A stretch of DNA of 64,000 nucleotides from Oceanibacterium hippocampi (GTDB lineage Bacteria; Pseudomonadota; Alphaproteobacteria; Sneathiellales; Sneathiellaceae). Position 1 is the stretch's first letter. Each line of letters opens with the position of its first letter. This document shows, one piece after another, positions 1 to 64,000 of the stretch. The DNA is taken from the NCBI RefSeq assembly GCF_900172325.1, contig NZ_FWFR01000001.1:1628335-1692334 (forward strand), in the 5' to 3' direction. The position numbers were made by a program, and so were the translations under genes. The notes below the pieces were generated by a model. The model searched no databases and had not been told where the DNA came from. It saw nothing but the letters and a program-made list of their open reading frames with translations.

Positions 1-255
1 CGCTCGGACCTGCGCGAGTTCCAGGCGGAATATTTCGACGACGACAATCCGGTCATCCGGGTCCGGCTGAACGTCAAGATGATCCGCCAGCCGCGCCAGG
101 AGATCATTGCCTCCGAAACCTTCGAAGGCTCCGTCCGCTCCGAGGGCCGCGACATGCAGTCGATCGTGCTCGCGTTCGACGACGCGCTCGGCACGGTGTT
201 GCGCCGGGTCGTGGAATGGGGCCTGCTGACGCCGGGCAAAGTCGCCCCGCGCTGA
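1..255 (+). CDS. ABC-type transport auxiliary lipoprotein, C-terminal part (5' end outside window)
   Basis: The first frame is open from base 1 to a TGA at 253-255, giving the last 84 residues of a protein that starts upstream. Its opening residues (SDLREFQAEY) and the later AFDDALGTVLRRVVEW resemble the C-terminal part of the ABC_trans_aux/PqiC-like lipoproteins that accompany MlaD/MCE lipid transporters. In that family the protein is an outer-membrane lipoprotein partner of an MCE-type phospholipid transport system. The signal peptide and lipobox would lie outside the window, so lipidation cannot be checked. The MCE genes would be expected just upstream. Confidence 0.65.
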   Translation, partial: RSDLREFQAEYFDDDNPVIRVRLNVKMIRQPRQEIIASETFEGSVRSEGRDMQSIVLAFDDALGTVLRRVVEWGLLTPGKVAPR

Positions 256-274
256 CTGACCGCGCCGCGGGCGC

Positions 275-949
275 TCAGCCGCCGAGCAGTGCGTAATGGC
301 CGCCGCGCTCGATCGCGCGCCGGTAGCATTCCCGGGCATGGATGGACTCGAGAAAGGCCATGAGATGTGGGCGGTCCGTATCGAGCCCGCCCCGTGCCCG
401 GGCCGCCTCGATCGGGAAGCTCATCATGATGTCGGCAGCGGTGAAATCGCCGCCGGCGAACCACCGGCGCTCGGCCAGTTCCGCCTCCATGAAGTCGAGA
501 TGGAGGGCGATCTGCGGCGCGACATAGCCGGAAATCGCCTTGCCGGCGATCATCCGGGCGACCGGCCGCAGGAAGAAGGGCATCGCGGATCCGGACATCC
601 GGTCGAACACGAGCTTCATCAGGAGCGGCGGCATCGCCGAGCCCTCGGCGTAATGCAGCCAGTAGCGGTAGCGGAGATGCTCGTCGGTACCCGGCGCCGG
701 GGCCAGCCGGCCGTTGTCGTAACTCTCGATCAGGTAATCGATGACGGCACCCGTCTCGGCGACCACGGTGGCGCCGTCGACGATCACCGGCGACTTGCCG
801 AGCGGATGAATGGCGCGCAGCGCGGAGGGTGCCTGCATGGTCGCCGGGTCCCGGTCGTAGCGCTTGATCTCGTAGTCGAGGCCGAGCTCTTCCAGCAGCC
901 AGAGAATGCGCTGGGAGCGGGAGTTGTTCAGGTGGTGGACGACGATCAT
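275..949 (-). CDS. glutathione S-transferase family protein
   Basis: This 224-aa protein has the GST layout. An N-terminal thioredoxin-like domain (about residues 1-80) carries the glutathione-binding segment with the cis-proline (GKSPVIVDG) and the ETGAVIDYL motif. An all-helical C-terminal domain follows, including the N-capping-like FTAADIMMS segment near residue 168. It should conjugate or reduce small electrophiles with glutathione in the cytosol; the substrate cannot be read from sequence. A GGAGCG stretch lies just before the ATG. It sits downstream of the xanthine phosphoribosyltransferase on the same strand, about 108 bp away, so it may not share its transcript. Confidence 0.88.
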   Translation of the reverse strand: MIVVHHLNNSRSQRILWLLEELGLDYEIKRYDRDPATMQAPSALRAIHPLGKSPVIVDGATVVAETGAVIDYLIESYDNGRLAPAPGTDEHLRYRYWLHYAEGSAMPPLLMKLVFDRMSGSAMPFFLRPVARMIAGKAISGYVAPQIALHLDFMEAELAERRWFAGGDFTAADIMMSFPIEAARARGGLDTDRPHLMAFLESIHARECYRRAIERGGHYALLGG

Positions 950-1057
950 CGGGCTCGCTCCGGTTCCGGCGGGGCGGAGAACTCGGATGCCCCTTGTCCT
1001 TCATTCGCAACGAGGATGCGACCGGATCAGTTTCGCCGCAACCGGCGATCGCCCGGC

Positions 1058-1558
1058 TCAGGCGAAATGGCCCCCGTCGACGATCGGCTTCACGAACTGC
1101 GGCGCCTGGTCCCAGGGGAACAGGATCCAGGTATCCTGGCTGACCTCGGTGACGAAGGTGTCGACATTGGGCCGCCCGGCGGGTTTCGCGAACACGGTGG
1201 CGAAATGCGCCTTGGGCAGCATCCCGCGCACCACCTGCGCGGTCGTCCCGGTATCGACCAAGTCGTCGACGATCAGCCAGCCGGTGCCGTCGCCGGCGAG
1301 CGCCGTGGCGTCCTTCAGCACGGTCGGGTCGGCGGTCGTGCGGTCGTTCTTGTAGGTCAGCACGCAGGCGGTATCGATCATCCGGATGTCGAGTTCGCGG
1401 GCGACGATCGCCGCCGGCACCAGGCCGCCGCGGGTGATCGCGACCAGACCCTCGAACGGGCCGGCGGCGTTGAGACGCCAGGCCAGTGCCCTGGCGCTAC
1501 GGTGCAGTTCGTCCCAGGATACCGGGAATAGCTTGTCGTATGGCGCTGCCTCGGCCAT
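1058..1558 (-). CDS. gpt: xanthine phosphoribosyltransferase
   Basis: The 166-aa product matches Gpt-type purine phosphoribosyltransferases in length and motifs. The PRPP-binding loop [14 protein letters not shown] lies near residues 93-106 and the TRGGLVPA loop near residue 43. The expected reaction is xanthine or guanine plus PRPP to XMP or GMP plus PPi, a purine salvage step. An AAGGACGGA ribosome-binding site precedes the ATG. It lies 30 bp after the thioesterase gene on the same strand and may be read through from the box operon, though its function has no obvious link to benzoate. Hypoxanthine use cannot be excluded. Confidence 0.9.
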
Positions 1559-1588
1559 GGCTGATCCGTCCTTGCCTGTCTTCTGGTG

Positions 1589-2044
1589 TCACGTCTCGTC
1601 GCAGGTCTTTTTATAGGCTTCCATCGCCTGGCGGAAGTCATCGGGAATGCGCGCCGCGCCGAACGGCTCGACATGCACCATGCAGGGCGTGAGCTCGGCC
1701 CGGAAGGCGAGTTCGCCGGCGGCGTTCAGGCCGCTGATGTCGAGCGTGTAGGAGGCGCCGCCGATCCGCGCCAGCAGGACCCGCAGGTCGAACAGGTCGC
1801 CGGCGGCGAGCGGGCGCTTGAACTCGAGGGTCGTGCCGACCATCGGCGAGCCCATGTTGCGCTTCCGGCGGATGCCGTCCCAGTGCTCGCCGGTGACCGC
1901 GTGGAACCAGGCTTCCGCCGTCTCGACCGCGAAATCGAGGAAGCGCGGCGTGTAGACGATCCCGGCCGGGTCGCAATCGCCCCAGTGCACGGTGCGGCGG
2001 ATCGTGAAAGGCACCCGCGAGATGACCTCGCGGGTGCCGTGCAT
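1589..2044 (-). CDS. hotdog-fold acyl-CoA thioesterase (4-hydroxybenzoyl-CoA thioesterase-like)
   Basis: The frame is open to 2143, but I place the start at the ATG at 2044, 22 bp after the boxB stop. This avoids overlap with boxB and puts the conserved segment RRTVHWGDCDPAGIVYTPR at the usual N-terminal place. WGDCDPAGIVY is the 4HBT motif with the catalytic Asp. The 151-aa product is a normal length for the family. As the third gene after boxC and boxB it probably hydrolyses aromatic or dead-end acyl-CoAs to free trapped CoA during benzoate growth, as thioesterases in other box clusters are thought to do. That role is inferred from context. Confidence 0.85.
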   Translation of the reverse strand: MHGTREVISRVPFTIRRTVHWGDCDPAGIVYTPRFLDFAVETAEAWFHAVTGEHWDGIRRKRNMGSPMVGTTLEFKRPLAAGDLFDLRVLLARIGGASYTLDISGLNAAGELAFRAELTPCMVHVEPFGAARIPDDFRQAMEAYKKTCDET

Positions 2045-2066
2045 GGCTGTCGTCACGAATGCGCTC

Positions 2067-3485
<1,419 letters not shown>

Positions 3486-3488
3486 GGC

Positions 3489-5138
3489 TCAGACCCTCCT
3501 CTTGTCGTAGTCGCTGCGCCGCCCGGTGCCGTAGAGGCGGAGCGCGCCGTTCTCGCCGACCGCGTTCGGGCGCTGGAAGATCCAGTTCTGCCACGCGGTC
3601 AGGCGACCGAATATCTTGGTTTCCATGGTTTCCGGGCCGCCGAAGCGCAAGCTGGCCTCCATCCCGGTCAGGGCGTCCGGCGAGAAGGCGCTCCGTTCCT
3701 CGACGGCAAGGCGGATCTCGTCGTCCCAGTCGATGTCGTCGGGCGCGAAGGTGACGAGGCCGAGTTCCTCCGCCTCCGCCGCCTCGATGTCGCGGCCGAT
3801 CTTGTCCTTCAGGCCCTCGACCGCGGCAGTGTCGTGCAGGCTGCGGGCGGCGAGGCGGGTCAGCCCGTTCGACATCGGGTAGGGGCCGAAATTGGCGGCG
3901 GTGAGACGGATCGTCGCCGGCGGCCGGTTGTCGCCCTCGAACTGTCCGTCGAGCATGTAGGAGCGGTCGGCGGCGAGCGCGAGTTCGAGCAGCGTGCCGA
4001 CGAAGCAGCTGCCCGGCTCGATCATCGCGAACAGCGAGCGCGACGAGAGGTCCAGCCGCTTCAGCGTGCGTTTCAGGAAAAGCGAGATCTCGCGGACCAG
4101 CCAGTCGCCGGCGTTGCCGGCAAGCGCCGCGTCGGCCGCCTCGACCCGGGCCGGATCGCCCTCGGCGCGGAGCAGCCAAGTGCCGATCTCGTCCTCGTTC
4201 AGGCGAAGATGCAGCATCAGGTCGTCGAACTCGCGGGCGAACTGCAGCGGCCAGAAGGCCGCCCCGGCGGCATGGATCGCGGGCGCCGTCGCCGGGACAT
4301 CGGCGGTCGGGCCGTGGATCGTGATTGCCGCGGACCGCGTCGCCCGGTCGATGGCGCAGGTGACCGTCTCGTAGCGGATCTCGTCGCCGTCGATGGTCCG
4401 CGTCAGTGGCGTGAGCGCGATCCCCTTCGCGTCGGCCGGCCGGTCCGAGCGCTCGGCGATCTCGCGGGCGCGGGCGGTGACCGTCTCCTCCCAGCGCGAG
4501 CGTGGCACGGTCTCGTCGACAAGCCGCCATTCGATCGCCCGCTTGCCGCGAACGCCCTCCTCCAGCGTGCAGAACACGTCGGCGCGGTCGCGGCGGACAT
4601 GGCGCTTGTCGGTGAGCCGGGTCAGGCCGCCGGTGCCGGGCAGCACGGCGAGCAGCGGCAGTTCGGGCAGCGAGACCGTCGACGAGCCGTCGTCGATCAG
4701 GACCAGGTGATCGGCGGTCAGCGCCAGTTCGTAGCCGCCGCCGGCGCAGGCGCCGTTGATCGCGGCCATGTAATGCTGGCCGGAATTCTCGCAGGCATCC
4801 TCGATCGACAGTCGGGTCTCGTTGGTGAACTTGCAGAAATTGACCTTGTGACCGTGGCTGGAGCCGGCCAGCATGCGGATGTTGGCGCCGGCGCAGAAGA
4901 CCTTCTCCTTGCCCGAGGTGATGACCACGGTGCGTACTTCCGGATGCTCGAAGCGGAGCCGCTGGACGGCGTCGTAAAGTTCGATATCGACCCCGAGATC
5001 GTAGGAATTGAGCTTCAGCTCGTAATCGTCGCGGAGCCCGCCATCCTCGGAAACGTCCATCGTCAGGGTCGCGACGGGGCCGTCGAAGGCCAGTTTCCAG
5101 TGGCGGTAGCGGTCGGGCGCGGTCTGGAAGTCGATCAT
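3489..5138 (-). CDS. boxC: 2,3-epoxybenzoyl-CoA dihydrolase BoxC
   Basis: The product is a 549-aa member of the crotonase superfamily with two crotonase-like halves. KVFCAGANIRMLAGSS and NGACAGGGYELALTADH show the CoA-ester and oxyanion-hole region of the first half. BoxC opens 2,3-epoxybenzoyl-CoA hydrolytically to 3,4-dehydroadipyl-CoA semialdehyde and formate. The frame runs to 5240, but I choose the ATG at 5138 because the protein MIDFQTAPDRYRHWKL then starts like known BoxC, an AGGAACGG lies upstream, and the region 5174-5220 carries promoter and operator sequences. It is the first gene of the minus-strand boxC-boxB-thioesterase operon. Confidence 0.95.
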   Translation of the reverse strand: MIDFQTAPDRYRHWKLAFDGPVATLTMDVSEDGGLRDDYELKLNSYDLGVDIELYDAVQRLRFEHPEVRTVVITSGKEKVFCAGANIRMLAGSSHGHKVNFCKFTNETRLSIEDACENSGQHYMAAINGACAGGGYELALTADHLVLIDDGSSTVSLPELPLLAVLPGTGGLTRLTDKRHVRRDRADVFCTLEEGVRGKRAIEWRLVDETVPRSRWEETVTARAREIAERSDRPADAKGIALTPLTRTIDGDEIRYETVTCAIDRATRSAAITIHGPTADVPATAPAIHAAGAAFWPLQFAREFDDLMLHLRLNEDEIGTWLLRAEGDPARVEAADAALAGNAGDWLVREISLFLKRTLKRLDLSSRSLFAMIEPGSCFVGTLLELALAADRSYMLDGQFEGDNRPPATIRLTAANFGPYPMSNGLTRLAARSLHDTAAVEGLKDKIGRDIEAAEAEELGLVTFAPDDIDWDDEIRLAVEERSAFSPDALTGMEASLRFGGPETMETKIFGRLTAWQNWIFQRPNAVGENGALRLYGTGRRSDYDKRRV

Positions 5139-5178
5139 CGTTCGTTCGTTCCGTTCCTGCGAAGGGCCAGAGTCATAG

Positions 5179-5220
5179 GAACTATAATGCATATTTCCGT
5201 TCCGACAAGCAATATTCTGC
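5179..5220 (-). promoter_or_regulatory. boxC promoter with two putative BoxR operators
   Basis: On the minus strand, TTGTCG (5208-5203) and TATAGT (5186-5181) are 16 bp apart and form a good sigma-70-like promoter with a leader of about 36 nt. Two elements flank it, at 5179-5190 and 5209-5220. Each matches one of the two perfect 12-bp palindromes in the boxR-flavodoxin intergenic region at 10 of 12 positions. One covers the -10 box and the other abuts the -35 box, which suits a repressor. Binding by the BoxR/BzdR-type protein encoded at 6500-7447 is inferred. Confidence 0.6.
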
Positions 5221-5278
5221 TGGATTGACGGGGCAGGCAAGCGTTCAGGCGATCATTCTGACCAGGGAGCGAGACCGA

Positions 5279-5935
5279 TCAGCGTCGGGCGGCGATCGGC
5301 CAGGCGGGCCGCTGCAACAGGTAGAATCGGTCGAGCGGCGAGGCGTCGGTAATCACGTAACGGAAGGTCGCCGCCTCGCCGACGGCGACCCGGCCGCTGT
5401 CGAAGCGAACCAGGTCGGCCGGTTCGGTCACCTCGTGGGAGCGTTGGAATCGGTCCGATTCGAAGGGTCTCGGCCCGGTCTTCGGCTGGTCGAAGGACAG
5501 CCCGTCGCCGTAGCTCGACGGTTCCGCCAGGTCCTCGCGCAGTTCATGTTCGTAGCTTGCCCATTCGCGGCCCGAGCGGTTGATGACGACCTTGACAAGG
5601 TGAAAGCCGGCGAAGGTGATCGAGGAAAAGCGGTTGGGACGCAGCTGCGAGCGGCTGGCGAGGCCGCGGATCACGAGGGCGATCTCGCCAAGGGTGGTCA
5701 TCTCCTCGACCAGGACGAAGGGATCCTCCAGGCTGCCGATGCCCGAGAGCGAGAGAATGCGGAAGCCGCCGAGTTCGTCGGAGAACGTCAGGCCGTCCCT
5801 GGTGACCGGCTCGGCGCTGGCCGGGGCCGCCGGAAGCGGCAGCGCGCAAGACACGGCGAGGGCGGCGGCCAGCGTGATGGCGCGCCGTTTTCTGCGTGAT
5901 ATCGGCCTGTTCGCGGGCGCCGGGTCGGGGGCCAT
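5279..5935 (-). CDS. exported protein of unknown function
   Basis: This 218-aa protein has a signal peptide: RRKRR followed by a hydrophobic Ala/Leu stretch ending in APASA near residue 41. The mature part is polar, with no motif I recognise. A segment reading ILSLSGIGSLEDPFVLVEEM and a conserved-looking block around the NRFSSITFAGFHLVKVVIN region suggest a compact beta-rich periplasmic domain. GGAAAGG 8 bp before the ATG supports the start. It stands alone between the boxC promoter and the PilZ gene. A link to benzoate is not evident. Confidence 0.7.
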   Translation of the reverse strand: MAPDPAPANRPISRRKRRAITLAAALAVSCALPLPAAPASAEPVTRDGLTFSDELGGFRILSLSGIGSLEDPFVLVEEMTTLGEIALVIRGLASRSQLRPNRFSSITFAGFHLVKVVINRSGREWASYEHELREDLAEPSSYGDGLSFDQPKTGPRPFESDRFQRSHEVTEPADLVRFDSGRVAVGEAATFRYVITDASPLDRFYLLQRPAWPIAARR

Positions 5936-6088
5936 GGTCCAACCTTTCCGCCTGTCAGGATAGGCGTCGGGCCGACCGCCAACAAGCGTTCGCGAGCGGG
6001 GTCCGGCCGGTGCGTCCGGCGCGACCCCGTTAAGGAATTGTCAACCTTTCGGCGTCAGACTCCGGCCGGGAAGCTGAAGGGGGCCTCG

Positions 6089-6475
6089 ATGAACGATGAG
6101 GTGACGGTTCGTGGGGCGGAATTGTCGGACGTCGACGCCGCCGCGGCTGCGCGTGCCGAGGCCGAAGAGCGCGAATGGCGTGATCGCCGGGCCTATGCGC
6201 GCAGCAGCGTGCTGTGGCCTGCGACACTGGTTTACGGCGGCCAGTCGCGGGATTGCGTTGTCCATAACCTGTCCGCCAACGGCGCCAAGATCCAGACGGA
6301 CGACAGCGACGAACTGCCCAAGAACATGACCCTGCGGCTGCCGCGATTCGGCGACTTCGCCGCCCGCCTTGCCTGGCGTCGCGGCGTCTCGGCCGGCCTC
6401 CAGTTCCTTGACGATCCGAAGATGATTGCCGACCTGCTGGCGCCGACGCTGCCGCTCCGCCGGCTCGACAAGTAG
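6089..6475 (+). CDS. PilZ domain protein, likely c-di-GMP binding
   Basis: The 128-aa product carries both PilZ signatures: the arginine motif in RRAYARSS (RxxxR) near residue 34 and NLSANGAK ([D/N]xSxxG) near residue 61. It should bind cyclic di-GMP through a single PilZ domain preceded by an acidic Ala-rich N-terminus. The frame is open back to 6038, but the ATG at 6089 has AAGGGGG at good spacing and gives a normal PilZ protein. A c-di-GMP synthase is encoded at 14.4-17.8 kb, so a functional link is possible but unproven. It is monocistronic. Confidence 0.9.
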   Translation: MNDEVTVRGAELSDVDAAAAARAEAEEREWRDRRAYARSSVLWPATLVYGGQSRDCVVHNLSANGAKIQTDDSDELPKNMTLRLPRFGDFAARLAWRRGVSAGLQFLDDPKMIADLLAPTLPLRRLDK

Positions 6476-6499
6476 GCGGGCTGCCGTCCGACCGCCGCT

Positions 6500-7447
6500 T
6501 CAGGCGGCCCGCGGCGCGGCGATGAGCGCGACGATCGCCCGCTGCAGCGCGTCCAGCGTATCCTCGAGGCCGCGGCCGGAGGTGTCGAAGGTCAGGCTGG
6601 CCTTCCCGTAAAGCTCTTCCCGGCTCGCCAGGATCTGCCGCAGGTCTTCCATCGCCTCGCTGCTGCCGGCCATCGGCCGGTAGTCGCCCTGGGCGATCAC
6701 CCGCTCCATGTGGTCTTCCGGGCGCGCCTTCAGCCAGACCGTCAGGCAGCTTGCCAGCAGGCGTTCGTAGGTTGCCGGCTCGGCGACGATGCCGCCGCCC
6801 GTGGCGATCACCGCTTCCGGGTGGTCGTCGAGCACGCGGTCGAGGCTGCGCCGCTCGGCCCGGCGGTAGCCGGACTGTCCGGACAGCGAAAAGATCTCGC
6901 CGACCGCCATTCCGGCATCGGCCTCGATGGCCTGGGCAAGCTCGATGAAGGGCACGTCGAGGCGCTCGGCGAGGCGCGCGCCGAGTGTCGACTTGCCGGC
7001 GCCGCGCAGGCCGATCAGCGCGATTCGCCGGCCGCGCAACTCGCGGCTGCCGAACCGGCTGCCGAGCAGGGCCTGGGCCTCGGTCAGCTCCTCCGGGCTC
7101 AGGCGCCCGAGGATCTGCTGGATCAGGGCGAGCTCGGCCGGCGGTTCCGGCGCCTCCCGCACCAGGGTCTCCAGCGCGAGGTTCATCGCCTGCGCGACCT
7201 GCCGCAGCAGTCCGATCGAGATATTGCCCTGGCCGCCCTCGAGCTGCGCCAGGTAGCGTTCCGAGACGCCGGATTCATGGGCCAGGATCTTGCGCGTCAT
7301 GCCGCGCCGCGCGCGCGCCGTCCGCACCCGCTCGCCAAGCTGGGCGAGAAAGGCCGCATGCTGCTCGGCAGGCGGGCAGGGGCGGCAGCCCCGGGCCCGC
7401 GCCGGGCGCGCGTCGGGATTGCAGGGGCGATCGGGGCTATCACTCAT
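6500..7447 (-). CDS. boxR: BoxR/BzdR-type benzoyl-CoA-responsive repressor (HTH-XRE plus shikimate-kinase-like domain)
   Basis: The 315-aa product has an XRE-type helix-turn-helix (about residues 32-90, GVSERYLAQLEGGQGNIS) fused to a shikimate-kinase-like domain (about 140-310) with a Walker A motif GLRGAGKST. This domain pair defines the BzdR/BoxR family, in which the kinase-like part binds benzoyl-CoA rather than acting in shikimate synthesis. It is divergent from flavodoxin and benzoate-CoA ligase and lies between the two halves of the box cluster. No ribosome-binding site precedes the ATG, and a good promoter (TTCTCA-17 bp-TATAAT) places transcription start within about 3 nt of it, so the mRNA may be leaderless. 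Autorepression is likely from the overlapping palindrome. Confidence 0.92.
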   Translation of the reverse strand: MSDSPDRPCNPDARPARARGCRPCPPAEQHAAFLAQLGERVRTARARRGMTRKILAHESGVSERYLAQLEGGQGNISIGLLRQVAQAMNLALETLVREAPEPPAELALIQQILGRLSPEELTEAQALLGSRFGSRELRGRRIALIGLRGAGKSTLGARLAERLDVPFIELAQAIEADAGMAVGEIFSLSGQSGYRRAERRSLDRVLDDHPEAVIATGGGIVAEPATYERLLASCLTVWLKARPEDHMERVIAQGDYRPMAGSSEAMEDLRQILASREELYGKASLTFDTSGRGLEDTLDALQRAIVALIAAPRAA

Positions 7448-7453
7448 GAAAAT

Positions 7454-7504
7454 GCATTATAATGCTTGATTTCATAAATGAGAAGGCTTTATGCAATATA
7501 TTGC
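7454..7504. promoter_or_regulatory. boxR/flavodoxin divergent promoter with two perfect 12-bp palindromes (putative BoxR operators)
   Basis: GCATTATAATGC (7454-7465) and GCAATATATTGC (7493-7504) are both perfect palindromes of the form GCAWTATAWTGC, 39 bp apart, in an AT-rich island. The first contains the minus-strand -10 box of boxR (TATAAT, with TTCTCA at 7484-7479 as -35 and a 17-bp spacer). The second lies between that promoter and the flavodoxin start. The same elements recur, imperfectly, at the boxC promoter. BzdR operators are described as containing TGCA repeats, and TGCA occurs in both sites here. The plus-strand promoter is less clear; TTGATT at 7466-7471 is a possible -35. Confidence 0.62.
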
Positions 7505-7534
7505 TATTCAGAATATTCCCCGACGGCGGAGGCG

Positions 7535-8017
7535 ATGGTGGCGAAGCATGTGACGATCCTGGTGGGCACGATGACTGGCACCGCGGAAATCGTGGCCGAG
7601 GAAATCAAGGCGATGCTCGACGCGGAAACCGCGATCGGCTCCGAGATTCACCCGATGGATTCGCTCGATGCCGGGATCCTTGCGGCGGGCGGGGATTTCC
7701 TGATCGTCACCTCCACCTACGGCCAGGGCGACGTGCCGGACAACGCGCGCGGCTTCTTCGAGGACGTGGCGCGCACGCGGCCCGATCTTGAACAAGTCCG
7801 CTTCGCCGTGGCCGGGCTTGGCGACAGCACCTACCAGGATACCTTCAATCACGCCGGGGAGAAATTCGAGGTGCTGCTTACCGGGCTCGGCGCGACCCGG
7901 GTTGCCGGGCGCCTGAAGCATGACGCGAGCGGCGACACGCTGGCCGAGGATGCGGCGGTCGAATGGGCCCGGGACGCGGTCGCCAGTTTCGAGGAGGCCC
8001 GCGCCGAGGCTGCCTGA
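7535..8017 (+). CDS. flavodoxin-like protein in the benzoate cluster
   Basis: The 160-aa protein has the flavodoxin FMN phosphate loop (VGTMTGTAEIVAEEI, residues 8-22), the TSTYGQGDVPDNA loop near residue 60 that stacks on the isoalloxazine, and an AGLGDSTYQDTFNHAG segment near residue 91. It should be a soluble one- or two-electron carrier. GGAGG just before the ATG at 7535 fixes the start, although the frame opens at 7478. It is the first gene of the plus-strand operon with benzoate-CoA ligase. Because BoxB needs an electron donor and no boxA is present, it may carry electrons to BoxB; that is inference. It resembles MioC-type flavodoxins. Confidence 0.88.
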   Translation: MVAKHVTILVGTMTGTAEIVAEEIKAMLDAETAIGSEIHPMDSLDAGILAAGGDFLIVTSTYGQGDVPDNARGFFEDVARTRPDLEQVRFAVAGLGDSTYQDTFNHAGEKFEVLLTGLGATRVAGRLKHDASGDTLAEDAAVEWARDAVASFEEARAEAA

Positions 8018-8088
8018 TGCGAGCATCGGCGCGACCGAAGGAAGACGAACAACGGTAAACGAGAAACGGTCCGAGGGAGGAACCATCC

Positions 8089-9681
8089 ATGCCGAGCCCG
8101 TCCAGTGTCGAACCGGGCGCATCGCCGCCGCGACCGGTCCTGCCGCGCGACTATAACGCGGCGAGCGATTTCATCGACCGGCACCTGGCCGAGGGGCGCG
8201 GCGACAAGCTCGCCGTCATCGACGACCACGGCCGCTACAGCTATGCCGACATCGCCGAGCGGGTGAACCGCGCCGGCAACGCCTTCCTCGCCCTCGGGAT
8301 CCTGCCGGAGCAGCGGATCGCGCTGGCGCTTCTCGACACCGTCGATTTCTACGCCGCCTTCTGGGGCGCGCTCAAGATCGGCGCCGTGCCGGTGCCGCTC
8401 AACACGCTGCTGACCGCCGAGGATTACGCCTACATGCTGCGTGACAGCCGGGCCGTCGCGCTGCTCGTCTCCGACGCGCTGTCGCCGACGCTGGCGAAGG
8501 CGGCCGGCGACCTGCCGCGCCTGTCCCACGTGATCGCGAGCGGTGACGGGCCGAGCGCGTTCGCCGACGCGCCCCGCTTCGCCGAACTCTGCGCCGCCGC
8601 CGGCGCCGACCTCGCCGCCGCCGAGACCACGCCCGACGACATCGCCTTCTGGCTCTATTCCTCCGGTTCGACCGGCAAGCCCAAGGGCGTCGTCCACCTG
8701 CACGGCCACCTGGTGCAGACCGCCGTGCTCTATGGCGGCGGGGTGCTCGAGGCGGGACCGGACGACGTGTTCTTTTCGGCCGCCAAGCTGTTCTTCGCCT
8801 ACGGGCTCGGCAACGCCATGACCTTCCCGCTCCATGTCGGCGGCACGGCGGTCCTGATGGCCGAACGGCCGACCCCGGCGGCGGTGATGAAGCGGCTCAA
8901 GGACTTCCGGCCGACGATCTTCTTCGGCGTGCCGACCCTCTACGCGGCGATCCTCGGCGACCGCACGATCGACCGGGGCGCATCGTCGGACGCGCTCAGG
9001 CTCTGTGTCTCCGCCGGCGAGGCCCTGCCCGAGGATGTCGCGCGGCGCTGGACCGACCGCTTCGGCGTGCCAATCCTCGACGGCATCGGCTCGACCGAGA
9101 TGCTGCATATCTTCCTGTCCAACCGGGTCGACGCGACCAAGCTCGGCTCGACCGGCAAGGCGGTGCCGGGCTACGAGCTCAAGGTGGTCGGCGACGACGG
9201 GGCCGAGCTGCCGCCGGGCGAACTCGGCGAATTGATGGTGCGCGGGCCGTCGACGGCGGCCTTCTACTGGAACAACCGGGCCAAGACCGTCGCAACCTTC
9301 CAGGGCGACTGGTGCCGCACCGGCGACAAGTACATCGCCGACGAGGCGGGCTTCCACACCTATGCCGGCCGCGCCGACGACATGCTGAAGGTGAGCGGCA
9401 TCTGGGTCTCGCCCTTCGAGGTCGAATCCGCCCTCGTCGGTCATGACGACGTGCTGGAGGCGGCCGTGGTCGGCCACATGGATGCGGACGAACTGGTCAA
9501 GCCGAAGGCCTATGTCGTGCTGCGCGACGGTCTCGCCGGCGATGCCGCGAAAACCCGGGAATTGCAGGATTTCGTGAAGAGCCGGCTCGCGCCCTACAAG
9601 TATCCGCGCTGGATCGAGTTCCGCGACGAACTGCCGAAGACCGCGACCGGCAAGATCCAGCGGTTCAAGCTGCGCGGTTGA
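8089..9681 (+). CDS. bclA: benzoate-CoA ligase
   Basis: This 530-aa adenylate-forming enzyme carries the AMP-binding signature LYSSGSTGKPKGVVHLHG (near residue 188), YGLGNAMTFPL near 240 (a typical benzoate-CoA ligase segment), GSTEMLHIFLSN near 340, RTGDKY near 410 and the C-terminal lysine motif KTATGKIQRFKL. The expected reaction is benzoate plus ATP plus CoA to benzoyl-CoA, AMP and PPi, the entry step of the box pathway. GGGAGGA precedes the ATG. It lies 71 bp after the flavodoxin gene and overlaps the hydrolase gene that follows. 4-Hydroxy- or aminobenzoate specificity cannot be excluded. Confidence 0.93.
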   Translation: MPSPSSVEPGASPPRPVLPRDYNAASDFIDRHLAEGRGDKLAVIDDHGRYSYADIAERVNRAGNAFLALGILPEQRIALALLDTVDFYAAFWGALKIGAVPVPLNTLLTAEDYAYMLRDSRAVALLVSDALSPTLAKAAGDLPRLSHVIASGDGPSAFADAPRFAELCAAAGADLAAAETTPDDIAFWLYSSGSTGKPKGVVHLHGHLVQTAVLYGGGVLEAGPDDVFFSAAKLFFAYGLGNAMTFPLHVGGTAVLMAERPTPAAVMKRLKDFRPTIFFGVPTLYAAILGDRTIDRGASSDALRLCVSAGEALPEDVARRWTDRFGVPILDGIGSTEMLHIFLSNRVDATKLGSTGKAVPGYELKVVGDDGAELPPGELGELMVRGPSTAAFYWNNRAKTVATFQGDWCRTGDKYIADEAGFHTYAGRADDMLKVSGIWVSPFEVESALVGHDDVLEAAVVGHMDADELVKPKAYVVLRDGLAGDAAKTRELQDFVKSRLAPYKYPRWIEFRDELPKTATGKIQRFKLRG

Positions 9682-10475
9682 CGGCGCCGGCCGTGACGCA
9701 ACGCGTAATGCTCTCCGGCGGCGCGGTCGAGACGCGCTGGATCGGGCCGCCGCCCGACCGGGCGTCGACACTGGTCTTCCTGCACGAGGGGCTCGGCGCG
9801 ATCGGGATGTGGCGGGATTTTCCCGACCGCCTCGCCGCGCGGACCGGGATGGGGGCGCTGGTCTACAGCCGGTTCGGCTATGGCGGCTCGGACGCCTGCG
9901 CCCTGCCGCGTCCGCTCGGCTACATGCATGACGAGGCGGCCGGCCCGCTGCCCGAACTGCTCGACGCCTTCGCGGTCGAACGCGCGGTCCTGTTCGGCCA
10001 TTCCGACGGCGGCTCGATCGCCCTGATCCATGCCGGCGATCGGCCCCATCCGTCGCTTCGCGCGCTGGCGCTGGAGGCCGCCCATGTCTTCGTCGAGGAT
10101 GTCTCGGTTGCCAGCATCGCGGCGGCGAAGGAGGCTTACGAGTCGGCCGACCTGCGCGCCCGGCTGGCCCGCCATCACGGCGACAACGTCGATTGCGCCT
10201 TTCGCGGCTGGAACGACGCCTGGCTCGACCCGGCCTTCCGCGCCTGGAACCTGGAAGCGTTCCTGCCGGCGATCCGCGTGCCGGCGCTGGTCATCCAGGG
10301 CCGTGACGACGAATACGGCACCGCCCGTCAGGTCGACGCCATCGCCGCCGGCATGGGCGGGCGGGCCGAGACGTTGATGCTCGACGCGTGCGGTCATTCT
10401 CCCCATCGCGACCAGCCGGACCGGGTGATCGCCGCCGTCGCCGGTTTCCTCGAGCGGCACGCAATCGGCGGATAA
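9678..10475 (+). CDS. alpha/beta hydrolase
   Basis: The protein has an alpha/beta-hydrolase fold. FLHEGLGAIGMWRDFP gives the oxyanion region, GHSDGGS near residue 114 the nucleophile elbow with Ser, and CGHSPHRDQP near the C-terminus the catalytic His. The start is a TTG at 9678 overlapping the ligase stop as TTGA; a GTG at 9693 is the alternative. Translational coupling to benzoate-CoA ligase suggests a role in aromatic ester, amide or CoA-ester hydrolysis in the same pathway. Alpha/beta hydrolases are frequent in benzoate-CoA ligase operons, but the substrate is unknown. Confidence 0.85.
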   Translation: MTAPAVTQRVMLSGGAVETRWIGPPPDRASTLVFLHEGLGAIGMWRDFPDRLAARTGMGALVYSRFGYGGSDACALPRPLGYMHDEAAGPLPELLDAFAVERAVLFGHSDGGSIALIHAGDRPHPSLRALALEAAHVFVEDVSVASIAAAKEAYESADLRARLARHHGDNVDCAFRGWNDAWLDPAFRAWNLEAFLPAIRVPALVIQGRDDEYGTARQVDAIAAGMGGRAETLMLDACGHSPHRDQPDRVIAAVAGFLERHAIGG

Positions 10476-10530
10476 GGCGGCGTGCCGCGCCCCGTTCCCC
10501 GGCGCGCCCGCATCCGCTAGGATGCCTTTC

Positions 10531-10851
10531 ATGACAGCAGATCATCCGACCGCCGTGCAGCGGCGCTACCTTCGACTCGGGCTCGGCCAGCCCGGCGGCA
10601 AGCTCCCGCTGCACGACCGCAACGGTCAGCGGATCAAGCCGGCGACGATCCGCGCCTGCCTGGATCACGGCTGGGCGGTGCCCTGGACGCGCAACCCGAT
10701 CAAGCCCGACTGGCTGGTCTGCCGCCTGACGCCGGCCGGGGAGGCGGTGGCGACCGCCGGGGGCGTCGAGGACGACGATGAAGAGGGCGACGATCCCTGG
10801 CCCGGGACCGGCGCGGAGAGCCGCGGCGAGATGGTCGGCGATACGGACTAG
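10531..10851 (+). CDS. small conserved hypothetical protein
   Basis: This 106-aa cytosolic protein has a conserved-looking core (RRYLRLGLGQPGGKLPLHD, then a TIRACLDHGWAVPW segment) that resembles a small winged-helix or ribbon fold. An acidic tail follows (EDDDEEGDD). No family could be named with confidence. The ATG at 10531 is preferred over the one at 10522 because of AGGA spacing. It lies between the benzoate operon and the GNAT gene with separate spacing, so its operon membership is uncertain. Confidence 0.65.
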   Translation: MTADHPTAVQRRYLRLGLGQPGGKLPLHDRNGQRIKPATIRACLDHGWAVPWTRNPIKPDWLVCRLTPAGEAVATAGGVEDDDEEGDDPWPGTGAESRGEMVGDTD

Positions 10852-10935
10852 CGCCGGCGCCCGCCAGTCAGTAGCATCCGCGCTTCGATTTGTAACAATC
10901 CGGACTTCACGGAACCGCGCCGGAGACGCCGCGTC

Positions 10936-11442
10936 ATGACGATCCCCGATTCCGCCCGGCCCGCCGCCGAGGCGCCGATTCATGTCCGCGACAGCGGTCC
11001 GGACGACCTCGACGCGGTGTTGGCGATCCTGCCGCGGCTCGCCGCCTTCGAGCTGCCGCCGAAACGGGTCGCCGAGGATCTCTGGCGCCACGATGCCGCG
11101 CTGCTCCGCGCCAAGGTCGCGGGCGAACGTCCGGACTGCCACGTGCGGGTCGCCGAGGGGGAGGATGGCGCGCTGCTCGGGGTCGCCATCCTGACGCTTC
11201 GCCCGGAACCGATGAGCGGCGCGCCGTCGGCGCACCTGGAGGTTCTGGCGGTGGCCGAGGGCGCCGAGGGACGCGGCGTCGGCAGGGCGCTCATGGAAGC
11301 GACCGAGGCGGTTGCCGCCGGTCACGGCGCGCGCTCGGTCACGCTGCATGTCTTCGCCAACAACGACCGCGCCCGGCGGCTCTACGAGCGGGTCGGCTAT
11401 GCCAGCGAGATCCACCGCTACATCAAGCATCTGGACGATTGA
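10936..11442 (+). CDS. GNAT family N-acetyltransferase
   Basis: The 168-aa product shows the GNAT fold: HLEVLAVAEGAEGRGVGRALM (residues about 99-118) contains the acetyl-CoA pyrophosphate-binding R/QxxGxG/A motif, followed by VTLHVFANNDRARRLYERVGY, the motif B region. It transfers an acetyl group to an unknown amine. Its stop overlaps the open frame of the next gene, but the TetR start I prefer lies 53 bp further on. A stand-alone metabolic or resistance acetyltransferase is the neutral call. Confidence 0.9.
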   Translation: MTIPDSARPAAEAPIHVRDSGPDDLDAVLAILPRLAAFELPPKRVAEDLWRHDAALLRAKVAGERPDCHVRVAEGEDGALLGVAILTLRPEPMSGAPSAHLEVLAVAEGAEGRGVGRALMEATEAVAAGHGARSVTLHVFANNDRARRLYERVGYASEIHRYIKHLDD

Positions 11443-11495
11443 CGCCGGCTGCACTGCCGACAGGCCAACAAGAAACGAGAAAGCCGGACAACGCC

Positions 11496-12080
11496 ATGGG
11501 CCGCCCCGCCAAGTTTCCCGAGGACCGTATCCTGGACATGGCCGCCGAGCTCTGCGCGGCGGAAGGCGTCGAGGCGGTGACCGCGTCCGGCGTCGCCCGC
11601 GCGCTCGGCGCGCCGTCGGGTTCGATCTATCACCGCTTCTCCGGCCGGGCGGAGCTTCGCGCGACGCTCTGGTGCCGCACGCAGGAGCGTTTCCAGGCGA
11701 GCTATCTCGGCATCCTGGAAGGTGTCGACGACCCGGCCGCGGCGATCGCCGCCGGCGCCGTGCACGCGGTCCGCTGGTGCCGCGCCAACCCGGCCGAGGC
11801 GCGCATCCTGATCCTGCACCGGCGCGAGGAATTCGTGGCGCCCGAGTTGCCGGAGGCCCTTCTTGCCCGCGCCGCGGCGCTGGAGGCCGGCGCGACCCGC
11901 ATCCTCGACCACCTCGCCCGGGCGCTGCACGACGGGCCGACCGACTACGAGCGGCTGCATTTCATCGCCATCGGCGTGCCGCTCGCCGCCATGCGTCCCT
12001 ACCTCGAACGCGACGGCGCGATCCCGCCCTCGGTCGACAGCCTCGTCGACGACGCGATCATGACCCTGCTGGGGGGATAG
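11496..12080 (+). CDS. TetR/AcrR family transcriptional regulator
   Basis: The 194-aa product has an N-terminal TetR helix-turn-helix: residues 8-55, with VTASGVARALGAPSGSIYH as the HTH and recognition helix. A helical C-terminal ligand domain follows. I choose the ATG at 11496 (MGRPAKFP) rather than the frame opening at 11439, because TetR proteins normally begin a few residues before the first helix. It is 68 bp upstream of the DUF4396 membrane protein gene in the same direction, so it may regulate that gene and itself. The ligand is unknown. Confidence 0.92.
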   Translation: MGRPAKFPEDRILDMAAELCAAEGVEAVTASGVARALGAPSGSIYHRFSGRAELRATLWCRTQERFQASYLGILEGVDDPAAAIAAGAVHAVRWCRANPAEARILILHRREEFVAPELPEALLARAAALEAGATRILDHLARALHDGPTDYERLHFIAIGVPLAAMRPYLERDGAIPPSVDSLVDDAIMTLLGG

Positions 12081-12148
12081 GCCCGGCGCACGCGGCGGAA
12101 CTCCCGGCACGCGGGAACAAGGGTGCGTCTTGTGGCGTTCTGCCCGGC

Positions 12149-12883
12149 ATGGTTCCCGAATGGCTCCATATCCTGTCGATCGTCTCGCTCGTCCTCGGCC
12201 TGGGTTCGGCGCTCTGGCTCGCCGTCGATCTCTCGCGCCATCCGCAGCATATGTGGATCATGAACGTCGTCTGGCCGGCGACGGCGCTGTTCGGGCACGT
12301 GCTCGCCCTGTGGGGTTACTACGCCTACGGCCGGCTCGCGGCAGAGGAGCGGGTCGAGGCGGCCGGGGCGCGGGACGAAACCCAGCCGCACCGGCGCCGG
12401 ACGCCGTTTCCGGCGAGCGTCGGCAAGGGTGTCGCCCATTGCGGCGCGGGCTGCACGCTCGGTGACATCGTGGCCGAAAGCCTGGTCTTCCTGGTGCCCG
12501 CGGTCGCGGTCTGGGCGGGCTGGAAATCGCTGTTCGCGGACAAGATCTTCGCGATCTGGGTGGTCGACTATGTCTTCGCCTTCTCCTTCGGGATCGCCTT
12601 CCAGTATTTCACCATCAAGCCGATGCGCGGCCTCACCGTCGGCGAGGGCCTCGTCGAGGCGATCAAGGCCGACGCCGCCTCGCTGACCGCGTGGCAGGTC
12701 GGCATGTACGGCTTCATGGCGCTCGCCCATTTCGTGATCTTCGCCGGCCTGCTGGGCGTCGAACTCCGGAGCGACAGCGTTGAATTCTGGTTCATGATGC
12801 AGATCGCCATGCTGTTCGGTTTCGCGACCGCCTATCCGGTGAACTGGTGGCTGATCCGGCGCGGCGTGAAGGAGGCGATGTAG
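12149..12883 (+). CDS. DUF4396 family membrane protein
   Basis: This 244-aa integral membrane protein has about six hydrophobic segments. A central conserved motif HCGAGCTLGDIVAE near residue 96 is the DUF4396 hallmark, with a Cys pair and acidic residues in or next to a membrane segment. The family resembles copper- or metal-associated membrane proteins, but its function is not known. The start is the ATG at 12149; the frame is open far upstream but overlaps TetR there. Position after a TetR gene suggests regulated expression. Confidence 0.82.
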   Translation: MVPEWLHILSIVSLVLGLGSALWLAVDLSRHPQHMWIMNVVWPATALFGHVLALWGYYAYGRLAAEERVEAAGARDETQPHRRRTPFPASVGKGVAHCGAGCTLGDIVAESLVFLVPAVAVWAGWKSLFADKIFAIWVVDYVFAFSFGIAFQYFTIKPMRGLTVGEGLVEAIKADAASLTAWQVGMYGFMALAHFVIFAGLLGVELRSDSVEFWFMMQIAMLFGFATAYPVNWWLIRRGVKEAM

Positions 12884-12972
12884 GGATGGCGGACCGGCCC
12901 GCGACCGGCCGCGAGAAGCGGCGATGCCGCGCGACCGCGCCGGATCGTTCGGCGGTTGATGTCTGCCGGTCA

Positions 12973-12990
12973 TCGTCTATTCTCAGACGA
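12973..12990. repeat. short inverted repeat upstream of the NUDIX gene
   Basis: TCGTCT and AGACGA form perfect 6-bp arms around a 6-bp spacer, 78 bp before the NUDIX start, in the otherwise featureless 184-bp gap 12884-13067. No T-tract follows, so it is not a normal terminator. An operator or a small leader hairpin are both possible. Confidence 0.35.
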
Positions 12991-13067
12991 ATACGCACCG
13001 AAACGATCACAAACGAAAAAAGCAGGGGAGCCGGCCCGGCACCCCGGTGAGGAGTGAAACAACCGAC

Positions 13068-13505
13068 ATGCCGAAACCGGTCGACCCCGTCGAGCAGTCC
13101 GCCGCCCTTGCCTGGCGCCGGAAGAAGAAACGGGGTCTCGAATATCTTCTCGTGACCTCGCGCGACACCGGCCGCTGGGTCTTGCCGAAGGGCTATGTCG
13201 CGGATGGCCATACGCCGCCATCCTCGGCCGCGAAGGAGGCATGGGAAGAGGCCGGAATCAGGGGCGAGATCGCCGATCGCGAGATCGGCCGCTATTGCTA
13301 TCGCAAGCTTGAGATCAAGGGCGGCGGCACGCTGAACGTCGCCGTTTTCCCGCTGAAAGTCGCGGAACTGGCCGATTCATGGCCCGAAAAGAGCCAGCGG
13401 ACGCGAAAGTGGATGGATCCGGAGGCGGCGGCGAAGGCGGTCGCCGAACCGGAGCTCAAGACATTGCTCGCGGCCTTCGCCAGGCAGTTCGCCGAGACGG
13501 ACTGA
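13068..13505 (+). CDS. NUDIX hydrolase
   Basis: The 145-aa product has a NUDIX fold with the box G-x5-H-x7-KEAWEEAGI (residues about 43-66). The core EExxEE-like glutamates are kept in KEAWEEAG. The first Glu of the textbook box is replaced by His, as in the diphosphoinositol-polyphosphate-phosphohydrolase-like branch. It should cleave a nucleoside or inositol diphosphate-type substrate; the exact one is unknown. The ATG at 13068 is preferred over a GTG at 13047 because the GAGGAG site lies between them. Confidence 0.88.
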   Translation: MPKPVDPVEQSAALAWRRKKKRGLEYLLVTSRDTGRWVLPKGYVADGHTPPSSAAKEAWEEAGIRGEIADREIGRYCYRKLEIKGGGTLNVAVFPLKVAELADSWPEKSQRTRKWMDPEAAAKAVAEPELKTLLAAFARQFAETD

Positions 13506-13644
13506 TACGCTCGCCGGATCGGCGGGTGCCCGGCGGGCGGCTGGCGGGCCCCGAGCAAGCCGATCTTTCGGCGCTTCCACGGCCGCCCCGAATCCCGCTA
13601 GACTTCCGGCGCCGTCCAGCGGCATTTCTTTCGAGGAAACCATC

Positions 13645-14337
13645 ATGACCGGTTCGCTCGCCGCACTCGTCCTCGCCTCCGCCTGCTTCCTGGTCATTCA
13701 TGTCCTGCCGTCGACCGCGGCGCGGGGACGCCTTGTCGCCCGCCTTGGCGAGGGCGCCTACAGGGGGCTCTATTCGGCCATCTCGCTGGTGCTGATCGTC
13801 TGGATGTCGGTTGCCTACGGGGCGGTCGTGCCTGAGACGGTGCTGTGGGACCTGGGCGCGGCCGGCCGCTGGTGCGGCCTGGTGCTGATGGCGATCGCCT
13901 TCGTCCTGCTGATCGCCGGCGTCGGGACGCCGAACCCGACCGCCGCGGGCAGCGAGCGGTTGCTGCAGAAGGGCGTGGCGGCGCGCGGCATCGTCACCAT
14001 CACGCGCAACCCGATCATGTGGGCGATTGCCATCTGGTCGGCGGCGCATCTGCTCAACAACGGCGACCTGCCGTCGCTGGTCTTCTTCGGCAGTCTCGGC
14101 CTGCTCGCGATTGCCGGCACGATGCTGATCGAGGCCCGCAAGGCGCGGGCATTTCCCGGCCCGTGGAAGGAACTGACGGCGGTCACCTCCAACGTGCCCT
14201 TCGCCGCGCTGCTTTCCGGGCGCGGCCGGTTCTCGCTCGGCGGACTGTGGTGGCAGGCGCCGCTCGGCCTGGTATTCTATGCCGCCTTCCTGCACGGACA
14301 CGCGTGGCTGTTCGGCGTTTCGCCGCTGCCGCTCTAG
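13645..14337 (+). CDS. NnrU family membrane protein
   Basis: This 230-aa protein has about six transmembrane segments and the NnrU-type motif TRNPIMWAIAIWSAAHLLNNGD near residue 113, which includes the N-P-M of isoprenylcysteine methyltransferase-like folds. NnrU was named from denitrification clusters, and some relatives act in carotenoid isomerisation (Z-ISO). No denitrification or carotenoid gene is nearby, so a specific role is not assigned. GAGGAAAC lies just upstream of the ATG. Confidence 0.87.
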   Translation: MTGSLAALVLASACFLVIHVLPSTAARGRLVARLGEGAYRGLYSAISLVLIVWMSVAYGAVVPETVLWDLGAAGRWCGLVLMAIAFVLLIAGVGTPNPTAAGSERLLQKGVAARGIVTITRNPIMWAIAIWSAAHLLNNGDLPSLVFFGSLGLLAIAGTMLIEARKARAFPGPWKELTAVTSNVPFAALLSGRGRFSLGGLWWQAPLGLVFYAAFLHGHAWLFGVSPLPL

Positions 14338-14398
14338 GACGCGGTGCGATGAACCCGGAACCCCACCCGAATTCCCTGCCGGCGACGTCCAGCCCCGG

Positions 14399-17300
14399 CT
14401 AGCGGCGCCTCGTGCCGGATTTCTGGCGATCGCCGCCGGTCTCGGCAGCGGTTGCGCGCGGCTTCCCGGACGATTGCGCCCCGTGGTCGGCGGCGAGCCG
14501 CGCGGCCGCCTGTTCGCGTGGGGCGCCGGAAGCCTCGACGCCGGCGTCGAGGAGCGCCGAGAAGACCTCGACGCGGTTGCGGCCGCCGTTCTTGGCCGCG
14601 TAGAGCGCGCGGTCGGCAAGGCCCAACGGGGTCTGGATGTTGCTGTGGGTCCGCGTTGCCTCGGCGATGCCGATGCTGACCGTCATGTCGAAACGATGGG
14701 CACCGTGGACGATCGGCGTGGCGGCAATCCGTTCCCGGATACGCTCGGCCAGGACCCGGGCGCCGTCCAGCCGGGTGTTCGGCAACAGGATCGCGAATTC
14801 CTCGCCGCCGAGCCGGCTCAGCATGTCGCACTGGCGCAGCATCGGCGAAATCGTCCGGGCGAAGCTTCGCAGCGCCTCGTCGCCGGCGTCGTGGCCGAAG
14901 CGGTCGTTGATCCGCTTGAAATGGTCGATATCCAGCATCACCAGGCTGAGGCCGGTGCGATAGCGATGATGGCGGATCAGTTCGGCCTCGCCGGTGTCCA
15001 TGAAATGCCGGCGGTTCGCGAGATCGGTCAGCGAGTCGGTGGTGGCGAGGCGGGTCAGTTCCCGGTTGGTATGTTCGAGCTTCTGTTCGTATTCGACCTG
15101 GGGCGTGACGTCGAACATGGTGACCTGGACGGCCGGCTCGCCATGCCAGTTCGTCATCCGCCGGAGCACGTCGGCGTATTTGACCTGGCCGCTCTGGGCG
15201 CGATAGCGGAGCCGGGTCCGGTTGGTCGTTTCCGTGCCGGCGAGAAGGCGGGCCGTTGCCTCGGCGACCCCGGCGCGATCGCTCGGCTCGATCAGGATGC
15301 TGGCGGACGGCAGGGCCTCGATCTCGCTGCCGTCGCGATAGCCGAAGAAGCGGGCGAAGGAGTCGTTGGCGAACAGCGGCTTCATGTCGCGGTGGATCAG
15401 GATGCCCTGGATCGAGCCCTCGATGAGGTCCCGGAAACGCGATTCGCTGTCGCGCAGGGCGTTCTGGGCGCGGCGTTCCTCGGTGATGTCCCGTGCCGTG
15501 CCGCGATAGCCGACGAAGGCGCCGTCTTCGTCGAAGACCGGCTTGCCGGAGATGCTGCACCAGCGCTCGCCGGTCGCCGACCGGTTCGTGCGATAGGCGA
15601 AGTCCTTGAACGGGCGGCGGTTGCTCAGGTCGTCCTGGTGGGCGATCAGGGCGGCCGCGTCGGTGGTCGCGTCGATGATCTCGAACCGGCTCCGGCCGAG
15701 CAGCTCCGTCGGGTCGATGCCCCAGCGCTCGTGAATGCTCGACGAGAGGTAGGTGAAGCGAAGGTCGCTGTCCATTTCCCAGAACCAGTCGACGGATGCG
15801 TCGGCGAAATCGCGGAAGCGCTGTTCACTCCGCCGCGCGGCCTCCTCGGCCCTGCGCTGCTCCGTGACATCCTGCAGGATCCCGAAAATCGCGATGGCCT
15901 TGCCCTGCCAGTCCAGTTCCAGCATGCCGATCGTGTGGACATGCCGGATCTCGCCGTTCGGACGAACGAGGCGGGCATCGAACTCGTAGCCCTCGCTTTC
16001 CTCGATTGCCTTTTCGACCACGGCCCGCAGCCGCATCCAGTCCTCGGGGAGGTAACGTTCCCGGGCGTTTTCCCGGTCGGGCACGAAGGTTGCCGGGTCG
16101 CGGTCATGGATGCGGTACATCTCGGCCGACCAGTGCATCGCCCCGGATTCCAGGTCGAGCCGCCAATGGCCGAGCTTCGCGGCGCGCTCTGCGCCCTCCA
16201 GCAGGATATTGGTTTCGCGGAGCTGCGCCGAGGCCTCGCCGAGCTGCCGGGCGCGTTCCTCGACCAGTTCCTTCGAGCGCAGCAGCTCGCGCTCGTGGGT
16301 CACCTGGGCGGTCACGTCGATGAGCGTCACCTGCACCGCCGGTTCGCCCTGCCAGATGATCCGTTTGCGGAGCGCGTCGAGGCAGATCGGCGTGCCGTCG
16401 AGGCGGGTGTTCCAGATCCGCACCGAGGGCACGAAGTCCCGGCCCTCGACGACGGCGCTGGAATCGGCGAGCACCGCCTCGCGCATCTCGGGATCGATGT
16501 AGTCGAGGAGCGTGGGCAACGCGGTCACGTCGCCGGTCGATTCGAACCCGTACATGGTCGCGAAGGCGTCGTTGGCGAACAGTGGCACCAGATTGCGGTG
16601 GACCAGGATGCCCTGCAGCGAGCCGTCGATCAGGGCCCGGTAGCGGGCGTCGCTCTCCTGCAGCGAGTGCCGGACCTGGAGGATGTCGGTGACGTCGGAG
16701 AAGGCGAAGATGACCGCCGGTTGGCCCTCGTAGTCGAACTTCAGGGCCGAGGAAAAGATCGTGATCTCGCGGCCGTCCAGCCGACGCAGGTGAAGCTCGC
16801 GGTTGTGGTAGCTGCCATCGCGCTCGAAGATCACCTTGTTCTCGGCGAGCTCCGCGTCGTCGATATAGAAGTCGGCCGTCCGCATGCCGATTGCCGAACG
16901 GCCGTCCGTGCCGAGGGCGGCCGGCAGGCGGGCATTCTCGGCAATGATCTCGCCGTCCGGATAGCTGCTGATCCCGGCCGGGATCGGCAGCATCTCGAGA
17001 AATAGGCGGGAACGCTTCTCGCTTCGATCGCGTGCGAGTTCGGCGTCGCGCTGCTCGGTGATGTCCTGCAGCACGCCGAACAGGGCGGTCGCCTTGCCGT
17101 CGCTGTCGGCCTCGACGTGGCCGATGGCCCGGACATGGCGCAGTTCGCCGTCGGGTCTGACCAGCCGGACCGTCAGGTCCCAGCCCGGACCGCCATCGAT
17201 GGCATGCTGGACGGCGGCCGTGACGATTCCCCTGTCTTCCTCGTGATAGACGGCGAGGGCCGGTTCCAGCGAGGGCTCGAAGGAGTCCCGGTCGAAGCCG

Positions 17301-17824
17301 TAGATCCGGAATATCTCGTCGGACCAGAACAGCTCGCCGGTTTCCAGAACCAGCCGCCAGTGGCCGATCCGGGCGAGCCTTTCGGCATCGGCGAGCATGG
17401 CGCTCTTCTGGAGGATCACCGCCTCGGATCCGGGATCGTCGCCCTCAGGCGCGCCTCCGTCCGTCGCGGCATCGAAGTCGAGCAGGACGGTGCCGTCGGC
17501 CAGTGGCGTGAACGAGAGTTGCCGGATCCCGCCGCCCGGGCCGAATTCGCCTGTGACGGTCGCCGGGATGCCCGGATCGCGTGCCGCGTCGAGCGCCTCC
17601 GCGGCAGCAGGATGCTCCAGCATGCCGGCCAGGCCCTCGCTTGTCAGGGCGGTGTCGAACAGGCTGTTCCGGAGGGCGGCCCGGCCGTCGCGATCCAGGA
17701 TCGCGGCCGGAAATGCGCGAGTTTCCAGCAACGCGCCGGCGAGGCTCATGTCGCCGTTGGCGGTGGTGCGGCCGCTTTTCGCGGTCGCGGGAACGCCTGG
17801 CATGTCGGAATCCGCTCGCGTCAT
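14399..17824 (-). CDS. multi-PAS diguanylate cyclase
   Basis: The 1141-aa cytosolic protein consists of a PAS-like N-terminus, about six PAS domains (residues about 148-950) and a C-terminal GGEF domain. The active site reads GGEEF (1006-1010). An RxxD product-inhibition site, RQCD, lies five residues before it (997-1000), so c-di-GMP synthesis with feedback inhibition is expected. There is no EAL domain. The PAS array is an internal duplication of a three-domain block: the GHWRL-type PAS at about 154 and about 570, and the QGILxHR-type PAS at about 400 and about 825. No transmembrane segment is seen, so it senses internal signals. It follows the hybrid kinase gene by 139 bp on the same strand, with an AT-rich gap that could hold its own promoter. 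Confidence 0.93.
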   Translation of the reverse strand: MTRADSDMPGVPATAKSGRTTANGDMSLAGALLETRAFPAAILDRDGRAALRNSLFDTALTSEGLAGMLEHPAAAEALDAARDPGIPATVTGEFGPGGGIRQLSFTPLADGTVLLDFDAATDGGAPEGDDPGSEAVILQKSAMLADAERLARIGHWRLVLETGELFWSDEIFRIYGFDRDSFEPSLEPALAVYHEEDRGIVTAAVQHAIDGGPGWDLTVRLVRPDGELRHVRAIGHVEADSDGKATALFGVLQDITEQRDAELARDRSEKRSRLFLEMLPIPAGISSYPDGEIIAENARLPAALGTDGRSAIGMRTADFYIDDAELAENKVIFERDGSYHNRELHLRRLDGREITIFSSALKFDYEGQPAVIFAFSDVTDILQVRHSLQESDARYRALIDGSLQGILVHRNLVPLFANDAFATMYGFESTGDVTALPTLLDYIDPEMREAVLADSSAVVEGRDFVPSVRIWNTRLDGTPICLDALRKRIIWQGEPAVQVTLIDVTAQVTHERELLRSKELVEERARQLGEASAQLRETNILLEGAERAAKLGHWRLDLESGAMHWSAEMYRIHDRDPATFVPDRENARERYLPEDWMRLRAVVEKAIEESEGYEFDARLVRPNGEIRHVHTIGMLELDWQGKAIAIFGILQDVTEQRRAEEAARRSEQRFRDFADASVDWFWEMDSDLRFTYLSSSIHERWGIDPTELLGRSRFEIIDATTDAAALIAHQDDLSNRRPFKDFAYRTNRSATGERWCSISGKPVFDEDGAFVGYRGTARDITEERRAQNALRDSESRFRDLIEGSIQGILIHRDMKPLFANDSFARFFGYRDGSEIEALPSASILIEPSDRAGVAEATARLLAGTETTNRTRLRYRAQSGQVKYADVLRRMTNWHGEPAVQVTMFDVTPQVEYEQKLEHTNRELTRLATTDSLTDLANRRHFMDTGEAELIRHHRYRTGLSLVMLDIDHFKRINDRFGHDAGDEALRSFARTISPMLRQCDMLSRLGGEEFAILLPNTRLDGARVLAERIRERIAATPIVHGAHRFDMTVSIGIAEATRTHSNIQTPLGLADRALYAAKNGGRNRVEVFSALLDAGVEASGAPREQAAARLAADHGAQSSGKPRATAAETGGDRQKSGTRRR

Positions 17825-17963
17825 ATCGAACGCAGCCTATCGGCAACTCGTTAATGAGGACTGAATTTATATAATCACTGAATATATAGATCGCGCGGCG
17901 CGCAATGCTGTCGGCCGGGTCCCGCCGGGCGCGGAGAGTTCCCGGGGCGGAGGCGGGGTCGGG

Positions 17964-19958
17964 CTAGGGGCGGGCGTCCAGCGCGGCCCGGACGCGGGCA
18001 GCCAGTTCCCAGTGCCGGAAGGGCTTGCGCAGCAGTTGCTCCGGCGCGATGCCGATGACGCCCGGGTCGTGGCCGCTCATGAACAGGACGACGAGCCTGT
18101 TGTCCCGGTGGCGGAAATGCCGTGCGAGTGCGTCGCCGGAAAGCTCGCCCGGCACCACGACGTCGGTCAGGAGAAGATCGAACCGCCCCTGTTCCCCGAT
18201 CAGCGAGGAGGCTTCCCGCGCGCTCCCCGCGCTGATCACCTCGTAGCCGAGTCCGGACAGCTGGGCGGCGACATAGTCGCGGACATCGTCCTCGTCGTCG
18301 ATCAGCAGGATGCGTTCGCCGGTGCCGCGGGGAATCCGGTCGGCCACTCCGGCGTCGTCGCCCTGCCGGTCGGCGCGCGGCAGGTAGAGCGAGATGTCGC
18401 TGCCTTTCCCGGGGGCGCTGTCGATCGTCAGGTAACCGCCGGACTGCTTCATGAAGCCGTAGGCCATGCTGAGCCCGAGGCCGGAGCCCTGGCCGATCTC
18501 CTTGGTCGTGAAGAAGGGTTCGATCGCCTGCTCGCGGACCTGCTTCTCCATGCCGAGCCCGTCGTCCCGCATGGTCAGGCGCACGAAGCTTGCCGGGGCG
18601 ATGACCGCCTGCTCGCCCTCGACTTCCTGGCCGTCGACGACATTGGCCGTTTCGACGATCACCGTGCCGCCGTCCGGCATCGCGTCGCGGGCGTTGATGG
18701 CGAGGTTCAGCAGCGTGTTTTCCAGTTGCGACAGGTCGACCAGTGTCGGCCAGAGGGTCTCGGGCGAGCGGATCTCCAGCCGGATCCGGGCGCCGAGCGT
18801 GCGCCGCAGCAGGGTCGACATGCCGACCAGCGCCAGGTTGACGTCGGCCGGCGCCGGGTCGAGCGGTTGCCGGCGGGCGAAGGCGAGAAGGCTGTGGGTC
18901 AGCGTCGAACCGCGTTCGGTCGCCCGGATGGCGGTTTCCAGGCGCTTGATCAGGATGTCGCTGTCGCCGACCTCGTCGAGGACGATTTCGAGGTTGCCGA
19001 GGACGATCGCCAGCAGGTTGTTGAAATCGTGGGCGACGCCGCCAGTGAGCCGCCCGACCGCTTCCATCCGCTGGGCGTGACGCAGGTTCCGGGCCGCCCG
19101 GCGCTGGGTCGTGACATCGCGGGCCACGACCTGGATCGCCGGAACGCCGTCCCACTGGACGAGGCCGGCGGTTGCCTCGATATCGCGGCGCAGGCCGGAC
19201 CGGGTGAGCGCCCGGAAACTGTATTGCTGCGGCGGGTTCTCGCCGCCGAGCCGTCGCGCCCGGAGGGCGAGGATATGCGCCCGGTCCTCCGGCACGATGA
19301 GGTCGGTGACCACCATCCCGATCAGTTCGCCCTGGGGATAGCCGACCAGGTCCGCCATCGCCCTGTTGCAATGGGCAATGACCTCGCCGCGCACGACAAC
19401 GATGGCGTCGGGGGCGGCCTCGACCAGGTGATAGTAGCGGTCCTCGACCTCTCCCAGGCGGGTCTGCAGGGCGATTTCCAGCGGGCCAGGTATCGCCGTG
19501 ATGCGGCAGATGCGATCGCCCTGCGGGGAATCGCGGAGCGGCCGGAAGGTGAAGCTCAGCTCCCCTTCCGGCAGATCGTGACTGCTCACGAAATTGTCGC
19601 CGCCCTGGCCGCGGGCGATATCGCGGCCGAGCGGCGAGGCGGGGTCGACGTGCTCGAAGATCGAGGTGCCGATGGCGTATTCCGCGGAGCGGACCGAGTC
19701 GCCGCCCGATATCTCCATGAACGTGATGGTTCCGTCATTCAGGACATCAATAACGGTTGTCCCGATCAGAGACAAAAATCTCCCGCTATGTTGGTCGATA
19801 GCCCTCATCGGCGTTTCGATCTGTGGAAAATCCGAAGAATATCCTGAATTGACCACGTTGGAACCTCGAACAGCCACGTCCTTGTCTGGTATTCCCACCA
19901 AGAATGCCTGCTCATGTCGTTGGTTCCACGGCCATCGATTTTTGTTTCCATTTTTCAA
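17964..19958 (-). CDS. PAS hybrid histidine kinase with C-terminal receiver
   Basis: The 664-aa protein has two PAS-like regions (about 50-280), a HisKA region with GGVAHDFNNLLA (phospho-acceptor His in HDFNN), a HATPase_c domain (NARDAMPDGG, GSGLGLSMAYGF) and a receiver domain in the last 120 residues with DDEDD and the phospho-acceptor Asp in LLLTDVV. It lacks a membrane segment. The first about 50 codons are noticeably less GC-rich than the rest, so the ATG at 19808 is a possible alternative start. No separate response regulator is adjacent. It precedes the diguanylate cyclase, which suggests linked signalling. Confidence 0.92.
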   Translation of the reverse strand: MKNGNKNRWPWNQRHEQAFLVGIPDKDVAVRGSNVVNSGYSSDFPQIETPMRAIDQHSGRFLSLIGTTVIDVLNDGTITFMEISGGDSVRSAEYAIGTSIFEHVDPASPLGRDIARGQGGDNFVSSHDLPEGELSFTFRPLRDSPQGDRICRITAIPGPLEIALQTRLGEVEDRYYHLVEAAPDAIVVVRGEVIAHCNRAMADLVGYPQGELIGMVVTDLIVPEDRAHILALRARRLGGENPPQQYSFRALTRSGLRRDIEATAGLVQWDGVPAIQVVARDVTTQRRAARNLRHAQRMEAVGRLTGGVAHDFNNLLAIVLGNLEIVLDEVGDSDILIKRLETAIRATERGSTLTHSLLAFARRQPLDPAPADVNLALVGMSTLLRRTLGARIRLEIRSPETLWPTLVDLSQLENTLLNLAINARDAMPDGGTVIVETANVVDGQEVEGEQAVIAPASFVRLTMRDDGLGMEKQVREQAIEPFFTTKEIGQGSGLGLSMAYGFMKQSGGYLTIDSAPGKGSDISLYLPRADRQGDDAGVADRIPRGTGERILLIDDEDDVRDYVAAQLSGLGYEVISAGSAREASSLIGEQGRFDLLLTDVVVPGELSGDALARHFRHRDNRLVVLFMSGHDPGVIGIAPEQLLRKPFRHWELAARVRAALDARP

Positions 19959-20100
19959 TAATTAGCGGGTTTGAATACAGACGGATTATCAAAAGTCAAG
20001 CAGCGCAGGCGCGTCGCTGCCCCAGGGCACCAGGTGACGGTCGCAGCGCGACAAACGCCCGATCCTATTATATGATGTCTTCCGAATGGAAGGCGTTCCG

Positions 20101-21855
20101 ATGTTACTTGCGACGGAAGCGGCTGGAAATCGATCGCGGTGCCGGGGGCTCCTCCGGTCGATCGCGGTCGCGTTGGTGAGCCTGGCGGCCTTCTCGCCCG
20201 CCTGGGCCGACGGCGGCGGCGACGGCGGCGGTTTCTACCAGATCGATCCGATGAAGCAGGGGTTCGAACGGAGCGGCCGCGAGCATCCGGAAGAGAGAAC
20301 CTGGCGCTACCGTCATCGCGACGGCGACACCTACCGGAACGAGACCCTGAAGGAAGCGGAGAATTACCGCGCGCTGAACGAGGCGGCCTTCCTCCTTATG
20401 TTCGACGAAACCGTGCCGGTCGGAGGCATCGGGCGCGACAATCCGCACGCCGTCACGTTCCTGAACGCGGTTGCCAATCCGGACTATTTCGCTTCCTCCC
20501 CGCGCGACGATCGGGGCCGGGAGATCAGGCCGACCTCGCGTTCATTCGAATGGGCCTTCAGCCGTTTCCAGGCGCACTGGCAACCGATCTGGGCGGCGCG
20601 CGACCGGGAAGCGGCGGCCGATCGGGCGGCGGCCAACGTGGCGAAGGCGGCGGAAGCGACCGCCGCTTCGGTGGCGCGCAATGCCGCGGCGGCAGCCGAA
20701 GAAGTCTATTCGCCGACCGACGGTGGCGGAACGAAATCCGCCTGGACGCTCCGTTTCAGGCAATTCGACGGTGCCCGGGGCCTCGATGCCTTCAGCAGCT
20801 GGACGACGAAGTGGGATCTCGGCCTCGGCGCCACCTATGCCGAGCCGCCGCTCGGCAACGGATATGCAGCCGGGGCCGCCGGCGAGCCGGCGAAGGACCG
20901 GCCGGCGTCCTCTGCCGGCGCGACCACGGCGGCGCAGGGCGGCTCGACCGCCGGCTCGCGGAACCAGGCGGACCGGGACCTCGGCAGCGGCAATACCCGC
21001 TTCACCTTGTCGCTCAACTTCGGGCTCTTCGGCGGCGGCGAGAAAGGCGAGGGCGGCGACCGGGATGACGGTGCGGCGCAGGACGCGGATGGCCCGTACG
21101 GAGACTGGGCCGGCTATTACGACGACGACTACGACGACTATTGCTGCGATTGCTGCGACGATTTCGACGACGAATTCTACGGACCGCCGCCCGGTGCCGT
21201 CATCATTCCCCTGCGCGGCCCCGGCCAGCGCTTCCTGATCCTCCGTCGCCCGATCATCGATCCCTTCCGGCGGATCGACGGCAATGTTCCTTTCCGTCGC
21301 TACGACATTCCGGTAAGCGAGGCGCCGAGCACGGATCGTCCCGGCAGTCTTGCCTCCGACCAGGCGTCCGGAGACGTCGTCCGCTACGATTCGCCGACAA
21401 TCGCCGGCTTCAAGCTCAGCCAGTCCTGGGGGACGGCCGGGAATGGCGGCGGGCAGACGGTCGCGGAAACCGATGATCCGGCGCCGGCGTTCCGCGGTTA
21501 TGCCCTCGAGCCCCGCTTCGCCGGGTTGCAACTGGGCGTGACCTACAGCGGGACCGACAACGGCATCAAGCCGCCCGGACCGAACGAGACGATCCGGTAC
21601 AGCCTCGGCTGGCAGGGCTTCGACCTCGGGATCCGCTATGCCCGTGACGAACCGTCTGGCGCCGCGTCCGGCGGCAGTACGGGCCTGACCGGGAACAAGG
21701 CGGACGGCCTCGATTTCCGTCCAACCTTCCGGCTGACAGACAAGATCCGCATCACCGGGGCGACCTTGCGCGGCTATTTCGCGGTCGAGGCGCCGCACGA
21801 GCTGGAGGAAGATGACCTTGACCTTGCCACGATCCGCTCGACCTTCCGGTTCTAG
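20101..21855 (+). CDS. exported or outer-membrane protein of unknown function with acidic Cys-rich segment
   Basis: The product has a signal peptide (residues about 1-36, ending SPAWA), Gly-rich and helical Ala-rich segments, and a C-terminal part of alternating polar and hydrophobic strands that ends in Phe (RSTFRF), as outer-membrane beta-barrels do. Near residues 338-360 lies a run of Asp and Tyr around four cysteines (YCCDCCDDFDDEFYG). I find no known family. The ATG at 20101 has GGAAGG at ideal spacing and is preferred over 20086. The next gene starts inside its 3' end, so the two are coupled. Confidence 0.68.
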   Translation: MLLATEAAGNRSRCRGLLRSIAVALVSLAAFSPAWADGGGDGGGFYQIDPMKQGFERSGREHPEERTWRYRHRDGDTYRNETLKEAENYRALNEAAFLLMFDETVPVGGIGRDNPHAVTFLNAVANPDYFASSPRDDRGREIRPTSRSFEWAFSRFQAHWQPIWAARDREAAADRAAANVAKAAEATAASVARNAAAAAEEVYSPTDGGGTKSAWTLRFRQFDGARGLDAFSSWTTKWDLGLGATYAEPPLGNGYAAGAAGEPAKDRPASSAGATTAAQGGSTAGSRNQADRDLGSGNTRFTLSLNFGLFGGGEKGEGGDRDDGAAQDADGPYGDWAGYYDDDYDDYCCDCCDDFDDEFYGPPPGAVIIPLRGPGQRFLILRRPIIDPFRRIDGNVPFRRYDIPVSEAPSTDRPGSLASDQASGDVVRYDSPTIAGFKLSQSWGTAGNGGGQTVAETDDPAPAFRGYALEPRFAGLQLGVTYSGTDNGIKPPGPNETIRYSLGWQGFDLGIRYARDEPSGAASGGSTGLTGNKADGLDFRPTFRLTDKIRITGATLRGYFAVEAPHELEEDDLDLATIRSTFRF

Positions 21856-22726
21856 GCCGACGATCCGGGCCGCCGTCGGGTTGTTGCTCGCGCTGGCGTT
21901 CGGCTGGCTGCTGGCCGGCCCGGCGCTGGCCGCCGAACCGGCGCGAGAAAGCGGTATCGCGCCGCCCGACCTGTTGCCCGTTCACGGGCAGGTTGTTCTC
22001 GACGCGGTCGCCGCCCGGCTGGCCGGCGCCGAGCCGGCCCTGGTTGCCGCGGACCTCGGCGTGGCGGGAATCGAGGCGATCCGCCCCGAGACCGAATTTC
22101 ATTACGAGGGCTTCGACCTCGCGGAGATCGTCATCGACCGCTTTGCCGCCGACCGCAAGACGTCGGGGCGCTTCAGCGTCGCCGGCGAGTTGCGCTGGAA
22201 GGACGTGATCGGCCGCCGCGCTGCGACCCGCTTCGCCGCCAACTACCGTGTCGAGGGGAAGCGCCTGGCGATCGAATGGGCGCAGGCACGGCCGCTATTC
22301 GCCGAGCAGCCGGCGATCCGCGCCTTCCTCTATCCGGCCGAGGCGATCCGGGCGATCGAGAGCGATGCCAACGATCTTTTCGCCGGCCTGTTCCTGAAAG
22401 CCTACCAGCCCGAGGTTCCGGTCATCGTCGGGCCGGAGCGCGACTATGCGCTGCTGGTGTTCGTCATGGATCGCATGGATCCGGCCGGAACCTACGAATT
22501 CCGCCTGGCCGAGCAGGCGGAGGGCAGTGATGGGGAGGCCGGTCATTTCCGCTATCGGGGTTACGAACCCGGCTGGTTCGTCGGCGCGGCGCTGATCCAT
22601 GGGCAGGGCGTCACCCGCCCGCCGTCGCTCTGGATCAAGGCGGTCCGGACGGAGAAGGCCTCGGGCCTCTTCTCGACCGACAAGAACCATCTGCTGGCCC
22701 GCGTGCCGGTCGGCTTCGCCGACTAG
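21812..22726 (+). CDS. exported protein of unknown function
   Basis: This 304-aa protein has a signal peptide (hydrophobic core near residues 18-38, ending GPALAAE). The mature part has an even mix of acidic and hydrophobic residues and no motif I can name. The ATG overlaps the preceding gene by 44 nt and has GGAGGAAG directly upstream, which supports translation and coupling to the preceding exported protein. The pair may form a periplasm/outer-membrane complex; this is inference. Confidence 0.7.
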   Translation: MTLTLPRSARPSGSRPTIRAAVGLLLALAFGWLLAGPALAAEPARESGIAPPDLLPVHGQVVLDAVAARLAGAEPALVAADLGVAGIEAIRPETEFHYEGFDLAEIVIDRFAADRKTSGRFSVAGELRWKDVIGRRAATRFAANYRVEGKRLAIEWAQARPLFAEQPAIRAFLYPAEAIRAIESDANDLFAGLFLKAYQPEVPVIVGPERDYALLVFVMDRMDPAGTYEFRLAEQAEGSDGEAGHFRYRGYEPGWFVGAALIHGQGVTRPPSLWIKAVRTEKASGLFSTDKNHLLARVPVGFAD

Positions 22727-22739
22727 GCTGGGCGGCGGA

Positions 22740-23954
22740 TCAGAGCCGCTGGAAGGCGGCGATCACGCGGCCGATGTCGCGGGCACTCAGCGACGGATAG
22801 AGCGGCAGCGACAGGCAGCGCGCATAGAAGGCATCGGCGCCGCGCAGGACCGTCCTGTCGTAGCGGGCGCGATAGTAGGGCTGGCGGTGGACCGGGATGT
22901 AATGTACCTGGCTGCCGATCCCCTGGGCGCGCAGGATATGCATCAGTGCGGCCCGGTCGAGGCCGAGACGGGGAAAATCGATCAGCACGACGGAAAGATG
23001 CCAGGCCGGTCGGCTGTCGGCGCGGCGCTCGAGCGGCCGGATCAGCGGCCGCAGGGTTTTCGGCAGTTCGTCGAGGGCCCGGTCGTAGAGCGCGATCAGC
23101 TGCCGGCGCTTGCGGACGAAGCCGTCCAGCTTGGCGAGTTGCGAGGCGCCGAGCGCGCAGGCGATGTCGCTCGCCCGGTAATTGTAGCCCGGCTCCGGCA
23201 TCGCGTAGATCCACGGATTGGCATTGCCGGCGGCGTCCAGCGCGATCTCGTCGTCGCCGAAATCGTCCGGGTTGCGGCTCATGCCGTGGTTGCGGAAGCG
23301 CATCACGGCGGCCGCGACGGTCGGGTCGTTGGTTGTGACCGCGCCGCCTTCGCCCATCGCCACGGTCTTGACCGGATGGAAGGAGAAACAGGCCATGTCG
23401 GCATGGGCGCAGGCGCCGGCCGCGTGGTCGCCGCCGTAGCGGGTGCCGAGCGCGTGCGCGGCATCCTCGACGATGCGCAGGCCGTTGGCCCGGGCGACCG
23501 CGGCAATGCCCCAGACATCGCCGGTCTGTCCGGCATAATGGACGTTGAAGACGGCGCGCGCCCTGAGCCCGTCGGGGACCCGGGCAAGCGCCGCCTCGAG
23601 ATCGGAGGGCTCCATCAGCCCGGTCGACGGGTCGACGTCGGCGAAGACCACCTCGGCGCCGGTATAGCGGACCGCGTTGGCGGTCGCGAGGAAGGTGATG
23701 GCTGGCACGATCACCGCATCGCCCGGCCCGAGGCCGAGCGCCATGGCGGCCAGGTGCAGCGCCGCGGTGCCGCTCGAACAGGCGAGCGCGTAGCGGGCGC
23801 CGGTCGCCCGGGCGAGCGCGCTCTCGAAGTTCTGGACCGCCGGTCCGGTGGTCAGCCAGTCGCTTTTCAGGACGCGCGCGACGGCGGCGATATCGTCGTC
23901 GTCGATCTCCTGCCGGCCGTAGGGCAGGAAGGGCGGGTTCGGGCCGGCATCCAT
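22740..23954 (-). CDS. pseC: UDP-4-amino-4,6-dideoxy-N-acetyl-beta-L-altrosamine transaminase
   Basis: This 404-aa DegT/DnrJ/EryC1-family PLP aminotransferase has the PseC start PYGRQEIDDDDIAAV, the ACSSGTAALHLA cofactor segment near residue 59, the EDAAHALGTRYGG block near 162 and the PLP lysine in FSFHPVKTVAMGEGG near 192. PseC transfers an amino group from glutamate to the 4-keto product of PseB, the second step of pseudaminic acid synthesis. It is the last gene of the 12-gene operon, 4 bp after pseB. Confidence 0.92.
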   Translation of the reverse strand: MDAGPNPPFLPYGRQEIDDDDIAAVARVLKSDWLTTGPAVQNFESALARATGARYALACSSGTAALHLAAMALGLGPGDAVIVPAITFLATANAVRYTGAEVVFADVDPSTGLMEPSDLEAALARVPDGLRARAVFNVHYAGQTGDVWGIAAVARANGLRIVEDAAHALGTRYGGDHAAGACAHADMACFSFHPVKTVAMGEGGAVTTNDPTVAAAVMRFRNHGMSRNPDDFGDDEIALDAAGNANPWIYAMPEPGYNYRASDIACALGASQLAKLDGFVRKRRQLIALYDRALDELPKTLRPLIRPLERRADSRPAWHLSVVLIDFPRLGLDRAALMHILRAQGIGSQVHYIPVHRQPYYRARYDRTVLRGADAFYARCLSLPLYPSLSARDIGRVIAAFQRL

Positions 23955-23958
23955 GGCG

Positions 23959-25011
23959 TCAGGCCGGGATGCGTTCGAGCATCTCGTGCAGCCCGTCGCT
24001 GTCGAGCTGTTCCGGATTGCGGTCGCTGGTGTAGCTGAAACTCTCCCGGACCGTGCGGGCGCCGGAGGCGAGGAAGCCGTCGCGCTCCCAGGCGGCGAAG
24101 CTCGGCATGATCAGGTAGCGGTCGTCGAGTTCCAGGGTGGCGCGGCCGTCGTCCTCGGAAATCATCACCTCGTGCAGCTTCTCGCCCGGCCGGATGCCGA
24201 TTTCGCGAAGCGGATGCCCGGGCGCGATCGAATGCGCGAAGTCGGTCATCTTCATCGCCGGGATCTTCGGCACGAAGATCTCGCCACCCTTCATCAGGGC
24301 GAAGTTCGAGAGCACGAAATTGACCCCCTGTTCGAGGGTGATCCAGAACCGGGACATGCGCAGGTCGGTGATCGGCAGGGCGTCGGCGCCCTCCGCGATC
24401 AGCTTCCGGAAATGCTGCACGACGCTGCCGCGCGAGCCGATGACATTGCCGTAGCGGACCACCGAGAAGCGCGTGCCGCCGCGCCCGGCCAGGTGGTTGG
24501 CGGCGACGAAGATCTTGTCGGATGCGAGCTTGGAGGCGCCGTAGAGATTGATCGGGTTGGCCGCCTTGTCGGTCGACAGCGCGATCACCTTCTTGACCTT
24601 GTTGTGGATCGCGGCGTGCAGGACATTCTCGGCGCCCAGCACATTGGTATGAATGCATTCGAGCGGGTTGTACTCGGCGATCGGGACATGCTTCAGGGCC
24701 GCCGCATGCACCAGGTAATCGACGTCGCGCATCGCCATTTCCAGGCGGTCGCGGTTGCGCACGTCGCCGATGAAGAAGCGCATGAAGGGATAGCGCTCGC
24801 CCGGGAATTCCTGCGCCATCTCGTATTGCTTCATCTCGTCGCGCGAGAAGACGATCAGCTTGCGCGGCGTCCAGCGCTCGATCACCGAACGCACGAAGGC
24901 CCGGCCGAACGAGCCGGTGCCGCCGGTGATCATCACCACCTTGTCCTCGAAATCGATGCAAGGCTTGAGGAAGTCCCGGATCATGCTGTTGCGCGGGGCG
25001 TGGCCGTTCAT
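23959..25011 (-). CDS. pseB: UDP-N-acetylglucosamine 4,6-dehydratase (inverting)
   Basis: This roughly 350-aa extended short-chain dehydrogenase has the cofactor motif TGGTGSFGRAF, HAAALKHVPIAEYNP, STDKAANPINLYGASK (catalytic Tyr and Lys) and SRFWITLEQGVNFV, all typical of PseB/FlaA1. It converts UDP-GlcNAc to the 4-keto-6-deoxy-L-altro sugar, the first pseudaminate step. The frame extends to 25068 and ATGs exist at 25038, 25011 and 24984. I use 25011, which avoids overlap with the preceding gene. PseC follows directly. Confidence 0.93.
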   Translation of the reverse strand: MNGHAPRNSMIRDFLKPCIDFEDKVVMITGGTGSFGRAFVRSVIERWTPRKLIVFSRDEMKQYEMAQEFPGERYPFMRFFIGDVRNRDRLEMAMRDVDYLVHAAALKHVPIAEYNPLECIHTNVLGAENVLHAAIHNKVKKVIALSTDKAANPINLYGASKLASDKIFVAANHLAGRGGTRFSVVRYGNVIGSRGSVVQHFRKLIAEGADALPITDLRMSRFWITLEQGVNFVLSNFALMKGGEIFVPKIPAMKMTDFAHSIAPGHPLREIGIRPGEKLHEVMISEDDGRATLELDDRYLIMPSFAAWERDGFLASGARTVRESFSYTSDRNPEQLDSDGLHEMLERIPA

Positions 25012-25030
25012 CCGGCCACGGGCGAGCGGC

Positions 25031-26998
25031 TCATGCATGCAGGGCGTAATGGAACCTGTATCCGCCATTCGACTGCTCTGGTACCTGGTCAGCAGGCCGC
25101 CTTGTTTCGTCGAGCTCCATGGTCGAAAGCGAGAGCCGGCAGAACAGACGGTCCTTGATACGTTTGTGCGTGAGGAGGCCGATCGGGGCCGCGTTCGCGC
25201 GTGAAACCGAAAGTCCGAGGCTGTGCCGCCCGTCGCCGATCTCGACCCGGCCCTCGGTCATGCCGAAGCCCGATGTCGCGGAGACCAGCATCGACACGGC
25301 CGCGCCGTGGTCGACTTCCTGACCGGCGAGGGCGAAGCGTTCCGCCGTCTCGCCGCCATTGTGGGTGGTCACTGCCAAGGTTTCTTCCTCGAAGGCCGCC
25401 GGGTTGAGCGTGATATTGCCGATCCGGAGGCTGCCGAGCGGCCATTCTCGCCAGTGCAAAGTATAGAAACTGTTAACCACGGCGGCGGAGGCGCCGATTA
25501 TCAGGCGTTTCTCGATGATCCCGAGCGGTGTCGCCATGCGGGCGTCGATCACGATGTCGTCGTTCCCGGCAACGCGGGCGAACTCCGGGCTCACCCGGGT
25601 CAGGTCGGTGACCTTGGCCCGGGCTGGCGATTCGAGAACCAGCGTCCCCGAATACCAGTCGTAGCCGTAGCCGATGTCGTCGAAATAGCCGTGCGGCAGC
25701 GTCCCGCACAGCGGCTCGCCCTGCTTGTCGCCGAGCCAGAGGCCGTCGATGGCGAGTCCGCGCCGGGTGTTCAGCCGGATGCGGACCGCATCGGTCTCGA
25801 TCTCCAGGATATCGCCGTTGGCGGTCGGCCGGGCGCCGTTGATCGGGGCCAGCGCCGGCGCCGGCAGGTCCGGCGCGGATACCCCGAGCCGGGCTTCCAG
25901 TGCCCGCAGGCGCTCGCCATAGGCGGACCAGCGGCGCTCGGTGATGTGCGTGCGGAAATCGCTCGACCAGAGCAGGCAGAGCTCGCGCCAGGCGTCGTCG
26001 CCGGCATTGCCGCTCACGCGCAGCCGTTCGGCCAGCGCGTGGCAGCGGCCGTTGATCGCCGAATCGTCGCGCCCGGTGACGGCCCAGCGGGTGACGTTGT
26101 ATTTCGTCTGCTTCTTGACCGGGATCGGGCAGGCCGGGCTTTCCAGCCGGATCGCCCGGTTGCCGTGCTCCGGATGCTCCAGGGTCAGCATCTCGTGGAG
26201 ATGCACCAGGGAATAGCCGGGGACCGCGCGAAAGGCCCGGAAGGCGGCGCGGAGGCGCGCCCACTCGCTGGTCTCGTCGGGGACGCCCTCGGTCTCGAAG
26301 CGGCCCGGGCGGAAGTCGAAGATCTCCGCATCGTTGCCGTAGAGCGGGAAGCCGCGCTCAGCATCGCCCTGCTGGCGGGCGAGGTAGTCGAGCCAGTCGT
26401 CGGGCCCGAGATCGCCATGCGCGAGCCGCTGCAGCTTCTGGAAGGCGATGGTGTTGGAGAAGATCAGCGGCATGCTTGCGCCGTCGGCGCCGATCGCCGC
26501 CTGCGGATAGTAGCGCATCGCCGCCGGCCAGTCGGGATGGGCGGCCGCGACCCCGTCCCAGTCCATCACCAGGGCGCGGTAGCCGGCCGCGCGATAGAGC
26601 GGCACGAGACCGGCGGAATAGGCCTGTTCGTTGACCAGGGCGATGTCGGGCCGGCAGCCGAGCAGGCGCTGGTAGACCGCGTGCCCGAGCCGCAGGTTGG
26701 CGCGGTTGACGTCGGCCGGGACGAGCGGGCCGATGAGCTGGGCATAGCCGGAGCCGACCACCTCGATCCGGCCGGCGGCGATGCCGGCCCGCAGCGCCTC
26801 GAGCCAGCCCGGATCGCGGCGGGCGATTTCCTCCAGCGTGAAGCCGGTCGCCTCGATCGAGATCTTCAGGTCGTCGCGGCGGGCGAGATCGAGCAGCGGC
26901 CAGTAGCAGCGGCGGATGATCTCGCCGCGCGCCTCCTCCTCGACCGCCGAGAAGGCGAGATTGAGATGGAAGAGCGCGTAGCCCCTGAGCCCGGCCAT
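25031..26998 (-). CDS. GH57-like glycoside hydrolase/deacetylase-superfamily protein in the glycan operon
   Basis: The product is about 655 aa, with an N-terminal barrel (FHLNLAFSAVEEEAR, then VGSGYAQLIGPLVP) like family GH57 and polysaccharide deacetylase barrels. It contains VNEQAYS near residue 144, at the position of the GH57 catalytic-nucleophile motif. The C-terminal half is beta-rich, as in family members with galactose-mutarotase-like domains. It may trim or transfer sugars of the surface glycan. The ATG at 26998 is chosen since the longer frame runs into the formyltransferase gene 2 bp away. Activity is not certain. Confidence 0.7.
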   Translation of the reverse strand: MAGLRGYALFHLNLAFSAVEEEARGEIIRRCYWPLLDLARRDDLKISIEATGFTLEEIARRDPGWLEALRAGIAAGRIEVVGSGYAQLIGPLVPADVNRANLRLGHAVYQRLLGCRPDIALVNEQAYSAGLVPLYRAAGYRALVMDWDGVAAAHPDWPAAMRYYPQAAIGADGASMPLIFSNTIAFQKLQRLAHGDLGPDDWLDYLARQQGDAERGFPLYGNDAEIFDFRPGRFETEGVPDETSEWARLRAAFRAFRAVPGYSLVHLHEMLTLEHPEHGNRAIRLESPACPIPVKKQTKYNVTRWAVTGRDDSAINGRCHALAERLRVSGNAGDDAWRELCLLWSSDFRTHITERRWSAYGERLRALEARLGVSAPDLPAPALAPINGARPTANGDILEIETDAVRIRLNTRRGLAIDGLWLGDKQGEPLCGTLPHGYFDDIGYGYDWYSGTLVLESPARAKVTDLTRVSPEFARVAGNDDIVIDARMATPLGIIEKRLIIGASAAVVNSFYTLHWREWPLGSLRIGNITLNPAAFEEETLAVTTHNGGETAERFALAGQEVDHGAAVSMLVSATSGFGMTEGRVEIGDGRHSLGLSVSRANAAPIGLLTHKRIKDRLFCRLSLSTMELDETRRPADQVPEQSNGGYRFHYALHA

Positions 26999-27000
26999 GG

Positions 27001-27945
27001 TCAGGCGAACCGGTCGCCGGGGCAGAGCCCGGCGTTGGCCGGCGCGGTCTCGGGCTGCCCGTCCCATTGCACCGAGGTCATGATCAGCGCCCCGGTTTCG
27101 CAGGCGACCGTGGCGCCGGCGTCGGACAATGCCAGGACGGTGCCCGGCGCGGCCGCGCTGCGCCCGCCGAACGCCTTGGCGGACCAGATATAGAGGCGCC
27201 GGCCGGACAGTTCCGTGAAGGCACCGGGATAGGGATGGGTGAGCGCCCGGACCCAGTCGTAGAGCCGCTCGGCCGGCTGGTGCCAGTCGATCAGCCCGTC
27301 CTCAGGCCGCCGCCTGGGCCACTGGCTGGCCGCCGCCTCGTCCTGTCGGGTGCGCGGCGCCTTGCCCTCGGCGATGCCGTTCAGTGCCTTGACGAGCAGG
27401 CTCGCGGCGACCTTGTCGGTACGCGCGCCGAGCGTCGAGGCGGTATCGCTGGCGCGGATCGGCACCGGCTGCTGGGCCAGCAGGTCGCCGGTATCGGCGC
27501 CGCCGTCGCACCAGAACAGCGAGACCCCGGTCTGCCGCAGGCCCTTGATGATCGCCCACGGGATCGGGGCGCGGCCGCGGCCTTCCGGCAACAGCGTCGG
27601 GTGCATGCCGATGAAGCCCTGCTTCGGGACCGCCAGCAGGCTGTCGGGGATCAGGTTGGAGACGCCGACGACGATCCCGAGATCGGCGTCGAGGGCGCGC
27701 GCCCAGTCGAGCAGCGCCGGGTCCTTCAGGTCGGTGAAGCGCCGGCTCTGGAGGCCGTGCTCGGCGATCAGGTCGTCGAACGGCTGGAAGGCGACGGTCT
27801 CCCCCGCCTTTGCCCCGTCGAGGGTGAGCAGGCCGCTGACGTTGCCGCCGTTGGCGAGGATAGCGTCGAGGCAGCGATGACCGACGACGCGGGCGGCGAT
27901 GACAAGGAGCTTCAGCGACTTCAGCGGCAGGGGTGCATGCATCAT
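27001..27945 (-). CDS. sugar N-formyltransferase-like protein (methionyl-tRNA formyltransferase fold)
   Basis: The 314-aa protein has the formyltransferase core: GMHPTLLPEGRGRAPIPW near residue 115 with the catalytic His, and DGGADTGD near residue 147 with the catalytic Asp. The usual Asn two residues before the His is Gly here. Sugar formyltransferases use N10-formyl-THF to formylate an amino sugar. Its gene overlaps the PIG-L deacetylase gene by 4 bp, so an N-acetyl to N-formyl exchange on a glycan precursor is likely. A housekeeping fmt role is unlikely because of the island context. Confidence 0.8.
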   Translation of the reverse strand: MMHAPLPLKSLKLLVIAARVVGHRCLDAILANGGNVSGLLTLDGAKAGETVAFQPFDDLIAEHGLQSRRFTDLKDPALLDWARALDADLGIVVGVSNLIPDSLLAVPKQGFIGMHPTLLPEGRGRAPIPWAIIKGLRQTGVSLFWCDGGADTGDLLAQQPVPIRASDTASTLGARTDKVAASLLVKALNGIAEGKAPRTRQDEAAASQWPRRRPEDGLIDWHQPAERLYDWVRALTHPYPGAFTELSGRRLYIWSAKAFGGRSAAAPGTVLALSDAGATVACETGALIMTSVQWDGQPETAPANAGLCPGDRFA

Positions 27946-28619
27946 GGCGCGATCTCCCGGATCAACTGGAACGGTTCGGCGGCGGTGAGGCCGGATTGCG
28001 ATCCCCAGGCCGCCGCCTTGGCGCGCAGCGCCTCGGCCGAGCGCGGATGGGGGAAGGGGCGAAGCTCGCCGTCATAGGCGGCAAGTGCCGCGACCTTGCG
28101 TTCCAGCGTGCCAGAGACATCGGCGAAGACGGTCGGCTGGAAGGGGTGCTGGGGCAGGCCCCAGCCGGTGGCGGAGGGAACCTCGAAGGCGAGGATGCGG
28201 CGCACGGCGGCGCCCGGCAGCGGCCGGCAGGCGGTCAGCACCGCGCGGCTCGTGATCTCGTGGTCGATGTTCAGGTCGCCGGCGAAGTGGGTATAGACGA
28301 CCTCCGGCTGCCAGTCGGCGATCTCCGCCTCGACCACCTTCACGATGTCGAGCAGCGCGACGCTGTCGAAACGGTTGTCGGGGAAATCGTGCAGCCGGAG
28401 CCGGCCGGCGCCGAGGATCGCGGCGGCCTTTTCCGAGGCTTCCCGAAGGGCTGTCCGTTCCGCGGCCGGCACCGCGTCGCGGCTGGCGTGGCGGGCCGAG
28501 AGACCCTCGCCCAGGATCGCGATCGCGACCTCGTCGCCGCGGTCGGCATGGCGGGCGGCAACGGCGCCGGCGCCGAGCACCTCGTCGTCCGGGTGGGCGG
28601 CGACGATGAGGATTCTCAT
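27942..28619 (-). CDS. PIG-L family N-acetylglucosaminyl deacetylase
   Basis: The 225-aa product starts with MRILIVAAHPDDEVLG, the zinc-binding AHPDDE motif of the PIG-L/LmbE family. The third ligand lies in DLNIDHEI near residue 113. It should remove an N-acetyl group from a sugar or sugar nucleotide. The ATG at 28619 overlaps the preceding stop as ATGA, and its own stop overlaps the next start, which shows strict coupling with the ATP-grasp and formyltransferase genes. The frame is open far upstream but runs through other genes there. Confidence 0.88.
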   Translation of the reverse strand: MRILIVAAHPDDEVLGAGAVAARHADRGDEVAIAILGEGLSARHASRDAVPAAERTALREASEKAAAILGAGRLRLHDFPDNRFDSVALLDIVKVVEAEIADWQPEVVYTHFAGDLNIDHEITSRAVLTACRPLPGAAVRRILAFEVPSATGWGLPQHPFQPTVFADVSGTLERKVAALAAYDGELRPFPHPRSAEALRAKAAAWGSQSGLTAAEPFQLIREIAP

Positions 28620-29839
28620 TGCGGCACCGTCTCGATGCGGATCGTCTCGATGGCGGCGGCGGCGCGCGCGATCGCCTCCTCCCGCGAGTCGCCGAGCGCG
28701 ATCGCCATCGCCGCGGCGGCGTTGGAATCGGTCGGCCGCTCGATCAGGTCGCCGGGCCGCTTGCTGACCACGATCTCGGCGATGCCGGGCAGGGCGCGGG
28801 CCGCCTCGACCCCGTCGATGGAGACGATCCGGCCCGGTGCCGGGAACTTGTAGCGCTGGACCACGGGACGGGAATATCTCGGTGCGATCGCCGGCTGCTC
28901 GAGCGGCTCGCCGAGGGCCAGCCGGATCGCCTGGGCGACGAAGTCGACGCCGGTATTGAGCGGGATCTCGAGGCTGCAGAAATAGCCGCCGCTCAGCCGC
29001 GCCGCGAGCTCGATGACATGCGGCACGCCGTCCGCGACGACGATGTCGCCCTTCACCGTGCCGGTGCGGATGCCGAGCGCCGCCGACGCCGCCTCGACCA
29101 GGTCGGCGATTGCCGCGCGCGTCGGCTCGTCGTGCCGGCTCGGCAGTTCGCCGCCATTCTCGATGAAGTGGGGGGCGAAGCGTTCCAGCAGTTCGTAGTT
29201 GCGGTCGGAATAGCCGATGGTATAGCCGCGTCCGTTCTCGACCAGCGTTTCGGTCGAGACCTGCGGCCCGGCGAGATAGCGTTCGACCATCACCCGGCCG
29301 GTCGGCGAATGGCCACGTGCGGTCTCGAAGGCCCAGTCGAGATCGATCTCGGGTCCGAGCCGAAGCACGCCCCGGCTGCCCCGGCTGTCGACCGGCTTGA
29401 GCACCAGCGGCAGGCCCTCCACGGCGACGATGTGGCGGAGCGAGGCGGCGTCGGCGACGGCCGAGAACCACGGCACCGCGACGCCACGGGCGCGGAAACG
29501 CTCCTTCATCGCCAGCTTGTCCATGGCGAGCGCGGCCGCCTCGCCGCCGATCCCCGGCAGGCCGAGCGCGTCCTGGATCGCCGCGACGGTGCGGGGCACA
29601 TCGGTGCCGAGCGCGATCACGCCGTCGATCGGGCGCACGGTCCGGTGATAGTCGCGGGCCGCGGCGACGCTCGCCTCTATGTCGTAGGTCGACGCGATCA
29701 GCCGGTCGTCGGCGGCGGCGAAGCCGGTGGCCTCCGGGTTCATGTCGCTCGCGACCACATGCAGGCCCATCTCGCGCGCCCGCTTGAGCCCGTGCAGCGC
29801 CTCGATGCCGGCGCCCACGAAAAGGATCGTCCGGCTCAA
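28616..29839 (-). CDS. ATP-grasp enzyme of the glycan operon
   Basis: This 407-aa protein has an N-terminal pre-ATP-grasp Rossmann region (TILFVGAGIEALHGL) and an ATP-grasp core with PLVLKPVDSRGSRGV (residues about 137-151) and HVIELAARLSGGYF near 285, where the Mg-binding acidic and Asn-like positions lie. It should ligate a carboxylate to an amine or similar group on a sugar or amino acid; the substrate is unknown. The start is a TTG at 29839 overlapping the SDR stop as TTGA. The longer frame upstream lies inside the SDR gene. Confidence 0.85.
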   Translation of the reverse strand: MSRTILFVGAGIEALHGLKRAREMGLHVVASDMNPEATGFAAADDRLIASTYDIEASVAAARDYHRTVRPIDGVIALGTDVPRTVAAIQDALGLPGIGGEAAALAMDKLAMKERFRARGVAVPWFSAVADAASLRHIVAVEGLPLVLKPVDSRGSRGVLRLGPEIDLDWAFETARGHSPTGRVMVERYLAGPQVSTETLVENGRGYTIGYSDRNYELLERFAPHFIENGGELPSRHDEPTRAAIADLVEAASAALGIRTGTVKGDIVVADGVPHVIELAARLSGGYFCSLEIPLNTGVDFVAQAIRLALGEPLEQPAIAPRYSRPVVQRYKFPAPGRIVSIDGVEAARALPGIAEIVVSKRPGDLIERPTDSNAAAAMAIALGDSREEAIARAAAAIETIRIETVPQ

Positions 29840-30588
29840 AAGTAGAGCCCCCCGTTGACGTTGACGGTCTGGGCGGTGATGTAGCTCGCCTCGTCGCTGG
29901 CCAGGAAGGCGACCGCGTCGGCAACCTCTCGGGCCTCGCCGAGGCGCCCGGCGACGATGCCCGCCGCTGCCTGCTGGACGGCCGCCGACTGCATCCCGGC
30001 CGCCGCCATCTCCGAGCCGATCAGCCCGGCGGCCACCGTGTTGCATCGGACGCCCGACGCCGCGCCGAAGCGGGCGATCACCTGGCCGAGCGAGATCAGC
30101 CCGGCCTTGCTGGCGGCGTAATGCGCGGTGCGCGGCCCGCCGTACTGGCCGCTGACCGAGCCGATATTGACGATCGCGCCGCCGCCGGCCTTCGCCATCC
30201 GGGGCAGCGCCGCCTGGGAGCAGAGGAACGGCCCCTTCAGGTTGACGGCCATGATGCTGTCCCAGTCCGCCTCCTCGATCCGGTCGAAGTCGGTCGGCTT
30301 GTTGATGCCGGCATTGTTGACGAGGATCGAGAGCGGCCCGAAGGTGGCCTCGGCGCCGTCGAGTGCCGCCTCGATCGAGGTGCGGTCGGTCACCTCCATC
30401 GGGAAAGCCGTGGCGCGGCCACCGGCCGACACTATCTCCGCGACGACCGCCGCGGCCGCGTCCCCCTCGACGCGATAGGTCAGCGCGACGGCCGCGCCGG
30501 CTCCCCCCAACCGGATTGCGATGGCCCTGCCGATGCCCCGGCTGCCGCCGGTGACGAAGGCGACCCGGCCCTGAAGATCGATTGCCAT
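29836..30588 (-). CDS. SDR family oxidoreductase
   Basis: The 250-aa classical short-chain dehydrogenase has TGGSRGIGRAIA (cofactor loop), VNNAGIN, the catalytic Ser in IVNIGSVSGQYGG and YAASKAG (Tyr/Lys). It looks like FabG but sits in a sugar operon between transketolase and ATP-grasp genes. A keto-sugar or keto-intermediate reduction is more likely than fatty-acid synthesis. It overlaps the ATP-grasp gene by 4 nt and follows the transketolase C-subunit gene by 3 bp. Confidence 0.88.
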   Translation of the reverse strand: MAIDLQGRVAFVTGGSRGIGRAIAIRLGGAGAAVALTYRVEGDAAAAVVAEIVSAGGRATAFPMEVTDRTSIEAALDGAEATFGPLSILVNNAGINKPTDFDRIEEADWDSIMAVNLKGPFLCSQAALPRMAKAGGGAIVNIGSVSGQYGGPRTAHYAASKAGLISLGQVIARFGAASGVRCNTVAAGLIGSEMAAAGMQSAAVQQAAAGIVAGRLGEAREVADAVAFLASDEASYITAQTVNVNGGLYF

Positions 30589-30591
30589 GGT

Positions 30592-31581
30592 TCAGCCCTT
30601 CCGCTTGCGGGCGATGGCGCGCCGGGCGGCGGCGGCGATATGCGGGCCGGTCAGGCCGTAGGCCTCGGCCAGTTCCTCGGGTTCGCCGGACTCGCCGAAG
30701 CGGTCGCTGACGCCGACGAATTCGACAGGGCAGGGCGTGCCTTCGGCGAGCGCCTCGGCGACCGCGCCGCCGAGCCCGCCGATGACATTGTGGTCCTCTG
30801 CCGTGACGATGGCGCCGGTGTCGCGCGCCGCGCGTTCGACGATCGCGCGGTCGAGCGGCTTGATGGTCGCCATGTTGACGACGCGGGCGGCAATGCCCTC
30901 GGCGGCGAGGATCCCGGCGGCGTCGAGGGCACGGGCGACCTCGACCCCGCAGGCGATCAGGGTGACGTCGGTACCGGGGCGGAGTTCCCGGCCCCTGCCG
31001 ATCCGGAATTCATGGTTGTCGTCGAACAGCACGCGGGCATTGCTGCGGCCGCTGCGCATGTAGACCGGTCCATCATGGGCGAGTACCGCGCGGGTGGCGA
31101 GGCGCATCTCGACCGGGTCGGCCGGCGAGATCACGGTCATGCCGGGCAGCGCCCGGTAGGCGGCCAGGTCCTCGAGCGCCTGGGCCGAGGCGCCGTCCGG
31201 CCCGACATCGAGGCCGGGATGGCTGGCGACGATCTTCACGTTGCGGCGCGGATAGGCGATCTGCAGGCGGGCCTGTTCGAGCGCCCTGAGGGCGAAGACG
31301 GCGAAGGTGGTGACGAAGGGAATCAGCCCGGTCGCCGCCATGCCGCCGGCCGCCGCCATCATGTTCTGCTCGGCGATGCCGAACTGGTAGAAGCGATCCG
31401 GCCAGGCCTTGCGGAAATGGTGCGTGCCGGTGCCGCCGGCGATATCGGCGTCGCAGACCACGAAATCGCTGCGTTCGGCGCCGAGCTCGGCCAGCGCCCG
31501 GCCGAAGGCCTCGCGCAGGCTGTCGCCGCTGGTGCCGATCAGCGCCGGGGCCGCCTCCTTCATCTCAAGCGCGGCCGACAT
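30592..31581 (-). CDS. transketolase-like protein, C-terminal (pyrimidine-binding) subunit
   Basis: The 329-aa protein covers the pyrimidine-binding and C-terminal domains of a transketolase. FYQFGIAEQNMMAAAGGMA near residue 66 contains the catalytic Glu that activates thiamine diphosphate, and ASHPGLDVGPDGASAQ a further conserved loop. It completes the split enzyme with the preceding gene, which it overlaps by 17 nt. Two-subunit transketolases of this type in glycan operons may transfer a two-carbon unit to build an unusual sugar. The substrates are not known. Confidence 0.9.
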   Translation of the reverse strand: MSAALEMKEAAPALIGTSGDSLREAFGRALAELGAERSDFVVCDADIAGGTGTHHFRKAWPDRFYQFGIAEQNMMAAAGGMAATGLIPFVTTFAVFALRALEQARLQIAYPRRNVKIVASHPGLDVGPDGASAQALEDLAAYRALPGMTVISPADPVEMRLATRAVLAHDGPVYMRSGRSNARVLFDDNHEFRIGRGRELRPGTDVTLIACGVEVARALDAAGILAAEGIAARVVNMATIKPLDRAIVERAARDTGAIVTAEDHNVIGGLGGAVAEALAEGTPCPVEFVGVSDRFGESGEPEELAEAYGLTGPHIAAAARRAIARKRKG

Positions 31582-32422
31582 GGCGCCACTCCTCCGTTTC
31601 GGTGTCTTGCGGGCCGAGGTCGGCGAAGGCGTCCGCCATGTTCCGGTCGCTCAGCTTGACGCTGCCGTGCCAGGGCGGGTTGGCCTCCATGTAGGAGACC
31701 CCCTTGCCCTTCACGGTGTGGGCGATGATGACGCTCGGCCGTGCCGTCTCGGCGCGGGCCGCGTCGAGGGCGGCGAGAATCGCGGGGATGTCGTGGCCGT
31801 CGATCTCGGCGACCGCCCAGTTGAAGGCGCGCCAGCGCGCGGCGAGCGGTACCAGGCCGATGATGTTCTCGTTCAGGTCGTCCGACTGCAGCTTGTTGTA
31901 GTCGACAATGGCGCAGAGATTGCCGAGCCGATAATGGGCGGCGCACATCGCGCCCTCCCAGACCTCGCCTTCCTGCAGTTCGCCGTCGCCAAGCAGGGTA
32001 TAGACCCGCGCCGGGTTGCCCTGGTGGCGGAGCCCGATCGCCATGCCGATGGCGGCCGAGAAGCCCTGGCCGAGCGAGCCGGTCGAGGTTTCCACCCAGG
32101 GCAGGTCGAGGACGTGGGGATGGCCCTGGAAGGGGCTGCCGAGCTTGCGCAGGCCGTTCGCCGCGTCGGCGGCGGCAAGGCCGACCGAGGCCGCCGTGGC
32201 ATAGAGCGCCGGGCAGGCATGGCCCTTCGAGAGCACGAAGCGGGCGCGGCTGTCGCGGTTCTCGGCGATGGCGTCGAGGTCGAATTCCCGGCCATAGAGG
32301 CAGGCGAGGATGTCGGCCGCCGAGAGCGATCCGCCCGGGTGGCCCGAGCCGGCGTGGTAGATCGCGTCGAGGCTGCGCCGCCGGATCGAGCGGGCGAGCC
32401 CCTGGAGAGCCTCGATACTCAT
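31565..32422 (-). CDS. transketolase-like protein, N-terminal (ThDP-binding) subunit
   Basis: The 285-aa protein has the transketolase N-terminal domain. HAGSGHPGGSLSAADILA near residue 20 and the ThDP motif GDGELQEGEVWEG followed by NKLQSD (GDG-x(n)-N) bind thiamine diphosphate and Mg. It is half the size of a housekeeping transketolase and pairs with the next gene. Its ATG overlaps the dehydrogenase stop as ATGA. Its place in the island argues for biosynthesis of a special sugar rather than the pentose phosphate pathway. Confidence 0.9.
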   Translation of the reverse strand: MSIEALQGLARSIRRRSLDAIYHAGSGHPGGSLSAADILACLYGREFDLDAIAENRDSRARFVLSKGHACPALYATAASVGLAAADAANGLRKLGSPFQGHPHVLDLPWVETSTGSLGQGFSAAIGMAIGLRHQGNPARVYTLLGDGELQEGEVWEGAMCAAHYRLGNLCAIVDYNKLQSDDLNENIIGLVPLAARWRAFNWAVAEIDGHDIPAILAALDAARAETARPSVIIAHTVKGKGVSYMEANPPWHGSVKLSDRNMADAFADLGPQDTETEEWRHVGRA

Positions 32423-33570
32423 GCCGGCACCGCCTCGCCCACCCGGTAGGGGGCGAGCGCGCGGTCGATCAGGCCGTCGAGGTCCTCGGGCTTCAAAGGC
32501 ATCGGGTTTTCCTTGAGCAGTACGGTGTCGCGGGCCGCGGCACGGGCCACGGCGGCGGGGTCGATCGGGGTATTTCGCATGACGTCACAGGTGCGGCGGG
32601 CAAGCCCGGTGACCGTGAAGGCGTCGTGCCAGAAGGCGGTTAGCCGGTCGTGGTCCCAGCCCGGCCCGAGATGGCGGGCGAGCAGGGTCATCCGCTCGTC
32701 CACCGCGTCGCGGTAGGAGGCGAGGACGACGGGGAAGAAGACATACAGGGTTTCCGGATGGCCGAGGGCGACCTGCCCGGCGAGCGATTCCGCAAGCGTG
32801 TGCGCGAGCCCGGTCCTGACGTTCGATATCGCCACGCCGCCGGCCCAGGCGGCCTGCTGCAGATCACCGAGCGCCGCGTTCGAGGGTTCCTCGTCGCCGA
32901 GCAGGGCGCCGATCGCCTGGACGATCTTCGGAATCCCGTCGAGCGCCAGCATGTCGGTCGCCGGCGAGCGCTCGCCCCGGCAGACGAAGGTCTCCCAGAG
33001 ATGCAGGAAGGAATCGAAGGCGGCGCCGACGAGCAGCGCTTTCGGGGCCTGTTGCAGGAAATGCGGGTCGAGCACCGCCAGGTGCGGTGTCACGCCCCAG
33101 GCGCGGAAGGATTTCTTGGCCCCGTCGTCGCCCTTCAGGACATAGAAGCGGCTGGCCTCAGAGCCGGTGCCGGCGGTCGTCGGGATGGCCACCAGCAGCG
33201 GCTGTTCCGGGCGCTCTGCCGGGTCGTGGATCGCGTGGCTGCCCCAGACGATGGTGGCGTGCAGCGCCTTGGCGGTGTCGATGGCGCTGCCGCCGCCAAG
33301 CGCGACGATCGCGCCGCAATCCGCGGGCAGGGATGCCGCCGCCTTCTCCACCGCCGCGTCGGTCGGTTCGCCGTCGACGAGGACAAGGCGGTCAAAGGCA
33401 AGTTCGGCGATGAGCGGATCGGCAGCGAAGAAGCGGTCGGCGACGACCAGCGTTCGCAACCCGACGAGCAGCCCGGGGACCTCGTTCCGGGTGCCGGGGC
33501 CGCTCAGCATCCGCCCCGGATAGTGAAAGCCGGTCCGACCGGGCCGGTTGTAGAAACGGTCGAGGATCAT
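32419..33570 (-). CDS. iron-containing alcohol dehydrogenase family protein
   Basis: The 383-aa protein has GGGSAIDTAKALHA (NAD(P) binding) near residue 92 and IPTTAGTGSEASRF near 132, the group III metal-dependent alcohol dehydrogenase motifs. It probably reduces an aldehyde or keto group of a sugar intermediate. In this superfamily, glycerol, phosphonoacetaldehyde and sugar dehydrogenases are close, so the substrate is open. The ATG at 33570 overlaps the FkbM stop as ATGA. The longer frame upstream lies within the methyltransferase gene. Confidence 0.86.
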   Translation of the reverse strand: MILDRFYNRPGRTGFHYPGRMLSGPGTRNEVPGLLVGLRTLVVADRFFAADPLIAELAFDRLVLVDGEPTDAAVEKAAASLPADCGAIVALGGGSAIDTAKALHATIVWGSHAIHDPAERPEQPLLVAIPTTAGTGSEASRFYVLKGDDGAKKSFRAWGVTPHLAVLDPHFLQQAPKALLVGAAFDSFLHLWETFVCRGERSPATDMLALDGIPKIVQAIGALLGDEEPSNAALGDLQQAAWAGGVAISNVRTGLAHTLAESLAGQVALGHPETLYVFFPVVLASYRDAVDERMTLLARHLGPGWDHDRLTAFWHDAFTVTGLARRTCDVMRNTPIDPAAVARAAARDTVLLKENPMPLKPEDLDGLIDRALAPYRVGEAVPA

Positions 33571-34694
33571 GCCGCCGCCTCGATCCCGGCGCGCGCGGTG
33601 CAGAACAGCTCGCACTCGTAGGCCGCCGCCGGGTGGTGGCCAAGGAACAGGCGGTAGCGCGGGTCGAAGGCGCGAACCGCCCGGGCGACCTGCCAGAGAT
33701 GGGCCGGCGCATGGTAGGAGGCGAGCGCCAGGTCCGGGCGGTGGCGGCGGATCGTCGCCGCGGCACCGGCCAGCACGTCGAGTTCGAAACCCTCGACGTC
33801 GACCTTGATATAGTCCGCGCCGTCGTCGATCAGGCCGTCCAGCGGCCGCATGGTGACGGTCTCGCCCGAACCGCAGCGGCGGGCCGTGGCGCGCGGATCG
33901 GCGGAGCCGTCCTCGCCGTCGCTGACGATGATCGCCTCGCCGTCCTCGGCGCCGACCGCGCAATGCACGGCCGCGACCCGGTCGGTGACGCCGGCGCTGG
34001 CGATCCAGTTCTCGAGGGCGCGGAAATTCCGCCCGGTCGCCTCGAGCGCGGTGATCCGGCAGTTGCCGTCGAGGCGTTCCAGGAACAGCCGCGCGGTATC
34101 GCCGTCGAAGGCGCCGCAATCGACGATCCGGTCGCCGGGGCGCGGCCCGAGCTCGGCGACGGCGTAACTGTAGGGGCCGTCGATCATCGGGTTGCGGGCG
34201 AGCGCGCGGGCGTCCATCCGCCAGCGAAAGGCGACGAGGCGGGCGAGATAGTCGCGCGATTCCCGGTCGGCGACCGTGTTCATCAGCCAGTCGAGATCGC
34301 CGCGGGCGGGGAGCAGCGCGGCGGCCCCGAAATGACCCTGGAACATCGCCGAGACATAGGGGAAGACGACGCCTTCCGGAACGCCGAGGTCATCGACGAG
34401 CTGGTGAGCGATCTCGCTCTGCCAGGCGGCGGCGATGACGATCGCGGTCTCGCCGTCGAGCAGTCGACCGAGATCGGCGGGCGCATGGACCGGCAGGCCG
34501 GCGAACGTACCGCCCTGCTTTTCCGGTGAATTGTCGAGGAAGCCGGCGACCGGGACGTCATGCGCAGCAAGAAAGCGCATCGGCTCGGCCGCGGCCGGCG
34601 TCGCGCCGAACAGGAGGACCCGGCGATGGGCCAGCAGGCAGCGGATGTCGCGCGGCGCGCCGAAGCTCTCGAAGGCGGGAAGGGCGCTCATCAT
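33567..34694 (-). CDS. FkbM family methyltransferase with N-terminal nucleotide-binding-like domain
   Basis: The 375-aa product has an N-terminal Rossmann-like stretch (VLLFGATPAAAEPMRFL, then AGFLDNSPEKQGG) as seen in sugar-modifying proteins of polysaccharide clusters. An FkbM methyltransferase domain follows, with IVDCGAFDGDTARLF near residue 190 (SAM binding) and YIKVDVEGFELDVLAGA near 290. It should O-methylate a glycan sugar. It is the second gene of the 12-gene operon, 1 bp from the first. Confidence 0.87.
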   Translation of the reverse strand: MMSALPAFESFGAPRDIRCLLAHRRVLLFGATPAAAEPMRFLAAHDVPVAGFLDNSPEKQGGTFAGLPVHAPADLGRLLDGETAIVIAAAWQSEIAHQLVDDLGVPEGVVFPYVSAMFQGHFGAAALLPARGDLDWLMNTVADRESRDYLARLVAFRWRMDARALARNPMIDGPYSYAVAELGPRPGDRIVDCGAFDGDTARLFLERLDGNCRITALEATGRNFRALENWIASAGVTDRVAAVHCAVGAEDGEAIIVSDGEDGSADPRATARRCGSGETVTMRPLDGLIDDGADYIKVDVEGFELDVLAGAAATIRRHRPDLALASYHAPAHLWQVARAVRAFDPRYRLFLGHHPAAAYECELFCTARAGIEAAA

Positions 34695-34695
34695 C

Positions 34696-35613
34696 TCAGG
34701 CGGCCCTCCCGATCACGACCGCCTCGCGGCCGAAGCCGGCGGCGGCGAGCGCCTTGTAGAGGCGGCTCCGGACATTGCCGAGTCCGGCCTCCTCGAAGGC
34801 CATGTCGAAGGCCTTGCGGCGGGCGTGGCAGCGCCGGCCGGCCTCGTCGTCGCCGACGTAATTCTCGCCCATCAGCAGGAACAGCTCCATCGGGAAGCCG
34901 GTCGAGCGTTCGGCGATCTCGAAGCCCTGGCGGGCGAGGAACCCGGTCAGGCTCTCGAAATCGAAATAGTTCAGGTGATGCGGCGGCACCAGCCACCAGG
35001 GCTTGTAGCCGCGCCCGCGCTGCAGCGCGTCCTGCAGGTCGTTGTAGTCGTTCGGCACGGTGACCAGGATCAGGCCGCCCGGCGCCAGGACGCGGCGCGC
35101 GCGGCCGATCAGGGCCGCCGGGTCCGGGATATGCTCGAGCACGAAGCTCAGGTGCACGAGGTCGAACTGGCCGAGCCCGTCGGCCATCGCATCGTCGAAG
35201 AATCCTTCGCGGACATCGAGGCCGAGACCGCGGCTGTAGCCGACCGCCTGGGCGCCCGGCTCGACGCCGATCGCGGCCCAGCCGAGTTCGCCGGCGGTCT
35301 TCAGGAAATGGCCGGGTCCGGAACCGATATCGAGCAGCCGCCGCCGGCCGGGCCCGAGGATCGCCGCGCAACTGGCCAGCCGGTCGCGGCAGGCGACGGC
35401 GATCCACTCGGCGTCGGCCTCGGCATGGGCCAGGTAGTTGGGTTTTTCCTCGGCGTAGAACTGCTGCCGGTAGAAGCTGTCCAGCGCGTCGGCATCGGGC
35501 AACGGCACGACATGGCGAAAGCCGCAGGCGCGGCAATCGATGATGTCATATTCGGCGACGGAATCGACGACGCGCCCCGCATGGTCGCACCAGCTTACAG
35601 TATGCTCTGACAT
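34696..35613 (-). CDS. class I SAM-dependent methyltransferase
   Basis: This 305-aa protein has a possible N-terminal zinc site (CDHAG and CRACGF, C9 and C27/C30) like the zinc-binding sugar C-methyltransferases. A methyltransferase domain follows with LLDIGSGPGHFLK near residue 93 (SAM loop) and HLSFVLEHIPDPAAL near 154. It is the first gene of the minus-strand glycan operon. Its promoter should lie in 35614-35745, shared with the divergent NeuB-like gene. A sugar methylation role is inferred. Confidence 0.87.
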   Translation of the reverse strand: MSEHTVSWCDHAGRVVDSVAEYDIIDCRACGFRHVVPLPDADALDSFYRQQFYAEEKPNYLAHAEADAEWIAVACRDRLASCAAILGPGRRRLLDIGSGPGHFLKTAGELGWAAIGVEPGAQAVGYSRGLGLDVREGFFDDAMADGLGQFDLVHLSFVLEHIPDPAALIGRARRVLAPGGLILVTVPNDYNDLQDALQRGRGYKPWWLVPPHHLNYFDFESLTGFLARQGFEIAERSTGFPMELFLLMGENYVGDDEAGRRCHARRKAFDMAFEEAGLGNVRSRLYKALAAAGFGREAVVIGRAA

Positions 35614-35641
35614 CCGTTACTCGACGCCCTCGTTGGTAATC

Positions 35642-35651
35642 TGTTAACCAA
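35642..35651. promoter_or_regulatory. TGTTAACCAA motif in a divergent glycan promoter
   Basis: The 132-bp gap between the two glycan operons holds TGTTAACCAA within a wider TTGGT-N9-ACCAA inverted arrangement. The same 10-mer lies at 40085-40094. TTAACC-type sites resemble CtrA half sites of alphaproteobacteria, but the full TTAA-N7-TTAA form is not present, so the regulator is uncertain. Confidence 0.35.
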
Positions 35652-35745
35652 GATGGGGGATCACTGGTTACGAATTGGTTTACGAAAAGCCGTCCGGTCG
35701 CCACGGAATCCGCCGGTCCGCGCCGCACAGGGGAAGCCGCCACAG

Positions 35746-36609
35746 ATGCCCGCCACCTTCATCGCCGAAGTCTCCAGCAACCACGCGCGCGACCTCGACC
35801 GCTGCTTCGAATTCGTCGACGTCTCGGCGGCGATCGGCTGCGACGCGGTCAAGTTCCAGCTCTTCCGGCTGGACGAGATGTTCGCGCCCGAGATCCTCGA
35901 GCGGAGCGCGAAGCATCGCGCGCGCCGGGACTGGGAACTGCCGGAGGATTACCTGGCGCCGCTCGCCGCCCGCTGCCGGGAGAAGGGCATCGCCTTTTCC
36001 TGCACGCCCTTTCATCTTGCCGCCGTGCGGGCGCTGGAACCCCATGTCGCCTTCTACAAGATCGCGTCCTACGAACTGCCGTGGGACGGGCTGCTCGCCG
36101 CCGTCGCGGCGACCGGAAAGCCGGTGGTGCTGTCCACCGGGATGGCGACGATGGCCGAAATCCATCACGCGGTCGACGTGCTGCGGACTGGTGGCGCGAC
36201 CGAGGTGACGCTGCTGCACACCGTCTCCGCCTATCCGACACCGCCGGAGGAGGCCAACCTGGCCGCCATCGACACGATCCGTGCGGCGACCGGCTGTGCC
36301 GTCGGCTGGTCCGACCACACGGTGCGGCCGGGCGTCGTCCATCGCGCCATCGGCCGTCACGGGGCGACGATGATCGAGTTCCATCTCGACCTCGACGGCA
36401 AGGGTGCCGAATTCGCCGCCGGCCATTGCTGGCTGCCCGACCAGATCGCCGCGGTGATCGCCGAGGTGCGCGCCGGCGAGGCGGCCGAGGGCAACGGCGA
36501 GAAGGTGCCGACGGCGGCGGAACTGCCCGACCGCGACTGGCGCGCCGACCCGGAGGACGGGCTGCGCCCGTTCCGCAAGATCCGGGCCCGCTGGACTCCC
36601 GATCCGTGA
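35746..36609 (+). CDS. NeuB/PseI-like nonulosonate synthase lacking the SAF domain
   Basis: The 287-aa protein has the NeuB TIM barrel: FIAEVSSNHARDLDRCF at the start (metal and PEP region), DAVKFQLFR, YKIASYELPW and VGWSDHT near residue 185 with a metal-binding His. Such enzymes condense PEP with a 6-deoxy-hexosamine to make pseudaminic or legionaminic acid. Family members are usually near 345 aa with a C-terminal antifreeze-like SAF domain; here that domain is absent. The ATG at 35746 gives the conserved N-terminus. GTGA coupling to the next gene supports a sugar-acid pathway. Confidence 0.86.
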   Translation: MPATFIAEVSSNHARDLDRCFEFVDVSAAIGCDAVKFQLFRLDEMFAPEILERSAKHRARRDWELPEDYLAPLAARCREKGIAFSCTPFHLAAVRALEPHVAFYKIASYELPWDGLLAAVAATGKPVVLSTGMATMAEIHHAVDVLRTGGATEVTLLHTVSAYPTPPEEANLAAIDTIRAATGCAVGWSDHTVRPGVVHRAIGRHGATMIEFHLDLDGKGAEFAAGHCWLPDQIAAVIAEVRAGEAAEGNGEKVPTAAELPDRDWRADPEDGLRPFRKIRARWTPDP

Positions 36610-38375
36610 CCGTCGCGGCGATCGTCCAGGCACGCATGGGGTCGAGCCGGTTTCCCGGCAAGAGCCTCGCGCGCCTCGCCGGCCAACCCCTGATCTGGCA
36701 CCTGGTGCATCGTCTCGGACAGGCGCGGTCGGTCGGTCGGATCGCCGTCGCGACCAGCGACCGGCCGGCCGACGATCCGCTGGCGGCCTATTGCGAAAGT
36801 CTCGGCGTCACGGTCGTTCGCGGCCCCGAGGACAACGTGCTCGAACGCTACCTGCTGGCCGCCGGGAAACTGGAGGCAAGGATCGTGATCCGGGTCACCG
36901 GCGACGCCCCGCTGATCGACCCCCTGCTGATCGACCGGCTGGTCGCGCGCCTCGACGAAGCGGGGACGGAGACCGTCGGCCTGATCCCGGGCACGCCCTG
37001 CATCCATGAAGGCGTCGATATCCTGACCCGTGGCGCGCTTGACCGGCTGCGCGACGAGGCCGGTGACGACCCGGTCGCGCGCGAGCATGTGACCGGCTAT
37101 TTCGGCCGCCACCCGGACTTCGCGAGCCGCGCCGAGATCGATCTGGAGGAATTCCTCCAGTATGACGGCGCCCGGGTGTCGGTAGATACCCCGGACGACC
37201 TCGAATTCCTCGAAACGCTTTACCGGCGGAGCGGCGCCGCGGCCGGCGAACTGGACCTCCGCGCCGTCGTGCGGCTGCTCCGGGCGGACCCGGCGCTTAC
37301 CCGCATCAACGGCCATGTCCGCCAGAAGCCGCTCGTCGAAAGCAGCCGCCATGTCATCGTCCGTTGCGACGGCGGCGGCGAACTCGGCCTCGGCCATGTC
37401 CGCCGGGGGCTTGCGGTCGCCGGGCCGCTGCGCGACATCCACGGCTTCGGCGTCCGCTTCGCGGTCGCCCGCGACGACGCGGTCCGTTCGATGATCGGGG
37501 CGGCCGGGTTCCCGGTCGACCGCCTGCCTGACGGCGATGGCGCGGATGAGGCGCTCTCCCGCCTTGCCGGGGCGCCGGGCGCGGTCGCGATCCTCTTCGA
37601 CCTGCGCGGCGCGATGTCGGCGGCTGCGGTCTCGGGACTGCGCGCGGGCGGGCTGCTCACCGCCGCGATCGACGATGGCAGCGAACGGCGGCTCGCCGTC
37701 GATCTCGCCTTCTATCCGCCGGTGCCCCAGGTCGCGGCGCTCGACTGGGCCGCTGCGGCCGGTGACATTCGCGTCGGCTGGGAATGGGCGGTGCTGGGCG
37801 GTGGCGGGGCGGCGGCACCGTCGGCCCGAAGCGGCGGGCGGCCGCATGTCCTGGTCTCGATGGGCGGCACGGATCCGATGGCGCTGACCGAGCCGGCGAC
37901 GCGCGCACTCGTCGGCATAGAGGCCGACGTCACCGTGGTGATCGGGCCGGGATTCGCCGACGGCGAACGGCTGGCCGGGCGTCTTGCCGCGCTGTCGCCG
38001 TCGATCCGGGTCGCGGCCGCGCCGAAGAACCTGGCCGGCCTTGCCGCCGGTGCCGACCTGGCGCTGATTTCCTACGGGGTCACGGCCTTCGAACTCGCCC
38101 GGGCCGGGGTGCCGGCGCTTTACCTCTGCCTGACCGGGGATCACCGGGCCTCGGCCAGCGCCTTCGAGGCGGCCGGCATGGGCCGGGTGCTGGGGCTGGC
38201 GGAAGATGTCGGCGGAGATGCAATCCGCGCCGCGGTGACGGCGTTGCTGGCCGATCCGGACGGGCGACGGGCGATGGCCGCGACCGGGCCCAAGCTGATC
38301 GACGGGCGGGGCGCGGAACGGATCGCGGAGGCGATTGCCCGGCGGCTGTCGGTCAGCGCGCCGGCAGCGTCTTGA
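36606..38375 (+). CDS. cytidylyltransferase (SpsF/PseF-like) fused to PseG-like sugar-nucleotide hydrolase
   Basis: The 589-aa product joins two pathway enzymes. Residues 1-235 are an SpsF/CMP-sugar-synthetase-like domain (AIVQARMGSSRFPGKSLARL, VTGDAPLIDP). Residues about 247-589 are PseG-like (RCDGGGELGLGHVRRGLAV, then VSMGGTDPM). PseG removes UDP from UDP-2,4-diacetamido-altrose, and the cytidylyltransferase activates the final nonulosonate with CTP, so both activities of one pathway lie in one chain. The start is a GTG overlapping the synthase stop as GTGA. It converges with the TPR gene, with 23 bp of 3' overlap. Confidence 0.88.
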   Translation: MTVAAIVQARMGSSRFPGKSLARLAGQPLIWHLVHRLGQARSVGRIAVATSDRPADDPLAAYCESLGVTVVRGPEDNVLERYLLAAGKLEARIVIRVTGDAPLIDPLLIDRLVARLDEAGTETVGLIPGTPCIHEGVDILTRGALDRLRDEAGDDPVAREHVTGYFGRHPDFASRAEIDLEEFLQYDGARVSVDTPDDLEFLETLYRRSGAAAGELDLRAVVRLLRADPALTRINGHVRQKPLVESSRHVIVRCDGGGELGLGHVRRGLAVAGPLRDIHGFGVRFAVARDDAVRSMIGAAGFPVDRLPDGDGADEALSRLAGAPGAVAILFDLRGAMSAAAVSGLRAGGLLTAAIDDGSERRLAVDLAFYPPVPQVAALDWAAAAGDIRVGWEWAVLGGGGAAAPSARSGGRPHVLVSMGGTDPMALTEPATRALVGIEADVTVVIGPGFADGERLAGRLAALSPSIRVAAAPKNLAGLAAGADLALISYGVTAFELARAGVPALYLCLTGDHRASASAFEAAGMGRVLGLAEDVGGDAIRAAVTALLADPDGRRAMAATGPKLIDGRGAERIAEAIARRLSVSAPAAS

Positions 38376-39951
38376 GAATGCCCTCGACCACCTGGAAGGC
38401 CTCACGCCAGTTCGCCCCGCGCGGCCGGGCGATGATCCGGCAGGACGGGTAGAACGGCTCGTAATCCCTGCCGAGATTGGTCCAGCCGCAATCGTTCAGC
38501 AGCTTGTAGGTCGGCGTGCCGAGCGCGGCCGACATGCTGGCGACGGCGTTCGGCGCGCTGATCACCGCGTCGAGCCCGGCCATGAGGGCCAGCGTGCGGT
38601 CGATATCCTGCTTCTGGTCGAGCTTCGGCGGGACATGGACATTGGCCCCGGTGCGCGCCTTGAAGGCGGCGATTTCCTCGGCGCAGTCGTCGTATTGCAG
38701 GTTCACGAAGACCGTACCGGGCCGCGAGACGAGCTTTTCCCAGTGGCTCGTCGGCGCATATTGCCGGTCGCGCTCGGCGCCCTTGCGGCCGCTGCGCCAG
38801 CTGATCCCGATCTTGCGGCCGGGGCCGAGCGTCGACAGCCAGGCGCGCCAGTCACGCGTCGCCTCCGGATCGGCTTTCAGATAGGCATGCGGTTTCGGGA
38901 AATCCTCGATCCTGTTGCGATAGAATCGGGGCAGGCTGCCGAGTTCGATATAGCGGTCGGCGCCGCCCGCGTCGGGTAGCCAGGGGTACCGGAACAGATA
39001 CTCGTTCGGCGTCTCGGTCTGCACCGCGCCGGCGAACGGGATGCCCGGGAAGGAGCGTTCCAGCGCCGGGCGGAGCCGGACGTCGCATTCGACGACCAGG
39101 CTGCCGGCATCGGCCACGACCTCTGGGAGGATGCCGTAGAACGCGATCTGGTCGCCGATGCCCTGCTCGACGCAGACCAGCAGGCGCTTGCCGGGGATCT
39201 TCCGTCCGTCCCAGCGTTTCAGCCCGTCCAGCGTCCGCCGCACCGGCTTGCCCGCCTGCAGGCGCCATTCATACTCCCGCCAGCCACGCTTCGTGTCGCC
39301 GGTCAGCAGCATCAGCAACGCCCGGTTGAGACGCAGCTGGCCGTTCTTCGGCGCCGCCTTGACCGCCTTGTCGTATAGCTGCAGCGCGGCCGGGAAATCG
39401 CGGCGCTGGGCGGTCAGCGAGGCGAAGTTGGCGAGTGCGGCAAAGTGGTTCGGACGGAGCCGCAGGGCTTCCTGGAAGAAGGTTCCGGCGCTCTCCTCGT
39501 CGCCTTGCAGCAGCACCGTCGAGCCGAGCGCATCCCACAGGTCGGGTGACGAGGCGTCGCGCAGGAGTTCGGCCTGGAGCAGGTCGACGGCGGCCCCGAA
39601 ACGGCTCAACTGGCGGAGATGCTTGGCCAGGGTGCCGATCACATAGACCCGGTTCCAGCCGGTCTGGAGACAGCGGTTGTAAAGCTCGATCGCATTGTCG
39701 GCCATGCCCATGTCGCGGGCCGCGTTGGCAAGCGCGAACAGCGCGGCCGGGTCGTTCGGGCGGGTCTTGAGGGCCTCTTCGAAACAGACGATCGCCTCGT
39801 GATACTTGCCGCGCTCGGCGAACACCATTCCTAGGCGATAGGGGTCGTCGACCGGCAGGCCGGTGACCGTCGCGCCGCCCTCCGCCTTGCGCCCGGTGGA
39901 CGCGACGGAGACGAGCGGACTGGCAGCAATTTTTCGCCGAACCCTGACCAT
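38353..39951 (-). CDS. TPR protein with glycosyltransferase-9-like C-terminal domain
   Basis: This 532-aa protein has about five TPR units (residues about 33-240, with repeated AxxFxEALRLRPN-type helices such as GTFFQEALRLRPNH). A C-terminal GT-B domain follows, with LLVCVEQGIGDQIAFYGILP near residue 265 and ISAPNAVASMSAALGTP near 485, as in family GT9 or flagellin-glycosylating TPR transferases. It is a strong candidate to attach the island's sugar to a protein such as flagellin. It is transcribed alone and its start region diverges from the phosphoramidate operon. Confidence 0.83.
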   Translation of the reverse strand: MVRVRRKIAASPLVSVASTGRKAEGGATVTGLPVDDPYRLGMVFAERGKYHEAIVCFEEALKTRPNDPAALFALANAARDMGMADNAIELYNRCLQTGWNRVYVIGTLAKHLRQLSRFGAAVDLLQAELLRDASSPDLWDALGSTVLLQGDEESAGTFFQEALRLRPNHFAALANFASLTAQRRDFPAALQLYDKAVKAAPKNGQLRLNRALLMLLTGDTKRGWREYEWRLQAGKPVRRTLDGLKRWDGRKIPGKRLLVCVEQGIGDQIAFYGILPEVVADAGSLVVECDVRLRPALERSFPGIPFAGAVQTETPNEYLFRYPWLPDAGGADRYIELGSLPRFYRNRIEDFPKPHAYLKADPEATRDWRAWLSTLGPGRKIGISWRSGRKGAERDRQYAPTSHWEKLVSRPGTVFVNLQYDDCAEEIAAFKARTGANVHVPPKLDQKQDIDRTLALMAGLDAVISAPNAVASMSAALGTPTYKLLNDCGWTNLGRDYEPFYPSCRIIARPRGANWREAFQVVEGILKTLPAR

Positions 39952-40084
39952 GAAACCTGCTTCGCTTGTTGAAACCTGACCAAGGGCTCTAACGGGATCG
40001 CGGTAAAGAAAGCGTTTCCACCGCGCATTGGCGGAGCGGAGCGCAGGCAGGGAATCGGATCGTTCACCGTCTCCGAAAGTTCTT

Positions 40085-40094
40085 TGTTAACCAA
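40085..40094. promoter_or_regulatory. TGTTAACCAA motif before the phosphoramidate operon
   Basis: This is the second copy of the 10-mer seen at 35642-35651. It ends 2 bp before the first possible ATG (40097) of the glutamine-kinase-like gene. That makes promoter function and translation start compete there and favours the ATG at 40139. Shared control of the two glycan operons is inferred. Confidence 0.35.
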
Positions 40095-40138
40095 TAATGC
40101 CTAGGGTCGTCGTCCGGTGCATTCCAACCGGGCGTACG

Positions 40139-42628
40139 ATGTTTCCCCTGCGATCGATCATTTCGGAACCGCATGTCGACCAACCGCTGAAAGAGCGGTT
40201 GCCCGCCAACGTTCCGTGGGGTGTCGCGGCCCGCGCACGCCGGGATTTCCGCTTCGGCAGTAAGGCCGAGACCCTGCTGGCGCTTGCGCCCACGTTGCAT
40301 CGCGCCCGGATCCTCGATCTCCGCCATTTCACCGTCCAGCGCTGGCAGGCCGAGCGCGAACTGGTCGTGCGCGAAGTGCAGGCGGCCTTTCCCCGGCAGC
40401 GTCTCGTGGTCCGTTCCAGCGCCATCGGCGAGGACGGAGACGCCGCCTCGATGGCCGGCGCCTATCGTTCCTGCCTCGGCGTCGAATCCGCCAACCGGGT
40501 GGTGCTCGCCACCGCGATCGACGCGGTCGTGCAATCCTATGGGGGCGATCCGCGCGACCAGGTGCTGGTGCAGCCGATGCTGGACGACATCGCACTGTCC
40601 GGCGTCGCCATGACCCGCAACCTCGACGACGGCGCGCCCTATTACGTCATCAATTACGACGACGAATCCGGCAAGACCGACACCATTACCGGCGGCACCG
40701 GGGTCAACAAGACCGTGCTCGTGCATCGCCGGAGCCGGCCCGACCATATCGAATCGCCCCGCATCGCGCAGATCGTCGAGGGCCTGCGCGAGATCGAGCG
40801 GGTCGTCGGCACGCTGCCGCTCGATGTCGAGTTCGGCCTCGACCGGAGCGGCCTGCTGCATGTCTTCCAGGTCCGCCCGATCGCGGCGCGCACGCGCTGG
40901 CGGCCCGAGACGGCGGCCGAAATCGACGGTCAGCTCGCCGCGGCCGAACGCTTCATCGCCGAACGCTCCGCGCCGCGCGACGGTCTGCTCGGCCGGCGCA
41001 CCGTGCTCGGCATCATGCCGGACTGGAATCCGGCCGAGATGATCGGCACGACGCCGCGTCCGCTTGCCGCCTCGCTCTATCGCCGGCTGATCACCGCGCG
41101 GGTCTGGGCCGAGGCCCGGGAAAGCATGGGCTATCGCGGCGTTCCGGGCGAGGAGCTGATGGTGATGATCGGCGGCCGCCCCTATATCGACGTCCGCTGC
41201 TCGTTCAATTCGCTGCTGCCGGCGGCGCTGGCGCCCGAGACCGGCGCCCGGCTCGTCGACGCCTGGGTCGACCGGCTTGCCGCCCATCCGGAGTTTCACG
41301 ACAAGGTCGAGTTCGAGGTCGCCCAGACCTGCCTGGACTTCGGCTTCTCCGGAACCTTCGAGGCGCGCTATGCGGGACTGCTCGGCGCGGCCGAGCGGGA
41401 CAGTTTCGTCGAGGCGCTCGGCTGCCTGACCGAGCGGGCCCTGGAACCGGGCGCGGGCGGAAGCCTGGCGCGTGCCGAGAATGCCGTCGCCACGCTCCAT
41501 GCGGCGCAGCACCGGCGCGGTCCGCTGCCGACCGGGAATGCCGGCAGTCACGCGACGATCGCCGCCATCGTGCGGCTGATCGCGGAAGCCCGGGAGTTCG
41601 GAACCCGGCCCTTCGCCGTCCTCGCCCGTCACGGCTTCATCGCCGAAAGCCTGCTCCGGAGCGCCGTCGCCCGCGAGGCGCTGACGCCCGCGCGGCTGAA
41701 TCTCTTCAAGGCCGGCATCCGCACCGTCGGCGGCGCGCTCGCCAGCGATCTCGCCGAGGTGCTAAACGGGTCCGGCGCGCGGGCGGACTTCGTCGAACGC
41801 TACGGTCATCTCCGGCCTGGCACCTACGACATCACCTCGGCGCGCTACGCCGATCGCAGCGACCTGTTCGAGACCGGCCGGGTGCCGCCACTGGCCCCCG
41901 CGCCCGAGGCGTTCGAGCCGACGGCGGCCGAGATCCGCGCCATCGACCTGCTGCTTGCCGAGACCGGTGTCGGCTCGGTCGACGCGGCCGGTCTGTTCGC
42001 CTATGCGCGGCGCGCCATCGTCGGCCGGGAGTTCGGCAAGTTCATCTTCACCCGCAATCTCTCGGACCTGCTGGAACTGGTCGCGGCCTGGGGCGCGGCG
42101 CACGATCTGGACCGGGAGGCGCTCTCCCATCTCGTCATCGACGACCTGCTCGAGCTTGCCGTCGCGCCGCCGCTCGGCGAACTCGGCCACTGGCTCGCTG
42201 AGCGGGTCGCCGCCGGACGCCGTCGCACCGCCGAGGCGCGGGCGCTCAAGCTCAGCTACCTGATCCGCGATGCGCACGATCTCTACGTCGTGCCGCTGCA
42301 TCGCAGCGCGCCGAACTTCATCGGCGCCGGCCGCGTCGAGGCGCCGGTGGTGGCGCTCGACGCCCATGGCGACGGCCGCGCGCTGGCCGGCCGGGTGGTC
42401 TGCATCGAGAACGCCGATCCGGGGTTCGACTGGATCTTCTCCCGCGGGATCGCCGGCCTGGTCACCAAGTTCGGCGGCCCGAACTCGCACATGGCGATCC
42501 GCTGCGCCGAATTCGGCCTGCCGGCCGCGATCGGCTGCGGCGAGCAGGTCGTCGACCGCATCGTCCGGCACGGCCTGGTCGAGCTCAATTGCGCGGAAAA
42601 GTTGCTCCGCCCGCTGACCGGGGGCTGA
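40139..42628 (+). CDS. L-glutamine kinase-like dikinase (PEP-synthase family; MeOPN pathway step 1)
   Basis: The 829-aa protein begins with FGSKAETLLAL near residue 39 and an ATP-grasp-like PPDK_N region (VVRSSAIGEDGDAASMAGAY near 85). A helical middle domain follows. It ends in a PEP-utiliser swivel domain with the phospho-His in GGPNSHMAIRCAE (His about 784). There is no PEP-binding barrel, so it is not PEP synthase. This domain order is that of Cj1418 of Campylobacter jejuni, which phosphorylates the amide of L-glutamine with ATP (AMP plus Pi), and of rifampin phosphotransferase. Four downstream genes match the rest of the Cj1415-1419 pathway. An ATG at 40097 is the alternative start. Confidence 0.82.
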   Translation: MFPLRSIISEPHVDQPLKERLPANVPWGVAARARRDFRFGSKAETLLALAPTLHRARILDLRHFTVQRWQAERELVVREVQAAFPRQRLVVRSSAIGEDGDAASMAGAYRSCLGVESANRVVLATAIDAVVQSYGGDPRDQVLVQPMLDDIALSGVAMTRNLDDGAPYYVINYDDESGKTDTITGGTGVNKTVLVHRRSRPDHIESPRIAQIVEGLREIERVVGTLPLDVEFGLDRSGLLHVFQVRPIAARTRWRPETAAEIDGQLAAAERFIAERSAPRDGLLGRRTVLGIMPDWNPAEMIGTTPRPLAASLYRRLITARVWAEARESMGYRGVPGEELMVMIGGRPYIDVRCSFNSLLPAALAPETGARLVDAWVDRLAAHPEFHDKVEFEVAQTCLDFGFSGTFEARYAGLLGAAERDSFVEALGCLTERALEPGAGGSLARAENAVATLHAAQHRRGPLPTGNAGSHATIAAIVRLIAEAREFGTRPFAVLARHGFIAESLLRSAVAREALTPARLNLFKAGIRTVGGALASDLAEVLNGSGARADFVERYGHLRPGTYDITSARYADRSDLFETGRVPPLAPAPEAFEPTAAEIRAIDLLLAETGVGSVDAAGLFAYARRAIVGREFGKFIFTRNLSDLLELVAAWGAAHDLDREALSHLVIDDLLELAVAPPLGELGHWLAERVAAGRRRTAEARALKLSYLIRDAHDLYVVPLHRSAPNFIGAGRVEAPVVALDAHGDGRALAGRVVCIENADPGFDWIFSRGIAGLVTKFGGPNSHMAIRCAEFGLPAAIGCGEQVVDRIVRHGLVELNCAEKLLRPLTGG

Positions 42629-42632
42629 AGAG

Positions 42633-43274
42633 ATGTTGCGTCTCGGTCTCACCATGCGCTGCGCCCGGGCCGAGGGTTACGACGAGCCGCGCGACGCGCT
42701 GGCCCGCGATTGGCAGGACTTCATGGCCTTCGCGCTGCCCGAGGCGCGCTGGCTGCCGATTCCCAACATCGGTGCCGAGGCGGCCGCCTATGCCGACGAT
42801 CTCGGGCTCGAGGGGGTGATCTTCACCGGCGGCGACGATCTCGGCGCCGAGCCCCGGCGCGATGCCACCGAGCAGGCGCTGGCCGGCTACCTGGAGGCGC
42901 ACGGCCTGCCGGCCTTCGGCGTCTGCCGGGGCCTGCAGTTCCTGCAGGTCGCGGCCGGGGGGACGCTCGCCGCGGAACCGCTGGACGGTCACGTGGCGAC
43001 CCGGCATCGGCTCCGCCTGGTCGATGGCGCGGGCCGCCCGGGTGCGTCCATCGAGGTCAATTCCTATCACCGGAACGGGGTCCGGCTGGAGGCGCTCGCC
43101 CGCCCCTACCAGGCGCTGGCGGTGACCGACGACGGCCTGGTGGAGGCGTTTCGCGACGAGGCGCGGCGGTGTCTCGCGGTGATGTGGCATCCGGAGCGGG
43201 AGAGGCCGTTCAGCGCCTTCGACCGGCGCCTGGTGCGCGACTTGTTCCTGACGCGATTGGGGGTGGTGGCATGA
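42633..43274 (+). CDS. glutamine-amidotransferase-class hydrolase (gamma-glutamyl-CDP-amidate hydrolase-like; MeOPN pathway)
   Basis: The 213-aa protein is a class I glutamine amidotransferase/peptidase C26 domain with FGVCRGLQFLQ (nucleophile Cys near residue 96) and MWHPERE (catalytic His and Glu). In C. jejuni, Cj1417 of this type cleaves gamma-glutamyl-CDP-amidate to glutamate and cytidine diphosphoramidate. It is 4 bp after the kinase gene and overlaps the cytidylyltransferase gene by ATGA. A gamma-Glu-GABA hydrolase (PuuD) role is possible by family but does not fit the operon. Confidence 0.83.
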   Translation: MLRLGLTMRCARAEGYDEPRDALARDWQDFMAFALPEARWLPIPNIGAEAAAYADDLGLEGVIFTGGDDLGAEPRRDATEQALAGYLEAHGLPAFGVCRGLQFLQVAAGGTLAAEPLDGHVATRHRLRLVDGAGRPGASIEVNSYHRNGVRLEALARPYQALAVTDDGLVEAFRDEARRCLAVMWHPERERPFSAFDRRLVRDLFLTRLGVVA

Positions 43275-44083
43275 GCATGCCGAAGGGTTTGATTCTGGCG
43301 GCCGGTCGCGGTTCGCGCATGGGCACGCTGACCGAGGAGATGCCCAAGGGGCTGGCGCCGCTGGCCGGGCGCAGCCTGATCGCCTGGCAGGAGGCGGCGC
43401 TCGCCCGGGCCGGCATCGAGCCGGTCGCGCTGGTCACGGGATACCAGGCGGAGCGGCTCGCGAAGAAGGGCCGCACCTGTTTCCACAACCCGCGCTGGGC
43501 CTCGACCAACATGGTGATGTCGCTGGCGGCGGCCGACGAATGGATGGCCGAGGGCGATACCATCGTTTCCTATTCCGACATCGTCTATCACCCGGATATC
43601 CCGGCGGCGCTGGCCGCCGCCGAGGGCGACATCGCGATCACCTACGACCGGGACTGGGCGGCGCTCTGGGATCTTCGCTTCGACCGCCCGCTGCTGGACG
43701 CGGAAAGCTTCGAATGCCGGGACGGCCGGCTGGTCGATATCGGCCGGCGGGTCCGCTGCAAGGGTGCGGTCGGCGGCCAGTACATGGGACTGGTGAAATT
43801 CTCGGCCGCCGGCTGGGGCCTCGTCTCCTACCTGCTCGGCGGCATGATGCCGGAGGTGCGCGACCGCCTCGACATGACCGCACTGCTCCGCGAACTGCTG
43901 GCGCTGGGCCAGCCGATCGTCACCGTTCCGGTCGACGGCCGCTGGCTCGAGGTCGACAGCGGCGAGGATCTCGCCGCCTACGAGGCGCGCCTGAAGCAGA
44001 AGGCGGCCTGGAGCCATGACTGGCGCTGGAAGACGCAGGGCGTCGGGGCGGCCGCGTCGCTTGAAGCCACGACCGCCGGTTAA
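43271..44083 (+). CDS. nucleotidyltransferase (CTP:phosphoglutamine cytidylyltransferase-like; MeOPN pathway)
   Basis: The 270-aa product has the sugar-nucleotidyltransferase start GLILAAGRGSRMGTLT and the EMPKGLAPLAG lysine motif, with YSDIVYHPDI near residue 99 and EVDSGEDLAAYE near 236 as metal-binding positions. This is the LicC/phosphocholine-cytidylyltransferase-like group that includes Cj1416, which transfers CMP to L-glutamine phosphate. The ATG overlaps the hydrolase stop. A phosphocholine or sugar-phosphate substrate is the alternative, but the gene order favours the phosphoramidate route. Confidence 0.83.
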   Translation: MSMPKGLILAAGRGSRMGTLTEEMPKGLAPLAGRSLIAWQEAALARAGIEPVALVTGYQAERLAKKGRTCFHNPRWASTNMVMSLAAADEWMAEGDTIVSYSDIVYHPDIPAALAAAEGDIAITYDRDWAALWDLRFDRPLLDAESFECRDGRLVDIGRRVRCKGAVGGQYMGLVKFSAAGWGLVSYLLGGMMPEVRDRLDMTALLRELLALGQPIVTVPVDGRWLEVDSGEDLAAYEARLKQKAAWSHDWRWKTQGVGAAASLEATTAG

Positions 44084-44171
44084 GCCGCCGGTAACCATAC
44101 TAGCGCTATCACCGGATGAAGACGAGACGGAAGCGGCGCCAGCACGCGCCCGGTCACCAGAAGGAACAGGC

Positions 44172-44915
44172 ATGATCCGCGTCGAGTGGGACTATACCGA
44201 TCTGGCCGCAGCCTACGACAAGCGGGCCGACTACAGCGATCAGGCGCTCGACCGGATGCTCCGGGCGATGGCGCTTGCGCCCGGCCGCCCGGTCGCCGAT
44301 CTCGGCGCCGGCACCGGCAAGCTCACCGTCCCGCTCGCCCGCCGAGGCTACCGGGTCTTCGCGGTCGAACCGAACGACGCGATGCGGGGGTTCGGCATCC
44401 GCAACAGCGAGGGCTTCGGCGTGCAATGGTCGCAGGGCACCGGCGAGGCGACCGGCCTCGGCGACGCCGGCGTGCAGGCGGTCTTCTTCGGCTCCTCGTT
44501 CAATGTCGTCGACCAGCAGGCGGCGCTCGACGAGACCCTGCGCATCCTCACCCCCGGCGGCTGGTTCGCCTGCATGTGGAACCACCGCGATCTCGACGAG
44601 CCGCTGCAGGTCGCGGTCGAAGAGGTTATCCGGCGCTTTGCCCACTCCTATGATTACGGCGAACGGCGGCGCGATCCCTCGGGCCATGTCGAGAGCCATG
44701 GCGGCTTCCATCCGGTTCAGCATGTCGAGGGCCGCTTCGATGTCACCATGCCGGCGGCGGAATGGGTCGAGGCATGGCGCAGTCACGCCACGCTGGCCCG
44801 CCAGACCGGCGGCCGCTTCGACGAAGCGATTTCGGCGATCGGCGGAATCGTCGCCGGGCGCGAGTTGGTGACCGTGCCCTATGCGACGCGGATCTGGTTC
44901 GCCCGCGCCCGCTGA
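44172..44915 (+). CDS. class I SAM-dependent methyltransferase (candidate phosphoramidate O-methyltransferase)
   Basis: This 247-aa methyltransferase has VADLGAGTGKLTVPLARRGY near residue 42 (SAM loop), AVEPNDAM and a conserved GGWFACMWNHRDL segment near 127. The ATG at 44172 has AGGAACAGG upstream; the open frame before it is probably not translated. In C. jejuni the genes Cj1419 and Cj1420 beside the glutamine kinase are methyltransferases that supply the O-methyl of MeOPN. Here one such gene lies between the cytidylyltransferase and the CysC-like kinase. A sugar methylation role is the alternative. Confidence 0.85.
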   Translation: MIRVEWDYTDLAAAYDKRADYSDQALDRMLRAMALAPGRPVADLGAGTGKLTVPLARRGYRVFAVEPNDAMRGFGIRNSEGFGVQWSQGTGEATGLGDAGVQAVFFGSSFNVVDQQAALDETLRILTPGGWFACMWNHRDLDEPLQVAVEEVIRRFAHSYDYGERRRDPSGHVESHGGFHPVQHVEGRFDVTMPAAEWVEAWRSHATLARQTGGRFDEAISAIGGIVAGRELVTVPYATRIWFARAR

Positions 44916-44966
44916 CAACGGAACGCGCAACGGAGCCCGGCCGCTTGCGGCCGGGAACGCCAGCCG

Positions 44967-45518
44967 ATGACACAACATCCCGAAAGCGCCGCGCTGACCG
45001 GTAACGGGCGCGTGCTCTGGCTGACCGGCCTGTCCGGGACCGGCAAGTCGACGCTCGCCCGAATTCTCGATGCGCGGCTCCGCGACGACGGCGCCCTGCC
45101 TGTCCTGCTCGACGGCGACGAACTGCGCGCCGCGATCGGCGACGGCACGGCGGGCTATGACCGGGACGGCCGGCGTCGCAATGCCTGGCGGATTGCCCGC
45201 CTGGCCGCCCTGTTCGGCAACCAGGGCCACCTCGTCATCGTCGCGACGATGTCGCTGTTCCACGAGATCCACGCCTGGAACCGGTTCCATCAGCCGGGTT
45301 ACCTGGAAATCCTGCTGGAGGCCGATCTCGCGACCCTCGCCGGGCGCGATCCGAAGGGGCTTTACCGTCGCCACGCGGCTGGCGACGAGCGCCATGTCGG
45401 CGGCCTCGACCTCGCCGTCGAACTGCCGGAAAAGCCTGATCTCCGCCTTGTCACCGACAGCGGCGCGAGCCCGGCCGATCTCGCCGAACGGGTGCTCGCC
45501 GCGCTCGGCCGCGGCTAG
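44967..45518 (+). CDS. CysC-like kinase (cytidine diphosphoramidate kinase-like; MeOPN pathway)
   Basis: The 183-aa P-loop kinase of the APS-kinase family has LTGLSGTGKSTLARIL (Walker A), LLDGDELRAAIG and RDPKGLYRRHAAGDERHVGG near residue 129, the family's lid-type motif. No other sulfate-assimilation gene lies nearby. In C. jejuni the CysC-annotated Cj1415 instead phosphorylates the 3'-OH of cytidine diphosphoramidate. Its place at the end of the operon with the other four homologs supports that role. True APS kinase activity, feeding the adjacent sulfotransferase, is the main alternative. Confidence 0.8.
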   Translation: MTQHPESAALTGNGRVLWLTGLSGTGKSTLARILDARLRDDGALPVLLDGDELRAAIGDGTAGYDRDGRRRNAWRIARLAALFGNQGHLVIVATMSLFHEIHAWNRFHQPGYLEILLEADLATLAGRDPKGLYRRHAAGDERHVGGLDLAVELPEKPDLRLVTDSGASPADLAERVLAALGRG

Positions 45519-46603
45519 ACGGCCCGCCAGCTCCGGCAGGCGTCCGGCCAGGCGCGGGCGAAGGCGGCGGCGTCATCCACGACCTCGCGGCGGACCGGTT
45601 CCCGCGTCGCCGCATCCCCCGGCGAACGGCGCAGGGGCTGCGCGGCCGCGCGGACCTGTTCGACGAAGGCCAGGTAGCGATCGAAGGACCGCATGACCAG
45701 GCGGTCGGGATCCCGCGCCCCGGCGATGGCCTCGCGATAGGCGGGGGGCATCGCGTACCAGCTCCGCGCGCTGACGAAGACACCGAGCTCGGGCGGCAGG
45801 CAATGGAAGGCATCGCCCGGCAGCGGGATTTCCAGCGAGCCACGGCAAAGCGGGTCGCTCGCCCTCGGGAAGAAACCGAGCTCCAGTGGAAAGCCGTCGA
45901 GCAGCGGACGTTCGCGAAAGCCGAAGGCCCGCTGCAGCAGCAGGTCCGTGCCCGGGTTGCCGGGGCCGTCGGCGGCGGCCGGGGAAAGCCCGTCGAGACC
46001 GAGGAGGGCGGCGATCGCGGTGAGTGTCCGGGGCAGCCTTTCCGGGTCGAGGTCGGTGAAATCGCCGATCAGGCGCTCGCCGCCCAGTTCCGCGTGGGCG
46101 GCGAGCTGTTCGCCGTAGCGGCCGAGATAGCGGTAGGCGCGGGCGGCCTCGGCGAGCGTCATCGGCTCGTCCCGGGCATAGAGGTCGGATGGCGCCGCGC
46201 CGGCCAGCAGTCGCCCGGCGAAGAACATCTCCAGGTAGGTGTTGTAGACCGAGACGATGTTCTCGACCGGATCGCGGGCAAACAGGATCAGCGGCGCGTC
46301 CGTCCGCAGGATCGACGCGAGGGTCGCCGCGGTGTGCCCGGGAAGCTGTTCGGCGCGGGCGCAATTGTGGTGGATCAGCCCCGGCACCCGGCCGTCCAGC
46401 GCCAGTGGCGGATGGGCCTGCCAGGCGAACGGGCCGCGCGGCCTGAACAGCGCCTCGGCATCGCCGTTGGCGAGCGCAAGATCGGAATGCTCGAACGGCG
46501 GCACGTGAATCGGGCCGGCGCGGTTGAGCGCCAGGTAGAGCGAGAAGGTGCCCTGCCGGCCGTGCGAGAGCACCAGGAAACGGAAGGCCGGGTCCGTGCT
46601 CAA
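45515..46603 (-). CDS. sulfotransferase-fold protein, possible phosphoramidate or sulfo transferase
   Basis: The 362-aa protein has a P-loop-like 5' nucleotide motif (LSHGRQGTFSLYLAL at residues about 12-26) and FARDPVENIVSVYNTYLE near 115, the RDP-x-x-x-x-x-S 3'-phosphate-binding motif of sulfotransferases. It should bind a nucleotide with 5' and 3' phosphates, normally PAPS. The operon that converges on it ends in a kinase that may produce a 3'-phosphorylated CDP-amidate, so the enzyme may move either sulfate or phosphoramidate. The start is a TTG overlapping the DUF2937 stop. The stops of the two convergent genes overlap by 4 bp. Confidence 0.72.
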   Translation of the reverse strand: MSTDPAFRFLVLSHGRQGTFSLYLALNRAGPIHVPPFEHSDLALANGDAEALFRPRGPFAWQAHPPLALDGRVPGLIHHNCARAEQLPGHTAATLASILRTDAPLILFARDPVENIVSVYNTYLEMFFAGRLLAGAAPSDLYARDEPMTLAEAARAYRYLGRYGEQLAAHAELGGERLIGDFTDLDPERLPRTLTAIAALLGLDGLSPAAADGPGNPGTDLLLQRAFGFRERPLLDGFPLELGFFPRASDPLCRGSLEIPLPGDAFHCLPPELGVFVSARSWYAMPPAYREAIAGARDPDRLVMRSFDRYLAFVEQVRAAAQPLRRSPGDAATREPVRREVVDDAAAFARAWPDACRSWRAV

Positions 46604-47211
46604 GGGCGGCTTCCCGGCGTTGGCGCGCGACCGTGAGCGGAGGTGTCTGCGGCGGGTCGGGCCAGCGTCGGTGGCCTGCGGTAACGGGGCGACGCGGCCG
46701 GCGGCGGGTTCTTGGCGGATCGGCGCTGCGAGGCCGCCGGGGGATCGCGGCGCGGCCGCCCGAGCAGACGGATCGGTGCGGTCACCAGGCTGTAGACGAG
46801 CCAGCCGAGGACAATCCCGGCGGCGCCGTAGACCAGGCTTTCAAGGTCGAGCGGCAGGGCCGGCTGGAAATGGTTGGCGGCGGCCAGCGCGATGTCGCGA
46901 TCCATGTGACGGGCGAGGTAGAGCGGCTGAATCAGGGGCGGCGCGTCCTCGATTCGGGCAAGCGCCTCGGCGAGACCGGCGATCCGCGCCTCGGCCGCTT
47001 CGGCGAGCCGGGTCTGCGCCGCGAGTTCGAGCTTCGCCTCGACCCAGATCAGCTTGTCGCGGGCGTAGGCCAGGCGGGCCTCGTCGAGATGGCCGCCGAG
47101 ACGCTGCAGATAGGCATCGACGAAGGCCTGGGCCTGCGAGGTGGCGATGCCGAACAGGGCGGCGACGAAGGTGCCGAGCAGGGCGTCGAACTTGCGAAGC
47201 AGCCAGCGCAT
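46600..47211 (-). CDS. DUF2937 family membrane-associated protein
   Basis: The 203-aa protein starts with a hydrophobic segment (LLGTFVAALFGIATSQ). A helical region with DAYLQRLGGHLDEARLAY follows, the DUF2937 signature, and then a second membrane segment near residue 135 (VYGAAGIVLGWLVYSLV). The C-terminal tail of about 50 residues is Pro- and Arg-rich and likely disordered. No function is known for the family. The ATG at 47211 is chosen over longer frames because it gives the canonical N-terminus. It is cotranscribed with the sulfotransferase-fold gene. Confidence 0.82.
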   Translation of the reverse strand: MRWLLRKFDALLGTFVAALFGIATSQAQAFVDAYLQRLGGHLDEARLAYARDKLIWVEAKLELAAQTRLAEAAEARIAGLAEALARIEDAPPLIQPLYLARHMDRDIALAAANHFQPALPLDLESLVYGAAGIVLGWLVYSLVTAPIRLLGRPRRDPPAASQRRSAKNPPPAASPRYRRPPTLARPAADTSAHGRAPTPGSRP

Positions 47212-47365
47212 GGTCCCGTGATCGCCAGGATGAATACTGGCCGCACGATAGGGGGCCAGCCGGTCGCGCGCAATTGCCGCTGCCGGAAAAAGCCGGATCC
47301 GCCATTGCGATTTGCCGCGCAACGGGGACAATGGCGCCGGGAGTCGGAACGGAGGGGCAGGGCGC

Positions 47366-47986
47366 GTGTTCGAGATGCCGGTGTTGTTTCTGAAGGCGAT
47401 CGGGGCCGGCCTCGCGCTCGCCGCGCCGGTCGGCCCGGTCGGCGTGCTCTGCGTGCGGCGGACGATCGTCTCCGGGCGCCTGTCGGGACTGACCTCGGGG
47501 TTCGGCGCGGCCATCGCGGACGCGATGTTCGGCGCCGTCGCCGCCTTCGGCCTGACGCTGGTATCCGGCTTCCTGCTGGAGAATCAGGTCGCCATCCGCG
47601 TCATCGGCGGCGTGCTGATGCTGGCGCTGGCGGTCCGGATCTGGACCACCACGGTGCTCGAGAGCAACGGCGGCCGGGCGCGGGAAAGCCTGCTGCGCGG
47701 GTTCCTCACGACCTTCATGCTGACCCTGACGAACCCGATCACCATCCTTGCCTTTGCCGGGGTCTTCGCCGTGCTCGGCCTTGCCAGCGAACTCGACGAC
47801 CCGCTGCTCGCGGCGATCCTGGTTGCCGGCGTTTTCGTCGGTTCCGCGCTCTGGTGGATCGGGATCGCGCTCGGCGCCTCCCGGCTCAAGGATTTCCTCG
47901 ACCACGGCGGGTTGCGCTGGGTGAACCGGTTCTCGGCCCTGCTACTTGTCGGCTTCGGAATATATGCCCTCCTTTCGGTTGTCTGA
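47366..47986 (+). CDS. LysE family amino acid exporter
   Basis: The 206-aa protein has six hydrophobic segments and the LysE/RhtB N-terminal motif GLALAAPVGPVGVLCVRRTI (residues 13-32), followed by LTNPITILAF near residue 125. It should export an amino acid or a similar metabolite. The GTG at 47366 has GGAGGGG at ideal spacing and is preferred over the ATG at 47375. It is divergent from DUF2937 and precedes the peptide ABC operon by 165 bp. Confidence 0.87.
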   Translation: MFEMPVLFLKAIGAGLALAAPVGPVGVLCVRRTIVSGRLSGLTSGFGAAIADAMFGAVAAFGLTLVSGFLLENQVAIRVIGGVLMLALAVRIWTTTVLESNGGRARESLLRGFLTTFMLTLTNPITILAFAGVFAVLGLASELDDPLLAAILVAGVFVGSALWWIGIALGASRLKDFLDHGGLRWVNRFSALLLVGFGIYALLSVV

Positions 47987-48057
47987 TCCGCCAACGGATT
48001 GTTCGGCGACAAGGACATTGACGCCTTACCGGATTCCTTGGAACATGGCGCGCAACT

Positions 48058-48083
48058 CGACGACGTGCCTCGGCGCGTCGTCG
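48058..48083. repeat. 8-bp-arm inverted repeat in the peptide ABC leader region
   Basis: CGACGACG (48058-48065) and CGTCGTCG (48076-48083) are perfect arms around a 10-nt loop, followed by an A-run (48087-48092) rather than a T-run. It lies between lysE and the binding-protein gene. It could be a leader hairpin or an operator. As a terminator for lysE it lacks the U-tract. Confidence 0.4.
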
Positions 48084-48151
48084 TGGAAAAAATATCAGAT
48101 GCGTGGTCAACCCGCCGGGTGACGCGTGTCGGCATACATGGAGGGGCTTCA

Positions 48152-49729
48152 ATGCGCTTCAAATCACTTCTAATCGGGGCGGCGATCGCCGTGGCCGTTG
48201 CCCTTCCCGGGCAGGCGAAGGAGTTGCGCTTCGCGTTTCAGGGCGATCTCAAGTCGCTCGATCCCTACAATCTGAACGAGACCTTCACGCTCGGCTTCCT
48301 TGGCAATATCTACGAGGGCCTGACGCGGCGCAGCCCGGATCTCTCGATCGAGCCGGCGCTCGCCGAAAGCTGGTCCATCGAGGAGCCGACCCGCTGGCGC
48401 TTCAATCTCCGCAAGGGGGTCAAGTTCCAGGACGGGACCGAGCTCACCGCCGACGACGTGCTGTTCTCGGCCGATCGCGTGCGCGCCGACGGTTCGGACC
48501 TCAAGACCCGTCTCGCCGGTGTCGTCGACGTGATCAAGGTCGATGACCACACGGTCGACTTCGTGACCGATGCACCGAACCCGATCCTTCATGCGGAATG
48601 GTCGACCTGGTACATCATGTCCAAGGCCTGGGCCGAGAAGAACGGCGCGACCAAGCCGCAGGCGGCGACCGGCAACGAAGAGAATTACGCGACACGGCAT
48701 GCCAACGGCACCGGCCCGTTCATGATCGAGACCCATGAGGTCGGCGTCCGCACGGTCGCGGTTCCGAACCCGAACTGGTGGGACAAGGCGACCCACAACC
48801 TGACCAAGGTCACCTTCACCCAGATCGCCGCCGATCCGACCCGTGTCGCGGCGCTGCTCTCGGGCGAGGTCGACATGGCCTATCCGATCCCGCTGCAGGA
48901 TCAGGCCCGCGTGGACGCCAATCCGGGCACGCGCGTGCTTGCCGGGCCGGAGCTCCGGACGATCTTCCTCGGCATGGACCAGTTCCGCGACGAGTTGCTC
49001 TATTCCAACATCAAGGGCAAGAACCCGTTCAAGGATCACCGTGTCCGCGAGGCCTTCTTCCGGGCCATCGACATCGAGGCGATCAAGGCCAAGGTCATGC
49101 GCGGCAATTCCCAGCCGTCGGCGATGATGGTCGCCCCGGGCGTGCAGGGTGGCGGCGATCCGCGCTTCACCCGGCTCGGCTACGATCCGGACAAGTCGAA
49201 GGCGCTGCTGGCCGAGGCCGGCTACGCGGACGGCTTCGAGGTCGGCATGGACTGCCCGAACGACCGCTACGTGAATGACGAGCAGATCTGCCTGGCGGTC
49301 GTCTCGATGCTTGCCAAGGTCGGCATCAAGGTGAACCTGAACGCCCAGCCGAAGGCGCTCTACTTCAAGAAGATCCTCGCGCCGAGCCTCGACACCAGCT
49401 TCTATCTGTTGGGCTGGACGCCGGGCTCCTTCGACAGCTGGAACGTGCTCTACAACATCCACGGCTGCCCGGACGAATCCGGCAAGGGCAAGTTCAATCT
49501 CGGCGGCTATTGCAACCCGAAGGTCGACGAGCTGACCGCCAAGGTGCTGAGCGAGACCGACGCCGACAAGCGGGCCAAGATGGTCTCGGACGCGTGGGCG
49601 ATGACGATCGAGGACATCTCCCACATTCCGCTGCACCAGCAGGCCCTGTCCTGGGGTGTCTCGAACAAGGTTGAGCTCGCGCAGCGGGCCGATAACGAGT
49701 TCCACTGGCGGCACGTCACCATCAAGTGA
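48152..49729 (+). CDS. ABC transporter substrate-binding protein (peptide/oligopeptide family 5)
   Basis: The 525-aa protein has a signal peptide (residues 1-22, ending PGQA) and the SBP_bac_5 fold: LDPYNLNETFTLGFLGNIYEGL at the start of the mature part, ESWSIEEPTRWRFNLRKGVKF and the ADDVLFSADRV segment. It binds a peptide or related ligand in the periplasm for the permeases encoded next. GGAGGGG precedes the ATG at 48152. A strong hairpin follows the gene. The M20 amidohydrolase at the end of the operon suggests an N-acyl amino acid or peptide ligand. Confidence 0.93.
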   Translation: MRFKSLLIGAAIAVAVALPGQAKELRFAFQGDLKSLDPYNLNETFTLGFLGNIYEGLTRRSPDLSIEPALAESWSIEEPTRWRFNLRKGVKFQDGTELTADDVLFSADRVRADGSDLKTRLAGVVDVIKVDDHTVDFVTDAPNPILHAEWSTWYIMSKAWAEKNGATKPQAATGNEENYATRHANGTGPFMIETHEVGVRTVAVPNPNWWDKATHNLTKVTFTQIAADPTRVAALLSGEVDMAYPIPLQDQARVDANPGTRVLAGPELRTIFLGMDQFRDELLYSNIKGKNPFKDHRVREAFFRAIDIEAIKAKVMRGNSQPSAMMVAPGVQGGGDPRFTRLGYDPDKSKALLAEAGYADGFEVGMDCPNDRYVNDEQICLAVVSMLAKVGIKVNLNAQPKALYFKKILAPSLDTSFYLLGWTPGSFDSWNVLYNIHGCPDESGKGKFNLGGYCNPKVDELTAKVLSETDADKRAKMVSDAWAMTIEDISHIPLHQQALSWGVSNKVELAQRADNEFHWRHVTIK

Positions 49730-49755
49730 CCGTCGTGTCTCGATAGGGCAATCCT

Positions 49756-49788
49756 GCCCGGGGTCCGCCGTTCGGCGGTGCCCCGGGC
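49756..49788 (+). terminator. strong GC hairpin after the binding-protein gene
   Basis: GCCCGGGG (49756-49763) pairs with CCCCGGGC (49781-49788), and CCGCC with GGCGG inside it around a GTTC loop. No U-tract follows, so it should act as a 3' stabiliser or partial attenuator that keeps binding-protein mRNA above permease mRNA, as in other periplasmic transport operons. Confidence 0.65.
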
Positions 49789-49812
49789 GCCCCCTTGCAG
49801 TCGAGTAGGTAT

Positions 49813-50796
49813 ATGCTGGCGCTCATTATCCGGCGGCTCTTGCAGTCCGTCATGGTCATGCTGACGGTGGCCCTGATCGCCTTCATCATGTTCCGCTTCG
49901 TCGGCGATCCGATCGCCCAGATGGTCGGCCAGGACACGCCGATCGCCGACCGCGAGGCGATGCGGGAGCAACTCGGGCTCAACGATCCGGCGCCGATCCA
50001 GTTCGCCCGTTTCGTCTTCAACGTGGTACAGGGCAATTTCGGGATCTCCTACCAGAAGGGCGTGCCGGTCGACGAACTGATCCTGAGCCGGCTTCCGGCG
50101 ACGCTGGAGCTCTCGTTCGTCGCCGCCCTGTTCGCCCTCGTCGTCGCCATCCCGATGGGCATCTATACCGGGCTCTATCCGCGACGATGGCTGAGCAACG
50201 TGTTCCTCACCGTCTCGCTGCTCGGCATTTCGCTGCCGACCTTCCTGATCGGCATCCTGCTGATCCTGTTCTTCGGCGTCATGCTGGGCTGGCTGCCGAC
50301 CTACGGCCGCGGCGAGATCGTCGATCTCGGCGCCTGGACGACAGGCCTCCTGACCGAGAGCGGGATCCGCTCGCTGCTGATGCCGGCCTTCACCCTCGGC
50401 CTGTTCCAGCTCACCCTGATCATGCGGCTGGTACGCTCCGAGATGCTCGAGGTGATGCGCACCGACTACATCAAGTTCGCCCGCGCCCGCGGCCTGTCCA
50501 ACCGGGCCGTCCATTTCGGCCATGCGCTGAAGAACACGCTGGTCCCGGTGATCACCATCACCGGCCTGCAACTCGGTTCGATCATCGCCTTCTCGATCAT
50601 CACCGAGACCGTGTTCCAGTGGCCCGGCATGGGGCTGCTGATCGTCCAGGCGATCCAGTTCGTCGACATCCCGGTGATGTCCACCTACCTGATCGTGATC
50701 GCCTTCTTCTTCGTGATCATCAACATGATCGTCGACATCCTCTATCACGTCGTCGATCCCCGCCTGCGGGCCGAAACCGGCGGAAAGGGGCATTGA
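49813..50796 (+). CDS. peptide ABC transporter permease (DppB-like)
   Basis: The 327-aa permease has six membrane segments and the DppB/OppB pattern: FRFVGDPIAQMVGQDT in the first periplasmic loop, NFGISYQKGVPV, and the EAA-like loop RTDYIKFARARGLSNRAVHFGHALKN near residue 217 that docks on the ATPase. It forms the channel with the next protein. The ATG at 49813 gives the typical N-terminus MLALIIRRLLQ; a TTG at 49795 is possible. It is followed 2 bp later by the DppC-like gene. Confidence 0.92.
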   Translation: MLALIIRRLLQSVMVMLTVALIAFIMFRFVGDPIAQMVGQDTPIADREAMREQLGLNDPAPIQFARFVFNVVQGNFGISYQKGVPVDELILSRLPATLELSFVAALFALVVAIPMGIYTGLYPRRWLSNVFLTVSLLGISLPTFLIGILLILFFGVMLGWLPTYGRGEIVDLGAWTTGLLTESGIRSLLMPAFTLGLFQLTLIMRLVRSEMLEVMRTDYIKFARARGLSNRAVHFGHALKNTLVPVITITGLQLGSIIAFSIITETVFQWPGMGLLIVQAIQFVDIPVMSTYLIVIAFFFVIINMIVDILYHVVDPRLRAETGGKGH

Positions 50797-50798
50797 CG

Positions 50799-51734
50799 AT
50801 GTCCGACACCACGAGCCGGATTTCCGACAATATCGACCGCTTCTTCGACAGCGACGTCTGGTGGAGCTTCAAGTCGTCAAAGGTGACCATCGGGGCGGCG
50901 ATCGTGACCGTCCTGATCATCATCACGGCGATCTTCGCGCACTGGGTGGCACCGCAGAATCCGTTCGATCCCGCCCAGCTCGACCTTCTCGATTCCTCGC
51001 TGCCGCCGGTCTGGTATGCCGACGGCACCTGGAAGTACATGCTCGGCACCGACGACCAGGGCCGCGATATCCTCTCGGCGCTGCTTTACGGCTCGCGGAT
51101 CTCGCTGATGGTCGGCGGGGCGAGCGTGGTCGCCGCCGCCCTGATCGGGGTCACGCTCGGGCTGCTCGCCGGCTATCTCGGCGGTTCGGTCGACAGCCTG
51201 ATCATGCGCGTCGCCGACGTGCAGATGTCGTTCCCGGCGATCCTGGTGGCGCTGCTGATCGACGGCGTCGCCCGCGGCCTGCTGCCGAACGAACGCCATG
51301 ACGAACTGGCGATATGGGTGCTGATCATCGCCATCTCGCTGTCGACCTGGGTGCCGTTCGCGCGAACCGTTCGCGGCTCGACGATGGTCGAGAAGAACCG
51401 CGAATATGTCCAGGCGGCGCGCGTCATCGGCCGCCGGCCGGTCGCCATCATGCTGCATCACGTGCTGCCGAACGTGATGGGGCCGGTGCTGGTGATCGCC
51501 ACCATCGGCCTTGCCACCGCGATCCTGACCGAGGCGGCGCTGTCGTTCCTCGGCGTCGGCGTGCCGCCGACCTCGCCGTCGCTCGGCACGCTGATCCAGA
51601 TCGGCAACAACTTCCTGTTCTCCGGCGAATGGTGGATGGTGGTGTTTCCCGGCATCCAGCTCGCGGTCCTGGTGCTGGCGGTCAACCTGCTCGGCGACTG
51701 GCTGCGCGACGCCCTCAATCCGAAGCTCCGCTGA
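50799..51734 (+). CDS. peptide ABC transporter permease (DppC-like)
   Basis: The 311-aa permease has a cytosolic N-terminus with OppC_N features (WWSFKSSKVTIGA), a LGTDDQGRDILSALLYGSRISL segment near residue 84 that is diagnostic for DppC, and an EAA loop (NREYVQAARVIGRR) near 202. It pairs with the DppB-like protein. The ATG at 50799 starts 2 bp after the previous stop; the frame is open much further upstream within dppB and that part is not coding. Confidence 0.92.
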   Translation: MSDTTSRISDNIDRFFDSDVWWSFKSSKVTIGAAIVTVLIIITAIFAHWVAPQNPFDPAQLDLLDSSLPPVWYADGTWKYMLGTDDQGRDILSALLYGSRISLMVGGASVVAAALIGVTLGLLAGYLGGSVDSLIMRVADVQMSFPAILVALLIDGVARGLLPNERHDELAIWVLIIAISLSTWVPFARTVRGSTMVEKNREYVQAARVIGRRPVAIMLHHVLPNVMGPVLVIATIGLATAILTEAALSFLGVGVPPTSPSLGTLIQIGNNFLFSGEWWMVVFPGIQLAVLVLAVNLLGDWLRDALNPKLR

Positions 51735-51750
51735 CTTTTTCGAGGTTCAT

Positions 51751-52764
51751 GTGACCGCAAGCGACGAGCCATCCGACCGACCGCTTCTCGAGGTCCGCAA
51801 CCTGCGGATCGAGTTCCCGACGCGTCGCGGCACGCTGGTCGCGGTCGATGACATCTCCTTCGCGATCGCGCCCGGCGAGGTGCTGGGCGTGGTCGGCGAG
51901 TCCGGTGCCGGCAAGTCGCTGACCGGGGCGGCGATCATCGGCCTGCTGGAGCCGCCGGGGCGGATTGGCGCGGGCGAGATCCTGCTCGAGGGCGAGCGCA
52001 TCGACAAGCTGCCCTATGAGGAACTGCGGAAGATCCGGGGCAAGCGGATCGGCACCATCTTCCAGGACCCGCTGACCAGCCTGAATCCGCTCTACACGGT
52101 CGGCGAGCAGCTCATCGAGACGATCCGCACGCACCTGCCGCTTGGCGAGACGGAGGCCCGGGCGCGGGCCGTGAATCTGCTGGAGGAGGTCGGAATCCCG
52201 GCCGCGGACGAGCGTATCGATCATTACCCGCACCAGTTCTCCGGCGGCATGCGACAGCGCGTGGTGATCGCGCTGGCGCTCTGCGCCGAACCCCGGATGG
52301 TCGTCGCCGACGAACCGACGACGGCGCTCGACGTGTCGATCCAGGCGCAGATCATCAGCCTGATCAAGCGGCTCTGCCGCGAGAACGGGACGGCAGTCAT
52401 GCTGGTCACCCACGACATGGGGGTGATCGCCGAGACCGCGGACCGGGTCGCCGTGATGTATGCCGGGCGGATCGCCGAGATCGGGCCGGTCACCGAGGTC
52501 GTGAAGCACGCCAAGCATCCCTACACGCACGGGCTGATGGGATCGATCCCGGCGATCGGCCACGATGTCGACGCGCTGACCCAGATCGACGGCTCGATGC
52601 CCCGGCTGAACGAGATCCCGACCGGCTGTGCGTTCAACCCGCGCTGCCCGAAGGCGTTCGACCGCTGCCGGGTCGAGCGGCCGAGCCTGATGCCGGCCGG
52701 GCGGAGCTCGGTCGCCTGCTGGCTCTACGAGGACGAGGCGAAGGAGGCCGCTCACGGTGGCTGA
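51751..52764 (+). CDS. peptide ABC transporter ATP-binding protein (DppD-like)
   Basis: The 337-aa ATPase has Walker A GESGAGKS near residue 50, the signature SGGMRQRV near 165 and Walker B VVADEPTTALD near 183. The C-terminal oligo_HPY domain carries cysteines in CAFNPRCPKAFDRC, a [4Fe-4S]-like site in this family. It energises peptide uptake together with the DppF-like subunit. The start is GTG and it overlaps the next gene by 8 nt. Confidence 0.93.
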   Translation: MTASDEPSDRPLLEVRNLRIEFPTRRGTLVAVDDISFAIAPGEVLGVVGESGAGKSLTGAAIIGLLEPPGRIGAGEILLEGERIDKLPYEELRKIRGKRIGTIFQDPLTSLNPLYTVGEQLIETIRTHLPLGETEARARAVNLLEEVGIPAADERIDHYPHQFSGGMRQRVVIALALCAEPRMVVADEPTTALDVSIQAQIISLIKRLCRENGTAVMLVTHDMGVIAETADRVAVMYAGRIAEIGPVTEVVKHAKHPYTHGLMGSIPAIGHDVDALTQIDGSMPRLNEIPTGCAFNPRCPKAFDRCRVERPSLMPAGRSSVACWLYEDEAKEAAHGG

Positions 52765-53818
52765 AGCAACGATCGCGGCGGAAAAGCCCGCGGAGGCCGG
52801 CAACGGGAACGACATGTTGCTCGAGGTCGACGGCCTGGTGCGGCATTTCGACGTCTCGCCGCCCTTCCTGAACCGGGTCCTGGAACGCACCGGGCGACGC
52901 ATCGTCCGCGCTGTCGAGGGCGTCAGCTTCTCGATCCGGCGCGGCGAGACCTTCTCGCTGGTCGGTGAATCGGGCTGCGGCAAGTCGACCGTGGCGCGCC
53001 TCGTCGTCGGGCTGTATCCACCGTCGGCCGGGACGCTCCAGTTCGAGGGCGTGGACATCTCGAGCCCGCGGGCGCGGCGCGAGAATCCGACCATCCAGTC
53101 GCGCATGCAGATGATCTTCCAGGATCCCTATGCATCGCTCAACCCGCGCTGGCGGGTCGCCGACATTGTCGCCGAACCGATCCGGGTGCACCGGAAAGGC
53201 GTGTCGCGGACCGACGTGCTGGCCCGCGTCGGCGAGCTGCTGCGCCAGGTCGGCCTGTCGGCGTCGGACGGCGAGAAGTTTCCGCACGAATTCTCCGGCG
53301 GCCAGCGCCAGCGGATCTCGATCGCCCGGGCGCTCGCCGGCGAGCCGGAATTCCTGGTCTGCGACGAACCGACCTCCGCTCTCGATGTCTCGGTCCAGGC
53401 GCAGATCCTGAACCTGATGAAGCGGCTGCAGAAGCGGCTCGGGCTGACCTACCTGTTCATCAGCCACGACCTGGCCGTGGTCTATCATGTCTCCACGATC
53501 GTCGGCGTGATGTATCTCGGCCGGCTCGTCGAGTGGGGCCCGACGAAGGAGCTTTTCGGGGCGCCGCGCCACCCCTATACGCGCATGCTGCTCGACGCGA
53601 TCCCGGACCTCGAGATGAGCGGCCGGGCCCGCATTCCGGTCGCCGGCGAGGTGCCGAGCCCGATCGATCCGCCGCCCGGCTGCGCCTTCCATCCGCGCTG
53701 CCCGTTGGCCAGCGACCGCTGCCGCCAGGAAGTCCCGAAAGCGGTAGGCAGCGCCACCGCCGCGGTCGCCTGCCACGCCGTCGAGGAAGGCCGCCTGCCG
53801 CCTTGGCACGGCGCATAG
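52757..53818 (+). CDS. peptide ABC transporter ATP-binding protein (DppF-like)
   Basis: The 353-aa ATPase has Walker A GESGCGKST near residue 72, the signature FSGGQRQRISIARAL near 178, Walker B FLVCDEPTSALD near 200 and the C-terminal CAFHPRCPLASDRC motif. It is the second nucleotide-binding subunit of the transporter. The GTG start lies inside the 3' end of the DppD-like gene. The amidohydrolase gene follows after 180 bp. Confidence 0.93.
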   Translation: MAEATIAAEKPAEAGNGNDMLLEVDGLVRHFDVSPPFLNRVLERTGRRIVRAVEGVSFSIRRGETFSLVGESGCGKSTVARLVVGLYPPSAGTLQFEGVDISSPRARRENPTIQSRMQMIFQDPYASLNPRWRVADIVAEPIRVHRKGVSRTDVLARVGELLRQVGLSASDGEKFPHEFSGGQRQRISIARALAGEPEFLVCDEPTSALDVSVQAQILNLMKRLQKRLGLTYLFISHDLAVVYHVSTIVGVMYLGRLVEWGPTKELFGAPRHPYTRMLLDAIPDLEMSGRARIPVAGEVPSPIDPPPGCAFHPRCPLASDRCRQEVPKAVGSATAAVACHAVEEGRLPPWHGA

Positions 53819-53998
53819 AACGTTTCCCGTCATAGTTCGGGCGACCACGCGCGGGCCCCTGTCCCGGGGGCGCCGCCGCCGAGGCGTTTGCACCGGCGGA
53901 GCGGCAGTTTTGCGCTTACGCGATGGACAGCGCGAAGGAACCACCGGTATGCTTCCCGCATCCGCACGTTGCGTCGCAGGTCAGAAGGAATCCCCCAC

Positions 53999-55168
53999 AT
54001 GTCGGTCATCGAGAAGGTCGAGCATCTCGTTCCCGAGATCACGGAATGGCGCCACCGCATTCATCAGCATCCTGAAACCGCGTTCGAGGAGCACAACACC
54101 GCCGACCTGGTGGCGGAGAAGCTCGAGAGTTTCGGCCTGGAGGTCCATCGCGGCCTCGGCCGGACCGGTGTGGTCGGCACGCTGCGCGCCGGCGGCGGCA
54201 ACCGGGCGATCGGTCTCCGCGCCGATCTCGACGCGCTCGACCTGCAGGAGATGAACGATTTCGCCCACAAGTCGCGGATCGACGGCAAGATGCATGCCTG
54301 CGGCCATGACGGCCATACCGCGATGCTGCTGGGCGCGGCGAAGCATCTCTCGGAGACGAAGAATTTCGACGGCATCGTCCATTTCATCTTCCAGCCGGCC
54401 GAGGAGAATGTCGCCGGCGGCCGGGAGATGATCAAGGACGGCCTGTTCGAGAAGTTCCCGGTCGAATCGGTCTTCGGGCTGCACAACATGCCGGGTCTCG
54501 AGGTCGGCAAGATCGCCATGCGCACCGGGCCGTTCATGGCGGCGGCGGATTTCTTCCATGCCCGCATCGTCGGCAACGGCGGCCACGGCGCCTTTCCCCA
54601 TCTCGCCACCGATCCGGTGGTGATCGCCGCCGCGATCGTGCAGGCTTGGCAGTCGCTGGTCAGCCGCAACACCGATCCGATGAAGTCGGCGGTGATCAGC
54701 GTCACCCAGATCCATGGTGGCCACACCACCAACGTGATCCCGAACGAGGTCGAGCTGTCCGGCACGACCCGGTCCTTCGAGCCGGCCGTGCAGGACATGA
54801 TCGAGAGCGGCATGAAGCGGATCGCCGAGGGCATCGCGGCGGCGCACGGGGCGCGCGCCGAATTCACCTACGACCGGCGCTATGCCTCGCTGATCAATTC
54901 CCCGGACGAGACCGTTATGGCGGCCGAGGCGGCGGCCCATGTCGTCGGCGCGGACAATGTCGACACCAATGCCACCGCGGTCATGGGGGCGGAGGATTTC
55001 GCCTGGATGCTGCGCGAACGGCCGGGCTGCTACGTCTTCCTCGGCAACGGCGCCGGGGAAGGTTCCTGCCACGTCCACAATCCGGGCTACGACTTCAATG
55101 ACAAGGCGATCGCGACCGGGGTCAGCTACTGGACCCGTCTGGTCGAACAGATCCTCCCGGCCGCCTGA
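53999..55168 (+). CDS. M20 family amidohydrolase (hippurate hydrolase/N-acyl amino acid hydrolase-like)
   Basis: The 389-aa protein has the M20D motif HACGHDGHTAMLLG (metal ligands) near residue 98, QPAEEN near 133 and the dimerisation-domain segment GNGGHGAFPH near 192. Relatives cleave hippurate (benzoylglycine) or other N-acyl amino acids. With the peptide transporter just upstream it may process an imported acylated amino acid. Release of benzoate for the box pathway in this window is a plausible but unproven link. The ATG at 53999 has AGAAGGAA upstream; the longer frame is non-canonical. Confidence 0.9.
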   Translation: MSVIEKVEHLVPEITEWRHRIHQHPETAFEEHNTADLVAEKLESFGLEVHRGLGRTGVVGTLRAGGGNRAIGLRADLDALDLQEMNDFAHKSRIDGKMHACGHDGHTAMLLGAAKHLSETKNFDGIVHFIFQPAEENVAGGREMIKDGLFEKFPVESVFGLHNMPGLEVGKIAMRTGPFMAAADFFHARIVGNGGHGAFPHLATDPVVIAAAIVQAWQSLVSRNTDPMKSAVISVTQIHGGHTTNVIPNEVELSGTTRSFEPAVQDMIESGMKRIAEGIAAAHGARAEFTYDRRYASLINSPDETVMAAEAAAHVVGADNVDTNATAVMGAEDFAWMLRERPGCYVFLGNGAGEGSCHVHNPGYDFNDKAIATGVSYWTRLVEQILPAA

Positions 55169-55310
55169 GGACGGGCATCTCGGAAAAGGGGGCTGGAATC
55201 GCGAAGGGTGATCCCGGTCACGGCGGTCGGGGACAATCGTCCCTATATTCGATCGGCTATGGAAAACTGGCCGAGTGCGGCCTCGCGGCGGAGGAGGTCG
55301 CAAACCGGAT

Positions 55311-56135
55311 ATGAGCATGACGATACGATTCTGGGGGGTGCGCGGTTCGATCGCGACGCCGTCTCCGCGCCATGTCCGCTATGGCGGCAACACCTCCTGC
55401 GTCGAGGTGTCGATCGGCGACGAGACGATCATCTTCGATTCCGGAACCGGGATCCGGCCGCTCGGGCACTCGATCCGCAAGCGGGGCATCAACCGGGCCC
55501 ATCTGCTGCTCTCGCATTGTCACTGGGATCATATCAACGGCTTCCCCTTCTTCTCGCCGGCCTTCCATCCGGGCTTCGACTTCCATGTCATGGCCGGCCA
55601 CCTGTCGGAACAGGGCGGCATCCGCTCGGTGCTGTCGCAGCAGATGTCGCACCCGGTCTTCCCGGTGCCGATCGAGATCATGAAGGCGCAGATGGCGTTC
55701 GAGGATTTCCGCGCCGCGGACAGCTTCACCCTGGCGCCGGGCATCAGGATCCGCACCGCGCCGCTCAACCACCCGGACCGCGCGACCGGGTACCGCATCG
55801 AGCATGGCGGCAAGTCGTTCTGCTACGTCACCGATACCGAGCACCGGCCGGAGGGGCCGGACCAGGCGATCCTCGGCCTGATCGAGGGCGCCGATCTCGT
55901 GGTCTACGATTCCACCTATACCGATGACGAGTACCCGAAATTCGTCGGCTGGGGTCATTCCACCTGGCAGGAGGGGGTGCGGCTCTGCCGGGCCGCCAAC
56001 GTCAAGCGGCTCGCCATCTTCCACCACGACCCGGAACATACCGACGACGTCATGGACAGGATCGCCGCCGACGCGGCGGTGGAATGGCAGAACGCCTTCG
56101 TCTCGCGCGAGGACATGATCGTCACCCTGGACTGA
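55311..56135 (+). CDS. MBL-fold metallo-hydrolase
   Basis: The 274-aa protein has the metallo-beta-lactamase motif SHCHWDHINGFPFF (HxHxDH) near residue 64, LNHPDRATGYRIEHGG with a further metal His near 153, and YDSTYTDDEY near 203. The start MTIRFWGVRGSI and GGNTSCVEV resemble PhnP/cyclic-phosphodiesterase-like MBL proteins often linked with signalling. The exact substrate is unknown. The ATG at 55311 is preferred; another is at 55317. The 142-bp gap upstream shows no clear hairpin. Confidence 0.87.
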   Translation: MSMTIRFWGVRGSIATPSPRHVRYGGNTSCVEVSIGDETIIFDSGTGIRPLGHSIRKRGINRAHLLLSHCHWDHINGFPFFSPAFHPGFDFHVMAGHLSEQGGIRSVLSQQMSHPVFPVPIEIMKAQMAFEDFRAADSFTLAPGIRIRTAPLNHPDRATGYRIEHGGKSFCYVTDTEHRPEGPDQAILGLIEGADLVVYDSTYTDDEYPKFVGWGHSTWQEGVRLCRAANVKRLAIFHHDPEHTDDVMDRIAADAAVEWQNAFVSREDMIVTLD

Positions 56136-56162
56136 GCGGTCCGGCCGAAGCCGGCCTTGCGC

Positions 56163-56579
56163 TCAGGCGGCGCGGCGCCGGCGGGACCTGCCGCCGCCCG
56201 GGACGTTCCGGTTCGAGGGCGTGCCGGGACCGGACGGCGAGCCGAGGTTGGCCGCGCCGGCGCTGTGGGCCGGGCTGGGTTGCGGCGCCTGCCGGGCCGG
56301 CGCCATCAGGCGGGGCACCAGCAGCCAGCAGAGCACCAGGGCAACGCCCGCGGTCACCAGGTCGGCCGTCCAGCCGGTTTCGGCGGAGAGGTCGAGGGCG
56401 AAGCTGCCGAGGAAGGCGAGGCCGAAGCAGATCATGCTGACGATCGCCAGCACGACGGCAATCGACAGGCTCTCGATACGGGTCCAGGGGGCGGGCGCCG
56501 GACGGCGATACTGGCCATAGGCCCAGGCGAACAGGATGGCGGTGGCGGCAAGCAGGCCAATACCGATGGCGGCGTTCAT
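56163..56579 (-). CDS. small membrane protein of unknown function
   Basis: The 138-aa product has three hydrophobic segments (residues about 3-20, 38-60 and 70-90) and a Pro/Ser-rich tail ending in RSRRRRAA. No family is recognised. The ATG at 56579 is the first that gives a clean membrane N-terminus; longer frames overlap the histidine phosphatase gene on the other strand. It is divergent from the phosphatase with a 177-bp gap. Confidence 0.65.
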   Translation of the reverse strand: MNAAIGIGLLAATAILFAWAYGQYRRPAPAPWTRIESLSIAVVLAIVSMICFGLAFLGSFALDLSAETGWTADLVTAGVALVLCWLLVPRLMAPARQAPQPSPAHSAGAANLGSPSGPGTPSNRNVPGGGRSRRRRAA

Positions 56580-56756
56580 CGGGTCTCTCCCGAAGCAGGA
56601 CGCAGCGACACGGCGGCGCGGCCCCCGCGCCTGCCGGTCATGCGCGGATAACCGGATATGTGGGTGCGCCGGAACGGGGAAGAAGTGGACGGCGAGAATA
56701 ATTTCCGCCATCGGTGATACGGGCATCAGGCTGGGCGGCAAGGCAGGGGGACAGGC

Positions 56757-57350
56757 ATGAATTCGACACTGGAGAATGGCGGCGCGGCCGGCGAAAACGG
56801 CTGGCGCCGGCTTTACCTGGTGCGTCACGGTGCGGCGGCGGCGAAGTTCGACAAGGACCCCGATCCGGGCCTGTCGTCGCTCGGCCACGATCAGGCGGCG
56901 GCGATGGCGGCGGATTTCCGGGATCACGCACCGCTGCCGCTGTTCGTCTCGCCGCTGCGCCGGGCCGCTGAAACCGCGGCGGCGCTTGCCCGGGTCTGGC
57001 AGGTCGAGGCGGTGACCGAACCGGCACTGGCCGAGGTTCCGGCCCCGGTTGCCGGCGTCCGCGAACGGGGCCCCTGGCTCGAGGCCTTTCTCGGCCAGAA
57101 CTGGGCCGGACAGCCGGCCGCCCTGCACGCCTGGCGCGAGGCGCTGCGCACGCGCCTGCTGCGGGCGCCCGCCGACTGCGTCATGGTCAGCCATTTCGTG
57201 CCGATCAACGCCGCGGTCGGCATGGCGACGGCTGACGACCGGGTGACCTGTTTCCGCCCGGATACCGCCTCGGTCACGGTGCTGGAAACCGACGGCCGAA
57301 GCCTCCGCCTCGTCGCCCTCGGCCGCGAGCTCGCCGGCAAGGTGCTCTGA
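56757..57350 (+). CDS. histidine phosphatase family protein
   Basis: The 197-aa protein has LYLVRHGAAAAKFD (RHG catalytic motif, residues 19-32), a second Arg in FVSPLRRAAET near 64 and the late His in VMVSHFVPIN near 143, the SixA/phosphoglycerate-mutase-like layout. It removes phosphate from an unknown protein or small molecule. It is followed at 57363 by the convergent sulfatase gene with a 12-bp gap. Confidence 0.88.
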   Translation: MNSTLENGGAAGENGWRRLYLVRHGAAAAKFDKDPDPGLSSLGHDQAAAMAADFRDHAPLPLFVSPLRRAAETAAALARVWQVEAVTEPALAEVPAPVAGVRERGPWLEAFLGQNWAGQPAALHAWREALRTRLLRAPADCVMVSHFVPINAAVGMATADDRVTCFRPDTASVTVLETDGRSLRLVALGRELAGKVL

Positions 57351-57362
57351 ACCGCCGGCGGG

Positions 57363-58880
57363 TCAGTCGCCGCTGCGCTCGCCGGGATCGGACACCGGGC
57401 CGTCATGGGCGAGCTTGATGTGCGTGAGGGTGCGTTCGTCGTTGCCCATCCGCCAGGTCAGCATGGCCTGCGCATAGTCCAGCACACGCTGCGCCATCGC
57501 CGGGTCGCCGGCCCGGTCGGTGAGTTCGCCCGGGTCGCTCTCCAGGTCGAAGAAGAGCGGCGGCAGGGCGCGGAAATGCACGTATTTGCCGCGCTCGTCC
57601 CGGATCACGTTGAACAGGCAATCGTCGCCCTGGAGGCCGAGCGCGCGCTCGGCGAGGTGGAGCTCCGGATCGCGGAAATCGCATTCGAAATGGACGTAGC
57701 GGCGCCAGTCTTCGGGCGTCCGGTTCTCGAGGAAGGGACGGAGCGAGCGTCCGTCGCATTGCCGCGGGATCCCGCGGCCGAGCAGGTCGAGGATCGTCGG
57801 CATGATGTCGACAGACTCGGTGAAGCGGTCGACGACGCGGCCGCGTGCCGGGTCGGCCTCGCGCCGCGGATCGCGGACGATCAGCGGGATGTGATAGGTG
57901 GCGTCGAACCAGCCGACCTTGCCGAGCAGCCAGTGGTCGCCGGCGAGCTCGCCATGGTCCGAGGTAAAGACGATCAGCGTCTCGGCGTCCTGGCCGCTTG
58001 CCTCCAGCGCGGCGAAGATCCGGGCGAGCTGGTCGTCGACCTGGCTCATCAGGCCGTAGTAGGTGGCGCGGATCTGAGCGGTATGGCCGAGGTCGGCGCC
58101 GTAGCCGTGATAGCCCTGCTTCAGGCACCAGGCGAGCCAGGGATGGATCGCTGCCTCCGCCTCGGCGCTTTCCCGACGCACCGGCGGCGGCGCGTCGGCG
58201 GGATCGTACATCGCGTGATAGGGCGCGGGCGCGCGGTAGGGCGGATGCGGGCGGAGAAAGCTCAGGTGCAGGAACCACGGCTTCTCGTCGCGGTCGCGAA
58301 GCCAGTCGAGCGCCCGCTCGGCGACGAAGGTCGTCTCGCTATGCTCGACCGGGAAACGCGTCGGCGGCCAGGTCGGGCCGCGCGTGACGACGTCCGCGTC
58401 GTCGGCCGGGCGATAGATCTGCAGGTGATTGTCGGGGAGCGCATAGCCCAGTTCGGCCAGGTGGTCGAACCAGTCGCCGCCATAGTCGGCCGTGTCGAGC
58501 AGATGGTCGAAGCCCGGCAGCGGGTTCTCGTAGGTCCTGAGACGGGGATCGCCGGGCGCGAGCCCGCGCGGGTCCGGGCTGGTATCGGTATAGCCGAACA
58601 GGGCCGGGCGATAGCCGGCGGCGCGGGCCTCCAGCGCGAGGTTGGTGAAGCGGGCGTCGAGCGGCGTGCCGTTGATGCCGGAACGGTGGTTCTGCAGATA
58701 CATCCCGGTCAACAGGCTGGCCCGGCTTGGCCCGCAGGGGACACACTGGGCGTAATGGTTTCGGAACAGCACGCCTCCGGCGGCGAGGCGATCGAGGGCC
58801 GGCGTCCGCAGGCAGGGATGACCGAGTGCCGACAGGCAGTCGCCGCGCCATTGATCGGCCGTGATCAGCAGAATGTTCAT
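57363..58880 (-). CDS. type I sulfatase or phosphonate/phosphodiester hydrolase (alkaline phosphatase superfamily)
   Basis: The 505-aa protein begins ILLITADQWRGDCLSALGHP (metal Asp) and carries CGPSRASLLTG near residue 53, the C-x-P-x-R sulfatase signature whose Cys becomes formylglycine. FTSDHGELAGDHWLLGK near 310 has further metal ligands. There is no signal peptide, so it acts in the cytosol. Sulfatases and phosphonate monoester hydrolases share this motif; with a possible phosphoramidate glycan in the island, both sulfate and phosphorus esters are possible substrates. The ATG at 58880 has GGAAGG upstream. Confidence 0.88.
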   Translation of the reverse strand: MNILLITADQWRGDCLSALGHPCLRTPALDRLAAGGVLFRNHYAQCVPCGPSRASLLTGMYLQNHRSGINGTPLDARFTNLALEARAAGYRPALFGYTDTSPDPRGLAPGDPRLRTYENPLPGFDHLLDTADYGGDWFDHLAELGYALPDNHLQIYRPADDADVVTRGPTWPPTRFPVEHSETTFVAERALDWLRDRDEKPWFLHLSFLRPHPPYRAPAPYHAMYDPADAPPPVRRESAEAEAAIHPWLAWCLKQGYHGYGADLGHTAQIRATYYGLMSQVDDQLARIFAALEASGQDAETLIVFTSDHGELAGDHWLLGKVGWFDATYHIPLIVRDPRREADPARGRVVDRFTESVDIMPTILDLLGRGIPRQCDGRSLRPFLENRTPEDWRRYVHFECDFRDPELHLAERALGLQGDDCLFNVIRDERGKYVHFRALPPLFFDLESDPGELTDRAGDPAMAQRVLDYAQAMLTWRMGNDERTLTHIKLAHDGPVSDPGERSGD

Positions 58881-58987
58881 GTCGCCTTCCATCGTTCCCC
58901 GGCCGCGGCCACTGCCCGGCCGGCCGATCGCGGGTGCCTTTCCGAGAGCGGTTCATTGCCCGCCGCACATGTGCTAAATCTTGGCCC

Positions 58988-59440
58988 ATGCTTGCACCAG
59001 GCGAAACCGTCGACGACGACGCAGTCAGCGATTACCGGCTCGAGAAGCAGGTCGGCCATCTCCTCAGGCGCGCCCATCAGCGCGCGACGTCGATCTTTCT
59101 GGACGGTCTCGGTGACGGGCAGGTGACACCGACGCAATATGCCGCGCTGGTCCGCCTGGCCGAGCAGGACGATCTGTCGCAGAATCATCTCGGCCGCCTC
59201 ACGGCGATGGACCCGGCGACGGCGCAGGGTGTGATCCGTCGTCTGGGCGATCGTGGCCTGATCGAGACGCGGCGCGATCCGGACGACCGGCGCCGCACCC
59301 GGATCCGGCTGACCGATGCCGGGCGCCGACTGGTCGCCGAACTGATCCCGCGTGGCGCCGAGGTCAGCGCACGTACGCTGGAACCGCTCGACGCGGCCGA
59401 GCAGCGGCTTTTTCTCAAGTTCCTGGAGCGGCTGTGCTGA
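58988..59440 (+). CDS. MarR family transcriptional regulator
   Basis: The 150-aa product has the MarR winged helix (residues about 40-125): LSQNHLGRLTAMDPATAQGVIRRL is the recognition region and DPDDRRRTRIRLT the wing. Dimer helices lie at both ends. It is divergent from the sulfatase gene (107-bp gap) and 63 bp upstream of the large reductase gene. It probably controls the reductase and molybdenum hydroxylase genes in response to an aromatic or other acid, as MarR proteins of catabolic clusters do; the ligand is unknown. Confidence 0.9.
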   Translation: MLAPGETVDDDAVSDYRLEKQVGHLLRRAHQRATSIFLDGLGDGQVTPTQYAALVRLAEQDDLSQNHLGRLTAMDPATAQGVIRRLGDRGLIETRRDPDDRRRTRIRLTDAGRRLVAELIPRGAEVSARTLEPLDAAEQRLFLKFLERLC

Positions 59441-59503
59441 GACCGGGTTTCGTAACGACGGGAGAGAGGAGGCGGCGATACCTGCCGTCTTCCCTTGGGG
59501 ATC

Positions 59504-62500
59504 ATGACTGAGCCGCGGCTCGGCTACGCTGTCGGTTTCCGCGATCTCTACGCCCGCGACGGGCTTGTCCGAATTGATGAGGCCTTCCTCGCCGAACTGG
59601 CCGGGGCCGCGCCCGATCTGCATGCCCGGCTGCTGGCCGCGCGCGCCGCGCCCGATGCCCTGGATGCCCGCGCGACCTCCGACCTCCTGGTCGCGCTCGC
59701 CCCGCCGCTCGAGGACTTTCTCGGCACCCTGTTCGGGATCGGCGCGGCGATCGCCGAGCTTGCCGGCGAACACAAGGCGCTGGAGCCGGTTTTCCGCTGC
59801 CGTCGGCTGTTCGTGCAGCGCCGGGCGCCGAAACTGGCCCAGGGTGCCGCCGTACCCGACGAGGACGCCCTCGCGGCGCTGCTCGGCGGCCCGTTCGACG
59901 AGCGCCGTTTCGCTGCCCGGGTCCTCGAATGGATGGACGACGAGCCGGCCCACGGGGCGGCGCTTGCCGCCGCCGCGGCCTACTCGGAATGGGCTACCGG
60001 AAGCGAAGAGGGCAGGGCCCGCCATCACGGCAGCGTGCTGTTCCACAAACCCCGGAAGACCGACCCGGAACACCTGGTGGACCTGGTCGCCGACGGCAGC
60101 GAGGGCTTCACCTGCTTCCGCGCCCCCTCCGACCATCTGCGGCGCCGGGAAGGCTTCGATTTCGATCCGCACGACACCGATCTCGCCGGCGCCCTCGGCG
60201 AGGCGCACTACTGCATCTGGTGTCACAACCAGGAGAAGGATTCCTGCTCGAAGGGGTTGCGGCTCAAGGCGGCCGAAGGGGACGAGGGACCGCGCTTCCG
60301 GCAGAGCCATTTCGGGGTGCCGCTGACCGGCTGCCCGCTGGAAGAGAAGATCTCCGAGATGAACTGGCTGAAGGCCGAGGGCGTGCCGGTCGGCGCCCTG
60401 GCCGTGGTCTGCGTCGACAATCCGCTCTGCGCCGCGACCGGCCACAGGATCTGCAACGACTGCGCCAAGGCCTGCGTCTACCAGAAGCAGGATCCGGTCG
60501 ATATCCCGCGCATCGAGACCCGGGTCCTCAACGACGTGCTGGCGCTGCCCTACGGCTTCGAGATCTATTCGCTGCTGACCCGCTGGAACCCGCTGAATTT
60601 CGCGCGCCCGCTGCCGCGCCCGGAAAGCGGCCGCCGGGTGCTCGTCGTCGGCCTCGGGCCGGCCGGCATGAATCTCGCCCATCACCTGCTGAACGACGGC
60701 CACCAGGTGGTCGCCGTCGACGCCCTGAAGATCGAGCCGCTCGAGCCGCGCCTGTCGGGGCGGAACCCGGACGGTAGCCGCACCGCGTTCGAGGCCGTGC
60801 GGGAGATCGCCGGGCTGCGCGAGCCGCTCGGCAAGCGTGTCGCCGCGGGTTTCGGCGGGCTCTCGGAATATGGAATCACGATCCGCTGGGACAAGAACTT
60901 CCTGACCGTGCTGCGCCTTCTGCTGGAGCGCCGCACGCGTTTCTCGATGTTCGGTTCGGTGCGCTTCGGCGGCGTGCTCGATGCCGACGGCGCCTTCGGC
61001 CTCGGCTTCGACCATATCGCGCTCTCGGTCGGCGCCGGCCATCCGAAGGTGCTCGACATTCCGAACGGCCTGGCGCCGGGCGTCTCGACCTCGACGGACT
61101 TCCTGATGTCGCTGCAGCTTGCCGGCGCGATGCGGGCCGATTCGCTGGAGAATGTGCCGGTGCGCCTGCCGGTCCTGGTGATCGGCGGCGGGCTGACCGC
61201 GATCGATGCGGCGACCGAGGCGCTCGCCTTCTACCCGCTGCAGGTCGAACGCTTCTATGCCCGCTACGAGGCGCTGACCGAGGAACTCGGCGAAGCCCGG
61301 GTCCGGGGCGCCTGGTCGCATGGCGATGCCGCCCTGGCCGACGAGATGATCGCCCATGCCCGCGCCATCGCCGCCGAGCGGGCCTGGGCCGCGAAGGAGG
61401 GGCGGGCACCCGATATTCTCTCGCTGCTGCAATCCTGGGGCGGATCGAAGATCGTCTATCGCAAGCGGCTGATCGACGCGCCTGCCTACACGCTCAATCA
61501 CGAAGAGGTCGAGAACGCGCTCGGCGAGGGCATAGGCTTCGCCGAATGCCTGTCGCCGGTTGCCTTTGAAACGGATTCGAGTGGTCGGATCGCGGCGGCC
61601 ATGTTCGAGCGCCAGCGCCGGGACGAGGCCGGGGAGTGGCACGGCGACGGACAGGCGACGCTGGCCGCCGGAACCGTCGTGGTTGCCACCGGCACACGGG
61701 CCAACGTCAAGCTCGGCGAGGAGGATCCGGAGCATTTCCCGATCGACGGCCGTTATTTCCAGACCATCGACGAGTCCGGCCGAACGGTTCATCCGGAGCC
61801 GCTGCCGAAGCCCAGGGACGCGGCGGTGCTGCTCAACCGCTACGCCGACGGCCGCTGCGTCAGCTTCTTCGGCGATGCCCATCCCTCGTTCGCCGGAAAT
61901 GTCGTGCGCGCGATGGCGAGCGCCAAGAAGGGGGCTCCGGTCATCTCGCGGGCGCTCGACGAGGTCGCGCCGGCAAGCGATCTGCCGATCGAGGCCTTCG
62001 TCGCCGCGCTCCGGTCGCGTCTCGCGGCCCGGCTGCACGCGATCGCGCGGGCGGACGGCGTCGTCCTGCTGACCGTCCATGCGCCGGAGCTTGCGCGCCG
62101 CCATCGGCCAGGCTTCCGTTACAAGCTGCAGCGGCTGGCCCGCTTCGCCCCGGTCGAGAACGATACCCGTCTGGTGCGCGACATGACCGCGGCCGTCGGC
62201 GCCGGGGCCGATGCCGAGGCCGGCCGTCTCTACCTGGCGGTCGCCGATGACGTTGCCGGCTCGCTGCTCGCCCGGACGCTGTCGCCCGGCGACATGCTCG
62301 CGGTCATGGGGCCGAGCGGCGAGGCACTGGACCCGGGGGCGGGCGAGCGGGTGCTGATGATCGGCCAGGGCTTCGTCCAGGCGGCGCTGATCGGGTACGC
62401 CGGGCGTGTCGCGGCGACCGGCGGGCGGGCCGATTACCTGGCTTTCCACGGGACCGAATCCTCGCCCGTCGAGACCGCGTTGCGGGCCGAGGCGGCGAAC

Positions 62501-62905
62501 GCCGAGGCCGTGGCCGACATGGCGGAATTGGGGCGGATCGATTTCGCTGCCTACGACCGGGTGATCGTGGCCGCGCCGGTGCCCACGCTGGTCGCGCTGC
62601 AGGCGCGGCTCGCCGGAGAGGGACTGCCGGGCTTGCGTCCCGGTACGCCGGTCGTCGCCGCGCTCGACGCGCCGATGCAATGCATGATCAAGGAGGTCTG
62701 CGGGCGCTGCCTGCAGAGCCGGGTCGATCCGGAAAGCGGCCGTCGGGAAAATTTCTTCGCCTGCGCCGAGCCGAACCAGGCGCTCGCCGCCGTCGATTTC
62801 GCCCTGCTGGCTGCCCGTCGGGACGCCGATTCCGTGTCCGGGCGGATCAACGCGCTGTGGCTCGACCATTGCCTGAACCGCGAAGAGGCGGCGACGGTGG
62901 CCTGA
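59504..62905 (+). CDS. NfnB/NfnA-like flavin and iron-sulfur oxidoreductase fusion
   Basis: The 1133-aa product joins several modules. An N-terminal domain of unknown role is followed by a Cys-rich region: C237, C240, C248, C277, C303, C309 and C317-x2-C320-x3-C324. A GltD/NfnB-like two-nucleotide region has VVGLGPAG near residue 378 and VIGGGLTAID near 556. A ferredoxin-reductase-like region near 830-1050 leads to a PyrK/NfnA-type cluster C1060-x5-C1066-x2-C1069-x17-C1087. It should carry flavins and iron-sulfur clusters and pass electrons between NAD(P)H and another carrier. It is upstream of molybdenum hydroxylase genes. The ATG at 59504 is preferred over a TTG at 59495. Confidence 0.82.
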   Translation: MTEPRLGYAVGFRDLYARDGLVRIDEAFLAELAGAAPDLHARLLAARAAPDALDARATSDLLVALAPPLEDFLGTLFGIGAAIAELAGEHKALEPVFRCRRLFVQRRAPKLAQGAAVPDEDALAALLGGPFDERRFAARVLEWMDDEPAHGAALAAAAAYSEWATGSEEGRARHHGSVLFHKPRKTDPEHLVDLVADGSEGFTCFRAPSDHLRRREGFDFDPHDTDLAGALGEAHYCIWCHNQEKDSCSKGLRLKAAEGDEGPRFRQSHFGVPLTGCPLEEKISEMNWLKAEGVPVGALAVVCVDNPLCAATGHRICNDCAKACVYQKQDPVDIPRIETRVLNDVLALPYGFEIYSLLTRWNPLNFARPLPRPESGRRVLVVGLGPAGMNLAHHLLNDGHQVVAVDALKIEPLEPRLSGRNPDGSRTAFEAVREIAGLREPLGKRVAAGFGGLSEYGITIRWDKNFLTVLRLLLERRTRFSMFGSVRFGGVLDADGAFGLGFDHIALSVGAGHPKVLDIPNGLAPGVSTSTDFLMSLQLAGAMRADSLENVPVRLPVLVIGGGLTAIDAATEALAFYPLQVERFYARYEALTEELGEARVRGAWSHGDAALADEMIAHARAIAAERAWAAKEGRAPDILSLLQSWGGSKIVYRKRLIDAPAYTLNHEEVENALGEGIGFAECLSPVAFETDSSGRIAAAMFERQRRDEAGEWHGDGQATLAAGTVVVATGTRANVKLGEEDPEHFPIDGRYFQTIDESGRTVHPEPLPKPRDAAVLLNRYADGRCVSFFGDAHPSFAGNVVRAMASAKKGAPVISRALDEVAPASDLPIEAFVAALRSRLAARLHAIARADGVVLLTVHAPELARRHRPGFRYKLQRLARFAPVENDTRLVRDMTAAVGAGADAEAGRLYLAVADDVAGSLLARTLSPGDMLAVMGPSGEALDPGAGERVLMIGQGFVQAALIGYAGRVAATGGRADYLAFHGTESSPVETALRAEAANAEAVADMAELGRIDFAAYDRVIVAAPVPTLVALQARLAGEGLPGLRPGTPVVAALDAPMQCMIKEVCGRCLQSRVDPESGRRENFFACAEPNQALAAVDFALLAARRDADSVSGRINALWLDHCLNREEAATVA

Positions 62906-62957
62906 CTCCGGCGGCCGTCCAGAGCCTCTTGACGAGGCCCCCGCCATGGGTTCAATA

Positions 62958-62973
62958 TTTGTATGTATACAAA
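62958..62973. promoter_or_regulatory. palindromic operator before the molybdenum hydroxylase genes
   Basis: TTTGTAT-GT-ATACAAA is a perfect 7-bp inverted repeat with a 2-bp spacer, 29 bp upstream of the hydroxylase ATG, in an AT-rich island. A TTGACG at 62929-62934 could be the -35 box; the -10 (CAATAT, 18 bp on) is weak. GTATAC-centred sites are typical of GntR/FCD regulators, and MarR sites of this size exist as well. The upstream MarR is the local candidate. Confidence 0.6.
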
Positions 62974-63002
62974 CAAAAATATCCGACAGGGCTGGTTGAA
63001 TC

Positions 63003-63863
63003 ATGGGTGCCTATTATCGCCCGACTGGGCTCAGCGAAGCGCTTGATATTCTCAAGGGCGAAGCGGTCGCCATCCTCGCCGGCGGCACGGATTTCTTTCC
63101 CGCGCGCGTCGCGTGTCCGGTGGACGAGAACATACTCGACATCAGCGCGCTGGCCGGTCTCGACGCCCTCGACGAGGACGGCGCGCAGTGGCGGATCGGC
63201 GCCGGCGTGACCTGGAGCCGGCTGCTCGGCAGCGCGCTGCCGCCGGCCTTCGACGGGCTCAAGCGCGCGGCGCGGGAAGTCGGCGGCATCCAGATCCAGA
63301 ATGTCGCGACGATCGCCGGCAATCTCTGCAACGCCTCGCCGGCGGCGGACGGGGTGCCGCCGCTGCTTGCCCTCGACGCCCGTGTCGTGCTGGCCTCGGC
63401 GACCGGCGAACGCGAAGTGGCGCTGGCCGACTTCATCACCGGCAACCGGGCGACGCTCCGGCGCGCCGACGAACTGCTGACCGCGATCCTGGTGCCGAAG
63501 CAGGGGCTTGAGCGGGCCAGCGGTGATTTCCTCAAGCTCGGCGCGCGGAAATACCTGGTCATCTCGATCGTCATGGCGGCGGCGGTATTGCCGCTCGACC
63601 CGACCGGCCGGATCGCCGGCGCGCGAGTCGCGGTCGGCGCCTGCTCGGCGGTCGCCCGGCGCCTCCCGGCGCTCGAGGCGGCGCTGGAGGGGCAGAAACC
63701 GGCTGGCGGCCTCGGCGGGCTGGTCAGCGGCGAACAACTGGCGGCGCTGACGCCGATCGACGACATCCGGGCGAGCGCCGGTTACCGGCAGGACGCGGCG
63801 CTGACCCTGGTCGCCCGCCTGCTCGATCGGATGGCGGACAGGGCAGGGGATCAGGCGGCATGA
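63003..63863 (+). CDS. molybdenum hydroxylase FAD-binding (medium) subunit
   Basis: The 286-aa protein has the FAD-binding motif of CO dehydrogenase/xanthine dehydrogenase medium subunits: AILAGGTDFFPARVA near residue 23, and NVATIAGNLCNASPAADGVPPLLALDA near 102, where the T-x-GGN-like segment holds the flavin. The CO_deh_flav_C domain follows. The extra [4Fe-4S] loop of 4-hydroxybenzoyl-CoA reductase beta subunits is not seen, so that enzyme is not supported. The next gene (ATGA overlap) is the 2Fe-2S subunit. The large Mo subunit would be beyond the window. Confidence 0.9.
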   Translation: MGAYYRPTGLSEALDILKGEAVAILAGGTDFFPARVACPVDENILDISALAGLDALDEDGAQWRIGAGVTWSRLLGSALPPAFDGLKRAAREVGGIQIQNVATIAGNLCNASPAADGVPPLLALDARVVLASATGEREVALADFITGNRATLRRADELLTAILVPKQGLERASGDFLKLGARKYLVISIVMAAAVLPLDPTGRIAGARVAVGACSAVARRLPALEAALEGQKPAGGLGGLVSGEQLAALTPIDDIRASAGYRQDAALTLVARLLDRMADRAGDQAA

Positions 63864-64000
63864 ACGAGATTCGCACGATCGATGGCATTCGCTTCACCGT
63901 CAACGGCCGCGCCGTTGTCGCCTCCGTGCCGCCGGGCAAGCGTCTCGCCGACGTCCTCAGGGACGATCTCGGCCTGACCGGCACCAAGGTCGGCTGCAAT
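63860..64000 (+). CDS. molybdenum hydroxylase 2Fe-2S (small) subunit, N-terminal part (cut by window end)
   Basis: The 47 visible residues (IRFTVNGRAV, then LADVLRDDLGLTGTKVGC) match the N-terminal plant-type ferredoxin domain of xanthine-dehydrogenase-family small subunits. The last Cys is the first of the C-x4-C-G-x-C cluster motif. The ATG overlaps the FAD subunit stop. Substrate specificity depends on the large subunit outside the window. Confidence 0.88.
   Translation, partial: MNEIRTIDGIRFTVNGRAVVASVPPGKRLADVLRDDLGLTGTKVGCN

What the first reader, a model, noticed from the sequence alone, without database searches (positions are those of the whole stretch)
40139..45518. Complete O-methyl phosphoramidate (MeOPN) biosynthesis-like operon in an alphaproteobacterium
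Five consecutive plus-strand genes encode a PEP-synthase-family dikinase with no PEP barrel, a class I glutamine-amidotransferase hydrolase, a LicC-like nucleotidyltransferase, a SAM methyltransferase and a CysC-like kinase. These are the enzyme families of Campylobacter jejuni Cj1418, Cj1417, Cj1416, Cj1419/1420 and Cj1415. There they convert L-glutamine, ATP and CTP to 3'-phospho-CDP-amidate for capsule phosphoramidate. The order 1418-1417-1416 is kept, and the last two junctions among those three genes are 4 bp or overlapping. Seen: genes, motifs and order. Known: the C. jejuni pathway. Inferred: that this organism decorates its pseudaminate-type glycan with phosphoramidate.
Basis: partly seen in the sequence, partly recalled or inferred. 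Interest (0 to 1): 0.92.

Follow-up and report, generated by a model that had tools for sequence, protein, structure and literature searches.

The report
Phosphoramidate donor cassette plus candidate transferase
This bacterium appears to carry the set of enzymes that a gut bacterium uses to make a rare phosphorus-nitrogen tag for its sugar coat, and the gene next door may be the enzyme that attaches the tag, a step whose mechanism is still open.

Summary
Five plus-strand genes (40139-45518) encode a barrel-less dikinase, an amidotransferase-type hydrolase, a LicC-type nucleotidyltransferase, a methyltransferase and a CysC-like kinase. It is no chance row: of 67 dikinase loci with enough flanking DNA, 56 also carry hydrolase, nucleotidyltransferase and kinase, 22 of these the methyltransferase too. 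The dikinase belongs to NF004508, not to PEP synthases or rifamycin phosphotransferases; the kinase stands apart from true APS kinases, the genome's own CysNC included. Best reading: the cassette makes 3'-phospho-CDP-amidate from glutamine, ATP and CTP, like C. jejuni Cj1415-Cj1418. I could not compare the C. jejuni proteins themselves, and the hydrolase misses NCBI's cut-off (80 of 250 bits).

Sulfotransferase-type ORFs occur in 24 of 97 other loci, one fused to the cassette kinase. I propose that such proteins transfer phosphoramidate from a 3'-phospho donor, as sulfotransferases use PAPS; for the window gene itself the evidence is weak. Methylation and a pseudaminate acceptor remain inferences.

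The parts
40139..42628 (+). Dikinase of the NF004508 (PRK05849) family; proposed L-glutamine kinase (ATP-grasp N-domain, phospho-His mobile domain, no PEP barrel). Alternative ATG at 40097.
   Evidence: NF004508 874.9 bits (cut-off 501); PPDK_N 83-133; PEP-utilizers 751-806; His784 invariant in 15 of 15
42633..43274 (+). Class I glutamine-amidotransferase-type hydrolase; proposed gamma-glutamyl-CDP-amidate hydrolase
   Evidence: Peptidase_C26 78 bits; best NCBIfam NF045546 80 bits, below its cut-off of 250; triad C98/H186/E188
43271..44083 (+). LicC-type nucleotidyltransferase; proposed CTP:phosphoglutamine cytidylyltransferase; overlaps the hydrolase by 4 bp
   Evidence: (NTP_transf_3 63 bits; phosphocholine cytidylyltransferase 1jyk E 9e-7)
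44172..44915 (+). SAM-dependent methyltransferase of a family found in 26 of 96 cassette loci; proposed to O-methylate the phosphoramidate
44967..45518 (+). CysC-like kinase, distinct from true APS kinases; proposed CDP-amidate 3'-kinase
   Evidence: (PRK05541 149 bits, cut-off 127; apsK 112.5, cut-off 138.7 not met)
45515..46603 (-). Possible, very divergent sulfotransferase-like protein (362 aa, first start codon TTG), convergent with the kinase gene (ends overlap by 4 bp); candidate phosphoramidate transferase
   Evidence: for: (E 0.0081); against:
38353..39951 (-). TPR protein, divergent from the dikinase; its C-terminal part looks glycosyltransferase-like by eye; context, membership not claimed
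35653..38375 (+). Context: NeuB/PseI-family synthase (35653-36609) and a CTP_transf_3 + PseG-like protein (about 36615-38375), nonulosonate biosynthesis; NCBI's equivalog cut-offs (NnaB, PseI, PseG) are not met

Best explanation
The cassette makes an activated phosphoramidate, and a sulfotransferase-type protein attaches it to a surface glycan. Steps: (1) the dikinase phosphorylates the side-chain amide N of L-glutamine, using ATP and a phospho-His intermediate; (2) the nucleotidyltransferase joins N-phosphoglutamine to CMP from CTP; (3) the amidotransferase-type hydrolase removes glutamate, leaving CDP-amidate; (4) the CysC-like kinase phosphorylates the 3'-hydroxyl, giving 3'-phospho-CDP-amidate, the cytidine counterpart of PAPS; (5) a sulfotransferase-type protein (here possibly 45515-46603) transfers the phosphoramidate to a sugar hydroxyl and releases cytidine 3',5'-bisphosphate, as sulfotransferases release PAP; (6) the methyltransferase makes the O-methyl ester, on donor or product. 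Shown here: families, order, conserved catalytic residues, wide co-occurrence, a kinase group apart from APS kinases, one natural kinase-sulfotransferase fusion. Taken over from the C. jejuni pathway: steps 1-4. Inferred: steps 5-6 and the acceptor. The confidence given is for steps 1-4 serving a surface glycan; step 5 is scored in the section on the most novel reading.
For: Dikinase in NF004508, 874.9 bits against at most 41.3 for PEP synthase models. The hydrolase's best NCBIfam family is gamma-glutamyl-CDP-amidate hydrolase, as for 6 of 6 other cassette hydrolases scanned. Of 67 loci with at least 3.5 kb on both sides: hydrolase 63, nucleotidyltransferase 63, kinase 57, all three 56, methyltransferase as well 22; dikinase-hydrolase-nucleotidyltransferase in a row in 51. 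A separate true APS kinase exists in the own genome and in 13 of 15 other dikinase-bearing genomes (a match above 190 bits besides a weaker one). Kinase tree: the 16 canonical domains plus one stray kinase (L091, 5 kb from its cassette) share a branch of length 2.88, SH-aLRT 100. Two Phe that I recall as the APS adenine sandwich are present in 16 of 16 canonical domains; here they are Tyr64 and Val144. Fusion L081: APS_kinase 113.9 bits + Sulfotransfer_1 92.3 bits. Sulfotransferase-type ORFs: 31 in 24 other loci, 20 of them within 310 bp of, or overlapping, a cassette gene. C. jejuni chemistry as stated in PMC11800397 (passages).
Against: No C. jejuni sequence was compared. The hydrolase scores 80 of the 250 bits NCBI asks for, and that model rings below its cut-off in 14 of 14 control genomes, so the match alone is weak (the genome's other three matches have 27 bits or less). 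NF004508 rings in 11 of 14 controls at E <= 0.001, in none at E <= 1e-40. Glutamine-binding residues could not be tested. The sixth gene has no Pfam, NCBIfam or PDB sequence match, a profile comparison of 4.4% probability, no relative but itself in 289 class genomes (E <= 1e-8) and 25 order genomes (E <= 1e-3), none in plasmids or viral contigs, and a weak fold model (pLDDT 51). In 48 of 67 fuller loci no sulfotransferase-type ORF was found within 6 kb; association with the kinase gene is not significant (18 of 19 against 40 of 48, p 0.43). In 3 of 67 loci the dikinase stands alone (L029, L079, L097).
Confidence: 0.72

Rival explanations
1. The cassette makes the donor as above, but the sixth gene is an ordinary (if divergent) PAPS sulfotransferase or unrelated; the phosphoramidate transferase is encoded elsewhere, as a protein of the Cj1421/Cj1422 type.
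For: In C. jejuni Cj1421 and Cj1422 are the transferases (PMC3907429, passages) and I do not know their fold. The genome has its own CysNC, hence PAPS, and 7 Sulfotransfer_3 matches, none of them the window gene. Sulfotransferase-type genes are common: 38 of 53 genomes at E <= 0.01. The window gene's family assignment is weak.
Against: Natural fusion of cassette kinase and sulfotransferase domain; nearness to cassette genes of 20 of 31 ORFs; at least 5 of the 42 Sulfotransfer_3 matches in 13 alphaproteobacterial genomes lie within 5 kb of the dikinase or kinase gene (G232 two, G219, G146, G110), about 0.1 expected by length alone (my arithmetic, whose row list was cut). I ran no control with polysaccharide loci that lack the cassette, so this may only reflect glycan loci in general.
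Confidence: 0.4
2. The core makes CDP-amidate or its 3'-phosphate for a small secreted phosphoramidate, not for a glycan decoration.
For: An Agrobacterium vitis plasmid has dikinase-hydrolase-nucleotidyltransferase followed by a LysE exporter and a CDP-alcohol phosphatidyltransferase. Small natural products with P-N bonds are known (PMC6429109, abstract start and passages).
Against: The window cassette lies near glycan genes (NeuB-, PseG-, Polysacc_synt_2- and DegT-family); the genes directly on either side of it are neither an exporter nor a CDP-alcohol transferase by Pfam.
Confidence: 0.1
3. A different substrate: the dikinase phosphorylates another amide or a sugar, and the LicC-type enzyme makes a CDP-alcohol or CDP-sugar.
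For: COG1213 cytidylyltransferases use phosphosugars, phosphocholine, phosphoglycerate and phosphoglutamine, and Cj1416 itself is promiscuous with Mn (PMC12275187, passages). The NCBI hydrolase cut-off is not met.
Against: Regular company of an amidotransferase-type hydrolase with a kept Cys-His-Glu triad, which fits a gamma-glutamyl intermediate best.
Confidence: 0.12
4. The CysC-like gene serves sulfate activation (PAPS) and its place here is incidental.
For: APS_kinase Pfam 103 bits; a relative on an Azospirillum plasmid is annotated adenylyl-sulfate kinase.
Against: Own CysNC at 223 bits elsewhere; separate group in the tree; residue differences at positions 64, 98, 105, 144, 148; apsK cut-off not met.
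Confidence: 0.05

Closest known systems
Campylobacter jejuni O-methyl phosphoramidate (MeOPN) pathway, Cj1415-Cj1418 (transferases Cj1421/Cj1422; Cj1419/Cj1420, recalled as methyltransferases, have no assigned function in PMC11800397)
   Different: One methyltransferase instead of two; a convergent sulfotransferase-like gene; hydrolase below the NCBI cut-off; near nonulosonate genes. Cj1421/Cj1422 relatives and kps capsule genes were not searched for.
PAPS synthesis and sulfotransferases (CysC plus Sulfotransfer_1/3)
   Same: A P-loop kinase expected to add a 3'-phosphate, next to a sulfotransferase-type protein in some loci; fused in L081
   Different: Kinase group and nucleotide-pocket residues differ; donor base expected to be cytosine and transferred group phosphoramidate
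PEP synthase, PPDK and rifampin phosphotransferase
   Same: ATP-grasp domain and phospho-His mobile domain
   Different: No PEP barrel; scores far below the cut-offs (41.3 of 598 for the best PEP synthase model, 34.5 of 999 for rifamycin phosphotransferase)
Xanthomonas campestris LOS phosphoramide group (PMC8042644, passage)
   Same: Another P-N decoration of a surface glycan
   Different: Its biosynthesis was not compared here

Membership tests
L-glutamine kinase (Cj1418 type) | Member of the barrel-less dikinase family NF004508, not of PEP synthase or rifampin phosphotransferase | tested here: met
   874.9 bits, cut-off 501. That Cj1418 itself belongs to NF004508 was not tested.
L-glutamine kinase (Cj1418 type) | ATP-dependent N-phosphorylation of glutamine; glutamine-binding residues | not testable with these tools
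   No structure or residue list at hand
gamma-glutamyl-CDP-amidate hydrolase NF045546 | Score at or above the curated cut-off of 250 bits | tested here: not met
   80 bits; six other cassette hydrolases have 52-123 bits, so the cut-off may be drawn narrowly
gamma-glutamyl-CDP-amidate hydrolase NF045546 | Cys-His-Glu triad and best family match | tested here: met
   but the model rings below cut-off in 14 of 14 control genomes
CTP:phosphoglutamine cytidylyltransferase (Cj1416 type) | COG1213/LicC-type fold with use of CTP and phosphoglutamine | tested here: inconclusive
   LicC-type by sequence; substrate not testable
CDP-amidate 3'-kinase (Cj1415 type) | APS-kinase family but distinct from true APS kinases | tested here: met
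   Cj1415 itself not compared
Adenylyl-sulfate kinase (true CysC) | apsK equivalog cut-off 138.7 bits; Phe at both nucleotide-pocket positions (pocket role recalled) | tested here: not met
   112.5 bits; Tyr64 and Val144 where 16 of 16 canonical domains have Phe
C. jejuni MeOPN locus | Transferase related to Cj1421/Cj1422 | not tested
Sulfotransferase superfamily (gene 45515-46603) | Pfam Sulfotransfer match; 5'-PSB loop and RxPxxxxxS motif | tested here: inconclusive
   Motifs by a regex written after seeing this gene; own HMM E 0.0081, short of my 1e-3 threshold; no Pfam match; Foldseek's first 47 rows are sulfotransferases, E 2.3e-3 or worse, with a model steered by sulfotransferase rows

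The most novel reading that the evidence does not exclude
A branch of the sulfotransferase superfamily has been turned into phosphoramidate transferases that read a 3'-phospho-cytidine donor made by a CysC-derived kinase, so that evolution built a cytidine/phosphoramidate copy of the PAPS system. The core cassette is a module shared across many bacterial phyla whose tailoring partner has been swapped at least five times between a methyltransferase and a formyltransferase-like pair, which implies phosphoramidate decorations not yet described.
Probability: 0.45. Interest if true: 0.88.

Novelty: new variant of a known kind. Interest (0 to 1): 0.72.

Why it matters
P-N bonds in biology are rare, and a 2022 review calls the glutamine kinase C. 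jejuni-specific (PMC9561416, passage). The data here say that the cassette is spread over many phyla, so that MeOPN-like decoration may be far commoner than Campylobacter. They also give a concrete candidate answer to an open point, how the group is transferred: a 2025 paper speaks only of a likely donor (PMC11800397, passage). In C. jejuni many phages recognise this group (PMC9561416, passage), so the same may hold elsewhere.

Tried and rejected
Rejected: PEP synthase or rifampin phosphotransferase identity; true APS kinase. A hit above the NF045546 cut-off in other cassettes: none in the 6 hydrolases scanned. The first Pfam scan of upstream ORFs took 10 ORFs of which at least 8 are not the coding frame; it found nothing, and a GC3-based gene choice led. 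Homologues of the sixth gene: none. Single-sequence fold: useless, pLDDT 38. A first mixed alignment (A3) misplaced the loop motif; A4 was used for the second fold job. HMM-based hydrolase and nucleotidyltransferase counts are spoiled by ORFs inside the dikinase and are not used; one search uses blastp hits. The broad motif regex gave 15 ORFs against 10.3 in shuffles and is uninformative; the strict one gave 2 against 0.2, but it was written after seeing the window gene. Sulfotransferase-type ORFs with the methyl subtype: 11 of 22 against 8 of 45, Fisher p 0.009, but phylogenetically independent pairs give median p 0.125, so not claimed. Literature: the Taylor/Raushel primary papers are not held; passages on Legionella longbeachae and phage CP39 had no bearing.


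Full report
What is there. The window lies in a 4.83-Mb genome in 18 contigs. Pfam and NCBIfam assign them as described.

Dikinase. It scores 874.9 bits to NF004508 (cut-off 501, 'hypothetical protein'), against 41.3 bits for the best PEP synthase model and 34.5 for rifamycin phosphotransferase. Only the ATP-grasp and mobile His domains are found; there is no barrel. In 15 aligned sequences the His of GGxxSHMAxR and the ATP-grasp residues K42, R92, E231, Q244 and R246 are invariant. Own genome counted, the family was found in 2 of 60 relatives and in 18 of 385 genomes of the class at E <= 1e-40, 17 over cut-off; in none of the 24 other genomes of the same family, some of them incomplete; and in 15 plasmid records, 14 of them over at least 80% of the query. 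The sample is therefore biased towards dikinases close to the window's. None of the 80 is a Campylobacter, and I found no way to its sequences.

Cassette. Of 96 loci, within 6 kb: hydrolase 86, nucleotidyltransferase 85, kinase 73, methyltransferase 26. Of the 67 with at least 3.5 kb on both sides: 63, 63, 57 and 22; all of dikinase, hydrolase, nucleotidyltransferase and kinase in 56; the first three in a row in 51; dikinase alone in 3. The window's order of the five occurs in 7 of 96: window, L038, L039, L051, L063, L064, L084 (with 0.8 and 1.3 kb of other DNA inside in L051 and L084).

Kinase. The own genome also has a CysNC-type APS kinase at 223 bits, the cassette one having 103. Of 15 other dikinase-bearing genomes, 13 have a match above 190 bits besides a weaker one; G151 and G212 have only a weaker one, and in G302 and G212 the weaker one lies on another contig than the dikinase. 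Against 16 canonical domains, the 74 kinases of the loci (the stray L091 copy and a fragment included) differ at several positions: Asn105 in 65 of 74 (canonical Ala 14 of 16), Phe98 in 69 (Tyr 14 of 16), Val144 in 55 (Phe 16 of 16), Tyr or His at 64 in 60 and Phe in 12 (Phe 16 of 16). From recall, without a paper at hand (one search found none), the two Phe sandwich the adenine of APS; their loss would fit a cytosine base. In a quick tree the canonical domains and one stray kinase (L091, 5 kb from its cassette) form one side of a long branch with SH-aLRT 100.

Sixth gene. 45515-46603 on the minus strand overlaps the kinase gene's end by 4 bp. It has no Pfam, NCBIfam or PDB sequence match. By eye it has a P-loop-like SHGRQGTFSLYL and RDPVENIVSVYN; a strict motif pair, written after seeing it, finds only it and L101 among the neighbour ORFs above 200 aa (0.2 expected from shuffles). 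A profile grown from neighbours of other cassettes collects 31 ORFs in 24 of 97 loci at E < 1e-3; the window gene is next at 0.0081. Fifteen of the 31 were sent to Pfam: all 15 hit a sulfotransferase model at E <= 0.1, 12 above a gathering score. Twenty of 31 lie within 310 bp of, or overlap, a cassette gene, methyltransferase counted. In L081 (Verrucomicrobia) one ORF holds APS_kinase (113.9 bits) and Sulfotransfer_1 (92.3 bits), and it groups with the window's kinase in a 7-row starred set. On an Azospirillum plasmid an 838-residue protein carries the kinase at its C-terminus behind an N-terminal part with sulfotransferase-like motifs read by eye; neither Pfam nor my own profile recognises that part. 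Results against: hhalign probability 4.4%; single-sequence model pLDDT 38; with 12 sulfotransferase-type rows pLDDT 51, pTM 0.52. Foldseek's first 47 rows are sulfotransferases, best E 2.3e-3, query TM 0.25-0.36, but those rows steered the model. So the window gene's family is a fair guess, not proven.

Subtypes. In the 67 fuller loci the methyltransferase (22) and a formyltransferase-like gene (31) never meet (0 loci, p 2e-8); the latter comes with a roughly 190-aa partner without a Pfam match in 29 of 31, and a CDP-glycerol-glycerophosphotransferase-like gene occurs only there (14 of 14). On a quick tree of 66 dikinases the methyl and formyl labels need at least 5 changes. The core thus looks like a module with exchangeable tailoring, which supports the methyltransferase as part of it. 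The Fisher values ignore kinship.

Literature. PMC11800397 (passages): Cj1415-Cj1418 make CDP-phosphoramidate 3'-phosphate from glutamine, ATP and CTP; Cj1419 and Cj1420 have no assignment; Cj1421 and Cj1422 are needed for the decoration. PMC9561416 (passages): the kinase is called C. jejuni-specific; the group can occur with or without methyl. PMC12660748 (passage): a Borg element encodes proteins related to MeOPN production, so another occurrence has been noticed. A search for phosphoramidate + sulfotransferase + capsule + Campylobacter gave no paper; the listings show no survey of the cassette outside Campylobacter that I recognised by title or abstract start. Only openly licensed papers were searched.

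Context. Upstream lie a Polysacc_synt_2 protein (23959-25068, PseB-type by my reading), a DegT aminotransferase (22740-23954, PseC-type by my reading), a NeuB/PseI-family synthase (35653-36609) and a cytidylyltransferase-PseG-like protein (to 38375), so a nonulosonate glycan is probably made nearby; that it is the acceptor is inference from position only.

Verdict. By families and order a counterpart of the C. jejuni phosphoramidate donor pathway, widespread rather than unique, with a testable new idea for the transfer step.

Noticed in passing
L053 7637-8977; L101 6702-7784; L072 14265-15365; formyltransferase-like gene in 31 of 67 fuller loci: Second cassette subtype: a formyltransferase-like protein and a roughly 190-aa protein without Pfam match, fused to each other in L053, the small one fused to the kinase in L101 and L072 by eye, in place of the methyltransferase.
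   Followed up: partly
L160 (Agrobacterium vitis plasmid) 5956-11045: Core of three genes followed by a LysE exporter and a CDP-alcohol phosphatidyltransferase, no kinase annotated in the stretch: perhaps a small secreted phosphoramidate made from CDP-amidate directly.
   Followed up: no
L157 7266-10364 and L162 5449-8349: Dikinases with long N-terminal extensions on plasmids; in L157 the extension looks by eye like a second nucleotidyltransferase domain.
   Followed up: no
L081 9834-11279: Natural fusion of the cassette kinase with a Sulfotransfer_1 domain in a Verrucomicrobia contig.
   Followed up: yes
L029, L079, L097: Dikinases of this family without hydrolase, nucleotidyltransferase or kinase nearby; L097 has a formyltransferase-like gene 3.5 kb away.
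   Followed up: no
MT837632.1 (L156) 679-3006: An unverified 'Bacteriophage sp.' record from human faeces encodes a relative of the dikinase over 95% of its length (33% identity); it may be bacterial DNA.
   Followed up: no
window 27001-32422 (-): Formyltransferase with both domains, ATP-grasp protein with LAL_C2 domain, short-chain dehydrogenase and a split transketolase pair beside the nonulosonate genes.
   Followed up: no
window 57363-58892 (-): Sulfatase-family hydrolase about 11 kb from the sixth gene.
   Followed up: no
G001-G024: None of 24 other genomes of the same family has the dikinase at E <= 1e-40, so the cassette is sporadic there.
   Followed up: partly
L030 11051-12829: Sulfotransferase domain behind an alpha/beta-hydrolase domain in one ORF next to the cassette kinase.
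   Followed up: no
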